This document shows positions 1 to 40,829 of a stretch of DNA of 40,829 nt, in pieces. Under the pieces are notes generated by a model. That model had not been told where the DNA came from. It saw only the letters and a program-made list of their open reading frames with translations, and did not search any database. Positions within the stretch are counted from its first letter, which is position 1. Each line of letters begins with the position of its first letter. A program made the position numbers and the translations under genes. Source of the DNA: a virus; the IMG/VR virus record IMGVR_UViG_3300043399_000937, positions 1 to 40,829 of that record; one strand, written 5' to 3'.

Positions 1-150
1 AGTTGTTCTTGCAACAGCAGGAACTGGTTCTGGAGTGCTAGTGCTATCTGATAATCCTAGTTCTTTAAGTCCAGTCACAAATCCATCTGCATTTTTCTTT
101 GCATCCTCTGGATTCATTCCCATGTTTAGAAACTGTTCTTCTAAATTCAT
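1..150 (-). CDS. Unknown protein, N-terminal 50 residues (gene runs off the window)
   Basis: An open frame starts at the ATG at 148-150 and is still open at base 1, so only the first 50 residues are visible. It begins MNLEEQFLNMGMNPEDAKKN and becomes Ser/Thr/Pro/Ala-rich after about residue 36. The start is preceded by an AAGGGG ribosome-binding site seven to eight bases upstream. A terminator at 179-208 separates it from the gene upstream, so it probably has its own promoter, though I see no convincing box. I do not recognise the family. Confidence 0.7.
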   Translation of the reverse strand, partial: MNLEEQFLNMGMNPEDAKKNADGFVTGLKELGLSDSTSTPEPVPAVARTT

Positions 151-178
151 TTGTTTCCCCTTTATATACATATTTAAT

Positions 179-208
179 AAAAAACCGTGCTACCTTTCGA
201 TAGCACGG
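179..208 (-). terminator. Rho-independent terminator after the 292-669 gene
   Basis: On the minus strand, CCGTGCTA and TAGCACGG form a perfect 8-bp stem around an 8-nt loop, followed by six T. It lies between the stop of the 292-669 gene and the start of the 1-150 gene. Confidence 0.85.
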
Positions 209-291
209 CTATGTAGTCACTAATTTTAAAATTCAAAAGTTACATCTAATCTTTTCCTCTTAGGACAAACTCCTAAGTACTAGTAAAAAAG

Positions 292-669
292 TTAATTATT
301 TACTGGTGCATCCTTATATATTACACCAGACCAATTTTCGTCTAGATTAGACTGTTTTAGCTTATTAATGCGAGCACCAAACTCCTCATAAAAGCTATCC
401 AATGTACCTTTCCACTTACCACGCAAGTGTTCCATAGCATGTTCGCAGAAATCAAATCTACGAGCATTATATTCAACCCACATAGTATTATGTAATAAGG
501 TCATATTTTCTAGTTGTGGCAGCTCTTGAAGTGGAATATCATGTACTTCAATAACTGCATAAGCAGTAACTGGTTCATCAAGACCAGGCTGCATAAAAGT
601 ATCAAGCTCAAGAATGGTCATCCTTTCCTTGAGCTTGTCGGCTGTTTCTTTTCCAAATACTACAAGCAT
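292..669 (-). CDS. Hypothetical phage protein, 125 aa
   Basis: It begins MLVVFGKETADKL at the ATG at 667-669. The protein is mixed alpha/beta in character, acidic in the middle, and has no signal peptide or membrane segment. No catalytic motif is recognisable. It has its own TTGACT/CATAAT promoter (676-704) overlapping the end of the upstream gene, and a strong terminator downstream, so it can be transcribed as a single early gene. Function unknown. Confidence 0.75.
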   Translation of the reverse strand: MLVVFGKETADKLKERMTILELDTFMQPGLDEPVTAYAVIEVHDIPLQELPQLENMTLLHNTMWVEYNARRFDFCEHAMEHLRGKWKGTLDSFYEEFGARINKLKQSNLDENWSGVIYKDAPVNN

Positions 670-675
670 GTCTGT

Positions 676-704
676 ATTATGCTTATCCTATTTCTAAAAG
701 TCAA
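676..704 (-). promoter_or_regulatory. Sigma70-like early promoter
   Basis: TTGACT (704-699), a 17-bp spacer and CATAAT (681-676) lie directly upstream of the ATG at 669. The -10 matches TATAAT at five of six positions. The -35 overlaps the stop codon of the upstream gene. Confidence 0.6.
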
Positions 705-705
705 A

Positions 706-885
706 TTATTTTGCAGTCTTTAAAAACTGTTCTACGAACTGTCTATCAACGTGTACGCCAGCGCGGCGTGCATTACGATAGTCCTTTGCATATTCTACTT
801 CAAACATGCGAACGATTCCGTCCTTGTCACTAGCATTTGAAAATACACTACCAATTAAAAGTTTACCAATTCCTGCGATCATCAT
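706..885 (-). CDS. Small hypothetical protein, 59 aa
   Basis: The ATG at 883-885 (or the adjacent one at 880-882) follows an AGAGGAA ribosome-binding site, and the frame ends TAA at 706-708. The protein starts MMIAGIGKLLIGSVFSNASD and has a charged second half with an EYAKDYRNARRAG stretch. The short hydrophobic N-terminus is too short to call a membrane anchor. It is divergent from the metallophosphoesterase gene. Function unknown. Confidence 0.7.
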   Translation of the reverse strand: MMIAGIGKLLIGSVFSNASDKDGIVRMFEVEYAKDYRNARRAGVHVDRQFVEQFLKTAK

Positions 886-990
886 ACATTCCTCTTTTCA
901 TATTGCATTGCATATATACTTAGCACTTGCAGCACAGGTTTACAACTGCAAAATTCGCATAGCTGACACTTTGAGTTAAATAATTGCACT

Positions 991-1776
991 ATGGATTTTG
1001 ATTTAATTTCTGATTTGCATATCGATCAATGGCCTATTGATCAAAAACTAAATTTTAGAGGACTTGGTACCAGTTTAAATTGCATTGTTGCAGGTGACGT
1101 TAGCCAAAGCATTTTTACTACTAGAGATTTTCTTTACCAATTGTCGGACCATTACAAGCAAGTTATATTTGTAGATGGTAACCACGAACATAAACCAGAT
1201 TACGAAGGTATACTTGAAAATTGTGAATGGCTTGAAAAAGAATTAAGCAAAAAGAAAAACATCACATACCTTTGGGATTCAACTGCTGTATTTGGCACAA
1301 CTGCTATAGTTGGTACAAATGGCTGGTGGACCTTTGATTACTGTGAACCACTAGTAAGTCGATTAGATCAAATAGATAATTTTTGTGATGTTGAAAATCA
1401 TGCCCAACACGTTGCAATTGGTATTTGGGATGAGGCTGTAGAAAACAGCGAGTTCTTAAGTAATGTTATTACAGAGTTTAATAAGATAGATAAGATCGAA
1501 GATATTGTTGTAATTACGCATACATTACCACGCAGGGATTTGATAACACCAGCTTCTTACATAAGAACACATGACTTAGCAAAAATGTATAACAGTCAAC
1601 TATCAGAAGCTATCAAAGTCGATGTTAATAAAAAAATAAAAACTTGGTGCTTTGGTCATTATCATGCAGAAGCATGTGATAAGACCATAGATGGTATACG
1701 TTATGTAAGCAATCCACGAGGAAGACCAGATGATACTATCTTCCCCGTGTATTATCCAAAACTAATTACAGTTTAG
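991..1776 (+). CDS. Calcineurin-like metallophosphoesterase, 261 aa
   Basis: The metal-binding signature of the calcineurin-like phosphoesterase family is present in order: DLH (D8, H10), GD (D36), GNHE (N64-H65), H177 in a THTLP segment, and GHYH (222-225). These residues bind two metal ions that hydrolyse phosphoesters. It is one of only three plus-strand genes here and converges with dexA, overlapping its 3' end by 11 bases. Substrate unknown; phage members of the family include phosphatases and nuclease subunits. I see no partner gene that would make it an SbcD/gp47-type nuclease, and it is shorter than gp47. Confidence 0.85.
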   Translation: MDFDLISDLHIDQWPIDQKLNFRGLGTSLNCIVAGDVSQSIFTTRDFLYQLSDHYKQVIFVDGNHEHKPDYEGILENCEWLEKELSKKKNITYLWDSTAVFGTTAIVGTNGWWTFDYCEPLVSRLDQIDNFCDVENHAQHVAIGIWDEAVENSEFLSNVITEFNKIDKIEDIVVITHTLPRRDLITPASYIRTHDLAKMYNSQLSEAIKVDVNKKIKTWCFGHYHAEACDKTIDGIRYVSNPRGRPDDTIFPVYYPKLITV

Positions 1777-2299
1777 TTCCGTTCCATCCAATTTTACGTA
1801 GCGCACGTTGTACTGCTTCTGCCTGAGCAATAGCATCTTCTACTGCATCGTGGTGCTTAGTACGATCCAAGTTACCATCAACAAAATCAAACAGTGTACG
1901 GCTATCGCGAACTTGCCAGTATTGCCAAGCATATGGTTTACCAATATGTGTATACAAGTGTTCCATAATGTTTACGTCAAAGCTACCTTGACTCCAAACA
2001 CGATCACTATTCCAAACAAACTTATGGAACTGTTCAATCGCCTCTAACACTGGAGTGCGATTAAGATCTCCGAATGCAGCCTCTTGTGCTTCTTTGCTTT
2101 GTGTACTCCACCAAGCAATTGTATCCTCAGAAATAGTTCTACCCATATTAGACTGAGGATCAATCTCTAAGCGTAGACTTAGTTTTTCAGAATTTGGATC
2201 AATACCTTTCTGTCGAGGATCAAACTTAACAGCACCGAGGCTTAGAATAACTGCACTTGGCTTTGTGTCAAGCGTCTCAAGGTCAAACATAACGTCCAT
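1766..2299 (-). CDS. dexA: DexA-type 3'-5' exonuclease (DEDDh), 177 aa
   Basis: The protein opens with MDVMFDLETLDT, giving D6 and E8 of the DEDD active site. D108 lies in a GSFD motif, and H150 with D155 form the ExoIII motif HDAVEDA, so the type is DEDDh. The IAWW motif near residue 61 and the overall layout match T4 DexA, though it is shorter than the T4 protein (about 227 aa). Likely role: trimming of single-stranded DNA or RNA 3' ends. Its ATG overlaps the stop of the upstream 75-aa gene (TAATG), so translation is probably coupled. Confidence 0.85.
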   Translation of the reverse strand: MDVMFDLETLDTKPSAVILSLGAVKFDPRQKGIDPNSEKLSLRLEIDPQSNMGRTISEDTIAWWSTQSKEAQEAAFGDLNRTPVLEAIEQFHKFVWNSDRVWSQGSFDVNIMEHLYTHIGKPYAWQYWQVRDSRTLFDFVDGNLDRTKHHDAVEDAIAQAEAVQRALRKIGWNGTKL

Positions 2300-2526
2300 T
2301 ATTTTCCATTTCCATATTTTAGTAAAAACAAAAGTTTTGCATCTTCGTTGTCAAACGTAACATAATATGAAAAATGAGTATCTGGAAACTTCTCTATTTT
2401 CCAACCTTCTTTCGTATTATGTTTCCAGCTAAACTCTTCTCCAGTTACTTCCTTAATTCTTTTAATTAAGCTGTAACTGAGGAAAAGCTTATTCGGGCTC
2501 AACTTTAACTTGGAGTGGGAATCCAT
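2299..2526 (-). CDS. Hypothetical protein, 75 aa, overlaps clpS
   Basis: The only in-frame ATG (2524-2526) lies inside the 3' end of clpS, giving a 38-bp overlap, and the stop overlaps the dexA ATG. The protein is small, basic and aromatic-rich, with no recognised domain. The start is supported mainly by the absence of any other good start; the ribosome-binding site is weak, so coupling to clpS translation is likely. Confidence 0.6.
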   Translation of the reverse strand: MDSHSKLKLSPNKLFLSYSLIKRIKEVTGEEFSWKHNTKEGWKIEKFPDTHFSYYVTFDNEDAKLLFLLKYGNGK

Positions 2527-2797
2527 TTGCCCGTGCCATTACTGTAACTTCAACGCCTTTGTGCTCTGCAATTTCAAATGGGTAAACACCTACAACTGCA
2601 CTGCCTTCTTCGTGAATCTTTTGTGTAATGTTAGTAGCAGATTCTGCATCGTGATCGAAGACTTCCATTAGCGTAGACATCACAAAGTCCATTGTTGTAA
2701 TTTCATCATTGAGATAAATTACCTTAAACTGCCGTGGAAGCTCTACATCTTCACGGGGCTTTACTTTTACTTTGTTGATTGTTTGTGTTTTAGCCAT
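2489..2797 (-). CDS. clpS: ClpS, adaptor of the ClpAP protease
   Basis: At 102 aa this is full length for ClpS. After a basic N-terminal extension comes the core, including YLNDEITTMDFV (about residues 29-40; the D/N-rich loop binds N-degron side chains), an AxxxxxxIHEEG helix and a VGVYPFEIAEHK segment ending in a beta strand. ClpS delivers proteins with destabilising N-terminal residues to ClpAP and is known to inhibit ClpA degradation of ssrA-tagged proteins. A phage copy could redirect host proteolysis (inference). It has an AGAGGATT ribosome-binding site and its own promoter at 2820-2847. Confidence 0.93.
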   Translation of the reverse strand: MAKTQTINKVKVKPREDVELPRQFKVIYLNDEITTMDFVMSTLMEVFDHDAESATNITQKIHEEGSAVVGVYPFEIAEHKGVEVTVMARANGFPLQVKVEPE

Positions 2798-2819
2798 TTT
2801 AATCCTCTGTTTAGACTTT

Positions 2820-2847
2820 ACTATAGCATAGTTATTGATTATTACAA
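2820..2847 (-). promoter_or_regulatory. Sigma70-like promoter of clpS
   Basis: TTGTAA, a 16-bp spacer and TATAGT lie 23 bp upstream of the clpS ATG. An inverted repeat ACTAT-GCT-ATAGT overlaps the -10 element. Confidence 0.6.
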
Positions 2848-2849
2848 AT

Positions 2850-2879
2850 GAAAAAGTGGACGAGTTTCCCCGTCCACTT
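2850..2879 (-). terminator. Rho-independent terminator after hsp20
   Basis: AAGTGGACG and CGTCCACTT form a 9-bp stem around an 8-nt loop, followed on the minus strand by TTTTTC. The roughly 100 bases between it and the hsp20 stop (2880-2979) hold no reading frame; they contain a second hairpin (GCAACT/AGTTGC, about 2944-2962) and form a long 3' untranslated region. Confidence 0.8.
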
Positions 2880-2979
2880 GTCTTTCCAGTTTTGGGATTA
2901 CATTAAGATCACATCGCTACCAAAGGGCTAGTCACCACCCAATGCAACTCTCTAAAAGTTGCGTTCCCGATCAGCGGCT

Positions 2980-3420
2980 TTACTTCTGGAAAGTAATTGC
3001 GATTTTCTTAGGTTTTGCTTCCTCAGGAACTTCACGCTCCAAACTGATTACAAGTAGACCGTTTTGGACTACTGCACCCTTTACTTCAACGTGATCGCCC
3101 AAAGTAAATGTGCGTGTAAAATTGCGAGTAGAAATACCTTTATGTAGATAAGTTGGAACCTCTACATTTTCATCACGCTTCTGTTCTCCAGTTACAGTAA
3201 GGACATAATCCTTTACAGTAATATCAAGTTCATCCTCACGGAAACCGGCTACAGCTACTTCAATCTTATAGCTGTTTTCGTTTTCCTTAATAATGTTGTG
3301 TGGTGGGTAGGATGTCTTTACAGAATTGGCGAATTGACGATCGAGAATATCAAATACTCGATCAAAGCCAACTGAAGCACGATTAAATGGGGTTAGGTCA
3401 ATGTTAGTGAATGTATTCAT
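2980..3420 (-). CDS. hsp20: IbpA-type small heat shock protein (Hsp20), 146 aa
   Basis: The start MNTFTNIDLTPFNRASVGFDRVF is the classical IbpA N-terminus. It is followed by an alpha-crystallin domain (about residues 40-130) with YPPHNI, VAVAGF and GLLVISLER signatures, and a C-terminal IAI motif used for oligomerisation. The ATG at 3418-3420 follows an AAGGAG ribosome-binding site; a longer frame upstream would run through a hairpin and is not the real start. Small Hsps hold unfolding proteins for refolding; related genes are known in marine T4-like phages. It has its own leader hairpin (3449-3481) and terminator. Confidence 0.93.
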   Translation of the reverse strand: MNTFTNIDLTPFNRASVGFDRVFDILDRQFANSVKTSYPPHNIIKENENSYKIEVAVAGFREDELDITVKDYVLTVTGEQKRDENVEVPTYLHKGISTRNFTRTFTLGDHVEVKGAVVQNGLLVISLEREVPEEAKPKKIAITFQK

Positions 3421-3448
3421 CTTATATTTCTCCTTATTAAAGCAAGAT

Positions 3449-3481
3449 GCGTAAAACAGCCTAAATAGCACTGTTTTACGC
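3449..3481 (-). promoter_or_regulatory. Perfect 11-bp hairpin in the hsp20 leader, with upstream -10-like box
   Basis: GCGTAAAACAG and CTGTTTTACGC pair perfectly around an 11-nt loop. No T-run follows, so it is unlikely to be a terminator. A TATATATAAT box lies immediately upstream on the minus strand and would place the transcription start just before the hairpin, making it the 5' structure of the hsp20 mRNA. Confidence 0.6.
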
Positions 3482-3522
3482 AATTATATATAAGTTGTCT
3501 TTAAAAATAAACAAGAGTTATT

Positions 3523-3756
3523 TTAAAGATTTTTGGAAATTTCTTCCTGCTTCTTCTTCCAACGCTTTACGGCTTGTGCCTTTTCACGCTTCTTGCGAAT
3601 GCTAGGTGGCTCGTAAAACTCACGCTTACGTAGCTCTTGGAAAATTCCCTCTGCGGTCATCATCTTCTTTAGCTTACGCATAGCCTTGTTTACGTCATTG
3701 TTCTTTACTTTGACGTATAGTCCTTGACGCTCATTGTCGTCGTGTCGATCGCTCAT
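3523..3756 (-). CDS. rpsU: Ribosomal protein bS21
   Basis: The 77-aa protein has the bS21 core (VKVKNNDVNKAMRKLKK, then REFYEPPSIRKKREKAQAVKRWKK) and a basic C-terminus. bS21 sits near the anti-Shine-Dalgarno end of 16S rRNA on the 30S platform and helps initiation. Phage-encoded bS21 is known from uncultivated and Pelagibacter phages and may bias ribosomes toward phage mRNA (inference). It has a strong GGAGGAAAA ribosome-binding site, and its ATG overlaps the stop of the upstream gene (ATGA). Confidence 0.95.
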   Translation of the reverse strand: MSDRHDDNERQGLYVKVKNNDVNKAMRKLKKMMTAEGIFQELRKREFYEPPSIRKKREKAQAVKRWKKKQEEISKNL

Positions 3757-4169
3757 TTTTCCTCCATTTGCGATATTAAAGTTCCTATCCTAATTAGTAA
3801 TTCCCCAATTGGATCATTTACTGCATTAAGATAAATGTTATTAACATCTAGTCTACCAAAATGAAATGATTTGGATTTAGATATTAATGTGCCTTTAAAC
3901 AAATCAATATGATTAGTACTATTTAAATTTATCCCAATTACATCTACTTGATTAGCAACATCTAACAACCAATTGTAGTTAGAATCGTTGTAATCAAAAA
4001 TGTGAATAGAAATTCTAGCACTGCTGCCACGTATAGAATTTAATGCTTGATTAACGAGATCTGCTGGCCAATCAACTAATAATACTGTTATTGCATCATT
4101 ATAAAAACGATCAGGGGGAGTAACGACTACGTGATCGTCTTTAGGATTTGTTATCTCTGATTCTTGCAA
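3753..4169 (-). CDS. Hypothetical protein, 138 aa, TTG start
   Basis: There is no in-frame ATG near the 5' end. The best start is TTG at 4167-4169, inside the 3' end of the upstream repeat-protein gene, preceded by GAGAAGAG. The product has a hydrophobic AITVLLVDW segment and a globular alpha/beta look, without recognisable catalytic residues. It is translationally coupled to rpsU by an ATGA overlap. Function unknown; the neighbours do not settle it. Confidence 0.65.
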   Translation of the reverse strand: MQESEITNPKDDHVVVTPPDRFYNDAITVLLVDWPADLVNQALNSIRGSSARISIHIFDYNDSNYNWLLDVANQVDVIGINLNSTNHIDLFKGTLISKSKSFHFGRLDVNNIYLNAVNDPIGELLIRIGTLISQMEEK

Positions 4170-4995
4170 TTACTTGGCTCTTCTCAATTTCACTTAGGTC
4201 TTCATAATCTCTTAGACCTCTGCGTACTTGATCAATGACGTAATCGATATACGCTACATCGTATACTAACGTATCATTAATTCTTTGTCTATCTATTTCT
4301 ATCCATTTACGTCCATTCCATTTATATAGCTTGTTTGGTTTGCTATCAACTTTTAGGAATAGATCACCTTTTGCAGGATGTGCTGGCCATGCTGTGCCAA
4401 ATGTAGCTGAACCTTTTTGTGCAAATGGATCAAAGTTATCTACTTGAGGTGCAAGTTGTTCAGCAATATCTACTGATTGCTGAATTGGTACCTCAACAAT
4501 TTTTTCAACTGTTTTAATTACTTCAACTGGTTTTTCAACAATACGTTCAACTACCTTTTCTACTGGTACTTCAACGATCTTCTCAACAGTTTTGATTACT
4601 TCAACAGGTACTTCAACAATCTTCTCAATTACTTTTTCAATCGGAACTTCTACAGTTTTAATTACTTCAACTGGTTTTTCAACAATACGTTCAACTACCT
4701 TTTCTACTGGTACTTCAACGATCTTCTCTACTTCCTTAATAACTTCTACAGGAACTTCAACTGTGCGCTCCACAATCTTTTCAACTGGAACTTTAACAGT
4801 TTTAATTACTTCAATTGGTTTTTCAACCTCAACAGTCTTAGTCCTATATTTTACTACAGGAACTTCTTTAATTACCTCTACTGGGACTTTGACTGTCTTG
4901 GTTTTCGTTTTGTAGCGGATAACTTCTTGGGGGACTCTAATGGTTCTAACGAGGACTCTGGCAACAATTCCTCTTGAATTTGGATTTCCGCTAAG
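4141..4995 (-). CDS. VPVE-repeat protein, -1 frame half of a predicted frameshift fusion (284 codons)
   Basis: In this frame the sequence is open from just upstream of 5001 to the stop at 4141. It encodes about a dozen VPVEVIKTVEKI/KPVEVIK-like units, then a globular tail (FGTAWPAHPAKGD, LYKWNGRKWIEID) seen in phage proteins. There is no ATG, GTG or TTG before a poor GTG at 4771-4773, which lies inside the repeat array, so independent initiation would cut the array. Repeat units upstream of that GTG (RVPQEVIRY, KVPVEVIKEV) overlap the end of the 0-frame gene. The simplest reading is a -1 ribosomal frameshift at 4995-5001, giving a 574-aa fusion (290 + 284). Confidence 0.75.
   Translation of the reverse strand, partial: LSGNPNSRGIVARVLVRTIRVPQEVIRYKTKTKTVKVPVEVIKEVPVVKYRTKTVEVEKPIEVIKTVKVPVEKIVERTVEVPVEVIKEVEKIVEVPVEKVVERIVEKPVEVIKTVEVPIEKVIEKIVEVPVEVIKTVEKIVEVPVEKVVERIVEKPVEVIKTVEKIVEVPIQQSVDIAEQLAPQVDNFDPFAQKGSATFGTAWPAHPAKGDLFLKVDSKPNKLYKWNGRKWIEIDRQRINDTLVYDVAYIDYVIDQVRRGLRDYEDLSEIEKSQVIARIRDNKS
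4511..4728 (-). repeat. Two identical 74-bp direct repeats within the VPVE array
   Basis: Bases 4511-4584 and 4655-4728 are identical over 74 bp, 144 bp apart, within a longer degenerate array (about 4490-4920) encoding the VPVE/KPVE units. The identity points to recent duplication or gene conversion within the array. Confidence 0.9.
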
Positions 4996-5864
4996 TTTTT
5001 TTTTGGTTCTTCCTGAACAGGTACAGTGATAACCTCAGGTGTTGGAAGAGGTACTTCTTGCTTGCGTTGTCTTCCGTATTGTAGCCCGCTGGTTGCCGCA
5101 AGGATGAGCACTACTGCTAGTGGATCAAATACCACCACCAATATGATTATCATCCAACGAACTGCTTTTTCAAGCGTATCAACACTTGGGTTATCACCGT
5201 AAATCAAACTAGCAACATATTTGATTGGACCAACCTCAGCCTCAATCTTCTTTACTTGCTGCTCAAGTGTTAACTTTTCTTTGTTAATGGTAGCAATTTT
5301 ATCAGCACTTGCTTGAATTTGTGTTTGCAACTCTGTACGTTGTGCTTCTTGAGATTTGCGTAGCTTGGTTGCTTCTGCTGCGAGTTTGCTTGCTTGTCTT
5401 GCGTTTGATGTGTTCTTTCCTGTACCTTGTGTGCCGGCACCAGTAATCAAACTATCTACAGCAGCATCTAATTGTTGAATAACTTTTTGATTACTATCAA
5501 TCTTGCCTTGCTCAACAGTAATATCCAAGTTGAGCTGCTCAATTTTTGTTCCTACGTCAACTGCGCCAGCAGTTTGCTCAATATGTGCGCGACTTAAGAA
5601 GCCAAAAATACCCATGCTAGTAATAAGCATGAGTACTGCAACCGCAGGAACCATATACATACGTATCCACCAACGGGCGTGATGCCAGTTTAAGTGTAAC
5701 CAAACAGCACCAGTTAGCTTTCCTAATTCAAGTGCAGAGCCCATAATAACAATAGGCCAAAATGCAGCCGCAAATATAGCAGTTAAACCAACAATGCTAT
5801 AATAAGCAGCGCAAATTGAAATAATAATTGCGACTAAAAGTGTTATGTAGTTAAAGAAACGCAT
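4878..5864 (-). CDS. Four-segment membrane protein with central coiled coil, 328 aa (0-frame product)
   Basis: Hydrophobic segments lie at about residues 5-27, 30-48, 70-90 and 236-258. Between the third and fourth is a long Gln/Lys/Glu-rich helix (about 100-213), probably a coiled coil. After the last segment comes a Pro/Glu/Lys tail. Asn290 is encoded by the AAC of an A AAA AAC slippery heptamer: without slippage 38 more residues follow, ending RKPRQSKSQ; with -1 slippage the VPVE protein is added. The late box TATAAATA (5870-5877) ends only five bases before the ATG, and no alternative start with a ribosome-binding site is visible. Likely an envelope protein; function unknown. Confidence 0.85.
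   Translation of the reverse strand: MRFFNYITLLVAIIISICAAYYSIVGLTAIFAAAFWPIVIMGSALELGKLTGAVWLHLNWHHARWWIRMYMVPAVAVLMLITSMGIFGFLSRAHIEQTAGAVDVGTKIEQLNLDITVEQGKIDSNQKVIQQLDAAVDSLITGAGTQGTGKNTSNARQASKLAAEATKLRKSQEAQRTELQTQIQASADKIATINKEKLTLEQQVKKIEAEVGPIKYVASLIYGDNPSVDTLEKAVRWMIIILVVVFDPLAVVLILAATSGLQYGRQRKQEVPLPTPEVITVPVQEEPKKNLAEIQIQEELLPESSLEPLESPKKLSATKRKPRQSKSQ
4995..5001 (-). promoter_or_regulatory. Programmed -1 frameshift site (A AAA AAC)
   Basis: The heptamer A AAA AAC lies in the 0 frame (CCA AAA AAA AAC), within nine A followed by C. An AGGAAG element a few bases upstream could act as an internal Shine-Dalgarno stimulator, as known for E. coli dnaX. GAGGA and TCCTC about 25 nt downstream could form a short stem. 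The -1 frame is closed by TGA just upstream and open for 284 codons downstream. Confidence 0.75.
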
Positions 5865-5869
5865 AGCTC

Positions 5870-5877
5870 TATTTATA
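5870..5877 (-). promoter_or_regulatory. T4-type late promoter, possibly leaderless
   Basis: A perfect TATAAATA box is separated from the ATG at 5862-5864 by five bases. By T4 spacing, transcription would begin at about the start codon. Confidence 0.65.
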
Positions 5878-5903
5878 ATATGCTATGCGTCATTAAAGCA
5901 ATA

Positions 5904-6092
5904 TTAATCCGCGTATTTAAGCTTACTGGCGGTTACTTTGAGCTGATTTGAAAGTCGCAATAGCAGCACAATTTGCTCTTCTAAGTTGGTTCCACGCTCT
6001 AAATTATCAGCAATATCATTCACAGCTTCACCAACCTTCTGCATCCAAGAAGAAAGTTGTTCTCTGTCACTGTCACTGAGTTGAAGATCCAT
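5904..6092 (-). CDS. Small acidic helical protein, 62 aa
   Basis: It begins MDLQLSDSDREQLSSWMQKV and looks almost entirely helical, with leucine heptads in the second half. No membrane segment or known motif. The ATG overlaps the stop of the upstream gene (TAATG), so it is the last gene of the ligase operon. Function unknown. Confidence 0.75.
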   Translation of the reverse strand: MDLQLSDSDREQLSSWMQKVGEAVNDIADNLERGTNLEEQIVLLLRLSNQLKVTASKLKYAD

Positions 6093-6334
6093 TAAAGCGA
6101 CTCTGCTTGCAATGCAATCATTGTCATTTGCTTCTTAGAATAATACTGCTTACGCATTTCTCTGCACTTAATAGTGTAACCACGACCAAACGGAGTCATT
6201 TTGATAATTTGATTTGATTGCTGTGCAAGCTTCATTGGCAATTGTTGCCAAATCGACTTATACTCATCTAGTTTAACGTCTTTGCGATAAATTGCACCAG
6301 TATAGTGAATTAGAAAATAAGTTTCAGTACTCAT
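6092..6334 (-). CDS. Hypothetical protein, 80 aa
   Basis: A basic protein beginning MSTETYFLIHYTGAIYRKDVK, with a KCREMRKQYYSKKQ patch that could bind nucleic acid (inference from charge only). It overlaps the ligase stop by ATGA and the next gene by TAATG. Family not recognised. Confidence 0.75.
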   Translation of the reverse strand: MSTETYFLIHYTGAIYRKDVKLDEYKSIWQQLPMKLAQQSNQIIKMTPFGRGYTIKCREMRKQYYSKKQMTMIALQAESL

Positions 6335-7677
6335 ACTTTTTCACCAGCATAAAAATCACGGAAACGAATAAAGCGCGGGAAGCGTAGAGAGTGACTACCA
6401 TCTTGGTTTTGTGTAATTACGTCTGCTTTTACTTCCGCCGTATGACCAATAACATCATTGCGATTAGTCCAAAAATCGTCACGTTGAACATCACTAAATC
6501 CTGAACCGACATTAACTCGGATATACTTTCCATTGTCTTCCCCTTCACATACGATTGCACCAAGTCGACCTTCGTTACGACCAGTACCTTCTTCAACTGC
6601 AATAACAGTTAGATCAACTGTAATGTTTGGTTTAATCTTTAGCCAAGCATCGCTACGCTTACATACGTATGGAGCATCAATGTCTTTAACCATGATACCT
6701 TCAAGCCCAAGTGCAGCAGCTTCGTCACGCATTTCATCAAGCTTAGCACGACCTTCTTCTGTGTTTAGATCAACTTCAACATTGTCAAGCATACGAACGT
6801 TTTCACATTCAGCGAGGATATGAGTCCAATCACGCTTAAGCATATCGCTGCGAACATTTTGCTTAAGCCCGCACTTGCCGGACAAAAAGTCCTTAAGAGG
6901 AATGATATCGAACACGTTAAGTACAGCATCACTGGCGTCAGCATCCTTCTTACGCCGCGCTTGTGTCATAAGTTCTTGGAATGATGCACTGGTAATTTCA
7001 CCATCAAGCACGTATTCAAAAATTTCATATTTCTGCATTGCCAAAGCAAGTTGGTTTTCAATGTGCTTAAAGTTTTCAAATACCTTGCCATTGCGACTAA
7101 ACAGCGTTACCTTGGGCTGTAACATAGCAGTAAGAATGCCGCTATCAATACGCTGCATTACTGCTAGAACACGGACGCCATCCAGCTTATAATCGAGAAG
7201 CTTTTTGCCCGTAAGCTTAGCTTCATTGTCAGCAGCATCTTTTGCAAGTTGGCAACTAAAGATTGGTACTGTATTTGGGCGTACTTTATTAATAGTTGTC
7301 TCAGTAACTCCACAGCGTAGATCCTTAATTAAAATACGACGATACCAGTTGTTCCATGCATCCATGTCACAACTTTCCATTAGCTTTTCAAGAATGCCCT
7401 TAGCAAGATTTCCGGTGTAGCTGCGATTACCAAATCCAGTGATACCAAGTTTAAAGGCTTCATCGTACTGATCGTAATTAAAATCAATACGATTATCAAT
7501 TTCCTTAATCGGCACTTGCTTAATGCCCCATGTAATCATAGGATCAAGAGCAAGCTTCACGCCTTCCCAGAAGAGCTTGTCCTCTGGCTGCTGTAGCAGA
7601 ACCATTTGCAGGATCTTTTCCTTGTCCAGTCGACTGTTTGTAGATTCAAGCTGCTTGATTACTTCCCACGGCTTCAT
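6331..7677 (-). CDS. lig: ATP-dependent DNA ligase, 448 aa
   Basis: The nucleotidyltransferase motifs are in order: motif I KLDGVR with the AMP-accepting lysine at K164, motif III VLDGEI, motif IV LEGIMVKD, motif V WLKIKP, then an OB-fold domain with GSGFSD. An alpha-helical DNA-binding domain precedes them (about residues 1-150). Length is close to T4 gp30 (487 aa). It seals nicks in phage DNA replication and repair. The start lies 32 bp inside the upstream gene, and an excellent promoter (7724-7752) stands just upstream, so it can be transcribed on its own. Confidence 0.95.
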   Translation of the reverse strand: MKPWEVIKQLESTNSRLDKEKILQMVLLQQPEDKLFWEGVKLALDPMITWGIKQVPIKEIDNRIDFNYDQYDEAFKLGITGFGNRSYTGNLAKGILEKLMESCDMDAWNNWYRRILIKDLRCGVTETTINKVRPNTVPIFSCQLAKDAADNEAKLTGKKLLDYKLDGVRVLAVMQRIDSGILTAMLQPKVTLFSRNGKVFENFKHIENQLALAMQKYEIFEYVLDGEITSASFQELMTQARRKKDADASDAVLNVFDIIPLKDFLSGKCGLKQNVRSDMLKRDWTHILAECENVRMLDNVEVDLNTEEGRAKLDEMRDEAAALGLEGIMVKDIDAPYVCKRSDAWLKIKPNITVDLTVIAVEEGTGRNEGRLGAIVCEGEDNGKYIRVNVGSGFSDVQRDDFWTNRNDVIGHTAEVKADVITQNQDGSHSLRFPRFIRFRDFYAGEKV

Positions 7678-7897
7678 TTGCTTTGTTTGCCCTATATGTT
7701 TTGTTGAGTGCGTTTATTAGTTCAATATAACACGAAACTTCGTCACTGTCAAAGTACCATTTATGATTTTTTGGATCGTAATAGTAAGGACGCAACCAAT
7801 CTTCTAAATCAATAACATGGTAAAGTTCTCCGTATGACAGTTTACGGAGAACTTCTGATGCGGGTAAATCAAGATGACTAGCAACATCAGCAATCAT
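7646..7897 (-). CDS. Hypothetical protein, 83 aa, overlaps ligase start
   Basis: It begins MIADVASHLDLPASEVLRKL, a pattern compatible with a small helix-turn-helix-like N-terminus, followed by an aromatic-rich middle (WLRPYYYDPKNHKWYF). The ATG overlaps the upstream stop (ATGA) and the 3' end overlaps lig by 32 bp. The gene contains the ligase promoter. Function unknown. Confidence 0.65.
   Translation of the reverse strand: MIADVASHLDLPASEVLRKLSYGELYHVIDLEDWLRPYYYDPKNHKWYFDSDEVSCYIELINALNKTYRANKANEAVGSNQAA
7724..7752 (-). promoter_or_regulatory. Strong sigma70-like promoter of lig, palindromic spacer
   Basis: TTGACA, a 17-bp spacer and TATATT lie 46 bp upstream of the ligase ATG, inside the upstream gene. 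The spacer holds the inverted repeat ACGAA-GT-TTCGT. Confidence 0.8.
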
Positions 7898-8244
7898 CGA
7901 ATAACCTGATTACCTGCACTATCACGGTCACTGTAAATCTTGTTACCACGAACACGAATTAGATCAGCAGCAGCCTGCGGATTTTCCTCAAACATACTTG
8001 CAAGCGAATCCTTGGTCACTTCTGGCGTAGTATGAATAGAATAAATCTCATACTTGCGGTGCATATTTGCGCGGGCTCGCATGGTAAGATAGAAAAGCAT
8101 TTCACCAAGCTTGCTACCTTTTTGATCTTGAAGCGCCCGCATTACATCTTCGCTCTGTAGCTCATGGGCATCAACAATAGTTTCAAGTCCTAGCATATCC
8201 CATGCTACGATAAAAATGTTATCGTCTTTATCAACTTCTTCCAT
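7894..8244 (-). CDS. Hypothetical protein, 116 aa
   Basis: A soluble, mostly helical acidic protein starting MEEVDKDDNIFIVAWDMLGLETI, with LIRVRGNKIYSDRDS near the end. No motif is recognised. It sits in a chain of ATGA and TAATG overlaps with the bL12-like gene upstream and the 83-aa gene downstream, so it belongs to the same operon. Function unknown. Confidence 0.75.
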   Translation of the reverse strand: MEEVDKDDNIFIVAWDMLGLETIVDAHELQSEDVMRALQDQKGSKLGEMLFYLTMRARANMHRKYEIYSIHTTPEVTKDSLASMFEENPQAAADLIRVRGNKIYSDRDSAGNQVIR

Positions 8245-8681
8245 TAGAATACCGTAACTCCTGCCTCTTCAAGGGCGCGAATAGATCGTTCAAGATGAAT
8301 ATCATTTTCCTGCTTTAGCATTTCTGGCTTAAGCGGAATAACCACTTCCTTATAACAAGCATCTTCTACAGCATCCTTCGCTTCCTTAAGTCCGCATCCA
8401 CTAAGGTGGCGCACTTCCTTAATTGCTTCAATCTTACGATTAAGATTATACGTGGTTGTACGAATAGTAATAGTATCGCCCTTGCGACCTTCCATGATGC
8501 CAAACAGCACAGCACCAACAAGGTCTTCACCAAATGTCTGACGAATTACATCAAAACATTTAAGACCCATTTCCTGTCCGTATGCTTTCTGCATAGACAG
8601 CACCCAACTAATAGTGTTGCGACGAACGTTGTCAGTAATGTCCTCAGTGGATAGTGTCATTGGGGCCTGGGAGTTCGTCAT
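8244..8681 (-). CDS. Protein with bL12 (L7/L12) C-terminal-like domain
   Basis: Residues from about 80 onward read KIEAIKEVRHLSGCGLKEAK and later RSIRALEEAGVTV. These match the two hallmark helices and last strand of the bL12 C-terminal domain, the part that recruits translation GTPases; the consensus is IKEVR..TGLGLKEAKDLVE and ALEEAGA. A 35-residue insertion separates them. The N-terminal half is unlike the bL12 dimerisation domain. ATG at 8679-8681 is chosen because GAGG lies nine bases upstream; ATG at 8658-8660 is the alternative. Whether it docks on ribosomes or only borrows the fold is unknown. Confidence 0.7.
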   Translation of the reverse strand: MTNSQAPMTLSTEDITDNVRRNTISWVLSMQKAYGQEMGLKCFDVIRQTFGEDLVGAVLFGIMEGRKGDTITIRTTTYNLNRKIEAIKEVRHLSGCGLKEAKDAVEDACYKEVVIPLKPEMLKQENDIHLERSIRALEEAGVTVF

Positions 8682-8856
8682 CGGCTTCATCCTCATCAAT
8701 TACTGTAATACCAAAGTCCTTAAGAACTTTCACTAGCTCTTCAACTGACTCAACATTATCGAGTGCTGAAAGATGCTCTTCAAAGTCTTCCTCTAACATC
8801 TTGTCAAACTCTTCCTCAGAAGGAAGCTCAATTGTAATACCTTTAACTTTTGTCAT
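8644..8856 (-). CDS. Small highly acidic protein, 70 aa
   Basis: Starting MTKVKGITIELPSEEEFDKM, it is rich in Glu and Asp through its length, with a VEELVKVLKDFGI helix. Its 3' end overlaps the bL12-like gene in another frame. The acidic character resembles phage DNA-mimic or inhibitor proteins, but that is only a compositional similarity. Function unknown. Confidence 0.7.
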   Translation of the reverse strand: MTKVKGITIELPSEEEFDKMLEEDFEEHLSALDNVESVEELVKVLKDFGITVIDEDEADDELPGPNDTIH

Positions 8857-9128
8857 TATTCATATACCTCATCTAGCATTATTGCAAGCACGGAAAGTGG
8901 CTCGGTGTCATATGCACCCCAGCCCCTATAAAGTTTCATGTCTTTGAGCATCGATTGTTCGACCAGTTTACGACTCCAACCGGCATTAACATAGTCGTTA
9001 AAGCGTTCGTTAAGATACTCTGCTACACGCTCAACCTCAGGCTGATCAGTATAAAGATCCCAATCATCAGGCGTCAGCTTAACGTCAACACGCTTGGTGA
9101 GATTCATCTTGTTCTTGAGATAGCTCAT
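8856..9128 (-). CDS. Hypothetical protein, 90 aa
   Basis: It begins MSYLKNKMNLTKRVDVKLTP and contains WDLYTDQ and YRGWGAYDTEPLSVL stretches. No membrane segment or known motif. Both ends overlap neighbouring genes by TAATG. Function unknown. Confidence 0.7.
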   Translation of the reverse strand: MSYLKNKMNLTKRVDVKLTPDDWDLYTDQPEVERVAEYLNERFNDYVNAGWSRKLVEQSMLKDMKLYRGWGAYDTEPLSVLAIMLDEVYE

Positions 9129-9307
9129 TACCCTTCATCCCCGACTGCAATTTTTTGAATTAGATCTTTATCATCGTAAAGGTATAATACATGTCCTAAG
9201 GGAGTATCAATAGTCAGTTCATAATCCCCACTATCTGGATAATGATACAATTTAAACTTTACTGCTTGCTTTTTTGAGCTTTTAAAAACTAGGTCTCGCT
9301 TAACCAT
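9128..9307 (-). CDS. Small basic beta-rich protein, 59 aa
   Basis: The ATG at 9305-9307 has an AAGGAAA ribosome-binding site; earlier in-frame codons lack one. The sequence starts MVKRDLVFKSSKKQAVKFKL and alternates in a beta-strand pattern (YELTIDTPLGHVLYLYDD). Function unknown. Confidence 0.7.
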   Translation of the reverse strand: MVKRDLVFKSSKKQAVKFKLYHYPDSGDYELTIDTPLGHVLYLYDDKDLIQKIAVGDEG

Positions 9308-9308
9308 T

Positions 9309-9491
9309 TTATATTTTCCTTGTATTAGTGAACGCCTGAATAATAAGACCAACTAGCGCAATTGCACTTGCACCAACTAATAGTGCAACATAAGTTGTTT
9401 CTCCCGTGCCTTTACCAATTAGTTTGTCTGCGATAATCATTGCAAATATCCAACACATGCAAAATAGACCACGATCAAGCCACGGATTCAT
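9309..9491 (-). CDS. Small membrane protein, two helices, 60 aa
   Basis: Two hydrophobic segments (about residues 8-21 and 33-52) are separated by a short loop KLIGKGTGETT. The ATG follows GAGGAATAAA. It lies among the small early genes, so it may act on the host membrane soon after infection (inference). It is also compatible with a superinfection-exclusion or T4 Imm-like protein, but there is no sequence proof. Confidence 0.7.
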   Translation of the reverse strand: MNPWLDRGLFCMCWIFAMIIADKLIGKGTGETTYVALLVGASAIALVGLIIQAFTNTRKI

Positions 9492-9492
9492 T

Positions 9493-9639
9493 TTATTCCT
9501 CTACAGTAATTACTGAACGAAGGATACCATTTGCATCGTAGTAATACTTGGTAACTTCAAACTCGCTTGTCTCTGTTACTTCTTTGGACCCATCTTTACG
9601 CTTGATGGTTTTGTATGTAAACGGTTTACGCTTTGTCAT
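9493..9639 (-). CDS. Small basic protein, 48 aa
   Basis: The ATG at 9637-9639 overlaps the end of the upstream gene, and TAA lies at 9493-9495. The protein begins MTKRKPFTYKTIKRKDGSKE and ends with an acidic VEE. It has its own promoter at 9646-9673, which would start the transcript close to the ATG. Function unknown. Confidence 0.65.
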   Translation of the reverse strand: MTKRKPFTYKTIKRKDGSKEVTETSEFEVTKYYYDANGILRSVITVEE

Positions 9640-9857
9640 GCTCTTACTATACGCTCCTTTGCGAGGATGTCAATAGTCATCTGATGGAGAGAGTCCATAT
9701 CTTCACGGCTCATATAAAAGTCCGTTGTAGGATCCCAATACTCGCCAGCCTTAGGATCATAATACAGCACCTTGCCGTTAGCATAAAAGAATGGGCCCTC
9801 AAGTCCCTTGCGGGGTTGCCACTTCTTATTACGTTCACCAAGCACACGGTAGCCCAT
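9636..9857 (-). CDS. Hypothetical protein, 73 aa
   Basis: The ATG at 9855-9857 is preceded by AGGAAG and overlaps the upstream stop (TAATG). It begins MGYRVLGERNKKWQPRKGLE, with GKVLYYDPKAGEYWDPTTDFY in the middle. No known motif. Its 3' end contains the -35 element of the next gene's promoter. Confidence 0.7.
   Translation of the reverse strand: MGYRVLGERNKKWQPRKGLEGPFFYANGKVLYYDPKAGEYWDPTTDFYMSREDMDSLHQMTIDILAKERIVRA
9646..9673 (-). promoter_or_regulatory. Sigma70-like early promoter
   Basis: TTGACA, a 16-bp spacer and TATAGT lie within the 3' end of the 9636-9857 gene, six bases before the ATG of the 48-aa gene. The spacer carries TCCT-CGCAA-AGGA. Confidence 0.7.
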
Positions 9858-10024
9858 TATTCTACTTCCTTCCCTTCGTAGCGGCGCCAATCATATGCAG
9901 TTGCTTTGAAAGACGAATCTTTAGACCACAACAACGCCTTTACTTCGTCGTCAAAAACCTTTTCGACACATTCCCAAATGTCGAGTCCGTCGCTATGACA
10001 GTGGTAACCTATCCATACCTTCAT
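9857..10024 (-). CDS. Small hypothetical protein, 55 aa
   Basis: The ATG at 10022-10024 starts MKVWIGYHCHSDGLDIWECV, and TAA overlaps the next ATG. The composition (WIGYHCH, WECVEKVFDDEVKALLW) is unusually Trp/Cys/His-rich for its size, but no complete metal-binding pattern is present. Function unknown. Confidence 0.65.
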   Translation of the reverse strand: MKVWIGYHCHSDGLDIWECVEKVFDDEVKALLWSKDSSFKATAYDWRRYEGKEVE

Positions 10025-10025
10025 C

Positions 10026-10157
10026 TTAGTTCGTCTTATAAATTACAGTTTGACCAGAAACGTGAAACTGTGCGGGCTTGTTATTGCTGACCATATGAAT
10101 AAACGGCAGCAGCGTAAATTGGATAAGCACAAAGAAGAAAACAAAGAGCAACTTCAT
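10026..10157 (-). CDS. Tiny membrane-anchored or secreted protein, 43 aa
   Basis: The first 22 residues (MKLLFVFFFVLIQFTLLPFI and on) form a strongly hydrophobic segment, an uncleaved anchor or signal, followed by a 20-residue polar tail. The ATG overlaps the stop of the upstream gene (TAATG). It is part of the early small-gene operon. Function unknown. Confidence 0.65.
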   Translation of the reverse strand: MKLLFVFFFVLIQFTLLPFIHMVSNNKPAQFHVSGQTVIYKTN

Positions 10158-10543
10158 TAGTACACTCGCACAATAAGGTGACCATTCTTACTCACCACAT
10201 CAACGTCACCAAGCGCCTGGAGCGGAGCATACAAGTTTTCATTCTTACGAGCGGCAGGAGTACGACTCAGGATGTGTCCAACCTGTTCCATCTTAATATT
10301 TTCAAACGGCTTCTTAGCATGTGTGCCAAGACCGCGATAGGTAAGGTACGTCACCTTACAGTTAAAAAATCGTTCGAGAATCTGGCAAACAGCCACAACA
10401 CGATCAATGTGCTTGGGGCTGTTAAACTTTTTATGGTGTAGCCTAAAAGCCTGGTCGCTCTTATCACGGGCATCAAGCAAGCTGCCCAGCGGGTTACAGC
10501 TACGAACAGTGTTAACAGTATCTTCCTTCACAAGAGTACGCAT
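10157..10543 (-). CDS. Hypothetical protein, 128 aa
   Basis: A basic soluble protein beginning MRTLVKEDTVNTVRSCNPLG, with RLHHKKFNSPKHIDRVVAVC in the middle and a beta-rich end. It is the first gene behind a near-consensus promoter (10578-10605), so it is likely among the earliest and most expressed genes here. Family not recognised. Confidence 0.75.
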   Translation of the reverse strand: MRTLVKEDTVNTVRSCNPLGSLLDARDKSDQAFRLHHKKFNSPKHIDRVVAVCQILERFFNCKVTYLTYRGLGTHAKKPFENIKMEQVGHILSRTPAARKNENLYAPLQALGDVDVVSKNGHLIVRVY

Positions 10544-10577
10544 GGGAAACTCCCTATTTGTTAACTTTTACTGTTAC

Positions 10578-10605
10578 AGTATAGCACCTTTTTGGTGCGT
10601 GTCAA
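10578..10605 (-). promoter_or_regulatory. Near-consensus sigma70 early promoter, palindromic spacer
   Basis: TTGACA, a 16-bp spacer and TATACT lie 34 bp upstream of the ATG at 10543. The spacer contains the perfect inverted repeat GCACC-AAAAA-GGTGC. The region 10544-10609 holds no gene. Confidence 0.85.
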
Positions 10606-10609
10606 CCGT

Positions 10610-10774
10610 TTATGCGGCTTTGGGGGTATAACGGGCAACAATAGCATCTACACGCTTTGCGTGTGCTTTGGTAACACGCTTGGGCTTTTTTACACCCTTA
10701 GCGTGTGCAGCAGGAGCCTTGGTCACAGCAACAGTAGAGGAAGCAACGAGCGCTTGGAGTTCCAACTTGGTCAT
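10610..10774 (-). CDS. Small Ala/Lys-rich basic protein, 54 aa
   Basis: The ATG at 10772-10774 follows an AGGGAAT ribosome-binding site; TAA is at 10610-10612. After MTKLELQALVASSTVAVTKA comes a basic stretch (AHAKGVKKPKRVTKAHAKRV). The composition resembles histone H1-like or other nucleic-acid-binding tails, so binding to DNA or RNA is plausible but inferred from charge alone. Confidence 0.7.
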   Translation of the reverse strand: MTKLELQALVASSTVAVTKAPAAHAKGVKKPKRVTKAHAKRVDAIVARYTPKAA

Positions 10775-10811
10775 TTGTAATTCCCTATTTGTTGTTAACT
10801 GCTATATGTAC

Positions 10812-10839
10812 ATAATATAGCCAAACGCTTTGGAGTCAA
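10812..10839 (-). promoter_or_regulatory. Sigma70-like early promoter, palindromic spacer
   Basis: TTGACT, a 16-bp spacer and TATTAT lie 37 bp upstream of the ATG at 10774. The spacer contains CCAAA-GCG-TTTGG. The remainder of this divergent region (10840-10939) shows no gene. Confidence 0.7.
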
Positions 10840-10939
10840 CCAAAAAGACACCAAAAAAGCAAAAAAGATTCCTTAATGAATTCAAGCACTTAGCAGTACC
10901 CCAAAAACCTTAAGAATTACAAGAACTTAGCGTTTTAAC

Positions 10940-10947
10940 AATAAATA
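10940..10947 (+). promoter_or_regulatory. T4-type late promoter of the endolysin gene
   Basis: AATAAATA lies 21 bp before the endolysin ATG, followed by an AAAGGGG ribosome-binding site. It is the only clear plus-strand late box in the window. Confidence 0.6.
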
Positions 10948-10968
10948 CATACATAAAGGGGAAATACC

Positions 10969-11454
10969 ATGGAATGGTTTGATACCGCAAAAAGTTTGCT
11001 AGGAACTAAAGAAGTTGCAGGATCTAGGAACAATCCAAAGATACTTGCTTGGGCCAGAGAGGTAGGCGGATGGACTGCAAAGTTTTACAATGCAGATGAA
11101 ATCCCATGGTGTGGGTTGTTTGTTGCTTATTGCATGAAAAAGAATGGCATACCAGTACACGATGGTGTATTAAGTGCGCTATCTTGGAACAGTTGGGGAA
11201 CTCCGCTTGCAAAGGGTGTACCAGGTGCAGTAATGGTATTTGTCCGTCCAGGCGGTGGTCACGTTGGATTTTACGTTAGCGAGGATAAAGACGCTTATCA
11301 CATATTAGGCGGAAATCAGAGCGACAACGTAACAGTTACCCGCATTGCGAAGAATAGACTTAAAGGTATCCGTTGGCCAAAAGGAAAACCGGCCCCTACA
11401 CAAGGACCGGTCTACGCAAAGTTTACTGGGGCATTAAGCACTAACGAAGCTTAA
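10969..11454 (+). CDS. Endolysin-like cysteine peptidase (NlpC/P60-CHAP type), 161 aa
   Basis: The protein matches the TIGR02594-like family: WxxxAxxxLGxKE at the start, then IPWCGLFVAYC with the catalytic cysteine C48, and GGGHVGFYV with histidine H98. A third polar residue may be N116 in GGNQS. Such enzymes cut peptide bonds of peptidoglycan. There is no signal peptide, so export to the periplasm would need a holin, for which the coiled-coil/TM protein at 28502-28795 is a candidate. It is transcribed opposite to its neighbours from a late box. Confidence 0.85.
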   Translation: MEWFDTAKSLLGTKEVAGSRNNPKILAWAREVGGWTAKFYNADEIPWCGLFVAYCMKKNGIPVHDGVLSALSWNSWGTPLAKGVPGAVMVFVRPGGGHVGFYVSEDKDAYHILGGNQSDNVTVTRIAKNRLKGIRWPKGKPAPTQGPVYAKFTGALSTNEA

Positions 11455-11771
11455 TACGGTACGTAATCACATACCTTCTTCTTTACACGGACATAAGTCC
11501 CGGTGTTTGGATTGTAACGACGAACTGTCTTCCACCAGCATTCACGCACATATTCTACTTGTGGTTGAACATAAACTGGTGGAGGCGGTGCAGCGTAGAC
11601 TGGGTATGCAGGATAACGTGGACGCCCAATTGCTTCTCCAATGATTAGGCCACCAAGTGCGCCACCTAGGACACCAATAATAACTTCCTCGGAATTGTCT
11701 GCCTTTGCTGGAACAGTAAAAACTGTAACAGCCATAGCAATGGCACAAATGCTTGCAATAATCTTCTTCAT
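11451..11771 (-). CDS. Exported glycine-zipper protein, 106 aa
   Basis: MKKIIASICAIAMAVTVFTVPAKA is a signal peptide with a signal peptidase I site after AKA. The mature part has a glycine zipper (GVLGGALGGLIIGEAIG), a Pro/Tyr-rich stretch and a C-terminal part with two cysteines (REC, KVCDY). Glycine-zipper proteins insert in or span the outer membrane. It could be a host-derived envelope protein used in lysis or exclusion (inference). A TATAAATA box precedes it by 20 bp, so it is probably late. Confidence 0.8.
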   Translation of the reverse strand: MKKIIASICAIAMAVTVFTVPAKADNSEEVIIGVLGGALGGLIIGEAIGRPRYPAYPVYAAPPPPVYVQPQVEYVRECWWKTVRRYNPNTGTYVRVKKKVCDYVPY

Positions 11772-11791
11772 ATTAATCTCCGTTAAGTTAG

Positions 11792-11799
11792 TATTTATA
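11792..11799 (-). promoter_or_regulatory. T4-type late promoter
   Basis: A perfect TATAAATA lies 20 bp upstream of the ATG at 11771, overlapping the end of the upstream gene. Confidence 0.8.
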
Positions 11800-12394
11800 T
11801 GTCCTGCCCAGGCACTTTAGGCTGTTGTCCTTCAGCGTTAGGCTTTTGTTCTAGTGGAGCAGTGTCAATTGGGGGGAGTTTCTTCGACTCGTCTAGACAT
11901 GCAAGAAGTTTTTGCACTGCGGCAGTTGAACCATCTAGTGGAATATATGCCGGCTGAATGTCGCCTGGCATTAGGATACGCATCTCAGACATTTCCATAA
12001 ATGCTGGAATAAAGCTGTTAACATCAATGCCGCGGATTGCAATTGTATTCTTGTTAATAAGTGAGTATGTCATATCGCCACCAACTACTTGGTTAGCACG
12101 ATTAACTAGATTCATTCTAAATGAATAGTCACCTGGGGCGTCAGCAATGTTCCATTCATAGTTTTGGAACCAAATATAAAGTTCACCAGACTTGAGGTCT
12201 TTAATGAGCTGCATAGTGCTGCCATCTTGCCACTTTGTTTCGGCTACGCAAGCTGCATTCTGTGTTGCGTTTCCAGCATTACCAAAAACGTTCCATGCAC
12301 CTGTTTGTCCACCACTATAAAAAATAGTCTCAGCAAATGCCTGTGTGGCGAAAAGACTTGCTGCAAGCACGGTTGAAAGTAATAGTTTCTTCAT
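11795..12394 (-). CDS. Exported protein of unknown function, 199 aa
   Basis: The start at ATG 12392-12394 gives a textbook signal peptide, MKKLLLSTVLAASLFATQAFA, cleaved before ETIF. A longer frame would run into the tRNA and is not real. The mature protein has two cysteines and a beta-rich body, a C-terminal LDGSTAAVQKLLACLD element resembling short periplasmic proteins of alphaproteobacteria, and a disordered Pro/Gln tail. It lies between the tRNA and the glycine-zipper gene. I do not recognise a named family; a host-acquired periplasmic protein is likely. Confidence 0.8.
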   Translation of the reverse strand: MKKLLLSTVLAASLFATQAFAETIFYSGGQTGAWNVFGNAGNATQNAACVAETKWQDGSTMQLIKDLKSGELYIWFQNYEWNIADAPGDYSFRMNLVNRANQVVGGDMTYSLINKNTIAIRGIDVNSFIPAFMEMSEMRILMPGDIQPAYIPLDGSTAAVQKLLACLDESKKLPPIDTAPLEQKPNAEGQQPKVPGQDI

Positions 12395-12415
12395 GTTGAC
12401 CTCAAAGTTTAAAAA

Positions 12416-12492
12416 TGGTAGGGGTTGAGGGCCTCGAACCCCCGACACGTCGATTATGAGTCGACTGCTCTCACCAACTGAGCTAAACCCCC
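12416..12492 (-). tRNA. tRNA with CAU anticodon, probably tRNA-Ile2 (AUA)
   Basis: The 77-nt gene folds as a complete cloverleaf with CCA encoded. It has a 7-bp acceptor stem with a G1-U72 wobble, a 4-bp D stem, a 5-bp anticodon stem GTCGA/TCGAC, loop CTCATAA, a 5-nt variable loop, and a T arm with TTCGAGG. The anticodon is CAU. The loop alone cannot separate elongator Met from Ile2, but a TilS gene lies 18 bp upstream, and the anticodon arm closely resembles that of E. coli tRNA-Ile2, which argues for lysidine-modified Ile2 reading AUA. Confidence 0.9.
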
Positions 12493-12510
12493 AATTTCTA
12501 AGTATTTTTA

Positions 12511-13113
12511 TTATATATTATCTAATTTAGAAAGCAACTTCTTTTTAATAGTCTTTTGGATACCTGGATTAATCTTTTGGACAACTGGCATCGCAACATG
12601 TCGAACATAGTTACGCATATATTTAGTGTCAAAATTGGACATGTCGTCGTACCATTCCATGTTATGCTTATTACACCAATTAACTAATTCTTGCTTTGGT
12701 GTTACGAGAAAAGGACGAACAACGTTGCCACGATAAATTTCTGGAAGTTTAGGTTGACCATGCATACTACTCCAAACCCAAGTTTCAACGGCATCATCTA
12801 AGTGGTGTGCTGTAACTACTGGTGCATCAAGTTGTTCAAAATACTTGTAACGCTCATTGCGCCAGTATTCTTCCATGCTTTCATCTTTTTTTCTCGAACG
12901 CATGACAGCACCATCAACCATCTTGATGTTATGTGTTTTGCAGTAACGAGAAAGAAAAGCAAATGCTTCCTTACTTGCAACAGTGCCGTGGTCAAAAAAT
13001 GCCGCAGTAACATCGTGTTTCCTGCTAAGGAAATTTAATGCAGCCATAGAGTCTACTCCGCCGCTACAAGCGACGTAGAACGTTTTTGGCAATTTTACTA
13101 ACAATTTAATCAT
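12511..13113 (-). CDS. tilS: TilS, tRNA(Ile)-lysidine synthetase, catalytic domain only, 200 aa
   Basis: TilS attaches lysine to C34 of the CAU tRNA so that it is charged with Ile and reads AUA. Visible motifs are the PP-loop SGGVDS (17-22), the WRNERYKYF segment, AHHLDDAVETW (102-112), RPFL (133-136) and the DDMSNFDTKYMRNYVRH block equivalent to the EDPSN...RN.IRH signature. The protein stops after the N-terminal domain; the E. coli enzyme has 432 residues with two extra C-terminal domains. It is co-oriented with the CAU tRNA, and its start overlaps the oxygenase stop. Confidence 0.93.
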   Translation of the reverse strand: MIKLLVKLPKTFYVACSGGVDSMAALNFLSRKHDVTAAFFDHGTVASKEAFAFLSRYCKTHNIKMVDGAVMRSRKKDESMEEYWRNERYKYFEQLDAPVVTAHHLDDAVETWVWSSMHGQPKLPEIYRGNVVRPFLVTPKQELVNWCNKHNMEWYDDMSNFDTKYMRNYVRHVAMPVVQKINPGIQKTIKKKLLSKLDNI

Positions 13114-13673
13114 TAGACTACATTCAAATTAATAATACAACGCATTCCGTTTTTAGGTTGCTCTGCTGTATGATAGTAGCTACCATCAAATAGCACAACT
13201 CGCCCTTGCTTTGGTGTTACTCTTGCTAATACAGGAAAATCCTCTGCATGTAAATTCCTATTTTGGTAATCAATATTCCTGTGATCGCAAATAATAGTAT
13301 CGCCATCTGCGTCCATTACGTAATATAAGACTACCAAATGATCTTCGTGTGGATCAATATCCGTATGCAAATTATCTACTTCTGTTCCAATTACATTTGG
13401 GTTAAGTGGAAACTGTAAAATAGTTTTACCTTGGAGTATACCGTTAAACTTATATTTCATTTTTTCAGCACCAAGATGTCCGAGAATATCAACATCCAAT
13501 GCACTTACCTTATTACCGTTTGCATATAATCTATGCGTCATACAAGGGCGTTGCTGCACCCCTGTGCCAAACGTAACGTCTTGGGTATAAAACCAAGGAA
13601 ACTGTTCCCCAAGCACCCATGCTTTATAGCGTTCCTGTAAACTTACAGGAATAAAATCATCAATGACTAGCAT
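13113..13673 (-). CDS. 2-oxoglutarate/Fe(II)-dependent oxygenase, 186 aa
   Basis: The facial triad is visible: H103 and D105 in NLHTDID, and H168 in SYYHTAE, followed by R178, which would bind 2-oxoglutarate. The double-stranded beta-helix is bracketed by LVVLYYV and GRVVLFDG. Such phage enzymes hydroxylate proteins, nucleotides or small molecules; the substrate cannot be told here. Its 3' end overlaps tilS, raising the possibility of a tRNA or translation-related substrate, which is only a neighbourhood inference. Confidence 0.88.
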   Translation of the reverse strand: MLVIDDFIPVSLQERYKAWVLGEQFPWFYTQDVTFGTGVQQRPCMTHRLYANGNKVSALDVDILGHLGAEKMKYKFNGILQGKTILQFPLNPNVIGTEVDNLHTDIDPHEDHLVVLYYVMDADGDTIICDHRNIDYQNRNLHAEDFPVLARVTPKQGRVVLFDGSYYHTAEQPKNGMRCIINLNVV

Positions 13674-13900
13674 TATCCAATAATCTCTTGAAACTTTTCA
13701 GCTACCTCAGGGGCAAGCTTTTGTAGTAGTTCGGTTTTACCAGATAACCCACTTTCATATTGGTCCAACGCCCATGCAAGCTTTGATCTAATATTTTTGA
13801 TTTTACGGCTTTTGTTTTTATCGTCTTGAACTTGCTCTAGAGCTTCTTCAAGATAAGCATTAACTTTTTGCCATCTTTCCATTTGTCTGTTGTCTAGCAT
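13673..13900 (-). CDS. Hypothetical helical protein, 75 aa
   Basis: It begins MLDNRQMERWQKVNAYLEEA and is predicted helical throughout, with a charged QVQDDKNKSRKIKNIRSKL stretch. It is the first gene of the oxygenase-tilS-tRNA operon behind a good early promoter, with a TAGGAG ribosome-binding site. Function unknown. Confidence 0.75.
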   Translation of the reverse strand: MLDNRQMERWQKVNAYLEEALEQVQDDKNKSRKIKNIRSKLAWALDQYESGLSGKTELLQKLAPEVAEKFQEIIG

Positions 13901-13920
13901 AGTTGAACTCCTATGCTAAC

Positions 13921-13949
13921 AATATAGTTGATGTGTTACATCAAGTCAA
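13921..13949 (-). promoter_or_regulatory. Sigma70-like promoter of the oxygenase-tilS operon, palindromic spacer
   Basis: TTGACT, a 17-bp spacer and TATATT lie 20 bp upstream of the ATG at 13900. The inverted repeat TTGATGT-AAC-ACATCAA fills the spacer and overlaps the end of the -35. It starts just after the terminator of the upstream gene. Confidence 0.85.
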
Positions 13950-13952
13950 AGG

Positions 13953-13981
13953 AAAAAAAGGGGCTCATATTTCAGAGCCCC
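13953..13981 (-). terminator. Rho-independent terminator after the DUF992 gene
   Basis: GGGGCTC and GAGCCCC form a 7-bp GC-rich stem around an 8-nt loop, followed on the minus strand by seven T. Confidence 0.9.
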
Positions 13982-14001
13982 AATTTAATTTACAAAGTAA
14001 A

Positions 14002-14499
14002 TTACTCTGCGCGGAGACGTAGTGAACCTACGCCAGCAGCAACGTTAAGCCCAGTCTGGGCACCAATGCTGAGTGGTTGTAGTGCAATGCTCTTCTTGAA
14101 ACCACCAAGTAGAGCGTTAGCTGTTACACCAACAACAGCAGTGGCTTCGGCGCTAGCACCGAGGTAAGTACCTGCGAGACTCTCTGGCTGAGCCTTGCCT
14201 GGAGCAATAACAGCCCAAACAAGTGTCTGTGCGCCAGTTACACCAATGTCTACTCCAAGACGGCTAAGCTCAGCGGAATAAAGCTGCTCTTCACCGTTAA
14301 TGCCCTTATAAAGGCAATCAGCTTCCTTAACGGAACCAATAACCCAACCAACGCTAGAATCAAAATGGCAAGTTAATGTGCCAACCTTAAAACCGGCGCT
14401 CTTTGAGCTTGCATCTGCTGCCATACCAGTTACGGTCATACCAACAAGGGCGAGTGCTGCAACAGCAGACTTAATATAGTTCTTCAATGTATTCTCCAT
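14002..14499 (-). CDS. DUF992-family exported protein, 165 aa
   Basis: After a signal peptide (MENTLKNYIKSAVAALALVG..., cleaved after GMA) the mature protein shows the DUF992 pattern: GTLTCHFDSSVGWVIGS, a second cysteine, RLGVDIG, WAVIAP, LAGTYLGASAEATAVVG, then SIALQPLSIGAQTGLNVAAG. I know DUF992 proteins from alphaproteobacterial envelopes, with unknown function. The codon and base composition is visibly more GC-rich than the surrounding genes, consistent with capture from a host. The ATG at 14497-14499 is used; the longer frame has no good start. Upstream, 14500-14602 holds no gene and no clear promoter. Confidence 0.88.
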   Translation of the reverse strand: MENTLKNYIKSAVAALALVGMTVTGMAADASSKSAGFKVGTLTCHFDSSVGWVIGSVKEADCLYKGINGEEQLYSAELSRLGVDIGVTGAQTLVWAVIAPGKAQPESLAGTYLGASAEATAVVGVTANALLGGFKKSIALQPLSIGAQTGLNVAAGVGSLRLRAE

Positions 14500-14602
14500 T
14501 CTAAAAGTTAATTGCTGGTTACGCAATCCAGCGTCATCTTTCGTGTGACCGATCTATCGTTCACGACACAACTTTACGGTATGTGCCTACCACTTTACAT
14601 TA

Positions 14603-14824
14603 CTAGCCGTTACTTACAAAGTCATTAAGTTTTTTGGCTTCTGTAATAATTTCCTCAGACGTTGGCATTGTTGGCAACTTTGGGAATGCAGTATTTGGAC
14701 TATTCTCACGCTCGTAAGTGTATTGGTCCATAAGTGCTTGGCGAGAGTTATACGCCTTTTCGTTTAGTGTGGTTTGTGCTAGTTTTAAGAGTTCCAAACG
14801 GATCTCATATGGATTTAATGACAT
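14603..14824 (-). CDS. Hypothetical protein, 73 aa
   Basis: It begins MSLNPYEIRLELLKLAQTTL, with an AAGGA ribosome-binding site, and has a Pro-rich middle (FPKLPTMPTSEEI). Small proteins with this opening are familiar in T4-like marine phages, but I cannot name a function. It follows the tmRNA gene directly and may be read from the same late promoter. Confidence 0.75.
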   Translation of the reverse strand: MSLNPYEIRLELLKLAQTTLNEKAYNSRQALMDQYTYERENSPNTAFPKLPTMPTSEEIITEAKKLNDFVSNG

Positions 14825-14849
14825 AGTTTTTCCTTTCTGTGTGTCTGTG

Positions 14850-15210
14850 TCAAATGTTGGGATTCTGTTCCAAGGCTCCCAACGGCCCGTTGAGCTTATG
14901 CTGCTACGAGGTCGCGATCGCGAACTACGATAGACTGAGCAATTTGCTCGTTACGAACGAAGTTATCGTTTGCATTTATTATCTGCGCTGTAAAGTCAGT
15001 CGCCTCACTGTAAACTCCCTTGCCCTTATTTCACTCTTGTCGATCCTAGTTCACCCCCATCAAAAGCACAGCCCGCTTTGCCTATTTCAGCTTATCCAAG
15101 AAACGACCTGGCATATTTGCAACTATGTTGTCCAGGCGGCTGTGTTTTTGGTGGAGGTGTGGGGTACCGCCCCCCAGTCCAATAAGTCTTTAAAGCACTA
15201 TCAACGCTTA
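14850..15210 (-). ncRNA. ssrA: Circularly permuted two-piece tmRNA (alphaproteobacterial type)
   Basis: Reading the minus strand, the acceptor piece comes first. A T arm (UGGGG, 7-nt loop, CCCCA; 15160-15176) leads to CACCUCCACCA ending at 15149. About 90 nt later the coding piece starts with GGGGGUGAACUAGGAUCGAC (15058 down). GGGGGUG pairs with CACCUCC to form the 7-bp acceptor stem, including the G3-U70 pair that specifies alanine. AAUAAG (15030-15025) pairs with CUUAUU (15186-15181) to form helix 2. A tag frame follows at 14973-14896, then a 7-bp hairpin (GUUGGGA/UCCCAAC, 14883-14856). The precursor must be cut in the intervening loop. Outer ends are approximate. tmRNA rescues stalled ribosomes and tags their products. 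Confidence 0.92.
14896..14973 (-). other. tmRNA proteolysis-tag reading frame, 25 codons plus stop
   Basis: The resume codon GCA (14973-14971) starts a tag reading ANDNFVRNEQ... and ending DLVAA before TAA. ANDN openings and VAA endings are typical of alphaproteobacterial tags. At 25 residues it is longer than the usual 10-15. No Shine-Dalgarno is expected, since the ribosome enters by trans-translation. Confidence 0.85.
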
Positions 15211-15216
15211 CAAAAG

Positions 15217-15224
15217 TATTTATA
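15217..15224 (-). promoter_or_regulatory. T4-type late promoter of the tmRNA
   Basis: A perfect TATAAATA overlaps the end of the DUF2061 gene. Transcription would start near 15210, just upstream of the tmRNA acceptor piece, so the tmRNA would be made late. Confidence 0.75.
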
Positions 15225-15402
15225 GCTTCTTTATTCTTCCCCAGTCAATATTAGTCCACACTCTTTCGTGGAAATAATACGCAATAGTTTGGACAATATT
15301 CATAAGGATTGCGGCTTCCCAACCAGCCCAGTATGCCGCAATTACGGTTGCTATAATTCGCCAAGTAATGGCTTTTACAATTGATCTACTATGTGTTTCC
15401 AT
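15220..15402 (-). CDS. DUF2061 membrane protein, 60 aa
   Basis: The sequence matches the short DUF2061 pattern: RSIVKAITWRIIATVIAAYWAG, a second hydrophobic helix, and the ending YYFHERVWTNIDWGR. Two membrane helices are expected (about residues 12-27 and 30-43). The family is widespread in bacteria and present in some phages; function unknown. The ATG stands only seven bases after a CATAAATA late box, with no room for a ribosome-binding site. Confidence 0.85.
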   Translation of the reverse strand: METHSRSIVKAITWRIIATVIAAYWAGWEAAILMNIVQTIAYYFHERVWTNIDWGRIKKL

Positions 15403-15409
15403 GTCGGGA

Positions 15410-15417
15410 TATTTATG
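15410..15417 (-). promoter_or_regulatory. T4-type late promoter, possibly leaderless
   Basis: CATAAATA is followed by seven bases and then the DUF2061 ATG. By T4 spacing, transcription would start at or next to the start codon. Confidence 0.55.
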
Positions 15418-15712
15418 CGTAGGTCAATCTATACATAATAGCCATGTCCTCTAAAGTTTGGACAGTTTCTTCAAATGTTTTGATTAACTTACGATGACGA
15501 GTAGTTTGCTTTTTAAGCCGACGACAATTAGTTTCTTCTCGTGCAATATGCATTGCATACTGGTCTGCATTAGTCATCAACTTGTAAAGCATACTATGAT
15601 CTCGCCATGCGTGTGCCATTTCAGCACCCTCGCCCCTCAATTGAATTGATTTCCAAAGCGTCCCGCGCTTTTGATTCCAATCCGTAAAATCATAAAAGAA
15701 ATTGTGTTCCAT
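15413..15712 (-). CDS. Hypothetical protein, 99 aa
   Basis: The ATG at 15710-15712 gives MEHNFFYDFTDWNQKRGTLW; a TTG five codons earlier is possible. The second half is a charged helix (REETNCRRLKKQTTRHRKLI) that may form a coiled coil. It lies between the hub gene, whose transcription ends here, and the DUF2061 gene. Function unknown. Confidence 0.7.
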   Translation of the reverse strand: MEHNFFYDFTDWNQKRGTLWKSIQLRGEGAEMAHAWRDHSMLYKLMTNADQYAMHIAREETNCRRLKKQTTRHRKLIKTFEETVQTLEDMAIMYRLTYA

Positions 15713-15753
15713 AACTACGTTATACAATCAACTCGTTTTTATGCAACCAATTT

Positions 15754-18700
15754 TTAGTAATTATTGGCAATATTTTGTAGCAATGCCTTACTTACACTTT
15801 GGACACCAAAGATATCTTGGAAATCTCCTTCCATCATACCTAAATGGAAAGATGCACTTGCAGTTAATATTCGTTGTAATATAGTAACTACTAAGTCCAA
15901 TCTAACTCCAATTGAATCCAAATATTCTTCAGTTGAATTAGATAGTTTTTGATTGAATACATCATTGGTCAAATTTTCCTTACTAATAATTGCTGAAACA
16001 ATTTCTTTGTAAGGACCAATAATGTAACCATCTGTAGGTAACTCATATGCATATCCTATAGCTAGTTCATCCACAGATCGTACATATATTTCATTATTTT
16101 GATTATTGTTATAAACTTCTGCTAATGCATCACTCATTATTAAGTTGCCATCAACATAGAAAATCATTTGACGTATTATGTTTTGTATCAAAATATCAAC
16201 ATCACTTTGAATAGTAGTTTGTTGATTTTTAATTCTATCTAAAACATATGCGTTATACATTTTATCAGTAGCGTTTTGTACCCAAATTTCACCAGCGCGA
16301 GTTGGGTTTGGTGTCCAAATTCCAGTGTGATCAATAAAGTTAACTGACTTGTTTGCATCGCTACCGTCAGTTAACACATAACCATATGCTGGCGGGGCCA
16401 TGCCATAATTGCTTAATCTTTGAACGTTTCTGCTCTGCTTCATAATTGCATCAATACGTTGACCATGATAATCGTTTGTAACTAGCCTGCTTAAGAAATC
16501 TGCCGGGCGACCATGACCTGTATCTAATGCCAATGACTCTAAACTATTTGCAAGTTGCCAAATATCAACTATCTTTGATTCTACTTTTACAGAATCAACT
16601 TGGTACTTTGCAGTAATTAATGTACCTACAGAAGGTGGAGTATCAAACACGAGTTGATTAGTAGTAGAATTGTAGGTATAATTTAATCCCTCAGCTTGTT
16701 GTACTCCGCTTAAACTTACTTGAAGACCAGATGCAACGGTACTATATAGCGGGAAGTTAGTTGTAACACCGTCACCTCTATAATGAGTTGTCCTGTTTGG
16801 ATCTCCAAACTCAATGCCATACTTTCCACGCATCTTTTGTTCGTGTGCTAAGAACTCTGCACTCATAGTATGTAATGCTTCGAGCTCGTAAAGTTTGTTT
16901 TCTAAATCTGGATCTGCATTTGAAAGTGTTTTAATAAAATCTAAATCATACTCAATAGCATCAACAATATCTGATACCGCGTCATCTAATGTTAGGTAAT
17001 CACCAAATGTATATACTGATACTGCAGGAACTCTCACATAATCTATACCAAGTACATTAACAATTGTTGGCGCAGTTAGTGTATCTGTTAACAACCCCAT
17101 TAATTCATATAGATCATCAGTAACAGAATCATCATACAATTCTTGTAGAAGTGCATCTATTTTTGGTAGCGTATCATTATGTACATAACCTGCCATTGAT
17201 CCAATAAAGTCTGCAACAGTTGGTCCTTCACTACTAAACCAACTATTTGAAGGCATATCATAACTTAATTGTACATACTCATCAATTCTAATTGGTTGAC
17301 TTTCCTGTGCAAGTTCCTCATAATCCTCAACTGTTTCAAGACTAGCTATAATAAATCCAAGTTCTCGCAAAGTTTTTAATCTTCCAGTTCCACCACAAAT
17401 TGAAAGAGTTAATGCAATATCACGCAAGTTTTCAAACTTATTATATTCGTAGCTATTAGAAAAAATTATTTCTGGATCAAGTAAATCAGCAAGAGTTTTA
17501 ATGTTTACTGAAGGGTTAATTTCAAATGCTGTTTTAATTTGATTAATAACCTCTTCATCATTGATGTCAGTTAAAATTTCTATCAATAAATCGTGGTTTT
17601 CATCCCTTTGTAACTCTGCTAATGTTAATTTGTGTTCAACTAGTTTGCTTGTTAAACCAGATGTAATACCGTGACCGTGTTCAATAATTTGTCTTATAAG
17701 TTGTCCGGGTGTACCAATGTTTAATAAATCAGTTAGGTCGCCTAGTTTACCTAAGCTTATTAAATCAATTGCAAGAGCATTTAAATCATTACTTAGATTA
17801 CCAAATCCCTGTGTTATCATAGAATTGTAATCATGATACATTGATGTAAAACCATCAAATGTTGGTTTGTTAATTAATTCTTCTAATGCTTCTTTAAATG
17901 GAAGTGTAAAATCTTTTTTGTTTTCTACAGAATTTTGAAGTTTCACTTCAACAAATACAAGATTATCGGCAATGCCTTCTTGTGAAGATTCATTTGTAAT
18001 ACCTAGTGCAGTTAACTTACTTGATATATCAAATCCTGGCAACTGTGTGTTTGTTACAGCGGCAGCAGCACTCAATGACGCACTACCTAATGGACCGTTC
18101 GCGGCATTACCAAAAACTTGACTTACCGATCCTGTTAATGCACCTTTTAAATCTGCACCACTTGCGGCTGCACCCATTGCACCATTAAACACTTGACCAA
18201 AACCACCTAAGTTAGGCATATTTTGTCCAATTAATGAAGTAGCTTGATTTTTAATAACATCAGTCATAAGACCTGTTAAATTGCCACCTTGTAATGCAGC
18301 AGGAATTACACCTGTTAAGCTCGGTAATATTCCACCGCCAATACCTTGAACTAATCCTGAAATTTGACTTGTTATTTGTGTAAGCGGATTAGCTAATCCA
18401 CCAGATAGCATAGAACCAATAGGACCTGCTGCGGCCCCCAATGCTTGTTGCATAAGACCTTGTGCAGCAGCCATTGGATTTGCTCCCATAGCACCAAATG
18501 CACCTAGTGCGGCTCCCATTGCTCCATTTACACCAAGTCCTTGACCTTGTGACATACTTGATGCTGCGGCTGCTGCACCAGAAGAAATAGGTTTACAACC
18601 GCCACCTGAACCTTCTCCACAACCGCCACCTCCGCCGCCGCCAGCGCTTCCTCTAGATTCACCAGTTCCGCCGTTAGCTTCTTGACAAGTTGTTGGCCCA

Positions 18701-19365
18701 TCATACCGTGTATTACCTGGGTCTGAGTTATTAGGAGTATAAGGATTTGCCTTGCCTTCGCAGACTCTTCCTCTTTGTCCTACTGGACCACCATTCTGGA
18801 AGTGCATAGTATCGTGATAATAGTCACCACCAAAATTACCACCCCACCCAATTGCTCCACCCGAGTCTTGACAAACTTGACTGGCTAAAGATTCGTATGC
18901 TCTAAATGAAGGTGTATCGCCATTGTATAGGTTGTTTAAAGCGCAACCATTTTTATCTACAATTACAACGTCAACTGCATTACCGCTTGGATGCTTAGAG
19001 CTGCCAACGCTACGTGAACCAACGCCAGAAAACGCATAAGCTTTTAATCCAGTGTCTGCGTGTGCAGCGTTCCATTTATCTAAACTACCTTGTAATCCAG
19101 ATACAGGGCCTTTAATTCCGTTGTATACACCTGATCTTGGACCATTACCTCTGCTAGTAGCTTGTCCGTTACCCTGGCCACCATTAGCGCAAGGATCTGT
19201 GCCTGATTGTTTACCAAGTGCTTGATTTGCAGCTCTTTCTGCTACTGCTTTTGGATCTGAGAAAGAACCTAGAGCTGCACCGCCTGCTGACCCAGAAGGC
19301 AATGCTGGTGCTACTGCATTTTTTGCTGCATCTGTTGCTGTGTTAGTTGTATTTGTTTCTGCCAT
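15754..19365 (-). CDS. Baseplate hub/tail-lysin multidomain protein with M15 peptidase, 1203 aa
   Basis: After a low-complexity N-terminus comes a D-Ala-D-Ala carboxypeptidase-like M15 domain (about residues 95-192). It carries the zinc motif SKHPSGNAVD (H125, D132) and DTMHF (H188). A Gly-rich linker (about 230-260) and Ala/Gly-rich helices (about 265-440) lead to a long region without known motifs. Near residue 865 is a GDGVTTNFPL...GLNYTY beta-domain of the kind found in phage fibres. The next gene encodes the PAAR tip, so this is probably the tail protein that digests peptidoglycan during DNA entry, in place of T4 gp5 lysozyme. The PAAR stop lies just downstream in the same operon. The assignment to hub is inferred from size, peptidase and position. 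Confidence 0.8.
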   Translation of the reverse strand: MAETNTTNTATDAAKNAVAPALPSGSAGGAALGSFSDPKAVAERAANQALGKQSGTDPCANGGQGNGQATSRGNGPRSGVYNGIKGPVSGLQGSLDKWNAAHADTGLKAYAFSGVGSRSVGSSKHPSGNAVDVVIVDKNGCALNNLYNGDTPSFRAYESLASQVCQDSGGAIGWGGNFGGDYYHDTMHFQNGGPVGQRGRVCEGKANPYTPNNSDPGNTRYDGPTTCQEANGGTGESRGSAGGGGGGGCGEGSGGGCKPISSGAAAAASSMSQGQGLGVNGAMGAALGAFGAMGANPMAAAQGLMQQALGAAAGPIGSMLSGGLANPLTQITSQISGLVQGIGGGILPSLTGVIPAALQGGNLTGLMTDVIKNQATSLIGQNMPNLGGFGQVFNGAMGAAASGADLKGALTGSVSQVFGNAANGPLGSASLSAAAAVTNTQLPGFDISSKLTALGITNESSQEGIADNLVFVEVKLQNSVENKKDFTLPFKEALEELINKPTFDGFTSMYHDYNSMITQGFGNLSNDLNALAIDLISLGKLGDLTDLLNIGTPGQLIRQIIEHGHGITSGLTSKLVEHKLTLAELQRDENHDLLIEILTDINDEEVINQIKTAFEINPSVNIKTLADLLDPEIIFSNSYEYNKFENLRDIALTLSICGGTGRLKTLRELGFIIASLETVEDYEELAQESQPIRIDEYVQLSYDMPSNSWFSSEGPTVADFIGSMAGYVHNDTLPKIDALLQELYDDSVTDDLYELMGLLTDTLTAPTIVNVLGIDYVRVPAVSVYTFGDYLTLDDAVSDIVDAIEYDLDFIKTLSNADPDLENKLYELEALHTMSAEFLAHEQKMRGKYGIEFGDPNRTTHYRGDGVTTNFPLYSTVASGLQVSLSGVQQAEGLNYTYNSTTNQLVFDTPPSVGTLITAKYQVDSVKVESKIVDIWQLANSLESLALDTGHGRPADFLSRLVTNDYHGQRIDAIMKQSRNVQRLSNYGMAPPAYGYVLTDGSDANKSVNFIDHTGIWTPNPTRAGEIWVQNATDKMYNAYVLDRIKNQQTTIQSDVDILIQNIIRQMIFYVDGNLIMSDALAEVYNNNQNNEIYVRSVDELAIGYAYELPTDGYIIGPYKEIVSAIISKENLTNDVFNQKLSNSTEEYLDSIGVRLDLVVTILQRILTASASFHLGMMEGDFQDIFGVQSVSKALLQNIANNY

Positions 19366-19367
19366 AA

Positions 19368-19652
19368 TTAACTTTTACCCACAATGAATGTTGGACTGCC
19401 TGCAACCCTAGGATGACCACAAGTATCTTTATTTGTTTCTATTGTAACTTTTTTACCGCCCACAATAAATGAACTTGAACCTTCGTCGGTTTTTGCTTTG
19501 CAATGCTTTTTCACTTCGGGACATGGTTTATGAGGGCTGACTGGGCTCCCAATTGGAGCAACTGGGCGCCCGTCAATAATCATTGATTTATCACCGCTTA
19601 TTATTCTGCCACCTGCAGAATTACGGTCCCCTACCCTGTGTACTTTTGGCAT
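19368..19652 (-). CDS. PAAR-repeat tail-tip protein, 94 aa
   Basis: The start MPKVHRVGDRNSAGGRIISG and the spaced histidine and cysteine residues (SPHKPCPE, CGHPR) are typical of PAAR proteins, whose cone caps the tail spike and binds a metal ion (T4 gp5.4). The ATG at 19650-19652 has GGAAGGA seven bases upstream. An earlier ATG pair at 19710-19715 would add 21 residues but has no ribosome-binding site. It overlaps the upstream gene by 32 bp and ends two bases before the hub gene. Confidence 0.9.
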   Translation of the reverse strand: MPKVHRVGDRNSAGGRIISGDKSMIIDGRPVAPIGSPVSPHKPCPEVKKHCKAKTDEGSSSFIVGGKKVTIETNKDTCGHPRVAGSPTFIVGKS

Positions 19653-19968
19653 CGAGCAATCCTTCCAAACTGCTTGCTGGTTTAATGCCGCTTGTTCCGC
19701 GAGTGTATTCATCACTTACTTCTTTGCGAGTAAGCGCGGACATAGCTACTGCATTTCTTTGCAAGTTTATATTAACTGTATTTAACTCTACAGAAAACAT
19801 GCTTGGAAGCATACCTAAACTGCCCTGAGGTGTTGGCGCAAGTGTTACTGGTTTTGTAACAATAAACTCAGCCATTGTTTCACCTTGGTAACAAGCGATT
19901 ACTTCCTCACCAGTTATTAGTTTGAAAGTAACCACATCGCCTTGATTGTAACTTTTATTAAGAAGCAT
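19621..19968 (-). CDS. Hypothetical protein with Lsm-like beta-barrel pattern, 115 aa
   Basis: Residues about 10-50 (GDVVTFKLITGEEVIACYQG, then EFIVTKPVTL) resemble the strand pattern of small Sm/Lsm-like barrels common in T4-like marine phages. The tail is polar. The ATG overlaps the glutaredoxin stop (TAATG) and the 3' end overlaps the PAAR gene. Position among tail genes suggests a virion or tail-assembly role, but it follows the nrd genes too; function unknown. Confidence 0.7.
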   Translation of the reverse strand: MLLNKSYNQGDVVTFKLITGEEVIACYQGETMAEFIVTKPVTLAPTPQGSLGMLPSMFSVELNTVNINLQRNAVAMSALTRKEVSDEYTRGTSGIKPASSLEGLLDAKSTQGRGP

Positions 19969-20222
19969 TAAGCTGCTAACCTTTCCATAATTTCATGCTT
20001 GTGCATAGTCTTTAATGTAGTCCAACCACCATTAATAAGTGGTTCGTCTCCTGCATAAATTACAGGAAGTGTACGATGCCCTTGTGAACGAAGCCAATTA
20101 GCTTTGTCCTCATTAACTGTAATGTCTACTTCTACATAATCAATACCGTGATCGTTAAGATACTGTTTAGCGGCAGAGCAATATTGGCAACCTGGTTTTG
20201 TATATACTGTGAGTGTCTTCAT
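19968..20222 (-). CDS. nrdC: Glutaredoxin, 84 aa
   Basis: The CPxC-type redox motif is CQYC (C12, C15), preceded by YTKPG. The cis-proline motif TLPVIY and the glycine pair INGGW complete the glutaredoxin fold. Immediately downstream of nrdB with an overlapping start, it is the likely electron donor for the ribonucleotide reductase. Confidence 0.92.
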   Translation of the reverse strand: MKTLTVYTKPGCQYCSAAKQYLNDHGIDYVEVDITVNEDKANWLRSQGHRTLPVIYAGDEPLINGGWTTLKTMHKHEIMERLAA

Positions 20223-21331
20223 AGGCTTATTCCTTTAAATGTGTTTTCGTTTACGTCCTGTTTTACGGCGCCAATTGTATAACTTGAAATTTCTGTTTCT
20301 TGTGGGGCAACTTGTACTTCCATGCCGCTAATCCACTTTTGTGTCCAAGGAAGAGGGTTTGATCCAATCTTGTATGGAGATGGTAGACCTACGCTTTGCA
20401 TACGACGAGCAGTAATCCACTCAACATATTCATTTAACAATTGTTCATTGAGACCGATCATTGATCCGTCTTTAAATAGATATTTTGCCCATGCTTTTTC
20501 TTGGTTAGCAGCATCAACAAACATCTTAATCGATTCTTCTTTAGTTTCCTCTGCAATTTTCACAAATACAGGATCATCCTTTGGAAGTGTTTTTAGCAAA
20601 AGTTGCGTCCCCGCCAAGTGAAGATTTTCATCTCTTGCAATAAACTTAATAATCTTAGCATTGCCTTCCATTCTCTTTGTTTCAGCAAATGCCCAAGAGC
20701 AAGCAAAGCTTACATAGAAACGAACACCTTCAAGAATGTTTACACTCATAAGTGCAAGCCATAGTGCTCGCTTATGCTTGTAAGCAGCATCAGGTGTTTC
20801 TTCATATGTTTTTGGTAGTGTAGCAAGAACATTATTATAGTGAATTAGTTCATCGTAGTTCTTACTAATGTCCTTAGCACAATCAACAATCTCCTCAATA
20901 TCCATTAGCTCATCAAAAATTACGCTTGGATTAGCATACACATTGCGAATAATGTGTGTATATGAACGTGAGTGAATTGTTTCACTAAAAGTCCATGTTG
21001 TAATCCAATTCTCAAGTTCTGGAAGAGAACAGATAGGACCAAAGGCCACGCTTGGTGCGCGGCCCTGTACTGAGTCCAATAGAATTTGTCTCTTGAGATT
21101 ACTTGTGAAAATATGCTGTTCATGAGCAGTAAGCGACTTAAAGTCCTTAGCATCACGCAATGTATCTACTTCTTCTGGTCGCCAAAAGAAACTAAGCTGC
21201 TTGTCAGTTAGCTTATCGATTGCGGGATACTTCATAGTATCATAACGTTGAATAGTTACTCCACCGTTTGAATCAAGGAACGCCAAACTTTTAGTGTGGT
21301 CGCTTTTATTTTCAATATCAAATACGCTCAT
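20219..21331 (-). CDS. nrdB: Class Ia ribonucleotide reductase small subunit, 370 aa
   Basis: The sequence closely follows E. coli NrdB: FWRPEEVD at the start, the iron ligands in LLDSVQGR, FSETIHSRSYTH (ligands E and H and the radical tyrosine in RSY), NILEGVRFY and ARDENLHL. The C-terminus ends in a tail that would bind NrdA. It generates the tyrosyl radical for NrdA to reduce ribonucleotides. All expected metal and radical residues are present, so it should be active. Confidence 0.96.
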   Translation of the reverse strand: MSVFDIENKSDHTKSLAFLDSNGGVTIQRYDTMKYPAIDKLTDKQLSFFWRPEEVDTLRDAKDFKSLTAHEQHIFTSNLKRQILLDSVQGRAPSVAFGPICSLPELENWITTWTFSETIHSRSYTHIIRNVYANPSVIFDELMDIEEIVDCAKDISKNYDELIHYNNVLATLPKTYEETPDAAYKHKRALWLALMSVNILEGVRFYVSFACSWAFAETKRMEGNAKIIKFIARDENLHLAGTQLLLKTLPKDDPVFVKIAEETKEESIKMFVDAANQEKAWAKYLFKDGSMIGLNEQLLNEYVEWITARRMQSVGLPSPYKIGSNPLPWTQKWISGMEVQVAPQETEISSYTIGAVKQDVNENTFKGISL

Positions 21332-21340
21332 AATTTCCTC

Positions 21341-23644
21341 TTAAATTACACAACTATCGCAAGATTCATCATCTGTTACTACTGGTGCTAATTCTACAGT
21401 TTTAGCGACCATCTTGTCAACATCTACCTCACCTGCACCATCATATGTATTGAAGTAATAAAGTGTCTTAATACCATATTTGTAACAAAGTACAAGATGC
21501 TTAAGCATTTCACTCATTGGAATCTTATCATCTTCGTAGAAAGTTGGGTTGTAAGAGGTATTAGTTGAAATGGATTGATCAATCCACTTCTGTAGTACTG
21601 CACAAATCTTTAAGTAACCTTCTGGTGACTTTTGATCCCATAGTAATTCATACTTGTTCTTGAGTCTTGGATAACCTGGAACAACTTGCTTAAGCACACC
21701 ATGCTTAGACTGCTTAACTGAAACATAGGCTCTTGGTGGTTCAATGCCGTTCGTTGCATTTGCAATCTGTGCGCTTGTTTCTGCTGGCATAAGCGCCATA
21801 ACAGTTGCATTACGAATACCGGTTGTCTTTAGCTGTTCGCGTAGAACATTCCATGGCATACGTTCGTTGTGTGCAACTAGTTCATCAATATCTGTCTTAC
21901 GTGTGTCGGCTGGTACAATACCTTGTGCATACTTTGTATCGCTGCTTAGTTCACATGCGCCTTGCTCTGCTGCAAGATCAGCACTAGCCTTAATGAGATA
22001 ATATGACCAAGCTTCTGCATATTCATCCACAAGTGTAAGTGCTCTTGGATCACTATAAGTTACATCGTTCTTTGCAAGGAAGTATGCAAGGTTAATAATA
22101 CCAACACCAAGTGGACGGAAATCCCTTGTTGATAGTTGTGCAGCCTTAACTGGATAATTTTGATAGCTTAGTAGTGCATCAAGTCCGCGAATAGCTAGTG
22201 TGCATGGTTTTTCAAAATCTTTTGGATCTTTGATATTACCCCAGTTAATGGCAGACAATGTGCAAAGTGCAATACGACCATCTTCGTCATTAATGTCGTT
22301 TAGTGGGCGAGTTGGTAGTGTAATTTCTGCACAAAGATTTGACTGCTTAACAGGCCACTTCTTTTCATCAAATGAACTGTGCGTATTGCTGTGGTCAACA
22401 TTTTGTAAGTAGATGCGACCTGTATCTTTACGCTCCCCCATAAATGAACTAAACAAGTCCGATGCTTTTACCTTCTTTTTACGAATGCGTGTATTACGTT
22501 CTGCTGTTTCATATAGTTCACGGAATCTATCTTGGTCATTGAAAAATGCTTCATAAAGACCAGGTACATCATTAGGTGAGAACAATGTAATATCGCCGCC
22601 AGTTAGCAGTCGCTCATACATTAGCTTGTTAAACTGTATTCCATAATCCATGTGACGGACACGAGTATCATCTGTACCTTTGTTGTTCTTTAATACTAGT
22701 AGATCTTCTACTTCAAAATGCCAAATTGGATAGTAGAGAGTGGCTGCTCCGCCTCGTACACCACCTTGTGAACAAGACTTAACGGCTGATTGAAAATATT
22801 TGAAGAATGGGATAACGCCAGTATGAGCGGTATCGCCATTACGTATAGGAGAATTAATAGCGCGAATACTACCTGCCCCAATGCCGATACCAGCCTTTTG
22901 AGAAACGTACTTGACGATTGAACTTGCTGTTGCGTTAATGCTGTCGAGGCTGTCTGCGGTTTCAATGAGGACGCAGGAGCTAAATTGTCGTTGTGGTGTT
23001 CTAACGCCTGCCATGACTGGTGTTGGGAGGCTGATGTCGTGTTTACTAATAGCTTCGTAATAATCCCTAACCCAAGCAAGTCTTGTCTCCTTTGAATAAT
23101 TTGCAAATAATGTAGCAGCAATAAGCATGTATGCTACTTGGGGTGTTTCATAGATTTCACCTGTTACACGATTCTGTACTAGGTACTTACCACGTAGCTG
23201 TTCCATTGCTACATAGGTAAGTTCCATATCACGATCATGCTTGATATATCCATCAAGCTTATTCCATTCTTCTTCTGTGTAGTATTTGATTAGCTCTGAA
23301 TCATAAAGTCCACGTTCTATATTCTTTTTAACAACGTCAAGTAACGACCATGGTTGAAAGCGATTATAAACTTGTTTACGCAAATGAAAATTGATTAAAC
23401 GACCGGCAACATACTGATAGTTTGGTGTATCCTCTGTAATTAAATCTGCAGCAGATTTAATGAGCATCTCTTGGATTTCTGTGCTCTTAATATTATTATA
23501 GAATTGAATTTGGCTACGTAATTCAACTTCGCTTGCGCTCACGCCAGCGATACCTTCTGTTGCCCAAAAAACTACCTTGTGTAGTTTATCGAGGTTTAAA
23601 TCCTCTTTGGCGCCATTGCGCTTTGTTACTTGAATCTTATTCAT
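21341..23644 (-). CDS. nrdA: Class Ia ribonucleotide reductase large subunit, 767 aa
   Basis: It is collinear with E. coli NrdA over its full length. An N-terminal ATP-cone (VTKRNGAKEDLNLDKLHKVV) leads to the active-site cysteine in FSSCVLIE, the NLCAE triad, the second redox cysteine in ALCTLS, and a C-terminal CDSC pair that is re-reduced by glutaredoxin. It converts NDPs to dNDPs for phage DNA synthesis. It is first in the nrdA-nrdB-nrdC operon and has an AAGGAAG ribosome-binding site. No intron or intein is seen. Confidence 0.97.
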   Translation of the reverse strand: MNKIQVTKRNGAKEDLNLDKLHKVVFWATEGIAGVSASEVELRSQIQFYNNIKSTEIQEMLIKSAADLITEDTPNYQYVAGRLINFHLRKQVYNRFQPWSLLDVVKKNIERGLYDSELIKYYTEEEWNKLDGYIKHDRDMELTYVAMEQLRGKYLVQNRVTGEIYETPQVAYMLIAATLFANYSKETRLAWVRDYYEAISKHDISLPTPVMAGVRTPQRQFSSCVLIETADSLDSINATASSIVKYVSQKAGIGIGAGSIRAINSPIRNGDTAHTGVIPFFKYFQSAVKSCSQGGVRGGAATLYYPIWHFEVEDLLVLKNNKGTDDTRVRHMDYGIQFNKLMYERLLTGGDITLFSPNDVPGLYEAFFNDQDRFRELYETAERNTRIRKKKVKASDLFSSFMGERKDTGRIYLQNVDHSNTHSSFDEKKWPVKQSNLCAEITLPTRPLNDINDEDGRIALCTLSAINWGNIKDPKDFEKPCTLAIRGLDALLSYQNYPVKAAQLSTRDFRPLGVGIINLAYFLAKNDVTYSDPRALTLVDEYAEAWSYYLIKASADLAAEQGACELSSDTKYAQGIVPADTRKTDIDELVAHNERMPWNVLREQLKTTGIRNATVMALMPAETSAQIANATNGIEPPRAYVSVKQSKHGVLKQVVPGYPRLKNKYELLWDQKSPEGYLKICAVLQKWIDQSISTNTSYNPTFYEDDKIPMSEMLKHLVLCYKYGIKTLYYFNTYDGAGEVDVDKMVAKTVELAPVVTDDESCDSCVI

Positions 23645-23667
23645 AGAACTTCCTTTAATAGATTAAT

Positions 23668-23696
23668 AGTTTAGTTTAACTTGTTTGCTAGGTCAA
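23668..23696 (-). promoter_or_regulatory. Sigma70-like promoter of the nrd operon
   Basis: TTGACC, a 17-bp spacer and TAAACT lie 23 bp upstream of nrdA, overlapping the end of the upstream gene. The -10 is a modest match. Confidence 0.45.
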
Positions 23697-24123
23697 TTTT
23701 TGTGTATGCAAAAATTGGATTCCCTAAATTGGGGATCGTGGATTTATTTACGACAGTTCTAGGTGCCCAATTAAGCATGTATAATCCCGAGTTGACCGAG
23801 CATAAATTAATCCAACCTTCGTTGGATTGATAAACCTCTAAGGTTATTTCATCAGTTATATGGGGATTATCGCATAAAGAGAGTGTATATACCATACCAA
23901 GGGATATCCCTAAATCACAATAGATATTATCATTTATTAGATTCCAAGGATCTGGTAGTTCATTTAAATCATCAGGTGTTAGATAATGATTTACGAGCGG
24001 TGCTTTTGCCCACGCATTTGCTACTTCTTTTAAGCAATCTTCAAGAGACATGGGCGTGAGGGCATTACGCCACTCACGCCACTTTAAAATACGATCTCGA
24101 CAATTAATGTCGTGCCAAATCAA
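23671..24123 (-). CDS. Hypothetical protein, 150 aa, TTG start
   Basis: The frame begins at TTG (24121-24123), which overlaps the tailspike stop as TTGA. The conserved-looking opening WHDINCRDRILKWREWRN favours this start over a later ATG. The protein is soluble, with no recognised catalytic motif. It follows the tailspike directly and may be a chaperone or a small virion component (inference from position). Confidence 0.7.
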   Translation of the reverse strand: MIWHDINCRDRILKWREWRNALTPMSLEDCLKEVANAWAKAPLVNHYLTPDDLNELPDPWNLINDNIYCDLGISLGMVYTLSLCDNPHITDEITLEVYQSNEGWINLCSVNSGLYMLNWAPRTVVNKSTIPNLGNPIFAYTKIDLANKLN

Positions 24124-25697
24124 GTTAGATTGCGATCCACGCTATAAGAGAATGAAACATCTGCACCAGTGTTTGTTGTTGTATAATTAACAGTTACATC
24201 TGATCCAGAAACTGTAGCAGTCAACGTTAATCCAATATCAGTTCCGTTTTCAGTAAATGAATCACTGTATGTAATACCAGTAGCAGTAGCAACGATCTCT
24301 AGTACACCGTTTCTAACACCAGTTCCTCTAGATGCAATGTAATTTAACTTTTGTGCTTTCTGTGAAACGTTGAAAACAATACCAGAACTAGTATTACTAG
24401 TGTTGTTAGTTAGTGTTTTAATATCACCTGTTGAAATTTGTCTTTTTCCAATGAAAACGCCTTGTGATGCTTCAATGAAAACAGATTTGGTATTGCTGTA
24501 ATCAATGCGTGGTATTGCAGATGTTTCGCTTCTTGTAAAAGTATCACAAATACTCGATCCACCAAAATCTTGGAAAATAATAACTGGGTATGCAGGTGAA
24601 GAAATATTTTGATCGCCAGCACTTAAGTATGCATTGAATGCACTTGTAACTTTTGCTGTTTTATAATTTACAATAGCAGAATTAAAAATTTCATCAAACA
24701 AGCTATTTGTTATTCTTAACCCCAATGGACCAACAATGCTTTTTCCGCTACCAGTAGTATCTTCACCTATCTTAAATCCAAGATAGAGCTTATTAAAATA
24801 ACACTTATCAAATACGATGTTTTCCATATCGTCATCTAATATTGCAGCATAATTGCTTTCTTTAAATTCGCAATTATCAAAAATAATGTTCTTTGTGTGG
24901 TTAATCGCACTGCTATAAATTCTTAATGTAGAAAGCAAAGAACCAGATGTAGTTGGTGCTTCGCCTAATCCGCCTGAAAATGCTACGTTTCTAAATATTA
25001 CAGATGACGCAGAATTAATGATGAAAACATCCATTGATAAAAAGTTAGCGTTAAATGTTATATCGTTTATTGAAATGTAACTAGGCAATACTGCACCATT
25101 TGCACCAACATTTTCTCCAACTTGCATTTTACTGTCAGCTAAACGGGCTACACAATTTGCAAAGCTATCTCTAGCAGTAATAATAGTGCAGTTTTTACCT
25201 TCACCTTGTATTGTAGCAAAGGATGGGATTTTAATTGTATCGTTAACTATATAGTTTCCTGCTGGAAAATATAAAACTCTTCGTGTTGATGGGTTAGAAT
25301 CTCTAGTATACAAATCAGCTAACGCTCTATTAATGTATACAGTATCATCATCAATTCCATTTCCTTTTGCGCCGTAATCTCTAACGCTTGCAACATCGTC
25401 AAGCTTTTCTTGTAAACTTCTAGTAACTGGTGATGATAGACTTTCACCTGTTATAGCTTGATAACCTGCTGCTACATCTTTATATGTGTAGGAATTTTGA
25501 GCAACCTCTAACAAATTACTGTATTGTGTTAAGATTTCTGTATTACCAATTTGCGGCGCGCCCTCTGCGGTAGGACCATTGCCAATAAACAATCTGCGCT
25601 GATCTATAGCCCAACCAAACTCTGCTGCGGCAAGCTGTGGTAAATTTTCGCTTAAACCATATCTATGTTGTATTCTACTAATACTGATTATTGGCAT
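24120..25697 (-). CDS. Tailspike with pectate-lyase-like beta-helix, 525 aa
   Basis: The N-terminus (RIQHRYGLSENLPQLAAAEF...LFIGNG) has the look of a phage fibre head. VRDYGAKGNGIDDDTVYINRAL at about 105 begins a pectate_lyase_3/right-handed beta-helix domain, whose rungs (IIFDNCEF, IVFDKCYF) run to about residue 340. A Ser/Thr-rich C-terminal beta region follows. Such spikes bind or cut surface polysaccharide. Catalytic residues cannot be assigned by eye. A CATAAATA late box lies 23 bp upstream. Confidence 0.85.
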   Translation of the reverse strand: MPIISISRIQHRYGLSENLPQLAAAEFGWAIDQRRLFIGNGPTAEGAPQIGNTEILTQYSNLLEVAQNSYTYKDVAAGYQAITGESLSSPVTRSLQEKLDDVASVRDYGAKGNGIDDDTVYINRALADLYTRDSNPSTRRVLYFPAGNYIVNDTIKIPSFATIQGEGKNCTIITARDSFANCVARLADSKMQVGENVGANGAVLPSYISINDITFNANFLSMDVFIINSASSVIFRNVAFSGGLGEAPTTSGSLLSTLRIYSSAINHTKNIIFDNCEFKESNYAAILDDDMENIVFDKCYFNKLYLGFKIGEDTTGSGKSIVGPLGLRITNSLFDEIFNSAIVNYKTAKVTSAFNAYLSAGDQNISSPAYPVIIFQDFGGSSICDTFTRSETSAIPRIDYSNTKSVFIEASQGVFIGKRQISTGDIKTLTNNTSNTSSGIVFNVSQKAQKLNYIASRGTGVRNGVLEIVATATGITYSDSFTENGTDIGLTLTATVSGSDVTVNYTTTNTGADVSFSYSVDRNLT

Positions 25698-25720
25698 ATC
25701 TTTATCCTACTATATGCTAG

Positions 25721-25728
25721 TATTTATG
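25721..25728 (-). promoter_or_regulatory. T4-type late promoter of the tailspike
   Basis: CATAAATA lies 23 bp before the tailspike ATG and overlaps the end of the upstream nuclease gene. Confidence 0.7.
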
Positions 25729-26410
25729 ATAAATTTAAATGATACTGCTCAACTCTTTTCCACCACAATTCACTGTACTTTTCAAACTCTTCTAAATTAA
25801 GTTCAAATAGTTGTGTTTCAAGATCTCCTGAACACATTAAAATAACACCCTGTTTAATATCAGTACCATGAATGTGATTGTGTGCATGAGCATATGCCGA
25901 TAACTGTAGGAAGTAGTCGTCGATCCATTCACGCTTTTTTGGTTTGTTAGTTTGCTTAAAATCCATAATAGCTGGTTTACCTTTCCAAACACCAACACAA
26001 TCTGTTGTGCCAGCATAAAGACCAGTATAATATAGATTTACTTCGCTTCCCCAAACTTCATTAACAAATGGTTTCATATATTGTTCAATAATTGCATCAG
26101 CCATTTTAGCTGCTTGGGCATGAACAACGTTTGAGCCAGGTTCCTTCATTTCCCCAGCAATGAATTCTTCTAAACGCTTGTGCATTATAGTTCCGCGACT
26201 TGCAGCATTTTTTGTTATTTCTGCTGCCTTATCGTGTCCTACACGCTTACGCCATTCGTTTAATGCTTGTACTTTTTCAATTGGTTTTGTTTTATCAAGT
26301 ACTGTTGTTACACTAGGTACTTTGATGCCATCGGGGGTAAGATATTGACGACCAAGCTCTGACTGTACTCGCTTAATACTCGAGTACTCATAAAGGGGAT
26401 TGAGTAACAT
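25724..26410 (-). CDS. PD-(D/E)XK exonuclease, RecB/MGME1-like, 228 aa
   Basis: The nuclease core shows RGTIMHKRLE (H77), TDCVG (D137), the D-x-K motif IMDFKQ (D150, K152) and FLQLSAYA (Q169). This order fits the Cas4/RecB/MGME1-like group found in marine T4-like phages. It probably degrades or trims single-stranded DNA in replication or recombination. Placed between tail genes rather than replication genes, so a role in packaging or DNA clean-up is also possible. Confidence 0.87.
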   Translation of the reverse strand: MLLNPLYEYSSIKRVQSELGRQYLTPDGIKVPSVTTVLDKTKPIEKVQALNEWRKRVGHDKAAEITKNAASRGTIMHKRLEEFIAGEMKEPGSNVVHAQAAKMADAIIEQYMKPFVNEVWGSEVNLYYTGLYAGTTDCVGVWKGKPAIMDFKQTNKPKKREWIDDYFLQLSAYAHAHNHIHGTDIKQGVILMCSGDLETQLFELNLEEFEKYSELWWKRVEQYHLNLS

Positions 26411-26445
26411 TTAATAATTTTAATGAATTTACTTTAATAACGCAA

Positions 26446-26799
26446 TTAATCGTTACGTGTTGCTGCTCTTTTAGCCATCATAGCAACGTCTTGCTCATCA
26501 CCAGGTTGATATTCTAGATTGTCGCTAACTTCATCATTATTTTGTGTGTTAATAATAACTTCATCCTGATTTATACTTTTAATCAAGTTAGCTATTGTTT
26601 GATTTTTTTGTCTTAAATTTTCTAATTCAGCATATGTGATAGATTGTCCAGCATTTTGCATTAAAGCTTCAATGCTGGACATTGGTACACGTACACCGGT
26701 CGCTCTTTGATCACCTTTTCCTTTTAGGTAACTAAGGATAGCCATTAATACTGGTTCAGGTCCATCAGTTCTTTGATTGGCGATCTCAAACAAACGCAT
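26446..26799 (-). CDS. Hypothetical protein, 117 aa, possible virion/prohead protein
   Basis: It begins MRLFEIANQRTDGPEPVLMA, has a helical core and an acidic, Asn-rich tail. The opening MRLFE contains an L-x-E motif, the kind cut by T4 gp21 prohead protease; the flanking gene has a similar opening. It follows the 341-aa structural-type gene by five bases. Function unknown. Confidence 0.7.
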   Translation of the reverse strand: MRLFEIANQRTDGPEPVLMAILSYLKGKGDQRATGVRVPMSSIEALMQNAGQSITYAELENLRQKNQTIANLIKSINQDEVIINTQNNDEVSDNLEYQPGDEQDVAMMAKRAATRND

Positions 26800-26804
26800 T
26801 TTAA

Positions 26805-27830
26805 TTAACGCTTCTCACGACCAAGAGATAAGTTGCCACCTACAGCAGCATCGCTTGCAGCAAAATCATCTTCTTCATCAGCACCAAGATCTGGAAGATC
26901 TTCTTCGCCACCAAGATCTGGAGCACCAAGATCAGCACCTACATCTGCGCCAGGAACAGATACAGTTCCCCCTTCTCCGCTAAGAGAACGAACAGCTTGA
27001 TCCATTGCTTCTCTGCTTGACTGTACAGTTGTTAGCAATGAACTAAGTGTTGAACTAGCACTTGCCTTAAAGCTATCAGCTTCTGCGCTACCAATTGCAG
27101 TGCGAATACTATCAGTTAGTGGAGGAAGTTGCTCGTTAAGCATCTTGCTTAGTTCTTCAATCATATCCTGCATTGAATCAACCATGTCCTTTGCAGCAAG
27201 CATTGCCTGTGCCTGGCCTAGTTCATCTTCAAATAGACGAGATTCTGAAACCTTCTTCTTTGGAAGACCAGCGTGCTTTGTGCCAGCAATCTTCTTAAGT
27301 TCTTTTTCGCTCATGCCCATCATTTCTTTTGATGCGCCTTTAGCTTTGCCTTCGCCACGCTTTGCTGCTAGAGCAGCACCAGCAGCTTGTTGCTGAGCTT
27401 TTGATACAGCCTTTTCATCAACTTTCTTCTTAGCTTCGTTGACTTTATACTTCTTGCCGTCAACATCAAACTCTTCTTTACCAGAAGCCTTAGCTTTAGC
27501 TAATTCACCGCTAAACTTGTTGCCTTCTTTTACCTTAGCTTCAACTTTCTTTGGTGACTTCTTATCATCTTTTACATTTAATTCGGCTTCAGCAACATAA
27601 CTTTCTAGTATTTGCTTAGCCATAATTAAACCAACGTAATTTGGATTGTTTTGACTTTCGTGTAGCTTATGACTACCACGAACTTTGGAAAGTTTTTGAT
27701 CAATACTTTCCATCATATCCATAGCTGAGTTAACAGTCATAGCGTTTAAATCTAGGCTCCAGCCTAGCTTTTCGCGCATCTTATTATTCATTGCAATACT
27801 GCTGGTTTTTTCAATATCTGAAAGCTTCAT
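26805..27830 (-). CDS. Probable virion or prohead protein, 341 aa
   Basis: The N-terminal 75 residues form a helical domain (KLGWSLDLNAMTVNSAMDMM...ILESYV). A Lys/Glu/Ala-rich region (about 80-200) and a helical region (about 205-285) follow, then an acidic Gly/Asp/Leu tail (GADLGAPDLGGEEDLPDLGA). Low-complexity charged segments and the late promoter 23 bp upstream suggest a scaffold/core or structural protein. No enzyme motif is seen. Confidence 0.7.
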   Translation of the reverse strand: MKLSDIEKTSSIAMNNKMREKLGWSLDLNAMTVNSAMDMMESIDQKLSKVRGSHKLHESQNNPNYVGLIMAKQILESYVAEAELNVKDDKKSPKKVEAKVKEGNKFSGELAKAKASGKEEFDVDGKKYKVNEAKKKVDEKAVSKAQQQAAGAALAAKRGEGKAKGASKEMMGMSEKELKKIAGTKHAGLPKKKVSESRLFEDELGQAQAMLAAKDMVDSMQDMIEELSKMLNEQLPPLTDSIRTAIGSAEADSFKASASSTLSSLLTTVQSSREAMDQAVRSLSGEGGTVSVPGADVGADLGAPDLGGEEDLPDLGADEEDDFAASDAAVGGNLSLGREKR

Positions 27831-27853
27831 TTGGGTATCCCTACTATATTGCT

Positions 27854-27861
27854 TATTTATA
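27854..27861 (-). promoter_or_regulatory. T4-type late promoter
   Basis: A perfect TATAAATA lies 23 bp upstream of the ATG at 27830. Confidence 0.8.
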
Positions 27862-28321
27862 CAACTACTTGACTTTTAATTAGTGGAGATACCTCTTCTA
27901 GTATTAGCTCATACTCCCCTAGTGTCCTGCTCAAACGATCAGAAATAATTTTTTCTTTGCTATAATCTCCTCGGTTTTGGGCGTGTTCTAAGTGATAGCT
28001 ATAACGTTCAATTTCTTCTAGATATTTTCCAAGTCTATGATTATTTGCTTTAAGAACAGCACAGGCAGAATAGTCGCTTTGACATAGCGACACAGAATAT
28101 GCTACAGCCCATGAACGCTTATAAAATTCTTCTAAAAAGATACCTTTTCTAGTTACTTTATAACGATCATTTTTTTGTGTAATTAGAATATCATTTACTC
28201 GAACCCAATCACTTCCTTTTGAAATGATTGGAAAATTAGTAATGGTCGGAATAGTAGATTCAATAACGTAGTTGAGTTTATTTCCAATTGATTTTTGATC
28301 TAACACTGTAGCTAACTTCAT
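27857..28321 (-). CDS. Hypothetical protein, 154 aa
   Basis: It begins MKLATVLDQKSIGNKLNYVI behind a GGAGAAAAAACA ribosome-binding site, inside the end of the upstream gene (44-bp overlap). The second half is a charged helical hairpin (RLGKYLEEIERYSYHLEHAQ). Three cysteines or aromatic clusters do not form a known motif. Function unknown; probably a late gene. Confidence 0.7.
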   Translation of the reverse strand: MKLATVLDQKSIGNKLNYVIESTIPTITNFPIISKGSDWVRVNDILITQKNDRYKVTRKGIFLEEFYKRSWAVAYSVSLCQSDYSACAVLKANNHRLGKYLEEIERYSYHLEHAQNRGDYSKEKIISDRLSRTLGEYELILEEVSPLIKSQVVV

Positions 28322-28505
28322 TGTTTTTTCTCCGTCTAGCTACTAAGTTACGCTCAAGAAGTTGCTTTAGCAACTTTTTTTGCGGTGGAGAAACTTGTTC
28401 ATCTTTGATTTCTCCGCCATTAAGTTCAATTAATTCTAAAATATCTATCATCTCTTGGGATGCATAAATGCCTATTCCAGGCATTATTAATATACGCTTA
28501 CTCAT
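28278..28505 (-). CDS. Hypothetical protein, 75 aa
   Basis: The ATG at 28503-28505 overlaps the upstream stop (ATGA). The sequence MSKRILIMPGIGIYASQEMI is followed by a helix and a basic PPQKKLLKQLLERNLVARRR segment resembling a winged-helix-like small domain; that is a pattern impression only. Function unknown. Confidence 0.65.
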   Translation of the reverse strand: MSKRILIMPGIGIYASQEMIDILELIELNGGEIKDEQVSPPQKKLLKQLLERNLVARRRKNNEVSYSVRSKINWK

Positions 28506-28795
28506 GAACGAGTAACAACGTACCAAACAAGACCACCAACGGTTCCTATCAAACTAGCAATAATAGCAAGACCAATAGTTATTAAACTGCGAAGGGCACT
28601 TGTTTCTTTTTTAGTCAAGATATCCTTAATTTCAGTTACGCTGGACTCAATTTTATCCATACGTTTAGTCATACCATCTTCTAGCTTTTCTATGCGGGTA
28701 GACATAGCTGCTAAATCTTCCTGCAATCCTTTATACCTCTCTGCACACAAATCAACGTGTGCTTCTAGGCTTTGTTTTTCAATCGATAAGGACAT
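28502..28795 (-). CDS. Coiled-coil/single-TM protein, holin-like (XhlA type), 97 aa
   Basis: Residues 1-64 form a charged coiled coil (RIEKLEDGMTKRMDKIESSV). One membrane helix follows (about 70-93, ITIGLAIIASLIGTVGGLVW), then a short basic end. This arrangement matches XhlA-type proteins, which act with holins and endolysins. No other good holin candidate is seen, but it is far from the endolysin, and virion tail membrane proteins can look similar. AAGGGTAAAG ribosome-binding site. Confidence 0.7.
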   Translation of the reverse strand: MSLSIEKQSLEAHVDLCAERYKGLQEDLAAMSTRIEKLEDGMTKRMDKIESSVTEIKDILTKKETSALRSLITIGLAIIASLIGTVGGLVWYVVTRS

Positions 28796-28822
28796 CTTTA
28801 CCCTTTAATTAATAGTCGATGG

Positions 28823-28852
28823 GTGCCTAAGTTATGCCTAATTTGTGCCTAA
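28823..28852 (-). repeat. Three direct repeats TTAGGCAC/T with 11-bp period
   Basis: On the minus strand TTAGGCAC, TTAGGCAT and TTAGGCAC occur exactly 11 bp apart, between the late promoter (28873-28880) and the ATG at 28795. They therefore lie in the leader of this mRNA. Confidence 0.85.
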
Positions 28853-28872
28853 TGTGTATCTCTACACAAGAA

Positions 28873-28880
28873 TATTTATA
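28873..28880 (-). promoter_or_regulatory. T4-type late promoter
   Basis: A perfect TATAAATA lies 77 bp upstream of the holin-like gene. The leader contains the three 11-bp-spaced repeats. Confidence 0.8.
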
Positions 28881-28882
28881 AA

Positions 28883-29293
28883 TTAGGGCAAAGAAATAAT
28901 GTTTATGTTTTTGAAGGTCCCAGTTGTTTGAAAAACAGGGGGGAAAGCAGGTTGTGTTTCTGTCAATCCGTTAATTAAGGGTACATAATTTAAATCTTTT
29001 AGTGCAACTTCGCAGTTTTCACCAAATGCATCTTCGTGCTCAATATCAAATTCCATTTGCCATATGTTACACTCTTCTGGTAAATTTGAACCTAAATCAA
29101 ATAAACGTGGATTACGAAAAAATTGAGTTACATGGATGTTAATAGGTTGACTACGCAATCCAAGTGTTTGTACTACTGTATCTAAATTCCTTTGTTGATT
29201 GCGCTGCAAACCCCAATCATCAATATTTGATTTAATTTTTACATTAGTTTGTGTGATATCAACTGTGGTAAAAAGAATATACCTGTGTAACAT
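28883..29293 (-). CDS. Hypothetical protein, 136 aa
   Basis: It begins MLHRYILFTTVDITQTNVKI and appears beta-rich. It contains WGLQRNQQRNLDTVVQTLGL and ends PPVFQTTGTFKNINIISLP, and resembles small conserved proteins of T4-like marine phages that I cannot name. The ribosome-binding site is weak. Downstream of it lies the holin-like gene's promoter. Confidence 0.72.
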   Translation of the reverse strand: MLHRYILFTTVDITQTNVKIKSNIDDWGLQRNQQRNLDTVVQTLGLRSQPINIHVTQFFRNPRLFDLGSNLPEECNIWQMEFDIEHEDAFGENCEVALKDLNYVPLINGLTETQPAFPPVFQTTGTFKNINIISLP

Positions 29294-29295
29294 TT

Positions 29296-29733
29296 TCAGT
29301 ATCCATATGCACCAGTATATGGTGAAGCGTTTTTATTATTTAACGGATCACATTCCCTGTGCCATACAGCTAACTTAACACAATCATCGCTATTATTAAA
29401 CATAATAGCATCTATTGTATTGTATCCTAAATAAACTGCACATTGGTATCGATTACTGCCCATTTTCACTGCCCATATCATGCCATCTTCGTTTATGATT
29501 GGACGAGTATGTTCGTATTCTTTGGGTTTCCATCGACAGTACATATTATGCCACCAGTAAGGAGAAATTTTATACAACATGATAGGATACCATAAACCAT
29601 CTTGTTCTATTCGTGGAAGATCACGTGTTTTCCAACGTTGATCTGTATGCAAGTCCATAGGAGTTAACTTGCTTAATGTGTATGGTTGAATGCGTGGATC
29701 ACGCCATTGAGATTGTAAATGCATATTAGTCAT
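29296..29733 (-). CDS. ParB/sulfiredoxin-fold-like protein, 145 aa
   Basis: The segment GSNRYQCAVYLGYNTIDAIM (about 92-111) resembles the ParB motif in which a G-x-R/H-R-x-x-A-x-x-x-L-G sequence binds nucleotide, preceded by QDGLWYPIMLYKI, as in ParB-like nucleases. It is Trp/Tyr-rich elsewhere. The ATG directly follows the T-run of the upstream terminator and has no ribosome-binding site; a second ATG (codon 4) lacks one too. Function unknown, fold assignment tentative. Confidence 0.65.
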   Translation of the reverse strand: MTNMHLQSQWRDPRIQPYTLSKLTPMDLHTDQRWKTRDLPRIEQDGLWYPIMLYKISPYWWHNMYCRWKPKEYEHTRPIINEDGMIWAVKMGSNRYQCAVYLGYNTIDAIMFNNSDDCVKLAVWHRECDPLNNKNASPYTGAYGY

Positions 29734-29764
29734 AAAAAAAGCTGCATAATAGTTATGCAGCTTT
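29734..29764 (-). terminator. Rho-independent terminator abutting the next start codon
   Basis: AAAGCTGCATAA and TTATGCAGCTTT form a 12-bp stem with a 3-nt loop, followed on the minus strand by a seven-T run that runs directly into the ATG at 29733. A GATAAATA sequence (29779-29772) sits just upstream of it. Confidence 0.9.
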
Positions 29765-29784
29765 CTTAGTTTATTTATCTGCTA

Positions 29785-30168
29785 TTAGGCAGCAGCTAGC
29801 TTGAAGCCTACGTCTGTTACAGTTGTACCAGAAACGTCTACGCTGTTAGCACCTACTGCTGTACCTAGAGCGCGGATAGCTGTCTGCATGTCAGCAGCAG
29901 TCCAACCAGCACCGTTCTGCTCAATTCCCCAGCTTGCAACGCCTGAAGCACCACTCTCGTACTGGAATAGTACTGGAGTACCCTTTAGTGAGAGAGCCTT
30001 GTATACTGCTTCCCATGCTTCGTTTACACCGCCTTCACCGCTCATGTCAACTGCTGTACCAGAACCGTTCTTTACGATCATTCCAAAGAAAGCAATCTTT
30101 GAACCACCAAAGAACTGTGCAGCACCAGCTACACCCATATCGCCATTTACTTTTACTACACCGGCCAT
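29785..30168 (-). CDS. Small Gly/Ala-rich protein, probably abundant virion protein, 127 aa
   Basis: It begins MAGVVKVNGDMGVAGAAQFF and is Gly/Ala/Val-rich throughout, ending GFKLAAA. It has no charged clusters and no enzyme motif. It stands alone between a leader with an AAGGAAA ribosome-binding site and a strong terminator, and its codons are more GC-rich than its neighbours'. Both features suit a highly expressed structural protein such as a decoration or tail-tube-like component (inference). Confidence 0.75.
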   Translation of the reverse strand: MAGVVKVNGDMGVAGAAQFFGGSKIAFFGMIVKNGSGTAVDMSGEGGVNEAWEAVYKALSLKGTPVLFQYESGASGVASWGIEQNGAGWTAADMQTAIRALGTAVGANSVDVSGTTVTDVGFKLAAA

Positions 30169-30239
30169 TTTATTTTTCCTTATCTAAGTTTCTGCGCTTT
30201 GTGCGCTGTAATTATTTAGCATTTGAATTAAAAAATTAA

Positions 30240-30926
30240 TTATAATTCAGCTATTTTTTTACCAATTGCGTATCCTGCAACGCCTGCAATAGCCATCTTA
30301 GCCCAAAGCGGTGTACCAGTTTTAACGCTCTTTGGCATTTCTGCATTTCTAGCAAGTAATTTATTACGTTTTACTGTACGTGAATACGGGTTATAAAGAT
30401 CGCTTTGTTGAAGGTCTTTTTGTATACCCATATAAACTCTAGTCGCTGCCAGCTGTTGTTCTTCTGGCAAAGCACGATCCCAATCTGCAATCAAACGACG
30501 TGCAGACTTTAATCCAGGACTGCTAATTCCTAGGCGTTGCTGCAATGTTAAAAGAAAATTACGATCAAAATCTCGATCATTTTTTCCGTTTGCTACGTTT
30601 TTTAAATAAGTTTTATACTGCAATTCTGGGATAGAAACTAAACGATCAATTTCAATTTTATCTGAGTAACGTCTATTGTTTATTAGCGTATGAGCCATAT
30701 TATGGAGATCACTGCCGGAACTTCTCCATCCATTTAAATTGCCGTAAGCAAGTGTTTGCTGTGCGTACTTCCTTGCTGCTTCTGGATCTGTCTTTTTCAT
30801 AACGTGCAGACTTAAAATTGCGTTAAAGAAATTATCAGCAATTTCGCTTACACTTGTATTTGCAAGCCTAGTGGGATTACGAAAAAGTTTTGCTTCACTT
30901 AATTCTTTTACAAATTCAAAGCTCAT
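30240..30926 (-). CDS. Hypothetical protein, 228 aa
   Basis: A mainly helical basic protein, starting MSFEFVKELSEAKLFRNPTR and ending with a weakly hydrophobic glycine-containing helix (MAIAGVAGYAIGKKIAEL). The motif SEAKLF recurs as SESRLF in the 26805-27830 protein. The ATG overlaps the upstream stop (ATGA). The terminal helix could contact a membrane. Function unknown; virion association is likely from context. Confidence 0.7.
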   Translation of the reverse strand: MSFEFVKELSEAKLFRNPTRLANTSVSEIADNFFNAILSLHVMKKTDPEAARKYAQQTLAYGNLNGWRSSGSDLHNMAHTLINNRRYSDKIEIDRLVSIPELQYKTYLKNVANGKNDRDFDRNFLLTLQQRLGISSPGLKSARRLIADWDRALPEEQQLAATRVYMGIQKDLQQSDLYNPYSRTVKRNKLLARNAEMPKSVKTGTPLWAKMAIAGVAGYAIGKKIAEL

Positions 30927-31519
30927 GGTGTTGTACCTGCATTAGTAGTAGGTCTTATAGACGCAGTTAGCGCGGCGCCTTGAGCTTTAGTTGCCATACG
31001 ACCTGTTTTGTTATTTTTCCATTGTGCCCCAAGCCAAGTAAATTTATTACCATTTAATGTTGCTTGTGTACCTGGTGCAATTGGGGCAGATTGAGGAGGT
31101 TGCTGAGCAGTTTGTTGTTGCTGTTGCAACTGTGCATTTCTTTCAGCTTGGTATGCAGTGTAAGCAACTTTGATTGCAGCAGTAATTGCCTGACTAGATG
31201 GCATTTTACCAGGTGGCATACTGTATGGTAAATTATATCTACTCTTTACACTTGATCCACCAGCAGTTTTGAAAAATTGACGCATTGCTCCGCTTAATAT
31301 TGGATCTGAAAGATTACGTGCCTTGACTAACTTTGCTAGATACTGTATGAAAGCAAGGGCATACTTATCTGGATCTTGTGCAGTATCTGGTTGCACTTGT
31401 ATTAATTTTTTAGCCACTTCATCCCATTGTTTTGATGCTTTTAAAACAATTTGTTCGAGTTGACTAATACCAAATATTTCTTCGATTGGTTGATTTTCAA
31501 GTAATTCATTAATCTTCAT
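30923..31519 (-). CDS. Hypothetical protein, 198 aa, Gln-rich linker
   Basis: After MKINELLENQPIEEIFGISQ comes a helical domain (to about 120), a Gln/Pro-rich linker (about 127-150) and a small C-terminal domain (FTWLGAQWKNNKTGRMATKA). I-x-E at residues 3-5 fits a gp21-type cleavage site. GAAGGA lies ten bases before the ATG. Two-domain layout with a flexible linker suggests a structural or adaptor role. Function unknown. Confidence 0.7.
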   Translation of the reverse strand: MKINELLENQPIEEIFGISQLEQIVLKASKQWDEVAKKLIQVQPDTAQDPDKYALAFIQYLAKLVKARNLSDPILSGAMRQFFKTAGGSSVKSRYNLPYSMPPGKMPSSQAITAAIKVAYTAYQAERNAQLQQQQQTAQQPPQSAPIAPGTQATLNGNKFTWLGAQWKNNKTGRMATKAQGAALTASIRPTTNAGTTP

Positions 31520-31760
31520 TGCGGTCAGTCCTTCGTATACCGCGCATAAATTTACTTGAATCTTGTCCCCTAATGCTGTTTAAAAGCCTACGCTCTAATT
31601 CGCCTGCTGTTTCAGGATCATACGTTTCACGAATTAAATTAATTAAATTTACAGCACTTGTAATAATGTGTAAGGCACGGCTTTCAATAATACTGCTACG
31701 ATCATGATCTGGGACAATATTAGTAATTTCATCAAGTATGCTACGAGTTCTACGTTTCAT
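31509..31760 (-). CDS. Small basic protein, 83 aa
   Basis: It begins MKRRTRSILDEITNIVPDHD and is helical, with a basic C-terminus (KFMRGIRRTDRNED). No motif recognised. A late-type AATAAATA box ends seven bases before the ATG, leaving no space for a ribosome-binding site. The downstream gene overlaps by 11 bp. Confidence 0.7.
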   Translation of the reverse strand: MKRRTRSILDEITNIVPDHDRSSIIESRALHIITSAVNLINLIRETYDPETAGELERRLLNSIRGQDSSKFMRGIRRTDRNED

Positions 31761-31767
31761 AATAAAT

Positions 31768-31775
31768 TATTTATT
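31768..31775 (-). promoter_or_regulatory. Late-type promoter, possibly leaderless
   Basis: AATAAATA is followed by seven bases and the ATG at 31760. Transcription would begin at about the start codon by T4 spacing. Confidence 0.5.
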
Positions 31776-31782
31776 TGATTTT

Positions 31783-33168
31783 TTACTTTTTCAAGTTAGC
31801 AAGCATCTGCTTTAACTTAGCACTTTGCACTTCCGCAGTTACTTTTGGTGTATCTGTTACTTCACTTGGAGTAACATTTGTCTTATTTTTAATGCTATCC
31901 ATAATGTTAGAACTTGGCTTTTTGAAGTTACTTTGAATATCTTCACCGGTATCAATAATACGCAATGTGTTTACATCAAACTCAAGTTCAACTTTTTGTC
32001 CAACACCGCTGGAACTACGTGTTTTCATTAACTGTAGTTGATAACGCCCTTGTTCCTTCATGCTGCGGCTTGTAAAAATACCAAATACGTTGTCTGCTGT
32101 ATTGATCTTAGAAATACCCCCTGAGATGTGACTGTGATCAAACTCAACTTCTTCAACTGCACCTCTGTTTAACTGCGATGCTGTTACAAGTACCATATCA
32201 AGTTCGCGAGCTAAGTTACGCAACTCTTCTGATACGTATTTGTCTTTTACGAATAGATCGCTTGGACTTACTTTTGCGCTAACTGGCATTAGAAGATCGA
32301 GATAGTCTACACACAAGTAACTAATCTTACGACCAGTTTGAACTTGCAGTTCTTTTAAGTAAGCACGTATATCATTTACGTTGCTTTGTGCTGGCATGTA
32401 TTTGATACGCAAGTTGCCTGCCTTCTTACCAACCATTTTAATCTTCATTTCAACTGTATCAATTTCTTTGAAGATCTCTTTGCTTGTTACACCTGTAAGC
32501 ATACTGTCAATACGCATAGAACAAAGTTCCTCGCTAAGTTCTAGTGTAATGTATACACCATCAAGTCCATTCATAAGCCAGTTAAGTGCCAAGTTCTGCA
32601 TAAACAGCGACTTACCTGCACCTGAACCGCCTGCAAAGATTTCAAGTTCGCCTCTATTAAAACCACCATATAGTTTGTTATCAAGCGTTGGCCACCCAGT
32701 AGACATTTGTCCGTTGTTGGACTTTAACTTCATCAAACGTGATCGCGGATCATCAAAATAATCAGTACCTAAATCTCTTGTTAGTGAGATTTGTACTGCA
32801 TCCTTAACTAGTTTTTCAATTGGGTCATACTCACCTTTTTCAATGAGATCAGCACTTTTGAGAATTACACGTAGCAGTGTTTCATGACGTGTGAATGATT
32901 CAAACTCATCCATAAACCAATCAATCATGCTGTCATCAACAGCATCGAGCTTTTGTAGGCTAACACCTGCTCCAGCCTTAACTTGTTCGTTTGTCGGTAA
33001 TGAATTATATTTCTTACTATAGTCCTGTAAGAAAGTTGCTGCTGATCGCAAACTCTTATCAAAGTTAACGGGATCATAAATGTTTTGTACACGCACAAAC
33101 GACTGTGCATCTGCGAGCATTATTTCTAAAAATAGTTTTTGTAGATCTACCGAATACTTAGATTCCAT
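31783..33168 (-). CDS. 41: Replicative DNA helicase, DnaB/T4 gp41-like, 461 aa
   Basis: The RecA-like core has Walker A GGSGAGKS (about residues 180-187 from this start), YITLELSEE, Walker B in SYLCVDYLDLL, and VLVTASQLNRG with the H4-type glutamine. An N-terminal helical domain precedes it, and a variable, Thr/Val-rich tail follows. The ATG at 33166-33168 has GGAAAG upstream; a longer GTG start would overlap the radical SAM gene by 56 bp. It unwinds DNA ahead of the fork and recruits the gp61-like primase encoded two genes upstream. Confidence 0.93.
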   Translation of the reverse strand: MESKYSVDLQKLFLEIMLADAQSFVRVQNIYDPVNFDKSLRSAATFLQDYSKKYNSLPTNEQVKAGAGVSLQKLDAVDDSMIDWFMDEFESFTRHETLLRVILKSADLIEKGEYDPIEKLVKDAVQISLTRDLGTDYFDDPRSRLMKLKSNNGQMSTGWPTLDNKLYGGFNRGELEIFAGGSGAGKSLFMQNLALNWLMNGLDGVYITLELSEELCSMRIDSMLTGVTSKEIFKEIDTVEMKIKMVGKKAGNLRIKYMPAQSNVNDIRAYLKELQVQTGRKISYLCVDYLDLLMPVSAKVSPSDLFVKDKYVSEELRNLARELDMVLVTASQLNRGAVEEVEFDHSHISGGISKINTADNVFGIFTSRSMKEQGRYQLQLMKTRSSSGVGQKVELEFDVNTLRIIDTGEDIQSNFKKPSSNIMDSIKNKTNVTPSEVTDTPKVTAEVQSAKLKQMLANLKK

Positions 33169-34048
33169 TACACTTTCCGCAATTAAATCTGCAATAGTTA
33201 GGTGCAGACTCACTAGTTAGTTTAGCAAAGAAATCCTTTGCTATGCTAGATTTTATTACATCGTTTATGGTTACTTGATGTATATCAAATGTCTTCGACC
33301 ACGGGGTTTTGTATCTAAATCGATGATCAATTAACATACAACACGGCATATAATAACCATCAGCAGTTACAATATGCATTGGTTTTTTAATACACAAAGG
33401 ATCAATATCTTGCTTATCATTGGGACGTTCTTTAGAATTTTCTGTTGGCTTTAACCAATCATTTTCATCAACCCAACGATCGCTATGTAAAATAAAAAAC
33501 TCATCGAAGCTTAATTCTTTACTTAACTTACGTGCTTCCTGAATATCATTTTGATTGTAATTAAAAACTATAAATTGCCATATTAACGTAGTCGAATCTT
33601 TTAAAGCAGTTGCACATTCAACAATGTTTTTCCATCTTGCATTCACTCTATATGTCATAAAATTTTCAGGCGTGCCGTCAATACCAACAACTACCTTATC
33701 ATTTTTATCTAATAACCATGCAAGCTTTTTCCAAAGAGTTGTGCCGCTTTGTCCGTTGGTATGAATGTATACTTTTTTATTTTGACCTTTTGCCCATTTA
33801 ATCCATTCAATGAATTCAGGATGAAATATTGGGTCGCCCATCGTTCCTTTAAATTCAAATATTTCTATTTGATCTAGTACTGGAGCAATAAAAATTTTAA
33901 AATGATCTAAGCTTAAATCGTGGTTAAGCCATGCTTTAGGAAACTTTTCAATAAAGTCTGTTCTTGCACACCTTGGACAAGCTAGATTACATCTGTTAGT
34001 AATCTCTAATTCAAAATTACTAAAATCTAAAGGAAATTTAGATTCCAT
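33158..34048 (-). CDS. Radical SAM protein with SPASM-like C-terminus, 296 aa
   Basis: The [4Fe-4S] motif CNLACPRC (C20, C24, C27) begins a radical SAM barrel with EFKGTMGDPIFHPEF and VYIHTNGQSG. The C-terminus carries further cysteines (LCIKKP, YYMPCCML, YCRFNCGKC), as in SPASM/twitch proteins that hold extra clusters and modify peptides or other substrates. It lies between the primase and helicase genes. Both of its gene overlaps have the identical 11-nt sequence ATGGAATCTAA, suggesting insertion. The substrate is unknown. Confidence 0.9.
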   Translation of the reverse strand: MESKFPLDFSNFELEITNRCNLACPRCARTDFIEKFPKAWLNHDLSLDHFKIFIAPVLDQIEIFEFKGTMGDPIFHPEFIEWIKWAKGQNKKVYIHTNGQSGTTLWKKLAWLLDKNDKVVVGIDGTPENFMTYRVNARWKNIVECATALKDSTTLIWQFIVFNYNQNDIQEARKLSKELSFDEFFILHSDRWVDENDWLKPTENSKERPNDKQDIDPLCIKKPMHIVTADGYYMPCCMLIDHRFRYKTPWSKTFDIHQVTINDVIKSSIAKDFFAKLTSESAPNYCRFNCGKCNGI

Positions 34049-35018
34049 ATCGCTTCCTTAATAACTCTATCTTTAATTTATTAGACTGCTTACTACATAA
34101 TATTGATCTTAACGTGTAAAGTCTACCATAGCGTAAACAAGCATCCGCAATATCCTTAATGTCATCTTGCCAGTCTGGAAAAGCAACGCTCCATCCATAC
34201 TTAAGTGCAGCATTAACTAATTGCTTGCCTGCTTTGTCTCTGTCCGGTACAACGATAATTTCTCGTCCCAGTGTATCGATTATCTCGGCTTTGCGGTCAT
34301 TGACTTCATTAGTTAGTACTGCAAGTCCGCCAAGTGAAATTGCATCAAGTGGACCTTCGCTTAACAGTGCAAACTTACTATCACGCTTTTGTTGATCCAT
34401 ACCAAACACGTAATCACTACCAACGTGTTGAATATATTTGCCTTTGCTGCCGTTGTAATCAATACTACGAGCAGTATAACCTACAACTTTATTTTCCCAA
34501 GTGTATGGGATTATAAGGCGCCTGTTGTATCCTTCTGCGGGACTCCACATCCAGTCAAAGTCGTGCAATTCAAAGCCCCTGCTATCAAGATACTTTGCAA
34601 CATCTAATGCATCCTGCTCTTGTGCGGATGCTAAACTAACTGTGTTTTCTGGAAGATCGCGTGGTTCAAAGTGTATTGCTTCTTTAATACGCTCTTGATA
34701 AACAACTTCCTCATCAAGGTCACGCAATGCGTCGAACTGTAGCCTCATAATGAGGCCTTCGTCCATACCCATCCATTCCATAAGTTTACGGATCTTTAAT
34801 CCGAAGTGCAACCCTGGTCTCCAACCAGTCTTAAACCCACAATTAAAGCAATGATAGATTACTCCACCATCTTCAAAAACCATACCGCCGCGACCTTTTA
34901 TGTCCTTAGTTTCGCCATTATGGGTGCAACAAGGAGCATTAAAGCTTATCCAACCCTTGGTAGCATTTTTATGCTTAGGTGGAATTACAGAACGTATTGC
35001 ATCTTGAATAGAATTCAT
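34038..35018 (-). CDS. 61: DNA primase, T4 gp61-like, 326 aa
   Basis: An N-terminal zinc-binding region has CC at about 30-31, H33 and CFNC at about 57-60. A TOPRIM domain follows, with SEGPLDAISLGG (the metal-binding glutamate) and VVPDRDKAG (the DxD motif). It makes RNA primers on the lagging strand with the helicase at 31783-33168. The operon is fronted by a TTGACT/TATATT promoter at 35027-35055. The stop overlaps the radical SAM start by 11 nt. Confidence 0.93.
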   Translation of the reverse strand: MNSIQDAIRSVIPPKHKNATKGWISFNAPCCTHNGETKDIKGRGGMVFEDGGVIYHCFNCGFKTGWRPGLHFGLKIRKLMEWMGMDEGLIMRLQFDALRDLDEEVVYQERIKEAIHFEPRDLPENTVSLASAQEQDALDVAKYLDSRGFELHDFDWMWSPAEGYNRRLIIPYTWENKVVGYTARSIDYNGSKGKYIQHVGSDYVFGMDQQKRDSKFALLSEGPLDAISLGGLAVLTNEVNDRKAEIIDTLGREIIVVPDRDKAGKQLVNAALKYGWSVAFPDWQDDIKDIADACLRYGRLYTLRSILCSKQSNKLKIELLRKRYGI

Positions 35019-35026
35019 AACAACTT

Positions 35027-35055
35027 AATATAGTAGTTAGTTAACGTCTAGTCAA
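35027..35055 (-). promoter_or_regulatory. Sigma70-like promoter of the primase-helicase operon
   Basis: TTGACT, a 17-bp spacer and TATATT lie eight bases upstream of the primase ATG. The spacer contains the short palindrome GTTAAC. The plus-strand gene diverges from the same region. Confidence 0.75.
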
Positions 35056-35063
35056 TTAACAGT

Positions 35064-35465
35064 ATGGTATTATTGATGCTAAGTAAAATTGGAATGGAAG
35101 AAGCTTTACAACAATTATTAGAAAAATATCCTTTTTTCGCTATTATCCGTTATTCTGATATTGAATATGTTTGCATCGTTCAGAACCAAGACGTTGACGT
35201 AACTACAATATATGATTACAATACATTAAAAACAGATGACCATAAAAAGCTTTTTCTTGAGTTAGCAAATCAATGGTGGTGGGAATCAAATCGTATGATT
35301 CCTATTAATGTTTTCTTAAAAGAAGATTGGGTACAATTTAGATATTGTGCTAAAACGTTAATAACAAAAGAATGTGAAATAGTTGCGGGACATGCCGTCC
35401 GTTTACACGAAATAGCTGGTAAACGAACTAAACGTAAAATGATACAACTAGTCCGCAAGCCTTAA
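35064..35465 (+). CDS. Hypothetical protein, 133 aa
   Basis: One of three plus-strand genes. Three in-frame ATGs (35064, 35076, 35094) are possible and none has a clear ribosome-binding site; the first is given. The protein has a beta-rich core (FAIIRYSDIEYVCIVQNQDV), WWWESNR in the middle and a basic end. It converges with the SGNH-like gene (18-bp overlap). Family not recognised. Confidence 0.65.
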   Translation: MVLLMLSKIGMEEALQQLLEKYPFFAIIRYSDIEYVCIVQNQDVDVTTIYDYNTLKTDDHKKLFLELANQWWWESNRMIPINVFLKEDWVQFRYCAKTLITKECEIVAGHAVRLHEIAGKRTKRKMIQLVRKP

Positions 35466-36125
35466 CAATTTTTTTGCAGATGGCAATAACATATTAGCTA
35501 ATTCTTCATGGGCTTCTTCTAATGGATGTAGATAAGGACCTGCAGGATAACGACTACCCCATGTAAAGAAACCTTCTTTATTTTTTCCAATCCAAACCCA
35601 TTTATCCCAATTAATTTCAGTTTGTAAACTACGAATACTTGTAGTAGGATGCTTATAAAAATAACGATTGAAAATACAAACATCTGCACTTGTAAACATG
35701 TATGGGATATTTTTACGCTCAAGCAATTCTTGGATCATCAAGTAACTAGTTAAACTAGTATATATTTCATATACTTCGCTATCGCCACAAATCTCATACC
35801 ATGTATTAACTTTTGGTTCGATATTACGTGTTTGACTACTTACTGTTAACCAATCATTATTAGAAAATATTTCGTATCTATTTGTAAAAGACCACATTAC
35901 AGCAACAGCTAACTCTTGATGTTGTTTTTCAACTATAGTATCAAAAAGAGTCCTGGCGATAGTTTGGTTACTAATACCTGGCTTAGCAACGCAATGATAA
36001 TTCATATTAAACTTTTTTGCGAGTAAAGCAGCCCAAGTGTAATTACTTGGACTTTTAGAGTCGTTATCGTCAGCTAACTCTGACCCTAACGTAAAACTGC
36101 AACCAGCCCCAATTAGTGTAATCAT
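35448..36125 (-). CDS. SGNH-hydrolase-like protein, 225 aa
   Basis: The N-terminus MITLIGAGCSFTLGSELADD has the block I pattern of SGNH enzymes with S10 as nucleophile. A second block (KPGISNQTI) could supply the Gly/Asn, and HPLEEAHEELA near the C-terminus carries the histidine, though the usual Asp of DxxH is Glu here. It may be an esterase acting on a modified glycan or lipid. Proteins of this look occur in many marine myoviruses. The activity is not certain. Confidence 0.72.
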   Translation of the reverse strand: MITLIGAGCSFTLGSELADDNDSKSPSNYTWAALLAKKFNMNYHCVAKPGISNQTIARTLFDTIVEKQHQELAVAVMWSFTNRYEIFSNNDWLTVSSQTRNIEPKVNTWYEICGDSEVYEIYTSLTSYLMIQELLERKNIPYMFTSADVCIFNRYFYKHPTTSIRSLQTEINWDKWVWIGKNKEGFFTWGSRYPAGPYLHPLEEAHEELANMLLPSAKKLLRLAD

Positions 36126-36126
36126 A

Positions 36127-36720
36127 TTACACTCCGCACAATAAATTCATATGAACTTTAACTAAATGTGCATAACTGACAGCATGTGATTTCTTAAAGT
36201 AATATGCATCATCAGCTGGTTTAGTCCATACATCCAACCCAACTTCCTTCCATGTTTTGCCAACTAAATGTCGTTTTGCCGGTCGTATAATAGCAAGCAA
36301 CATAGCCATGCGAGGAATGTTGTTAATAGGTTCCGGCATACGCTGTATAGTATCATAGTGATTGCCAATATGAACTACTTGCTCTATAAACTCTTTGTAT
36401 TGCAGCATTTCCCACATAGGTTCTGTTGATAACAGCTTCTCTAAATGCGCTGGATCTTTTACTTGATCGTAAACAGATTGATTAAGTATGTCCAACTTAA
36501 CGTAGCCAAGTTCCTCTGCTTTTTCGTACTCCACAGTTGCCATGCCAGTAATTGGATCAACAGGGACATCAGTAACATATATTCCTGTTAAGTGTTTAAC
36601 AAATTGTCCTTTTTTAAACATACTAGCCGGGGTGTGCTTAATTAATTTCAGCACATCATCACGATTAGCAACATCAATATCTATGTCACTAGTAAACTTT
36701 TTTACATTTTCTGTTTGCAT
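36127..36720 (-). CDS. DnaE/PolC-like fragment protein, 197 aa
   Basis: Two stretches resemble bacterial DNA polymerase III alpha: TVEYEKAEELGYVKLDILNQ matches the ..GLLKFDFLGL region, and YYFKKSHAVSYAHLVKVHMN matches the F.KSHA..Y motif. The catalytic aspartates of the palm and the PHP domain are absent, so it is not a polymerase. Similar short proteins appear in T4-like marine phages. It starts inside the end of the GIY-YIG gene (19-bp overlap). Possible role: interaction with a replication partner (inference). Confidence 0.7.
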   Translation of the reverse strand: MQTENVKKFTSDIDIDVANRDDVLKLIKHTPASMFKKGQFVKHLTGIYVTDVPVDPITGMATVEYEKAEELGYVKLDILNQSVYDQVKDPAHLEKLLSTEPMWEMLQYKEFIEQVVHIGNHYDTIQRMPEPINNIPRMAMLLAIIRPAKRHLVGKTWKEVGLDVWTKPADDAYYFKKSHAVSYAHLVKVHMNLLCGV

Positions 36721-37301
36721 TTGTCACCGTGCCATCTTGAAAAATTTACAGGAGTAAACTCACCTTCACAGTGTACACAATGCTTTTTCTGAAATCTACT
36801 TTTAATATGTGCTTCTGTTTGAGGACCTTTTTTGATACCTCGATGTGCTTTCATCCTTTTCTCAACATGATCGCTAGATTGTTTATATCCTTTTAACGCT
36901 TTAGCATAATCATTGCCTTTATTATTTTCTTTACGTTTTGCAATGACTTCGGGTCTTAAGTTGTATTCTGATAAATTAGGTCTTTTTGAACCAACGTTGT
37001 ATTTGTGACCTTGTGTGAAGCCATCAAGTCCGTTTTCTGGTTTAAGATTAGCCCATTCTGTTGACTCAGCAATATTGTGGTCCAATGAGAATTTATTAGC
37101 GTATTCAGTTAATGTTTGTTCGTTTTCAAAAAGCATAAACCATACAGTTGTAATATCATCTCCGTGAACTTTTAAGTGATTTTTCCAATAAAGTCCTGAT
37201 CCCTTATAAATGAGTGGATCTTTTGTTGTTTTTCCAAAATATTTTAGACCAGTTTGATTATGTTGCTTAACGTAAAGATACGTTGGTTTAAATTTACTCA
37301 T
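36702..37301 (-). CDS. GIY-YIG homing endonuclease-like protein, 199 aa
   Basis: The N-terminus YLYVKQHNQTGLKYFGKTTK corresponds to the GIY-YIG motifs with KYFGKT as the second half, followed by YKGSGLYWKNHL, as in phage Seg/Mob enzymes. A Lys-rich linker (RKENNKGNDYAKALKGYKQS) with modular-domain character leads to a zinc-finger-like end (CVHC, HGDKC). It is free-standing, next to the DnaE-like gene, and probably promotes its own transfer. A weak TTGACT-based promoter may lie near 37332. Confidence 0.83.
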   Translation of the reverse strand: MSKFKPTYLYVKQHNQTGLKYFGKTTKDPLIYKGSGLYWKNHLKVHGDDITTVWFMLFENEQTLTEYANKFSLDHNIAESTEWANLKPENGLDGFTQGHKYNVGSKRPNLSEYNLRPEVIAKRKENNKGNDYAKALKGYKQSSDHVEKRMKAHRGIKKGPQTEAHIKSRFQKKHCVHCEGEFTPVNFSRWHGDKCKQKM

Positions 37302-37333
37302 ACTTTATTTAGTATCAGTAACATAAACTCCAG

Positions 37334-37654
37334 TCAATATCCACTTGCTAGTAGTTCCATTGTTGTAGTGTATTCGTAATATATTTTTGATCCAGCACCT
37401 TCACGACCTGGTCCATCGAGTTCATCAATAACTTTACGTCGCGCGACTTCTTTAAGCCATACCCATTGATATGTTTTGATAAAAAATTCACCAACACCAA
37501 ATGTTGTAAGTTCTACCCTATGAAACTTTACTATACGAACTGGATACCATGCATACCACTTATGCCATTCCCCAAAGCTTGGATGATTATACACTCGCAT
37601 TGCATATTTTAGTTTGCTATCACGATTATCACTCAAGCCCATCATATTCCCCAT
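37334..37654 (-). CDS. Hypothetical protein, about 106 aa, paralogue of the broken upstream gene
   Basis: Several in-frame ATGs (37654, 37645, 37642) are possible, all inside the upstream gene's end. The core reads WHKWYAWYPVRIVKFHRVEL, then WVWLKEVARRKV. The same W-AW-PV...W-WL--V-RR pattern occurs in the upstream pseudogene, so the pair probably arose by duplication. Function unknown. Confidence 0.65.
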   Translation of the reverse strand: MGNMMGLSDNRDSKLKYAMRVYNHPSFGEWHKWYAWYPVRIVKFHRVELTTFGVGEFFIKTYQWVWLKEVARRKVIDELDGPGREGAGSKIYYEYTTTMELLASGY

Positions 37655-37862
37655 CAAATTTTTGTTTTTTTAGTATAGTCATAGTATCCGCATATTCTGT
37701 TTCGTATATCACATCAATTCCAGAATAAACCTTAGTTCTACGATAAATCCATTCTAACCAAACACGTTGTCCATCAATGACAACAGGTCGCCATGCAAAC
37801 TATGGGCGCCACTTTTCTAAACGCCTGCATCGTTCTTGAAATGTTTCAGTTTTCCAACGCAT
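37629..37862 (-). pseudogene. Small gene interrupted by an amber codon, 78 codons
   Basis: The frame begins ATG at 37860-37862, reads MRWKTETFQERCRRLEKWRP, meets TAG at 37802-37800, and continues FAWRPVVIDGQRVWLEWIYR to a TGA at 37629. Both sides align with the pattern of the neighbouring 37334-37654 protein (WYAWYPV...WVWLKEVARRK), where the amber position would be a Trp or Tyr. A TGG-to-TAG change is the likely cause. TAG serves as an ordinary stop elsewhere in this window (1776 and 4878). Confidence 0.75.
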
Positions 37863-38608
37863 TAAAATCCTGCCTGAGTCAATACATGCCTGCACCACTC
37901 TGCATCAGCAGCATAAGTCTTTAACTTGCGTTGCCACATATCTGGTTCAATCCACGGGAACACCATCATAATTTGTTCTTCATTAAAGCGTTCCAAACAC
38001 GCTTGTCCAGTATCACTGCAATAGATTACCCACGGGCTAATACGCCCATTCACAATCATTGCTACAATACGGTTAGTGTTAGCATAACGGAAAAAGTCTT
38101 TAACTACACTTTGCTCTTCATCGGCCCACTCTTGCATTTCGAGAATACCACGCTCTAGTGCGTCTTGTGGATTTTCCTTTTGCAAGTACTGTAGTAGGTA
38201 TTCCTCATAAAGTTTATCCTTACACCAATGATCTAACTTTTTATTATTCTTAATAACATAGTCAATAAAAGCAGTTGGGTTAACTGCCCTTATGCTATGT
38301 AAGTGTCTGCCAAATTTTGTGAAAGCGACATAATACGAGCTTCTCACAAAGTCATCATAGTTTTTCTTTTTGGCAGACCCTTGTGTTAGTTCATAAAAAC
38401 GTAGCCATGCTTGGTATGCAAGTCGTACACCAACTTCATCTTTTTGTTGATGGCGTCTTTTGCTTTCGCATAAATGTGCAGACAACGTTGATTCACGCAC
38501 AAAAGCTTTGCCACAATACTGACATACACAATTCTGATCAACAGGTCCTTGTGCTTTTGCTTCCTTAATAATTTCTAGAAACTCGCTCATAACACCTTTT
38601 TTGCTCAT
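37862..38608 (-). CDS. C2H2-type zinc-finger phage protein, 248 aa
   Basis: The N-terminal region has CQYCGKAFVRESTLSAHLCESK, a C-x2-C...H-x-C/H zinc finger, followed by a long helical body (RFYELTQGSAKKKNYDDFVR, then FIDYVIKNNKKLDHWCKDKL). No catalytic motif. The start of the amber-interrupted gene overlaps its stop. Similar proteins occur in marine T4-like phages between replication genes; a DNA- or RNA-binding regulator is plausible. Function unknown. Confidence 0.75.
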   Translation of the reverse strand: MSKKGVMSEFLEIIKEAKAQGPVDQNCVCQYCGKAFVRESTLSAHLCESKRRHQQKDEVGVRLAYQAWLRFYELTQGSAKKKNYDDFVRSSYYVAFTKFGRHLHSIRAVNPTAFIDYVIKNNKKLDHWCKDKLYEEYLLQYLQKENPQDALERGILEMQEWADEEQSVVKDFFRYANTNRIVAMIVNGRISPWVIYCSDTGQACLERFNEEQIMMVFPWIEPDMWQRKLKTYAADAEWCRHVLTQAGF

Positions 38609-38655
38609 AACTGTACCAATCGCTGATACACTTATATATGTTATAACAGATACTC

Positions 38656-39165
38656 TTAATCTTCGTCTGTATCTTTGTTGGCTAGGGCAGCTTTAATTTC
38701 TTTGTCAGTCCACCCCATTGAGATTAGATACTGTTCAAGTTCTTTACCGCTATTGATTTCACTTAACAGTTCCAATTCTTGATCGTTAGCCATTGGAAAC
38801 AATTTTTCAAGTAAGTTAAGCGTTTTCTTATTTGATTTACCTAGCTTAGGGGGTGGCAAGAACTGATGAAATTGCTTCCCCATACCTGGGCTTGCGCTAG
38901 TCATAGCCAAATAATGTAGCTTGTTATGCCCTTTAACATCGCTGAACTTTTTGTTCACCCGTTCATTTACTGCTAACAAATAATAACGTGCTAAATCAGG
39001 ATCACCGGGTACATTAGAAACATAACGCATATACAGCCAAGCAGGAAATTTCTTTTGCTGACTAGGAGTTAACGTTTCCCACCAATCAGTATCTTTTCTA
39101 TCTACTGCTGGTAACACGTTATCTAAACTAATACCATCTTCTGACTTTGCTGCTTTTTTTGCCAT
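38656..39165 (-). CDS. Hypothetical protein, possibly clamp-loader gp62-like, 169 aa
   Basis: It begins MAKKAAKSEDGISLDNVLPA and contains WLYMRYVSNVPGDPDLARYY and HYLAMTSASPGMGKQFHQFL. The helical character, a C-terminal segment (ELEQYLISMGWTDKEIKAAL) reminiscent of gp62 ends, and its place among T4-type replication genes suggest a clamp-loader small subunit, but the resemblance is weak. A TTGACA at 39195-39200 with a poor -10 may be its promoter. Confidence 0.65.
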   Translation of the reverse strand: MAKKAAKSEDGISLDNVLPAVDRKDTDWWETLTPSQQKKFPAWLYMRYVSNVPGDPDLARYYLLAVNERVNKKFSDVKGHNKLHYLAMTSASPGMGKQFHQFLPPPKLGKSNKKTLNLLEKLFPMANDQELELLSEINSGKELEQYLISMGWTDKEIKAALANKDTDED

Positions 39166-39177
39166 GTTATTTGTTTA

Positions 39178-39678
39178 TTACCATGCCTTAGTAATGTCAA
39201 CAATTTCACTTTGCTTTGAAATTTCTTTTACGAAGTAAACACAAGGTGGGTTAGGGCTTTCATCAAGCGGGATAGCTAATAGCTGCCCCGACTTTAACTT
39301 AGGAAAATACCACTTTACATCTTGATATACGTCTAGTATTTGAATTGTTTCATAACGCGGTATTTGATTTGTAATTGGATTAAATGTAAACGCCTTAAAA
39401 CTTCGATCATTTAAACGTGTAAGCGGAATAACTTCGAGATCACCATAATCAGGTTCACCAATTAGTAGTTGCCAATTATATGGCATCTTAATTGTATGCT
39501 TACCAATCTTTAATACAAGTGCTGGATCATTAAATGTTTCAAGAAACACAAGTGGAATAAAAAAGTAGTCTGGATCACGGGGATCACTATTGTCTAGTAC
39601 ACAAAATCTTAGATCTTCCACGTATTCTGGAAGCTCATTCATTTCGTAACTAGTATTTTCAGCGGTTAAAATTTTCAT
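39178..39678 (-). CDS. Hypothetical protein, 166 aa
   Basis: The ATG at 39676-39678 gives MKILTAENTSYEMNELPEYV; a TTG eight codons earlier is less likely. The protein is acidic and beta-rich, with PYNWQLLIGEPDYGDLEVIP and PPCVYFVKEI. It resembles unnamed conserved proteins of T4-like marine phages. The gene starts two bases after the upstream stop. Function unknown. Confidence 0.72.
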   Translation of the reverse strand: MKILTAENTSYEMNELPEYVEDLRFCVLDNSDPRDPDYFFIPLVFLETFNDPALVLKIGKHTIKMPYNWQLLIGEPDYGDLEVIPLTRLNDRSFKAFTFNPITNQIPRYETIQILDVYQDVKWYFPKLKSGQLLAIPLDESPNPPCVYFVKEISKQSEIVDITKAW

Positions 39679-39680
39679 AT

Positions 39681-40181
39681 TTATTCTTTCAAAAATCTCC
39701 AACTAACCACATCATCGAACGATTCTTGTGACCAGTTGTCGTAGTAACCCTGCTTTTGTAAGATTAAAGAAGCTTGATTGATCTTTTCAAGTGACTGTAT
39801 TAATATTAGCACCCACTTTCCTTGATTCATCTTTACCCCGTTGATAATTTCTTCATCATCAGGATGATCTTCTAAAGCTACAAAATTTGCAGGCATTAGT
39901 ATAGTAGTATTAACATTTTTAATAAACGTGGACAAGTTTTCAGGTGAAACCAATTCCTTACGCATACCAATAATGAATAGTTCGTTTTTGATTCCGCCTG
40001 CTGCAAATAGTTGACATAACCCTTTTACGCCATCAAGGTCATTTGCAGTAGCATAATCAATCTTATTTGTAAGTAATGCTTGTTTAGCAAAAGGACAAGG
40101 AATTTGCCCTAGTTGTTCATTATATACAGATACCCAGTTAAGCACCCAATCTTTAATATCGTTTTTTAATTCTTCAATCAT
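39681..40181 (-). CDS. Hypothetical protein, 166 aa
   Basis: It begins MIEELKNDIKDWVLNWVSVY, with CPFAKQALLTNKIDYATAND and a long central beta region, and resembles unnamed phage proteins of about this size. No catalytic residues can be assigned. The ATG overlaps the stop of the GNAT gene (ATGA), so the two are translated together. Function unknown. Confidence 0.72.
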   Translation of the reverse strand: MIEELKNDIKDWVLNWVSVYNEQLGQIPCPFAKQALLTNKIDYATANDLDGVKGLCQLFAAGGIKNELFIIGMRKELVSPENLSTFIKNVNTTILMPANFVALEDHPDDEEIINGVKMNQGKWVLILIQSLEKINQASLILQKQGYYDNWSQESFDDVVSWRFLKE

Positions 40182-40618
40182 GCTGGTCCTAAAATTTCAA
40201 ATCCATCAAATTGCTTCTTGTATTCATCCGCGCCCCCAAGGTAATAATATTTGAACCCAAGTGCTTTATAGTAAGCGCATTCGTGCGACAGGCTTCTAAG
40301 ACCAAGTTCAAGGTCTGGCTCCTCATAATCCCAAGCAAATTGGATTGCTTCAACATTTTCGTCATCATGTATACGAATAAGGCTAAATGCAATTAATTTA
40401 TCGAGATCACTTGGATCATAATACCCATGTATCCTGTTATTTGGATCCATGTACTCACTATCAAAGATAGGCATTACGCTCTTAAACTTCTTATGCTGAC
40501 AATACGTCTTGTATATTGCGTTAAGTTTATCGATATTGTCAGCTGGTAAAACTAATCGTGTTGCGCTAATTGTTTTATAATGTGTTTGCTGTAAATTGAT
40601 TCGAGCATACCGCATCAT
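40178..40618 (-). CDS. GNAT-fold protein resembling aminoacyl-tRNA-protein transferases, 146 aa
   Basis: The segment LIAFSLIRIHDDENVEAIQF, then WDYEEPDLELGLRSLSHECA and YKALGFKYYYLGG, follows the pattern of the C-terminal domain of Ate/Bpt transferases (YYDP, a SLG-like turn, a helix, Y-YLG). Those enzymes put Arg or Leu on protein N-termini, marking them for ClpS/ClpAP in bacteria. The N-terminal cysteines of true Ate/Bpt are missing, so an ordinary GNAT acetyltransferase is also possible. It overlaps uvsW by four bases (ATGA). Confidence 0.6.
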   Translation of the reverse strand: MMRYARINLQQTHYKTISATRLVLPADNIDKLNAIYKTYCQHKKFKSVMPIFDSEYMDPNNRIHGYYDPSDLDKLIAFSLIRIHDDENVEAIQFAWDYEEPDLELGLRSLSHECAYYKALGFKYYYLGGADEYKKQFDGFEILGPA

Positions 40619-40829
40619 ATGTTTACCTTTTGGACTGTAAAGGGATAGTTGGCTTCGTTATAGAACTGTTTACGCTTGTTAAGGTGACGTTTTGAGAATT
40701 TGCAGTTGCTTGTGACATCCCAAATTTGTACGAAATCTTTGTCCTCAGCTTTACGAATGCCGCGACCAATAGATTGAATAACACGGACAAAGGACTTGCC
40801 AGGCTCAACAAGAACAAGATTAAAAATAC
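40615..40829 (-). CDS. uvsW: UvsW-like DNA helicase, C-terminal end (gene runs off the window)
   Basis: Seventy codons in the frame from 40827 encode VLVEPGKSFVRVIQSIGRGI and KAEDKDFVQIWDVTSNCKFS, then NKRKQFYNEANYPFTVQKVN. QSIGRGIRK is helicase motif VI of superfamily 2, and the tail fits T4 UvsW, which resolves branched replication and recombination structures. The stop is TGA at 40615-40617. A 64-aa alternative frame over the same bases is not coding. Confidence 0.88.
   Translation of the reverse strand, partial: IFNLVLVEPGKSFVRVIQSIGRGIRKAEDKDFVQIWDVTSNCKFSKRHLNKRKQFYNEANYPFTVQKVNI

Follow-up and report, generated by a model that had tools for sequence, protein, structure and literature searches.

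The 40,829-nt stretch of viral DNA analyzed in this study (IMG/VR record IMGVR_UViG_3300043399_000937; hereafter, the window) carries a gene for a tRNA-Ile lysidine synthetase (TilS) cut down to its catalytic domain and, immediately downstream on the same strand, a gene for a tRNA with the anticodon CAU. The two genes probably form an AUA-decoding cassette, with the partner tRNA as the substrate of the phage TilS. The enzyme would attach lysine to C34 of this tRNA (k2C), and the k2C34 tRNA would be charged by IleRS instead of MetRS and would then read AUA. TilS would choose its substrate mainly via the anticodon arm (G30-C40, A31-U39, and C32), not via the acceptor pairs used by full-length TilS. 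Having its own enzyme would give the phage a functional AUA tRNA without reliance on host TilS, which, by the E. coli rules, would recognize the acceptor stem of the window tRNA poorly.

In weighing this reading, we counted in its favor the TilS family and fold, the kept motifs, the dN/dS of 0.12–0.18, the recurrent pairing, the Ile2-type anticodon arm, the IleRS determinants, and lysidine on a phage CAU tRNA (PMC13191261). Counted against it were the missing C4-G69 and C5-G68 pairs, the elongator-Met character of the nearest tRNAs, the under-use of AUA, and the many TilS relatives with no adjoining CAU tRNA, which make up most of the 80 listed.

Organization of the locus

The minus-strand gene order was the 75-aa gene, the 2OG-Fe(II) oxygenase-like gene, TilS, and then the CAU tRNA (Table 1). 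The coding genes are joined by 1-base overlaps, and TilS and the tRNA are presumably co-transcribed. ARAGORN called the tRNA as complete with an encoded CCA end, and its score against Rfam RF00005 was 63.8 bits (E 1e-11). No second tRNA was called, and the window holds this tRNA alone. Together with the TIGR02432 match of the enzyme, these results bear out the preliminary description of a complete CAU tRNA 18 bp from a 200-aa TilS.

Table 1. Features of the TilS-tRNA locus in the window
Feature	Position	Strand	Remark
Putative lysidine-dependent tRNA-Ile gene, identity hybrid	12416..12492	-	Anticodon CAU, 77 nt, CCA encoded
Spacer from TilS stop to tRNA, 18 bp	12493..12510	-	
Minimal TilS (tRNA-Ile lysidine synthetase), 200 aa	12511..13113	-	Catalytic N-terminal domain only
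2OG-Fe(II) oxygenase-like protein, 186 aa	13113..13673	-	Overlaps TilS start; neighbor only
75-aa protein, function not assigned	13673..13900	-	Kept upstream of TilS in the close relatives L002, L008, and L016

The oxygenase had been described as part of the same operon. Its gene does lie directly upstream of TilS with a 1-base overlap, but it is not conserved with the TilS-tRNA pair. It was found beside TilS only in L001/L015, a contig from the same virus as the window, and in L016, and was therefore rejected as a member of the module; in L002 and L008, TilS comes directly after the 75-aa gene, with no oxygenase between them. The oxygenase-like protein matched PHROG 274 over its full length, and the label of this family, 'DNA endonuclease V', is probably wrong.

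Minimal TilS

The TilS ORF scored 118.1 bits against NCBIfam TIGR02432 (lysidine_TilS_N; curated cut-off, 93.6) and 115 bits against Pfam ATP_bind_3, and its scores against the other PP-loop models were far below their cut-offs. PHROGs contained no well-matching TilS family. The window protein contains the PP-loop motif SGGxDS, as SGGVDS, and both HHxDDxxET and RNxxR of TilS, as HHLDDAVET and D..SN......RN..RH; the key residues of SGGVDS, HHLDD..ET, RN..R, and NPG were invariant or nearly so among 29 viral sequences. An AlphaFold2 model generated from the alignment of these 29 sequences had a pLDDT of 95 and a pTM of 0.90. The top fold matches were the TilS structures 2e89, 2e21, and 1ni5, with Z scores of 23.2, 22.9, and 22.0 (via alignment), respectively, and TtuA and LarE ranked below the TilS structures. 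The only sequence relatives with a solved structure were the TilS proteins of E. coli, A. aeolicus, and G. kaustophilus.

All 200 phage residues covered residues 6–234 of 313 in A. aeolicus TilS (2e89). In the tRNA-bound G. kaustophilus enzyme (3a2k; Z 20.3), only residues 1–232 of 462 were covered, and the C-terminal tRNA-binding region is thus what the window TilS misses. The model ends at the catalytic domain, and C-terminal tRNA-binding domains like those of E. coli and G. kaustophilus TilS are absent. Because complete C-terminal domains are not universal in TilS, they were not required for the catalytic-domain assignment. The earlier statement that all catalytic motifs are kept while these domains are lacking was accordingly confirmed. 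The dN/dS of TilS between close relatives was 0.12–0.18, which marks the window TilS, at the level of sequence, as a maintained enzyme under purifying selection and not a decayed fragment.

The domains that bind tRNA in characterized enzymes are gone, which would be expected if the 200-aa protein had lost lysidine activity or catalyzed another PP-loop reaction. We regard this explanation as very improbable, since purifying selection has preserved every catalytic motif, the protein passes the TIGR02432 cut-off but stays far below those of the other PP-loop models, and TilS structures outrank TtuA and LarE.

A profile scan of IMG/VR yielded at least 568 stretches encoding TilS relatives, some of which may be cellular; phage TilS is therefore commoner than was implied by the preliminary description, according to which phages rarely carry this enzyme. 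At least 80 IMG/VR loci encode TilS relatives of 196–205 aa with at least 51% identity, and this size held in 80 of the 80 listed. GTDB genomes gave distant matches only, none above about 33% identity across the domain. Among deposited phages, Pseudomonas jumbo phages of the PA5oct/MIJ3 type carry TilS with 37% identity, and two huge metagenomic phages carry TilS with 36–39% identity; most of the weaker matches fell in short records without annotation, possibly of host DNA. As judged from these matches, the compact TilS lineage is spread over many viruses.

Recurrence of the TilS-tRNA pair

In about six contig lineages, TilS is followed on its own strand by a CAU tRNA at a distance of 9–44 bp; the pair is present in the window/L001, L002, L003, L004, L005–L007, L008, L020, and L026. 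The earlier view of the pair as a unit was thus upheld. All of L001–L008 have the CAU tRNA just past TilS in the same orientation, indicating that the pairing in the window is no chance arrangement. The pair recurs in differing surroundings, because the other neighbors in the window (genes for 174-, 104-, and 60-aa proteins) were common only to L001–L003, L008, and L015–L018 among the first 94 loci. L020 is a 518-kb record. The two genes are also adjacent in another record (G163), which was reached independently via its tRNA.

Most of the 80 listed TilS relatives have no CAU tRNA adjoining TilS. A CAU-tRNA pattern was present somewhere in nine of the ten TilS records of at least 100 kb, the shorter TilS records being fragments; the CAU tRNA of LR756502 is known from a pattern match only. 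That many TilS contigs have no CAU tRNA beside TilS agrees with the main rival explanation, in which the window tRNA is an elongator tRNA-Met reading AUG, TilS acts on host tRNA-Ile2 or another phage tRNA, and the two genes are merely co-located as translation genes. The recurrence of the pairing in several contexts argues against this explanation, which we consider unlikely on the whole, taking into account the tRNA features described below.

Two further arrangements of tRNA genes were observed in TilS records. The L020 record (G008, 518 kb) gave six CAU tRNA pattern matches, at positions 119630–142948 and 300254; several of these tRNAs are Ile2-like, and at least two are initiator-like. In L009, from a 315-kb viral record, a tRNA with a CUA anticodon (4225–4302; called tRNA-Pyl) lies directly upstream of TilS, and no clear sign of TAG recoding was seen in the 10.6 kb examined.

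Identity of the window tRNA

The window tRNA has the acceptor stem GGGGGUU/AACCCCU, with G1.U72, G4-C69, and G5-C68, the anticodon arm GUCGA-CUCAUAA-UCGAC, the variable loop GUGUC, and A73. In PMC12514573, which cites Ikeuchi et al., C4-G69 and C5-G68 are given as dominant determinants, read directly by E. coli TilS; both pairs are missing from the window tRNA. The IleRS determinants listed in PMC9976931 are A73, U12-A23, C29-G41, A37, and A38, with C4-G69 as a minor one, and the first five were all found in the window tRNA.

The anticodon arm is of the Ile2 type GA-CUCAUAA-UC, with C32 and C29-G41. In a comparison set of CAU tRNAs from genomes of proteobacteria and some others, all 22 bacterial tRNAs with this arm had C4-G69 and C5-G68, the Ile2 acceptor, compared with 0 of 19 tRNAs with the arm CA-CUCAUAA-UG (gamma/beta Met); the two pairs never occurred together with the alphaproteobacterial arm GA-AUCAUAA-UC. 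The closest bacterial tRNAs were alphaproteobacterial elongator Met tRNAs (84% identity), a label based on the missing acceptor pairs and the known features of these tRNAs; they have G1.U72, GUGUC, and a GGGGG T-stem in common with the window tRNA.

A naive-Bayes Met/Ile2 score was trained on 64 bacterial CAU tRNAs and assigned 64 of 64 correctly in leave-one-out with all positions and 62 of 64 with the core alone. The whole-tRNA score is partly circular, because the Met/Ile2 labels came from the acceptor pairs. With the anticodon arm alone, the window tRNA fell on the Ile2 side (+16.2); its core gave −3.2. The score over all positions, −13.8, lies above the Met references, which reach −17.7, and below the Ile2 references, which start at 32.1. 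The score thus gave no clean assignment, the tRNA coming out as a hybrid outside both training ranges. By these sequence comparisons, the window tRNA is a hybrid claimed by neither the Ile2 nor the Met class.

An elongator tRNA-Met would account for the nearest bacterial tRNAs, for an acceptor with G1.U72 and without C4-G69 and C5-G68, and for the whole-tRNA score. It fits less well with the Ile2-like arm, whose loop has C32 instead of the A32 of alphaproteobacterial Met, and with the absence of the E. coli MetRS acceptor determinants C3-G70, U4-A69, and A5-U68 as well. In addition, L002, L008, and L003, the nearest relatives, have partner tRNAs with whole-tRNA scores of +19, +24, and +2, respectively, none of which is a Met score.

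Acceptor stems of the partner tRNAs

The acceptors of the partner tRNAs vary (GGGGGUU, GCGCUGG, GGGGAUU, GGGGGAU, and AGGGCCC), whereas an Ile2-like arm is largely retained. In PA5oct, two tRNAs differ in the acceptor but have the same core. Both C4-G69 and C5-G68 were kept in 0 of 9 adjacent partners, compared with 23 of 38 arm-matched tRNAs from viral records without TilS (p 0.0016); for the wider set of tRNAs from TilS-containing records, the ratio was 1 of 13 against the same 23 of 38 (Fisher p 0.001). After redundant lineages were collapsed by hand, which gives an estimate, it was 1 of 9 against 14 of 29 (p about 0.06). These statistics are correlative and ignore phylogeny, and many of the records without TilS are fragments. 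The sequences suggest that a TilS without acceptor-reading domains released the acceptor-pair constraint on the partner tRNAs. Extending this, we tentatively propose, as a possibility short of probable, that the phage TilS lineage dropped its acceptor-reading domains and evolved jointly with CAU tRNAs of its own; the acceptors of these tRNAs would have drifted from the host TilS code to give a host-independent pair, possibly on a former elongator tRNA-Met body in the case of the window.

Several near-identical CAU tRNAs were observed on short contigs of a genome of the alphaproteobacterial class (L228; genome G089). Their acceptor, GGGGGAU/AUCCCCU with G1.U72, is that of the L004 and L020 partner tRNAs, and they are a possible clue to the origin of the GGGGGAU partner stems.

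AUA codon usage

AUA occurred at 12.9 per 1000 codons in the window and made up 19% of the Ile codons, compared with 42% expected from fourfold sites. The proportion was 21% in 40 kb of the overlapping contig, and only 4 of the 71 Ile codons of the tail-sheath-like gene, which is probably highly expressed, were AUA. AUA is thus under-used relative to base composition, clearly so in the tail-sheath-like gene. The preliminary description had proposed that extra AUA decoding would help late translation; since AUA is avoided, also in the tail-sheath-like gene, such a boost is not indicated. AUA enrichment as the driver of the cassette was rejected, no enrichment being seen in the window or the overlapping contig.

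Avoidance of AUA would be compatible with a tRNA that serves as an infection-time replacement or decoy, for example against host nucleases or toxins cutting host tRNAs, with TilS keeping the replacement pool modified and AUA demand not being the driver. Review PMC13191261 reports, for a T4-like vibriophage, that host RNA is degraded and that tRNAs of the phage sustain translation. We judge the replacement or decoy explanation improbable; the window contains a single tRNA and thus shows no broad replacement set.

Relation to known systems

The phage TilS has the same PP-loop ATPase domain, motifs, and fold as the bacterial enzymes of E. coli, G. kaustophilus, and A. aeolicus. The latter consist of 317–464 aa, whereas the phage enzyme consists of 200 aa and has no C-terminal domains at all; even A. 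aeolicus TilS (317 residues) extends past the aligned catalytic part, unlike the phage TilS. Identity to full-domain cellular matches was about 33% at most. A short TilS belonging to this family (37% identity, 97% coverage) is also encoded by the jumbo phages MIJ3 and PA5oct but, in contrast to the window TilS, with no adjoining tRNA. The 2019 paper assigned it neither function nor partner (PMC6892783).

In chloroviruses, which infect eukaryotic algae, TilS occurs with tRNA clusters and was proposed to serve AUA decoding, the AUA use of these viruses being 12–13 times that of the host (PMC7589089). Chloroviruses are thus AUA-rich relative to their host, whereas the window phage is AUA-poor relative to its own base composition. 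CAU tRNAs of T4-like phages are thought to carry lysidine (PMC1524935), k2C34 was measured on a phage CAU tRNA, and host enzymes were suggested as possible modifiers of phage tRNAs (both in review PMC13191261), whereas the window phage brings TilS beside its tRNA.

Phage TilS, chlorovirus TilS, lysidine on phage tRNA, and lysidine-type tRNAs in T4-like phages are already known. Relative to the literature searched, three things appear to be new: a viral TilS lineage that is widespread and consists of the catalytic domain only, the repeated occurrence of this TilS beside a CAU tRNA, and the missing acceptor determinants of the partner tRNAs; no TilS without C-terminal domains was described in the papers searched. 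Mycoplasma TilS is also short, and we do not claim that such enzymes are absent from cells.

If active without C-terminal domains, the window pair would be close to the smallest machinery switching a tRNA from Met to Ile and would show the share of TilS specificity that resides in the catalytic domain. Some phages would then supply both a tRNA and its modifying enzyme, borrowing neither from the host. Studies of tRNA identity change, and possibly the engineering of AUA decoding, would benefit from a compact enzyme-tRNA pair that follows its own recognition rules.

Source virus

The overlapping contig, IMGVR_UViG_3300047548_001136 (L001/L015), was 100% identical to the window across 9.5 kb. Through this contig, the virus was found to encode a DnaB-like helicase and a ribonucleotide reductase; a 1092-aa tail-sheath-like protein and a RecA-like protein of the same virus were recognized by ORF inspection only. 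Judging from the contig, the virus looks like a large T4-like phage with a contractile tail.

The window also encodes a permuted two-piece tmRNA of the alphaproteobacterial type at 14853–15252 (-), about 1.7 kb upstream of TilS, with the tag ANDNFVRNEQIAQSIVVRDRDLVAA, and a tmRNA was located near TilS in two relatives (L003, 4133–4533; L008, 3651–4090). The window tmRNA matched DNA in 49 of the 289 alphaproteobacterial-class genomes and in 1 of 274 genomes from the class to which a Polaromonas genome belongs (gamma/beta). This similarity hints at an alphaproteobacterial host, with the proviso that phage tmRNA can be acquired.

An ORF made of repeated VPVEVIKTVEKIVEVPVEKVVERIVEKP units was found at 4141–4773 (-) of the window. 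In L421, from the same virus, two adjacent ORFs (10976–12301 and 12482–13816), both located among structural genes, start with the Hint/intein-like sequence GFAEGTPVLMADGKWKPIEEVKQGDWVMSF.

Follow-up and report, generated by a model that had tools for sequence, protein, structure and literature searches.

The tmRNA gene

The window, by which we mean the whole stretch of DNA analyzed (an IMG/VR record of 40,829 bases), carries on its minus strand at 14853-15224 a complete circularly permuted two-piece tmRNA gene of the alphaproteobacterial type. In an Rfam search with cmscan, RF04321 (tmRNA_permuted) matches minus strand 15211-14896 with 112.9 bits (E 2e-21, full model 1-213) and RF01849 (alpha_tmRNA) matches minus strand 15252-14853 with 91.8 bits (full model 1-355). 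Both scores exceed the gathering cut-offs, which are 47 bits for RF04321 and 50 bits for RF01849. ARAGORN independently calls a permuted tmRNA (tmRNA*) with the 25-codon tag ANDNFVRNEQIAQSIVVRDRDLVAA*. An earlier note, made from the sequence alone, had proposed such a gene and named the Rfam models as a check; both families and ARAGORN bear it out.

In transcript order the 3' piece comes first (15211-15149), followed by an intervening segment of 90 nt (15148-15059) and by the 5' piece from 15058. The acceptor (3') piece, at 15149..15211 between the start of the RF04321 match and the CCA end, holds one half of helix 2, the T arm, the 3' acceptor strand and CCA. The mRNA-like (5') piece (14853..15058, minus strand, from RF04321 and RF01849) comprises the GGGGGUG acceptor strand, helix 2, the resume site, the tag and the alpha-type 3' end. 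Reading the sequence confirms the permuted order and the anatomy claimed before: the acceptor stem 5'-GGGGGUG / CACCUCC-3' has 7 bp with the G3-U70 pair, the discriminator is A and CCA is encoded. The T stem is UGGGG/CCCCA and its loop, GGCGGUA, is of the type found in the alpha model. The tag reading frame (14896..14973 on the minus strand, including the stop) runs open from the resume codon to the LVAA end and UAA, and ARAGORN agrees with the earlier reading of a complete 25-codon tag. The intervening segment, delimited by the sequence and the Rfam matches (15059..15148, minus strand), is presumably removed by RNase P together with a 3' tRNA nuclease.

Genomic setting

Directly upstream of the tmRNA gene lies an ORF for a DUF2061 membrane protein of 60 aa (15220..15402, minus strand; PF09834, E 2e-8), and directly downstream a 73-aa ORF (14603..14824, minus strand) that has no family match and is probably co-transcribed with the tmRNA. 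Both have counterparts at the same place in a relative, G005, which is syntenic with the window over a tail protein, a small ORF, DUF2061, the tmRNA, the 73/74-aa ORF, DUF992 and a TilS-like gene. Relatives with a tmRNA include G005, G007, G047 and G049.

A second contig (75,233 bases), identical to the window across 9578-29365, extends the genome. NrdA and NrdB are recognizable in the ORF translations, and the other phage genes include a primase, a DnaB-like helicase, a UvsY-like protein, a tail sheath and a tail tube. By this predicted gene content the phage is T4-like and contractile-tailed, as had been claimed earlier. Its host is probably an alphaproteobacterium, judging from the alpha-type tmRNA. 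This deserves some caution since Melnitz, which has a tmRNA of the same type, infects a gammaproteobacterium (PMC9004378). A search for an SmpB gene found none in the phage or in the contigs of 49 relatives, so host SmpB would be required.

Several other observations concern the surroundings. A cluster of protein-quality and ribosome genes, all on the minus strand, encodes homologues of ClpS (2489-2797), Hsp20 (2980-3483) and ribosomal protein bS21 (3523-3756). The ClpS adaptor matches PF02617 (E 1e-27), and ClpS diverts ClpAP from ssrA-tagged substrates. ClpS is found in the contigs of 8 of the 49 relatives, whether or not a tmRNA is present. A single module of ClpS and tmRNA found no support: only three of the eight ClpS-bearing helicase-relatives have a permuted tmRNA match, and the long contigs G016 (289 kb) and G023 (95 kb) carry ClpS without one. 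Because the two do not co-occur consistently, we claim no shared function.

The tRNA at 12416-12492 (minus strand) has a CAT anticodon, and its anticodon arm (CGACUCAUAAUCG) resembles tRNA-Ile2 and not tRNA-Met. It adjoins a PP-loop (TilS-like) ORF at 12511-13113 (minus strand); the TilS family converts CAU to an isoleucine anticodon. The TilS-like ORF recurs in G005, and a tRNA-CAT is also found near the tmRNA in G007. Further away, at 36127-36720 and 36702-37301 (both minus strand), a 197-aa ORF matches the phage DNA polymerase family phrog_11778 at equal length and the adjoining ORF looks by eye like a GIY-YIG-type homing endonuclease; perhaps the two represent a split DNA polymerase gene. 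Finally, a low-complexity protein at 4141-4773 (minus strand) has repeated VEVPVEVIKTVEKIVEVPVEK-like units before a short virion-structural-protein-like domain.

A probable composite promoter

The T4-type late box TATAAATA is located at 15217..15224 on the minus strand, where it overlaps the stop codon of the DUF2061 ORF, and it occurs at the same offset in relatives. With T4 spacing, transcription would start at about 15211, which is the first base of the RF04321 match, and the box then lies at -13..-6. This agrees with the placement proposed earlier. The same box is usable as a sigma70 -10 element (TATAAA), and upstream of it a -35-like TTGACT (15243..15248, minus strand) is separated from it by an 18-bp spacer; TTGAC stands at the matching place in relatives. 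Given the 5/6 match of this -35, the 18-bp spacer and the absence of TGN, sigma70 activity may be weak in the window itself.

Of the 114 non-redundant viral permuted tmRNAs listed, 59 have TATAAATA at -52..-45 relative to the T stem and another 7 have it at some other position of the 150 nt; with the same script, none of 96 alphaproteobacterial tmRNA genes shows it at the conserved offset. The accompanying host-type signals are conserved as well: TTGAC with a 17-bp spacer accounts for 45 of the 50 spacings measured among the 65 listed relatives with the box, and the extended -10 has T in 50/63 and G in 43/63. In T4 late promoters, by comparison, the -35 is not conserved (PMC2988020). This argues for a composite promoter that is not purely late. 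From sequence conservation, then, the promoter combines host sigma70 signals with those of T4 late promoters, which points to expression both early and late. The late promoter named in the earlier note is thus retained as far as the exact box is concerned, with support from the relatives, but in most of them the box is joined to a -35 of the sigma70 type and to an extended -10.

In about 83 kb of the phage, the tmRNA site included, the gene strand carries nine occurrences of TATAAATA and the opposite strand one. The sites are mostly located 13-91 nt upstream of ORF starts, for example that of the tail tube gene, although the count is only mildly raised (9 observed against about 5.7 expected). 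In the upstream sequence inspected, TTGAC accompanies only the tmRNA site among the ten. No homologues of gp55, gp33 or gp45 were identified among the ORFs scanned, which are part of the ORFs of an incomplete genome.

Two simpler promoters have to be weighed. The gene might be purely late and transcribed only by gp55-RNA polymerase, which would fit the exact box, an expected start at the beginning of the 3' piece and the imperfect -35 of the window. It would also fit the octamers that begin with TATAA at the promoter place: of about 76 among the viral loci listed, 60 are TATAAATA, 4 are TATAAGTA and about 10 are TATAAT forms. However, a purely late gene would not be expected to keep the spaced TTGAC and the extended -10 in most relatives, and the Melnitz tmRNA promoter, which has the same composite sequence, is predicted to be early (PMC9004378). 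We regard a purely late gene as possible but rather unlikely. A purely sigma70 (early) promoter, with TATAAATA as nothing but its -10 box, would account for the -35, the spacer and the extended -10 of the relatives. In that case TATAAT should dominate, yet the full late octamer does, and the same octamer precedes structural genes in this phage; such a promoter is quite improbable. The composite promoter is preferred to both.

Intervening segments as a proposed cargo slot

Loop lengths were determined with one script and one rule for viral and bacterial loci, allowing loops up to 3,000 nt. The viral loci come from two IMG/VR pattern scans of at least 120 loci each, in which alpha-like 5' halves are sampled and the contigs are fragments. 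Among the IMG/VR loci listed, 169 of 175 ARAGORN tmRNA calls are permuted. Viral loops have a median of 79 nt and a maximum of 499, with at least 90 nt in 57 of the 132 distinct loci listed; for 97 distinct bacterial loci the median is 28 and the range 4-71 nt. The window loop of 90 nt therefore exceeds the bacterial maximum.

Longer loops frequently contain reading frames. Taking the 53 listed loops that reach 95 nt (Melnitz among them), an ORF of 30 codons or more is present in 42, and 30 of those ORFs are preceded by a Shine-Dalgarno-like motif within 16 nt. Seven loop-ORF families have at least two members, with a pooled pN/pS of 0.00-0.57; for the largest (14 loci) the ratio is 0.36, and 0.26 and 0.19 for two of its subsets. 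Since three of the seven consist of two or nearly identical sequences, the case rests on the 14-member, HWISW, ICINNYS and MEIIWH families. By these ratios the loop ORFs of relatives are often under purifying selection. The ORFs end in one of three ways: at the TGA of the conserved ...TGAT/GGGG junction, within the mature 5' piece at the UAG of its GGGGNYGAAAUAG, or deeper in that piece. A TGA at the junction is frequent even in loops without an ORF and also ends 24 of the 97 bacterial loops, so that it is by itself no proof of coding. Pfam and PHROGs give names to almost none of the loop ORFs, the exception being the family of L140 and L164, which matches DUF6356. A MEIIWHILL-type protein is encoded by the loop ORF in L065 and L321, and in Melnitz by a gene of its own that lies immediately upstream of the tmRNA (L457 1284-1484); from these positions it appears that the gene has moved into or out of the loop.

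G005 offers the case closest to the window. Its loop measures 370 nt and holds a 118-aa ORF, a distant relative of a Prevotella Lak phage protein, against the 90-nt structured RNA of the window. The block 13672-15066 is 84.5% identical to G005, compared to 71-74% in most other syntenic segments, which would place one boundary of a possible exchange at the loop. Because of the long insert the G005 tmRNA scores 45.1 bits with RF04321, below the cut-off of 47, and is not called by ARAGORN.

A structured RNA element in the window loop

Within the loop of the window, a conserved structured RNA element occupies 15067..15144 on the minus strand (R1 match, 106.4 bits). It consists of a closing stem, a two-part hairpin, a 3-bp hairpin and conserved linkers. 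Six copies are known to us. Besides the window, tmRNA loops with other tags contain it in G007 (L322), G053 (L332) and G052 (L456), and two copies are situated in tRNA arrays, in G050 (L334 2913-2990, enclosed by a long perfect inverted repeat) and G051 (L458 4101-4166). A permuted tmRNA is also present on all six contigs. The earlier description of the region as holding no ordinary gene omits this element, a conserved structured RNA in the window whose place in the intervening segment is taken by a protein gene in relatives.

The structure pairs 95.1% of cells, compared to 30-39% in slid versions. Double changes are seen at 12 pairs against 4.8 in shuffles, and the covariation score is 0.461 against 0.185. 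The folding energy is no better than shuffles would lead one to expect, so covariation is the only support for the element. The copies were collected with exact core patterns (26-39 positions); the strict conservation of the core is therefore partly due to ascertainment, while the stems outside the patterns are unaffected. In 14800-15300, Rfam 15 yields only tmRNA families up to E 10, and a known ribozyme or riboswitch was discarded as the identity of the element for lack of a match. Its covariation makes it a candidate for a new structured RNA.

Could the segment instead be a short coding sequence, such as MPGRFLDKLK*? Most copies do share the frame R-L-[DE]-x-x-V-A-N-[ML]-x-G-R-F-L-D-K-L-K-stop. 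A start codon common to all copies is absent, however, and L456 lacks 1 nt, which disrupts the only shared frame but leaves the helices intact. In addition, L334 has a closing stem substituted pair by pair, and that of L458 differs again. A coding sequence is thus very unlikely, and a protein gene in the window loop was rejected on the L456 frame break and the helix covariation. Taken with the structured RNA of the window, the protein genes in the loops of many relatives indicate that the loop is a cargo slot exchanged by phages.

Tag peptide

The window tag of 25 aa is the longest among the viral loci listed, where the next has 22 and the others 8-15; recognized bacterial tags all have 9-14 aa. 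It retains the ANDNF start and the -AA end. In G005 (L323) the peptide is identical, with one synonymous change. As this near-identity falls within the block that looks recently exchanged, it is weak evidence for selection on the tag. Another tag of unusual length, ANTKALGFADLTVGMSELRLAA (22 aa), belongs to an unrelated viral permuted tmRNA (L059 10951-11319).

It is highly improbable that the locus is a functionless piece of host ssrA, decayed or captured, left for example by imprecise excision or recombination: phages are known to acquire ssrA fragments (PMC9004378) and the tag much exceeds the usual 8-15 aa, but both pieces, CCA, G3-U70, the resume site and the open tag with its stop are all intact, four relatives retain complete tmRNAs whose tags differ and whose promoter offset is fixed, and no integrase was seen among the genes examined.

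Proposed function

The best explanation, to which we assign a probability of roughly 0.85, is a functional-looking phage gene for an alpha-type two-piece tmRNA with a composite promoter and a loop that serves as a cargo slot. The composite promoter, with the host sigma70 -35/-10 overlapping the T4 late box, would start the precursor at about 15211. Host tRNA-processing enzymes would cleave it into two parts, an acceptor piece and a coding piece, which pair to form the tRNA-like domain, to be loaded by host AlaRS and host SmpB, and the loop cargo would be released as a separate RNA. During infection the phage tmRNA would then rescue ribosomes stalled on broken or cut mRNAs and add the AANDNF...LVAA degradation tag, keeping ribosomes free and tagging truncated products from early to late infection. 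The tagged products may be degraded by host proteases, by analogy with other tmRNAs. We infer the timing of transcription, the processing, the charging, the rescue activity and the release of the cargo as a separate RNA from the features described above.

For the Melnitz tmRNA the published guess is early-only expression and host protein degradation (PMC9004378). Conservation of the composite promoter across many phages argues that the tmRNA is wanted throughout infection, including the phase in which structural proteins are made.

We lean, somewhat tentatively, towards a further step. The loop may be a cargo bay for exchangeable protein genes or structured RNA, expressed early and late from the composite promoter, and the cuts that mature the tmRNA would then sever the cargo mRNA at its stop codon or within it. 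As a consequence, tmRNA production and cargo expression would be coupled. RNase P processing of the structural RNA and translation of the nested gene would compete on one transcript, and the cargo message might itself be a rescue substrate. There are practical consequences as well: cargo loops hide small genes, such as the unannotated loop ORF of Melnitz, and long inserts push real tmRNAs such as that of G005 below detection thresholds.

Comparison with known systems

The novelty attributed earlier to a phage permuted tmRNA does not hold. In PMC9004378, 53 of the phage tmRNA gene structures are two-piece, 50 of them marine or aquatic and including those of the T4-like phages Melnitz and Mosig, so a permuted tmRNA in a T4-like phage is already known; PMC11915505 lists 79 bacteriophage tmRNA sequences. 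A literature search, conducted largely outside subscription papers, found no report of cargo in permuted-tmRNA loops. Apparently unreported are the combined early/late promoter and the reuse of the middle segment for protein genes or structured RNA.

BLAST of the tmRNA and its surroundings against phage isolates returned only nrdB fragments and a 42-nt match to the Sinorhizobium phage Phosso. The latter covers the T arm/CCA region and falls in an unannotated gap of this 469-kb phage (PV764938.1, L336, approximately 3001-3042). ARAGORN finds no tmRNA at that place, which from the matching sequence is possibly another permuted tmRNA with a long loop.

The closest cellular counterpart is alphaproteobacterial ssrA (RF01849, for example Caulobacter), which shares with the window the permuted order, the tRNA-like core, the ANDN- start and the -AA end. 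The window differs in three respects, as the bacterial genes have tags of 9-14 aa and cargo-free loops of 4-71 nt, and lack TATAAATA at the conserved offset. Among phage systems, T4 RNA C and D are small stable RNAs encoded among the phage tRNA genes. They may be likened to the window element in their setting, both being structured non-tRNA RNAs in tRNA-type transcripts. T4 late promoters (PMC2988020) share the TATAAATA box and its spacing to the expected start, but have no conserved -35, whereas most relatives of the window add a sigma70 -35 and an extended -10.

Most similar are Melnitz (MZ577097.1) and the pelagiphage Mosig, which as T4-like phages carry an alpha-type permuted tmRNA like that of the window. 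The Melnitz promoter is described as early, with neither the late box nor the loop ORF mentioned in the passages of PMC9004378 consulted; its sequence is the composite TTGACA-N17-TATAAATA, whereas the window has TTGACT and the longer spacer. Melnitz further differs by a tag of 14 aa against 25 and by a glutamine riboswitch (RF01739) after the tmRNA, which the window lacks. Its long loop holds an ORF that reads into the tmRNA and is unannotated in the record, where the loop of the window holds a structured RNA.
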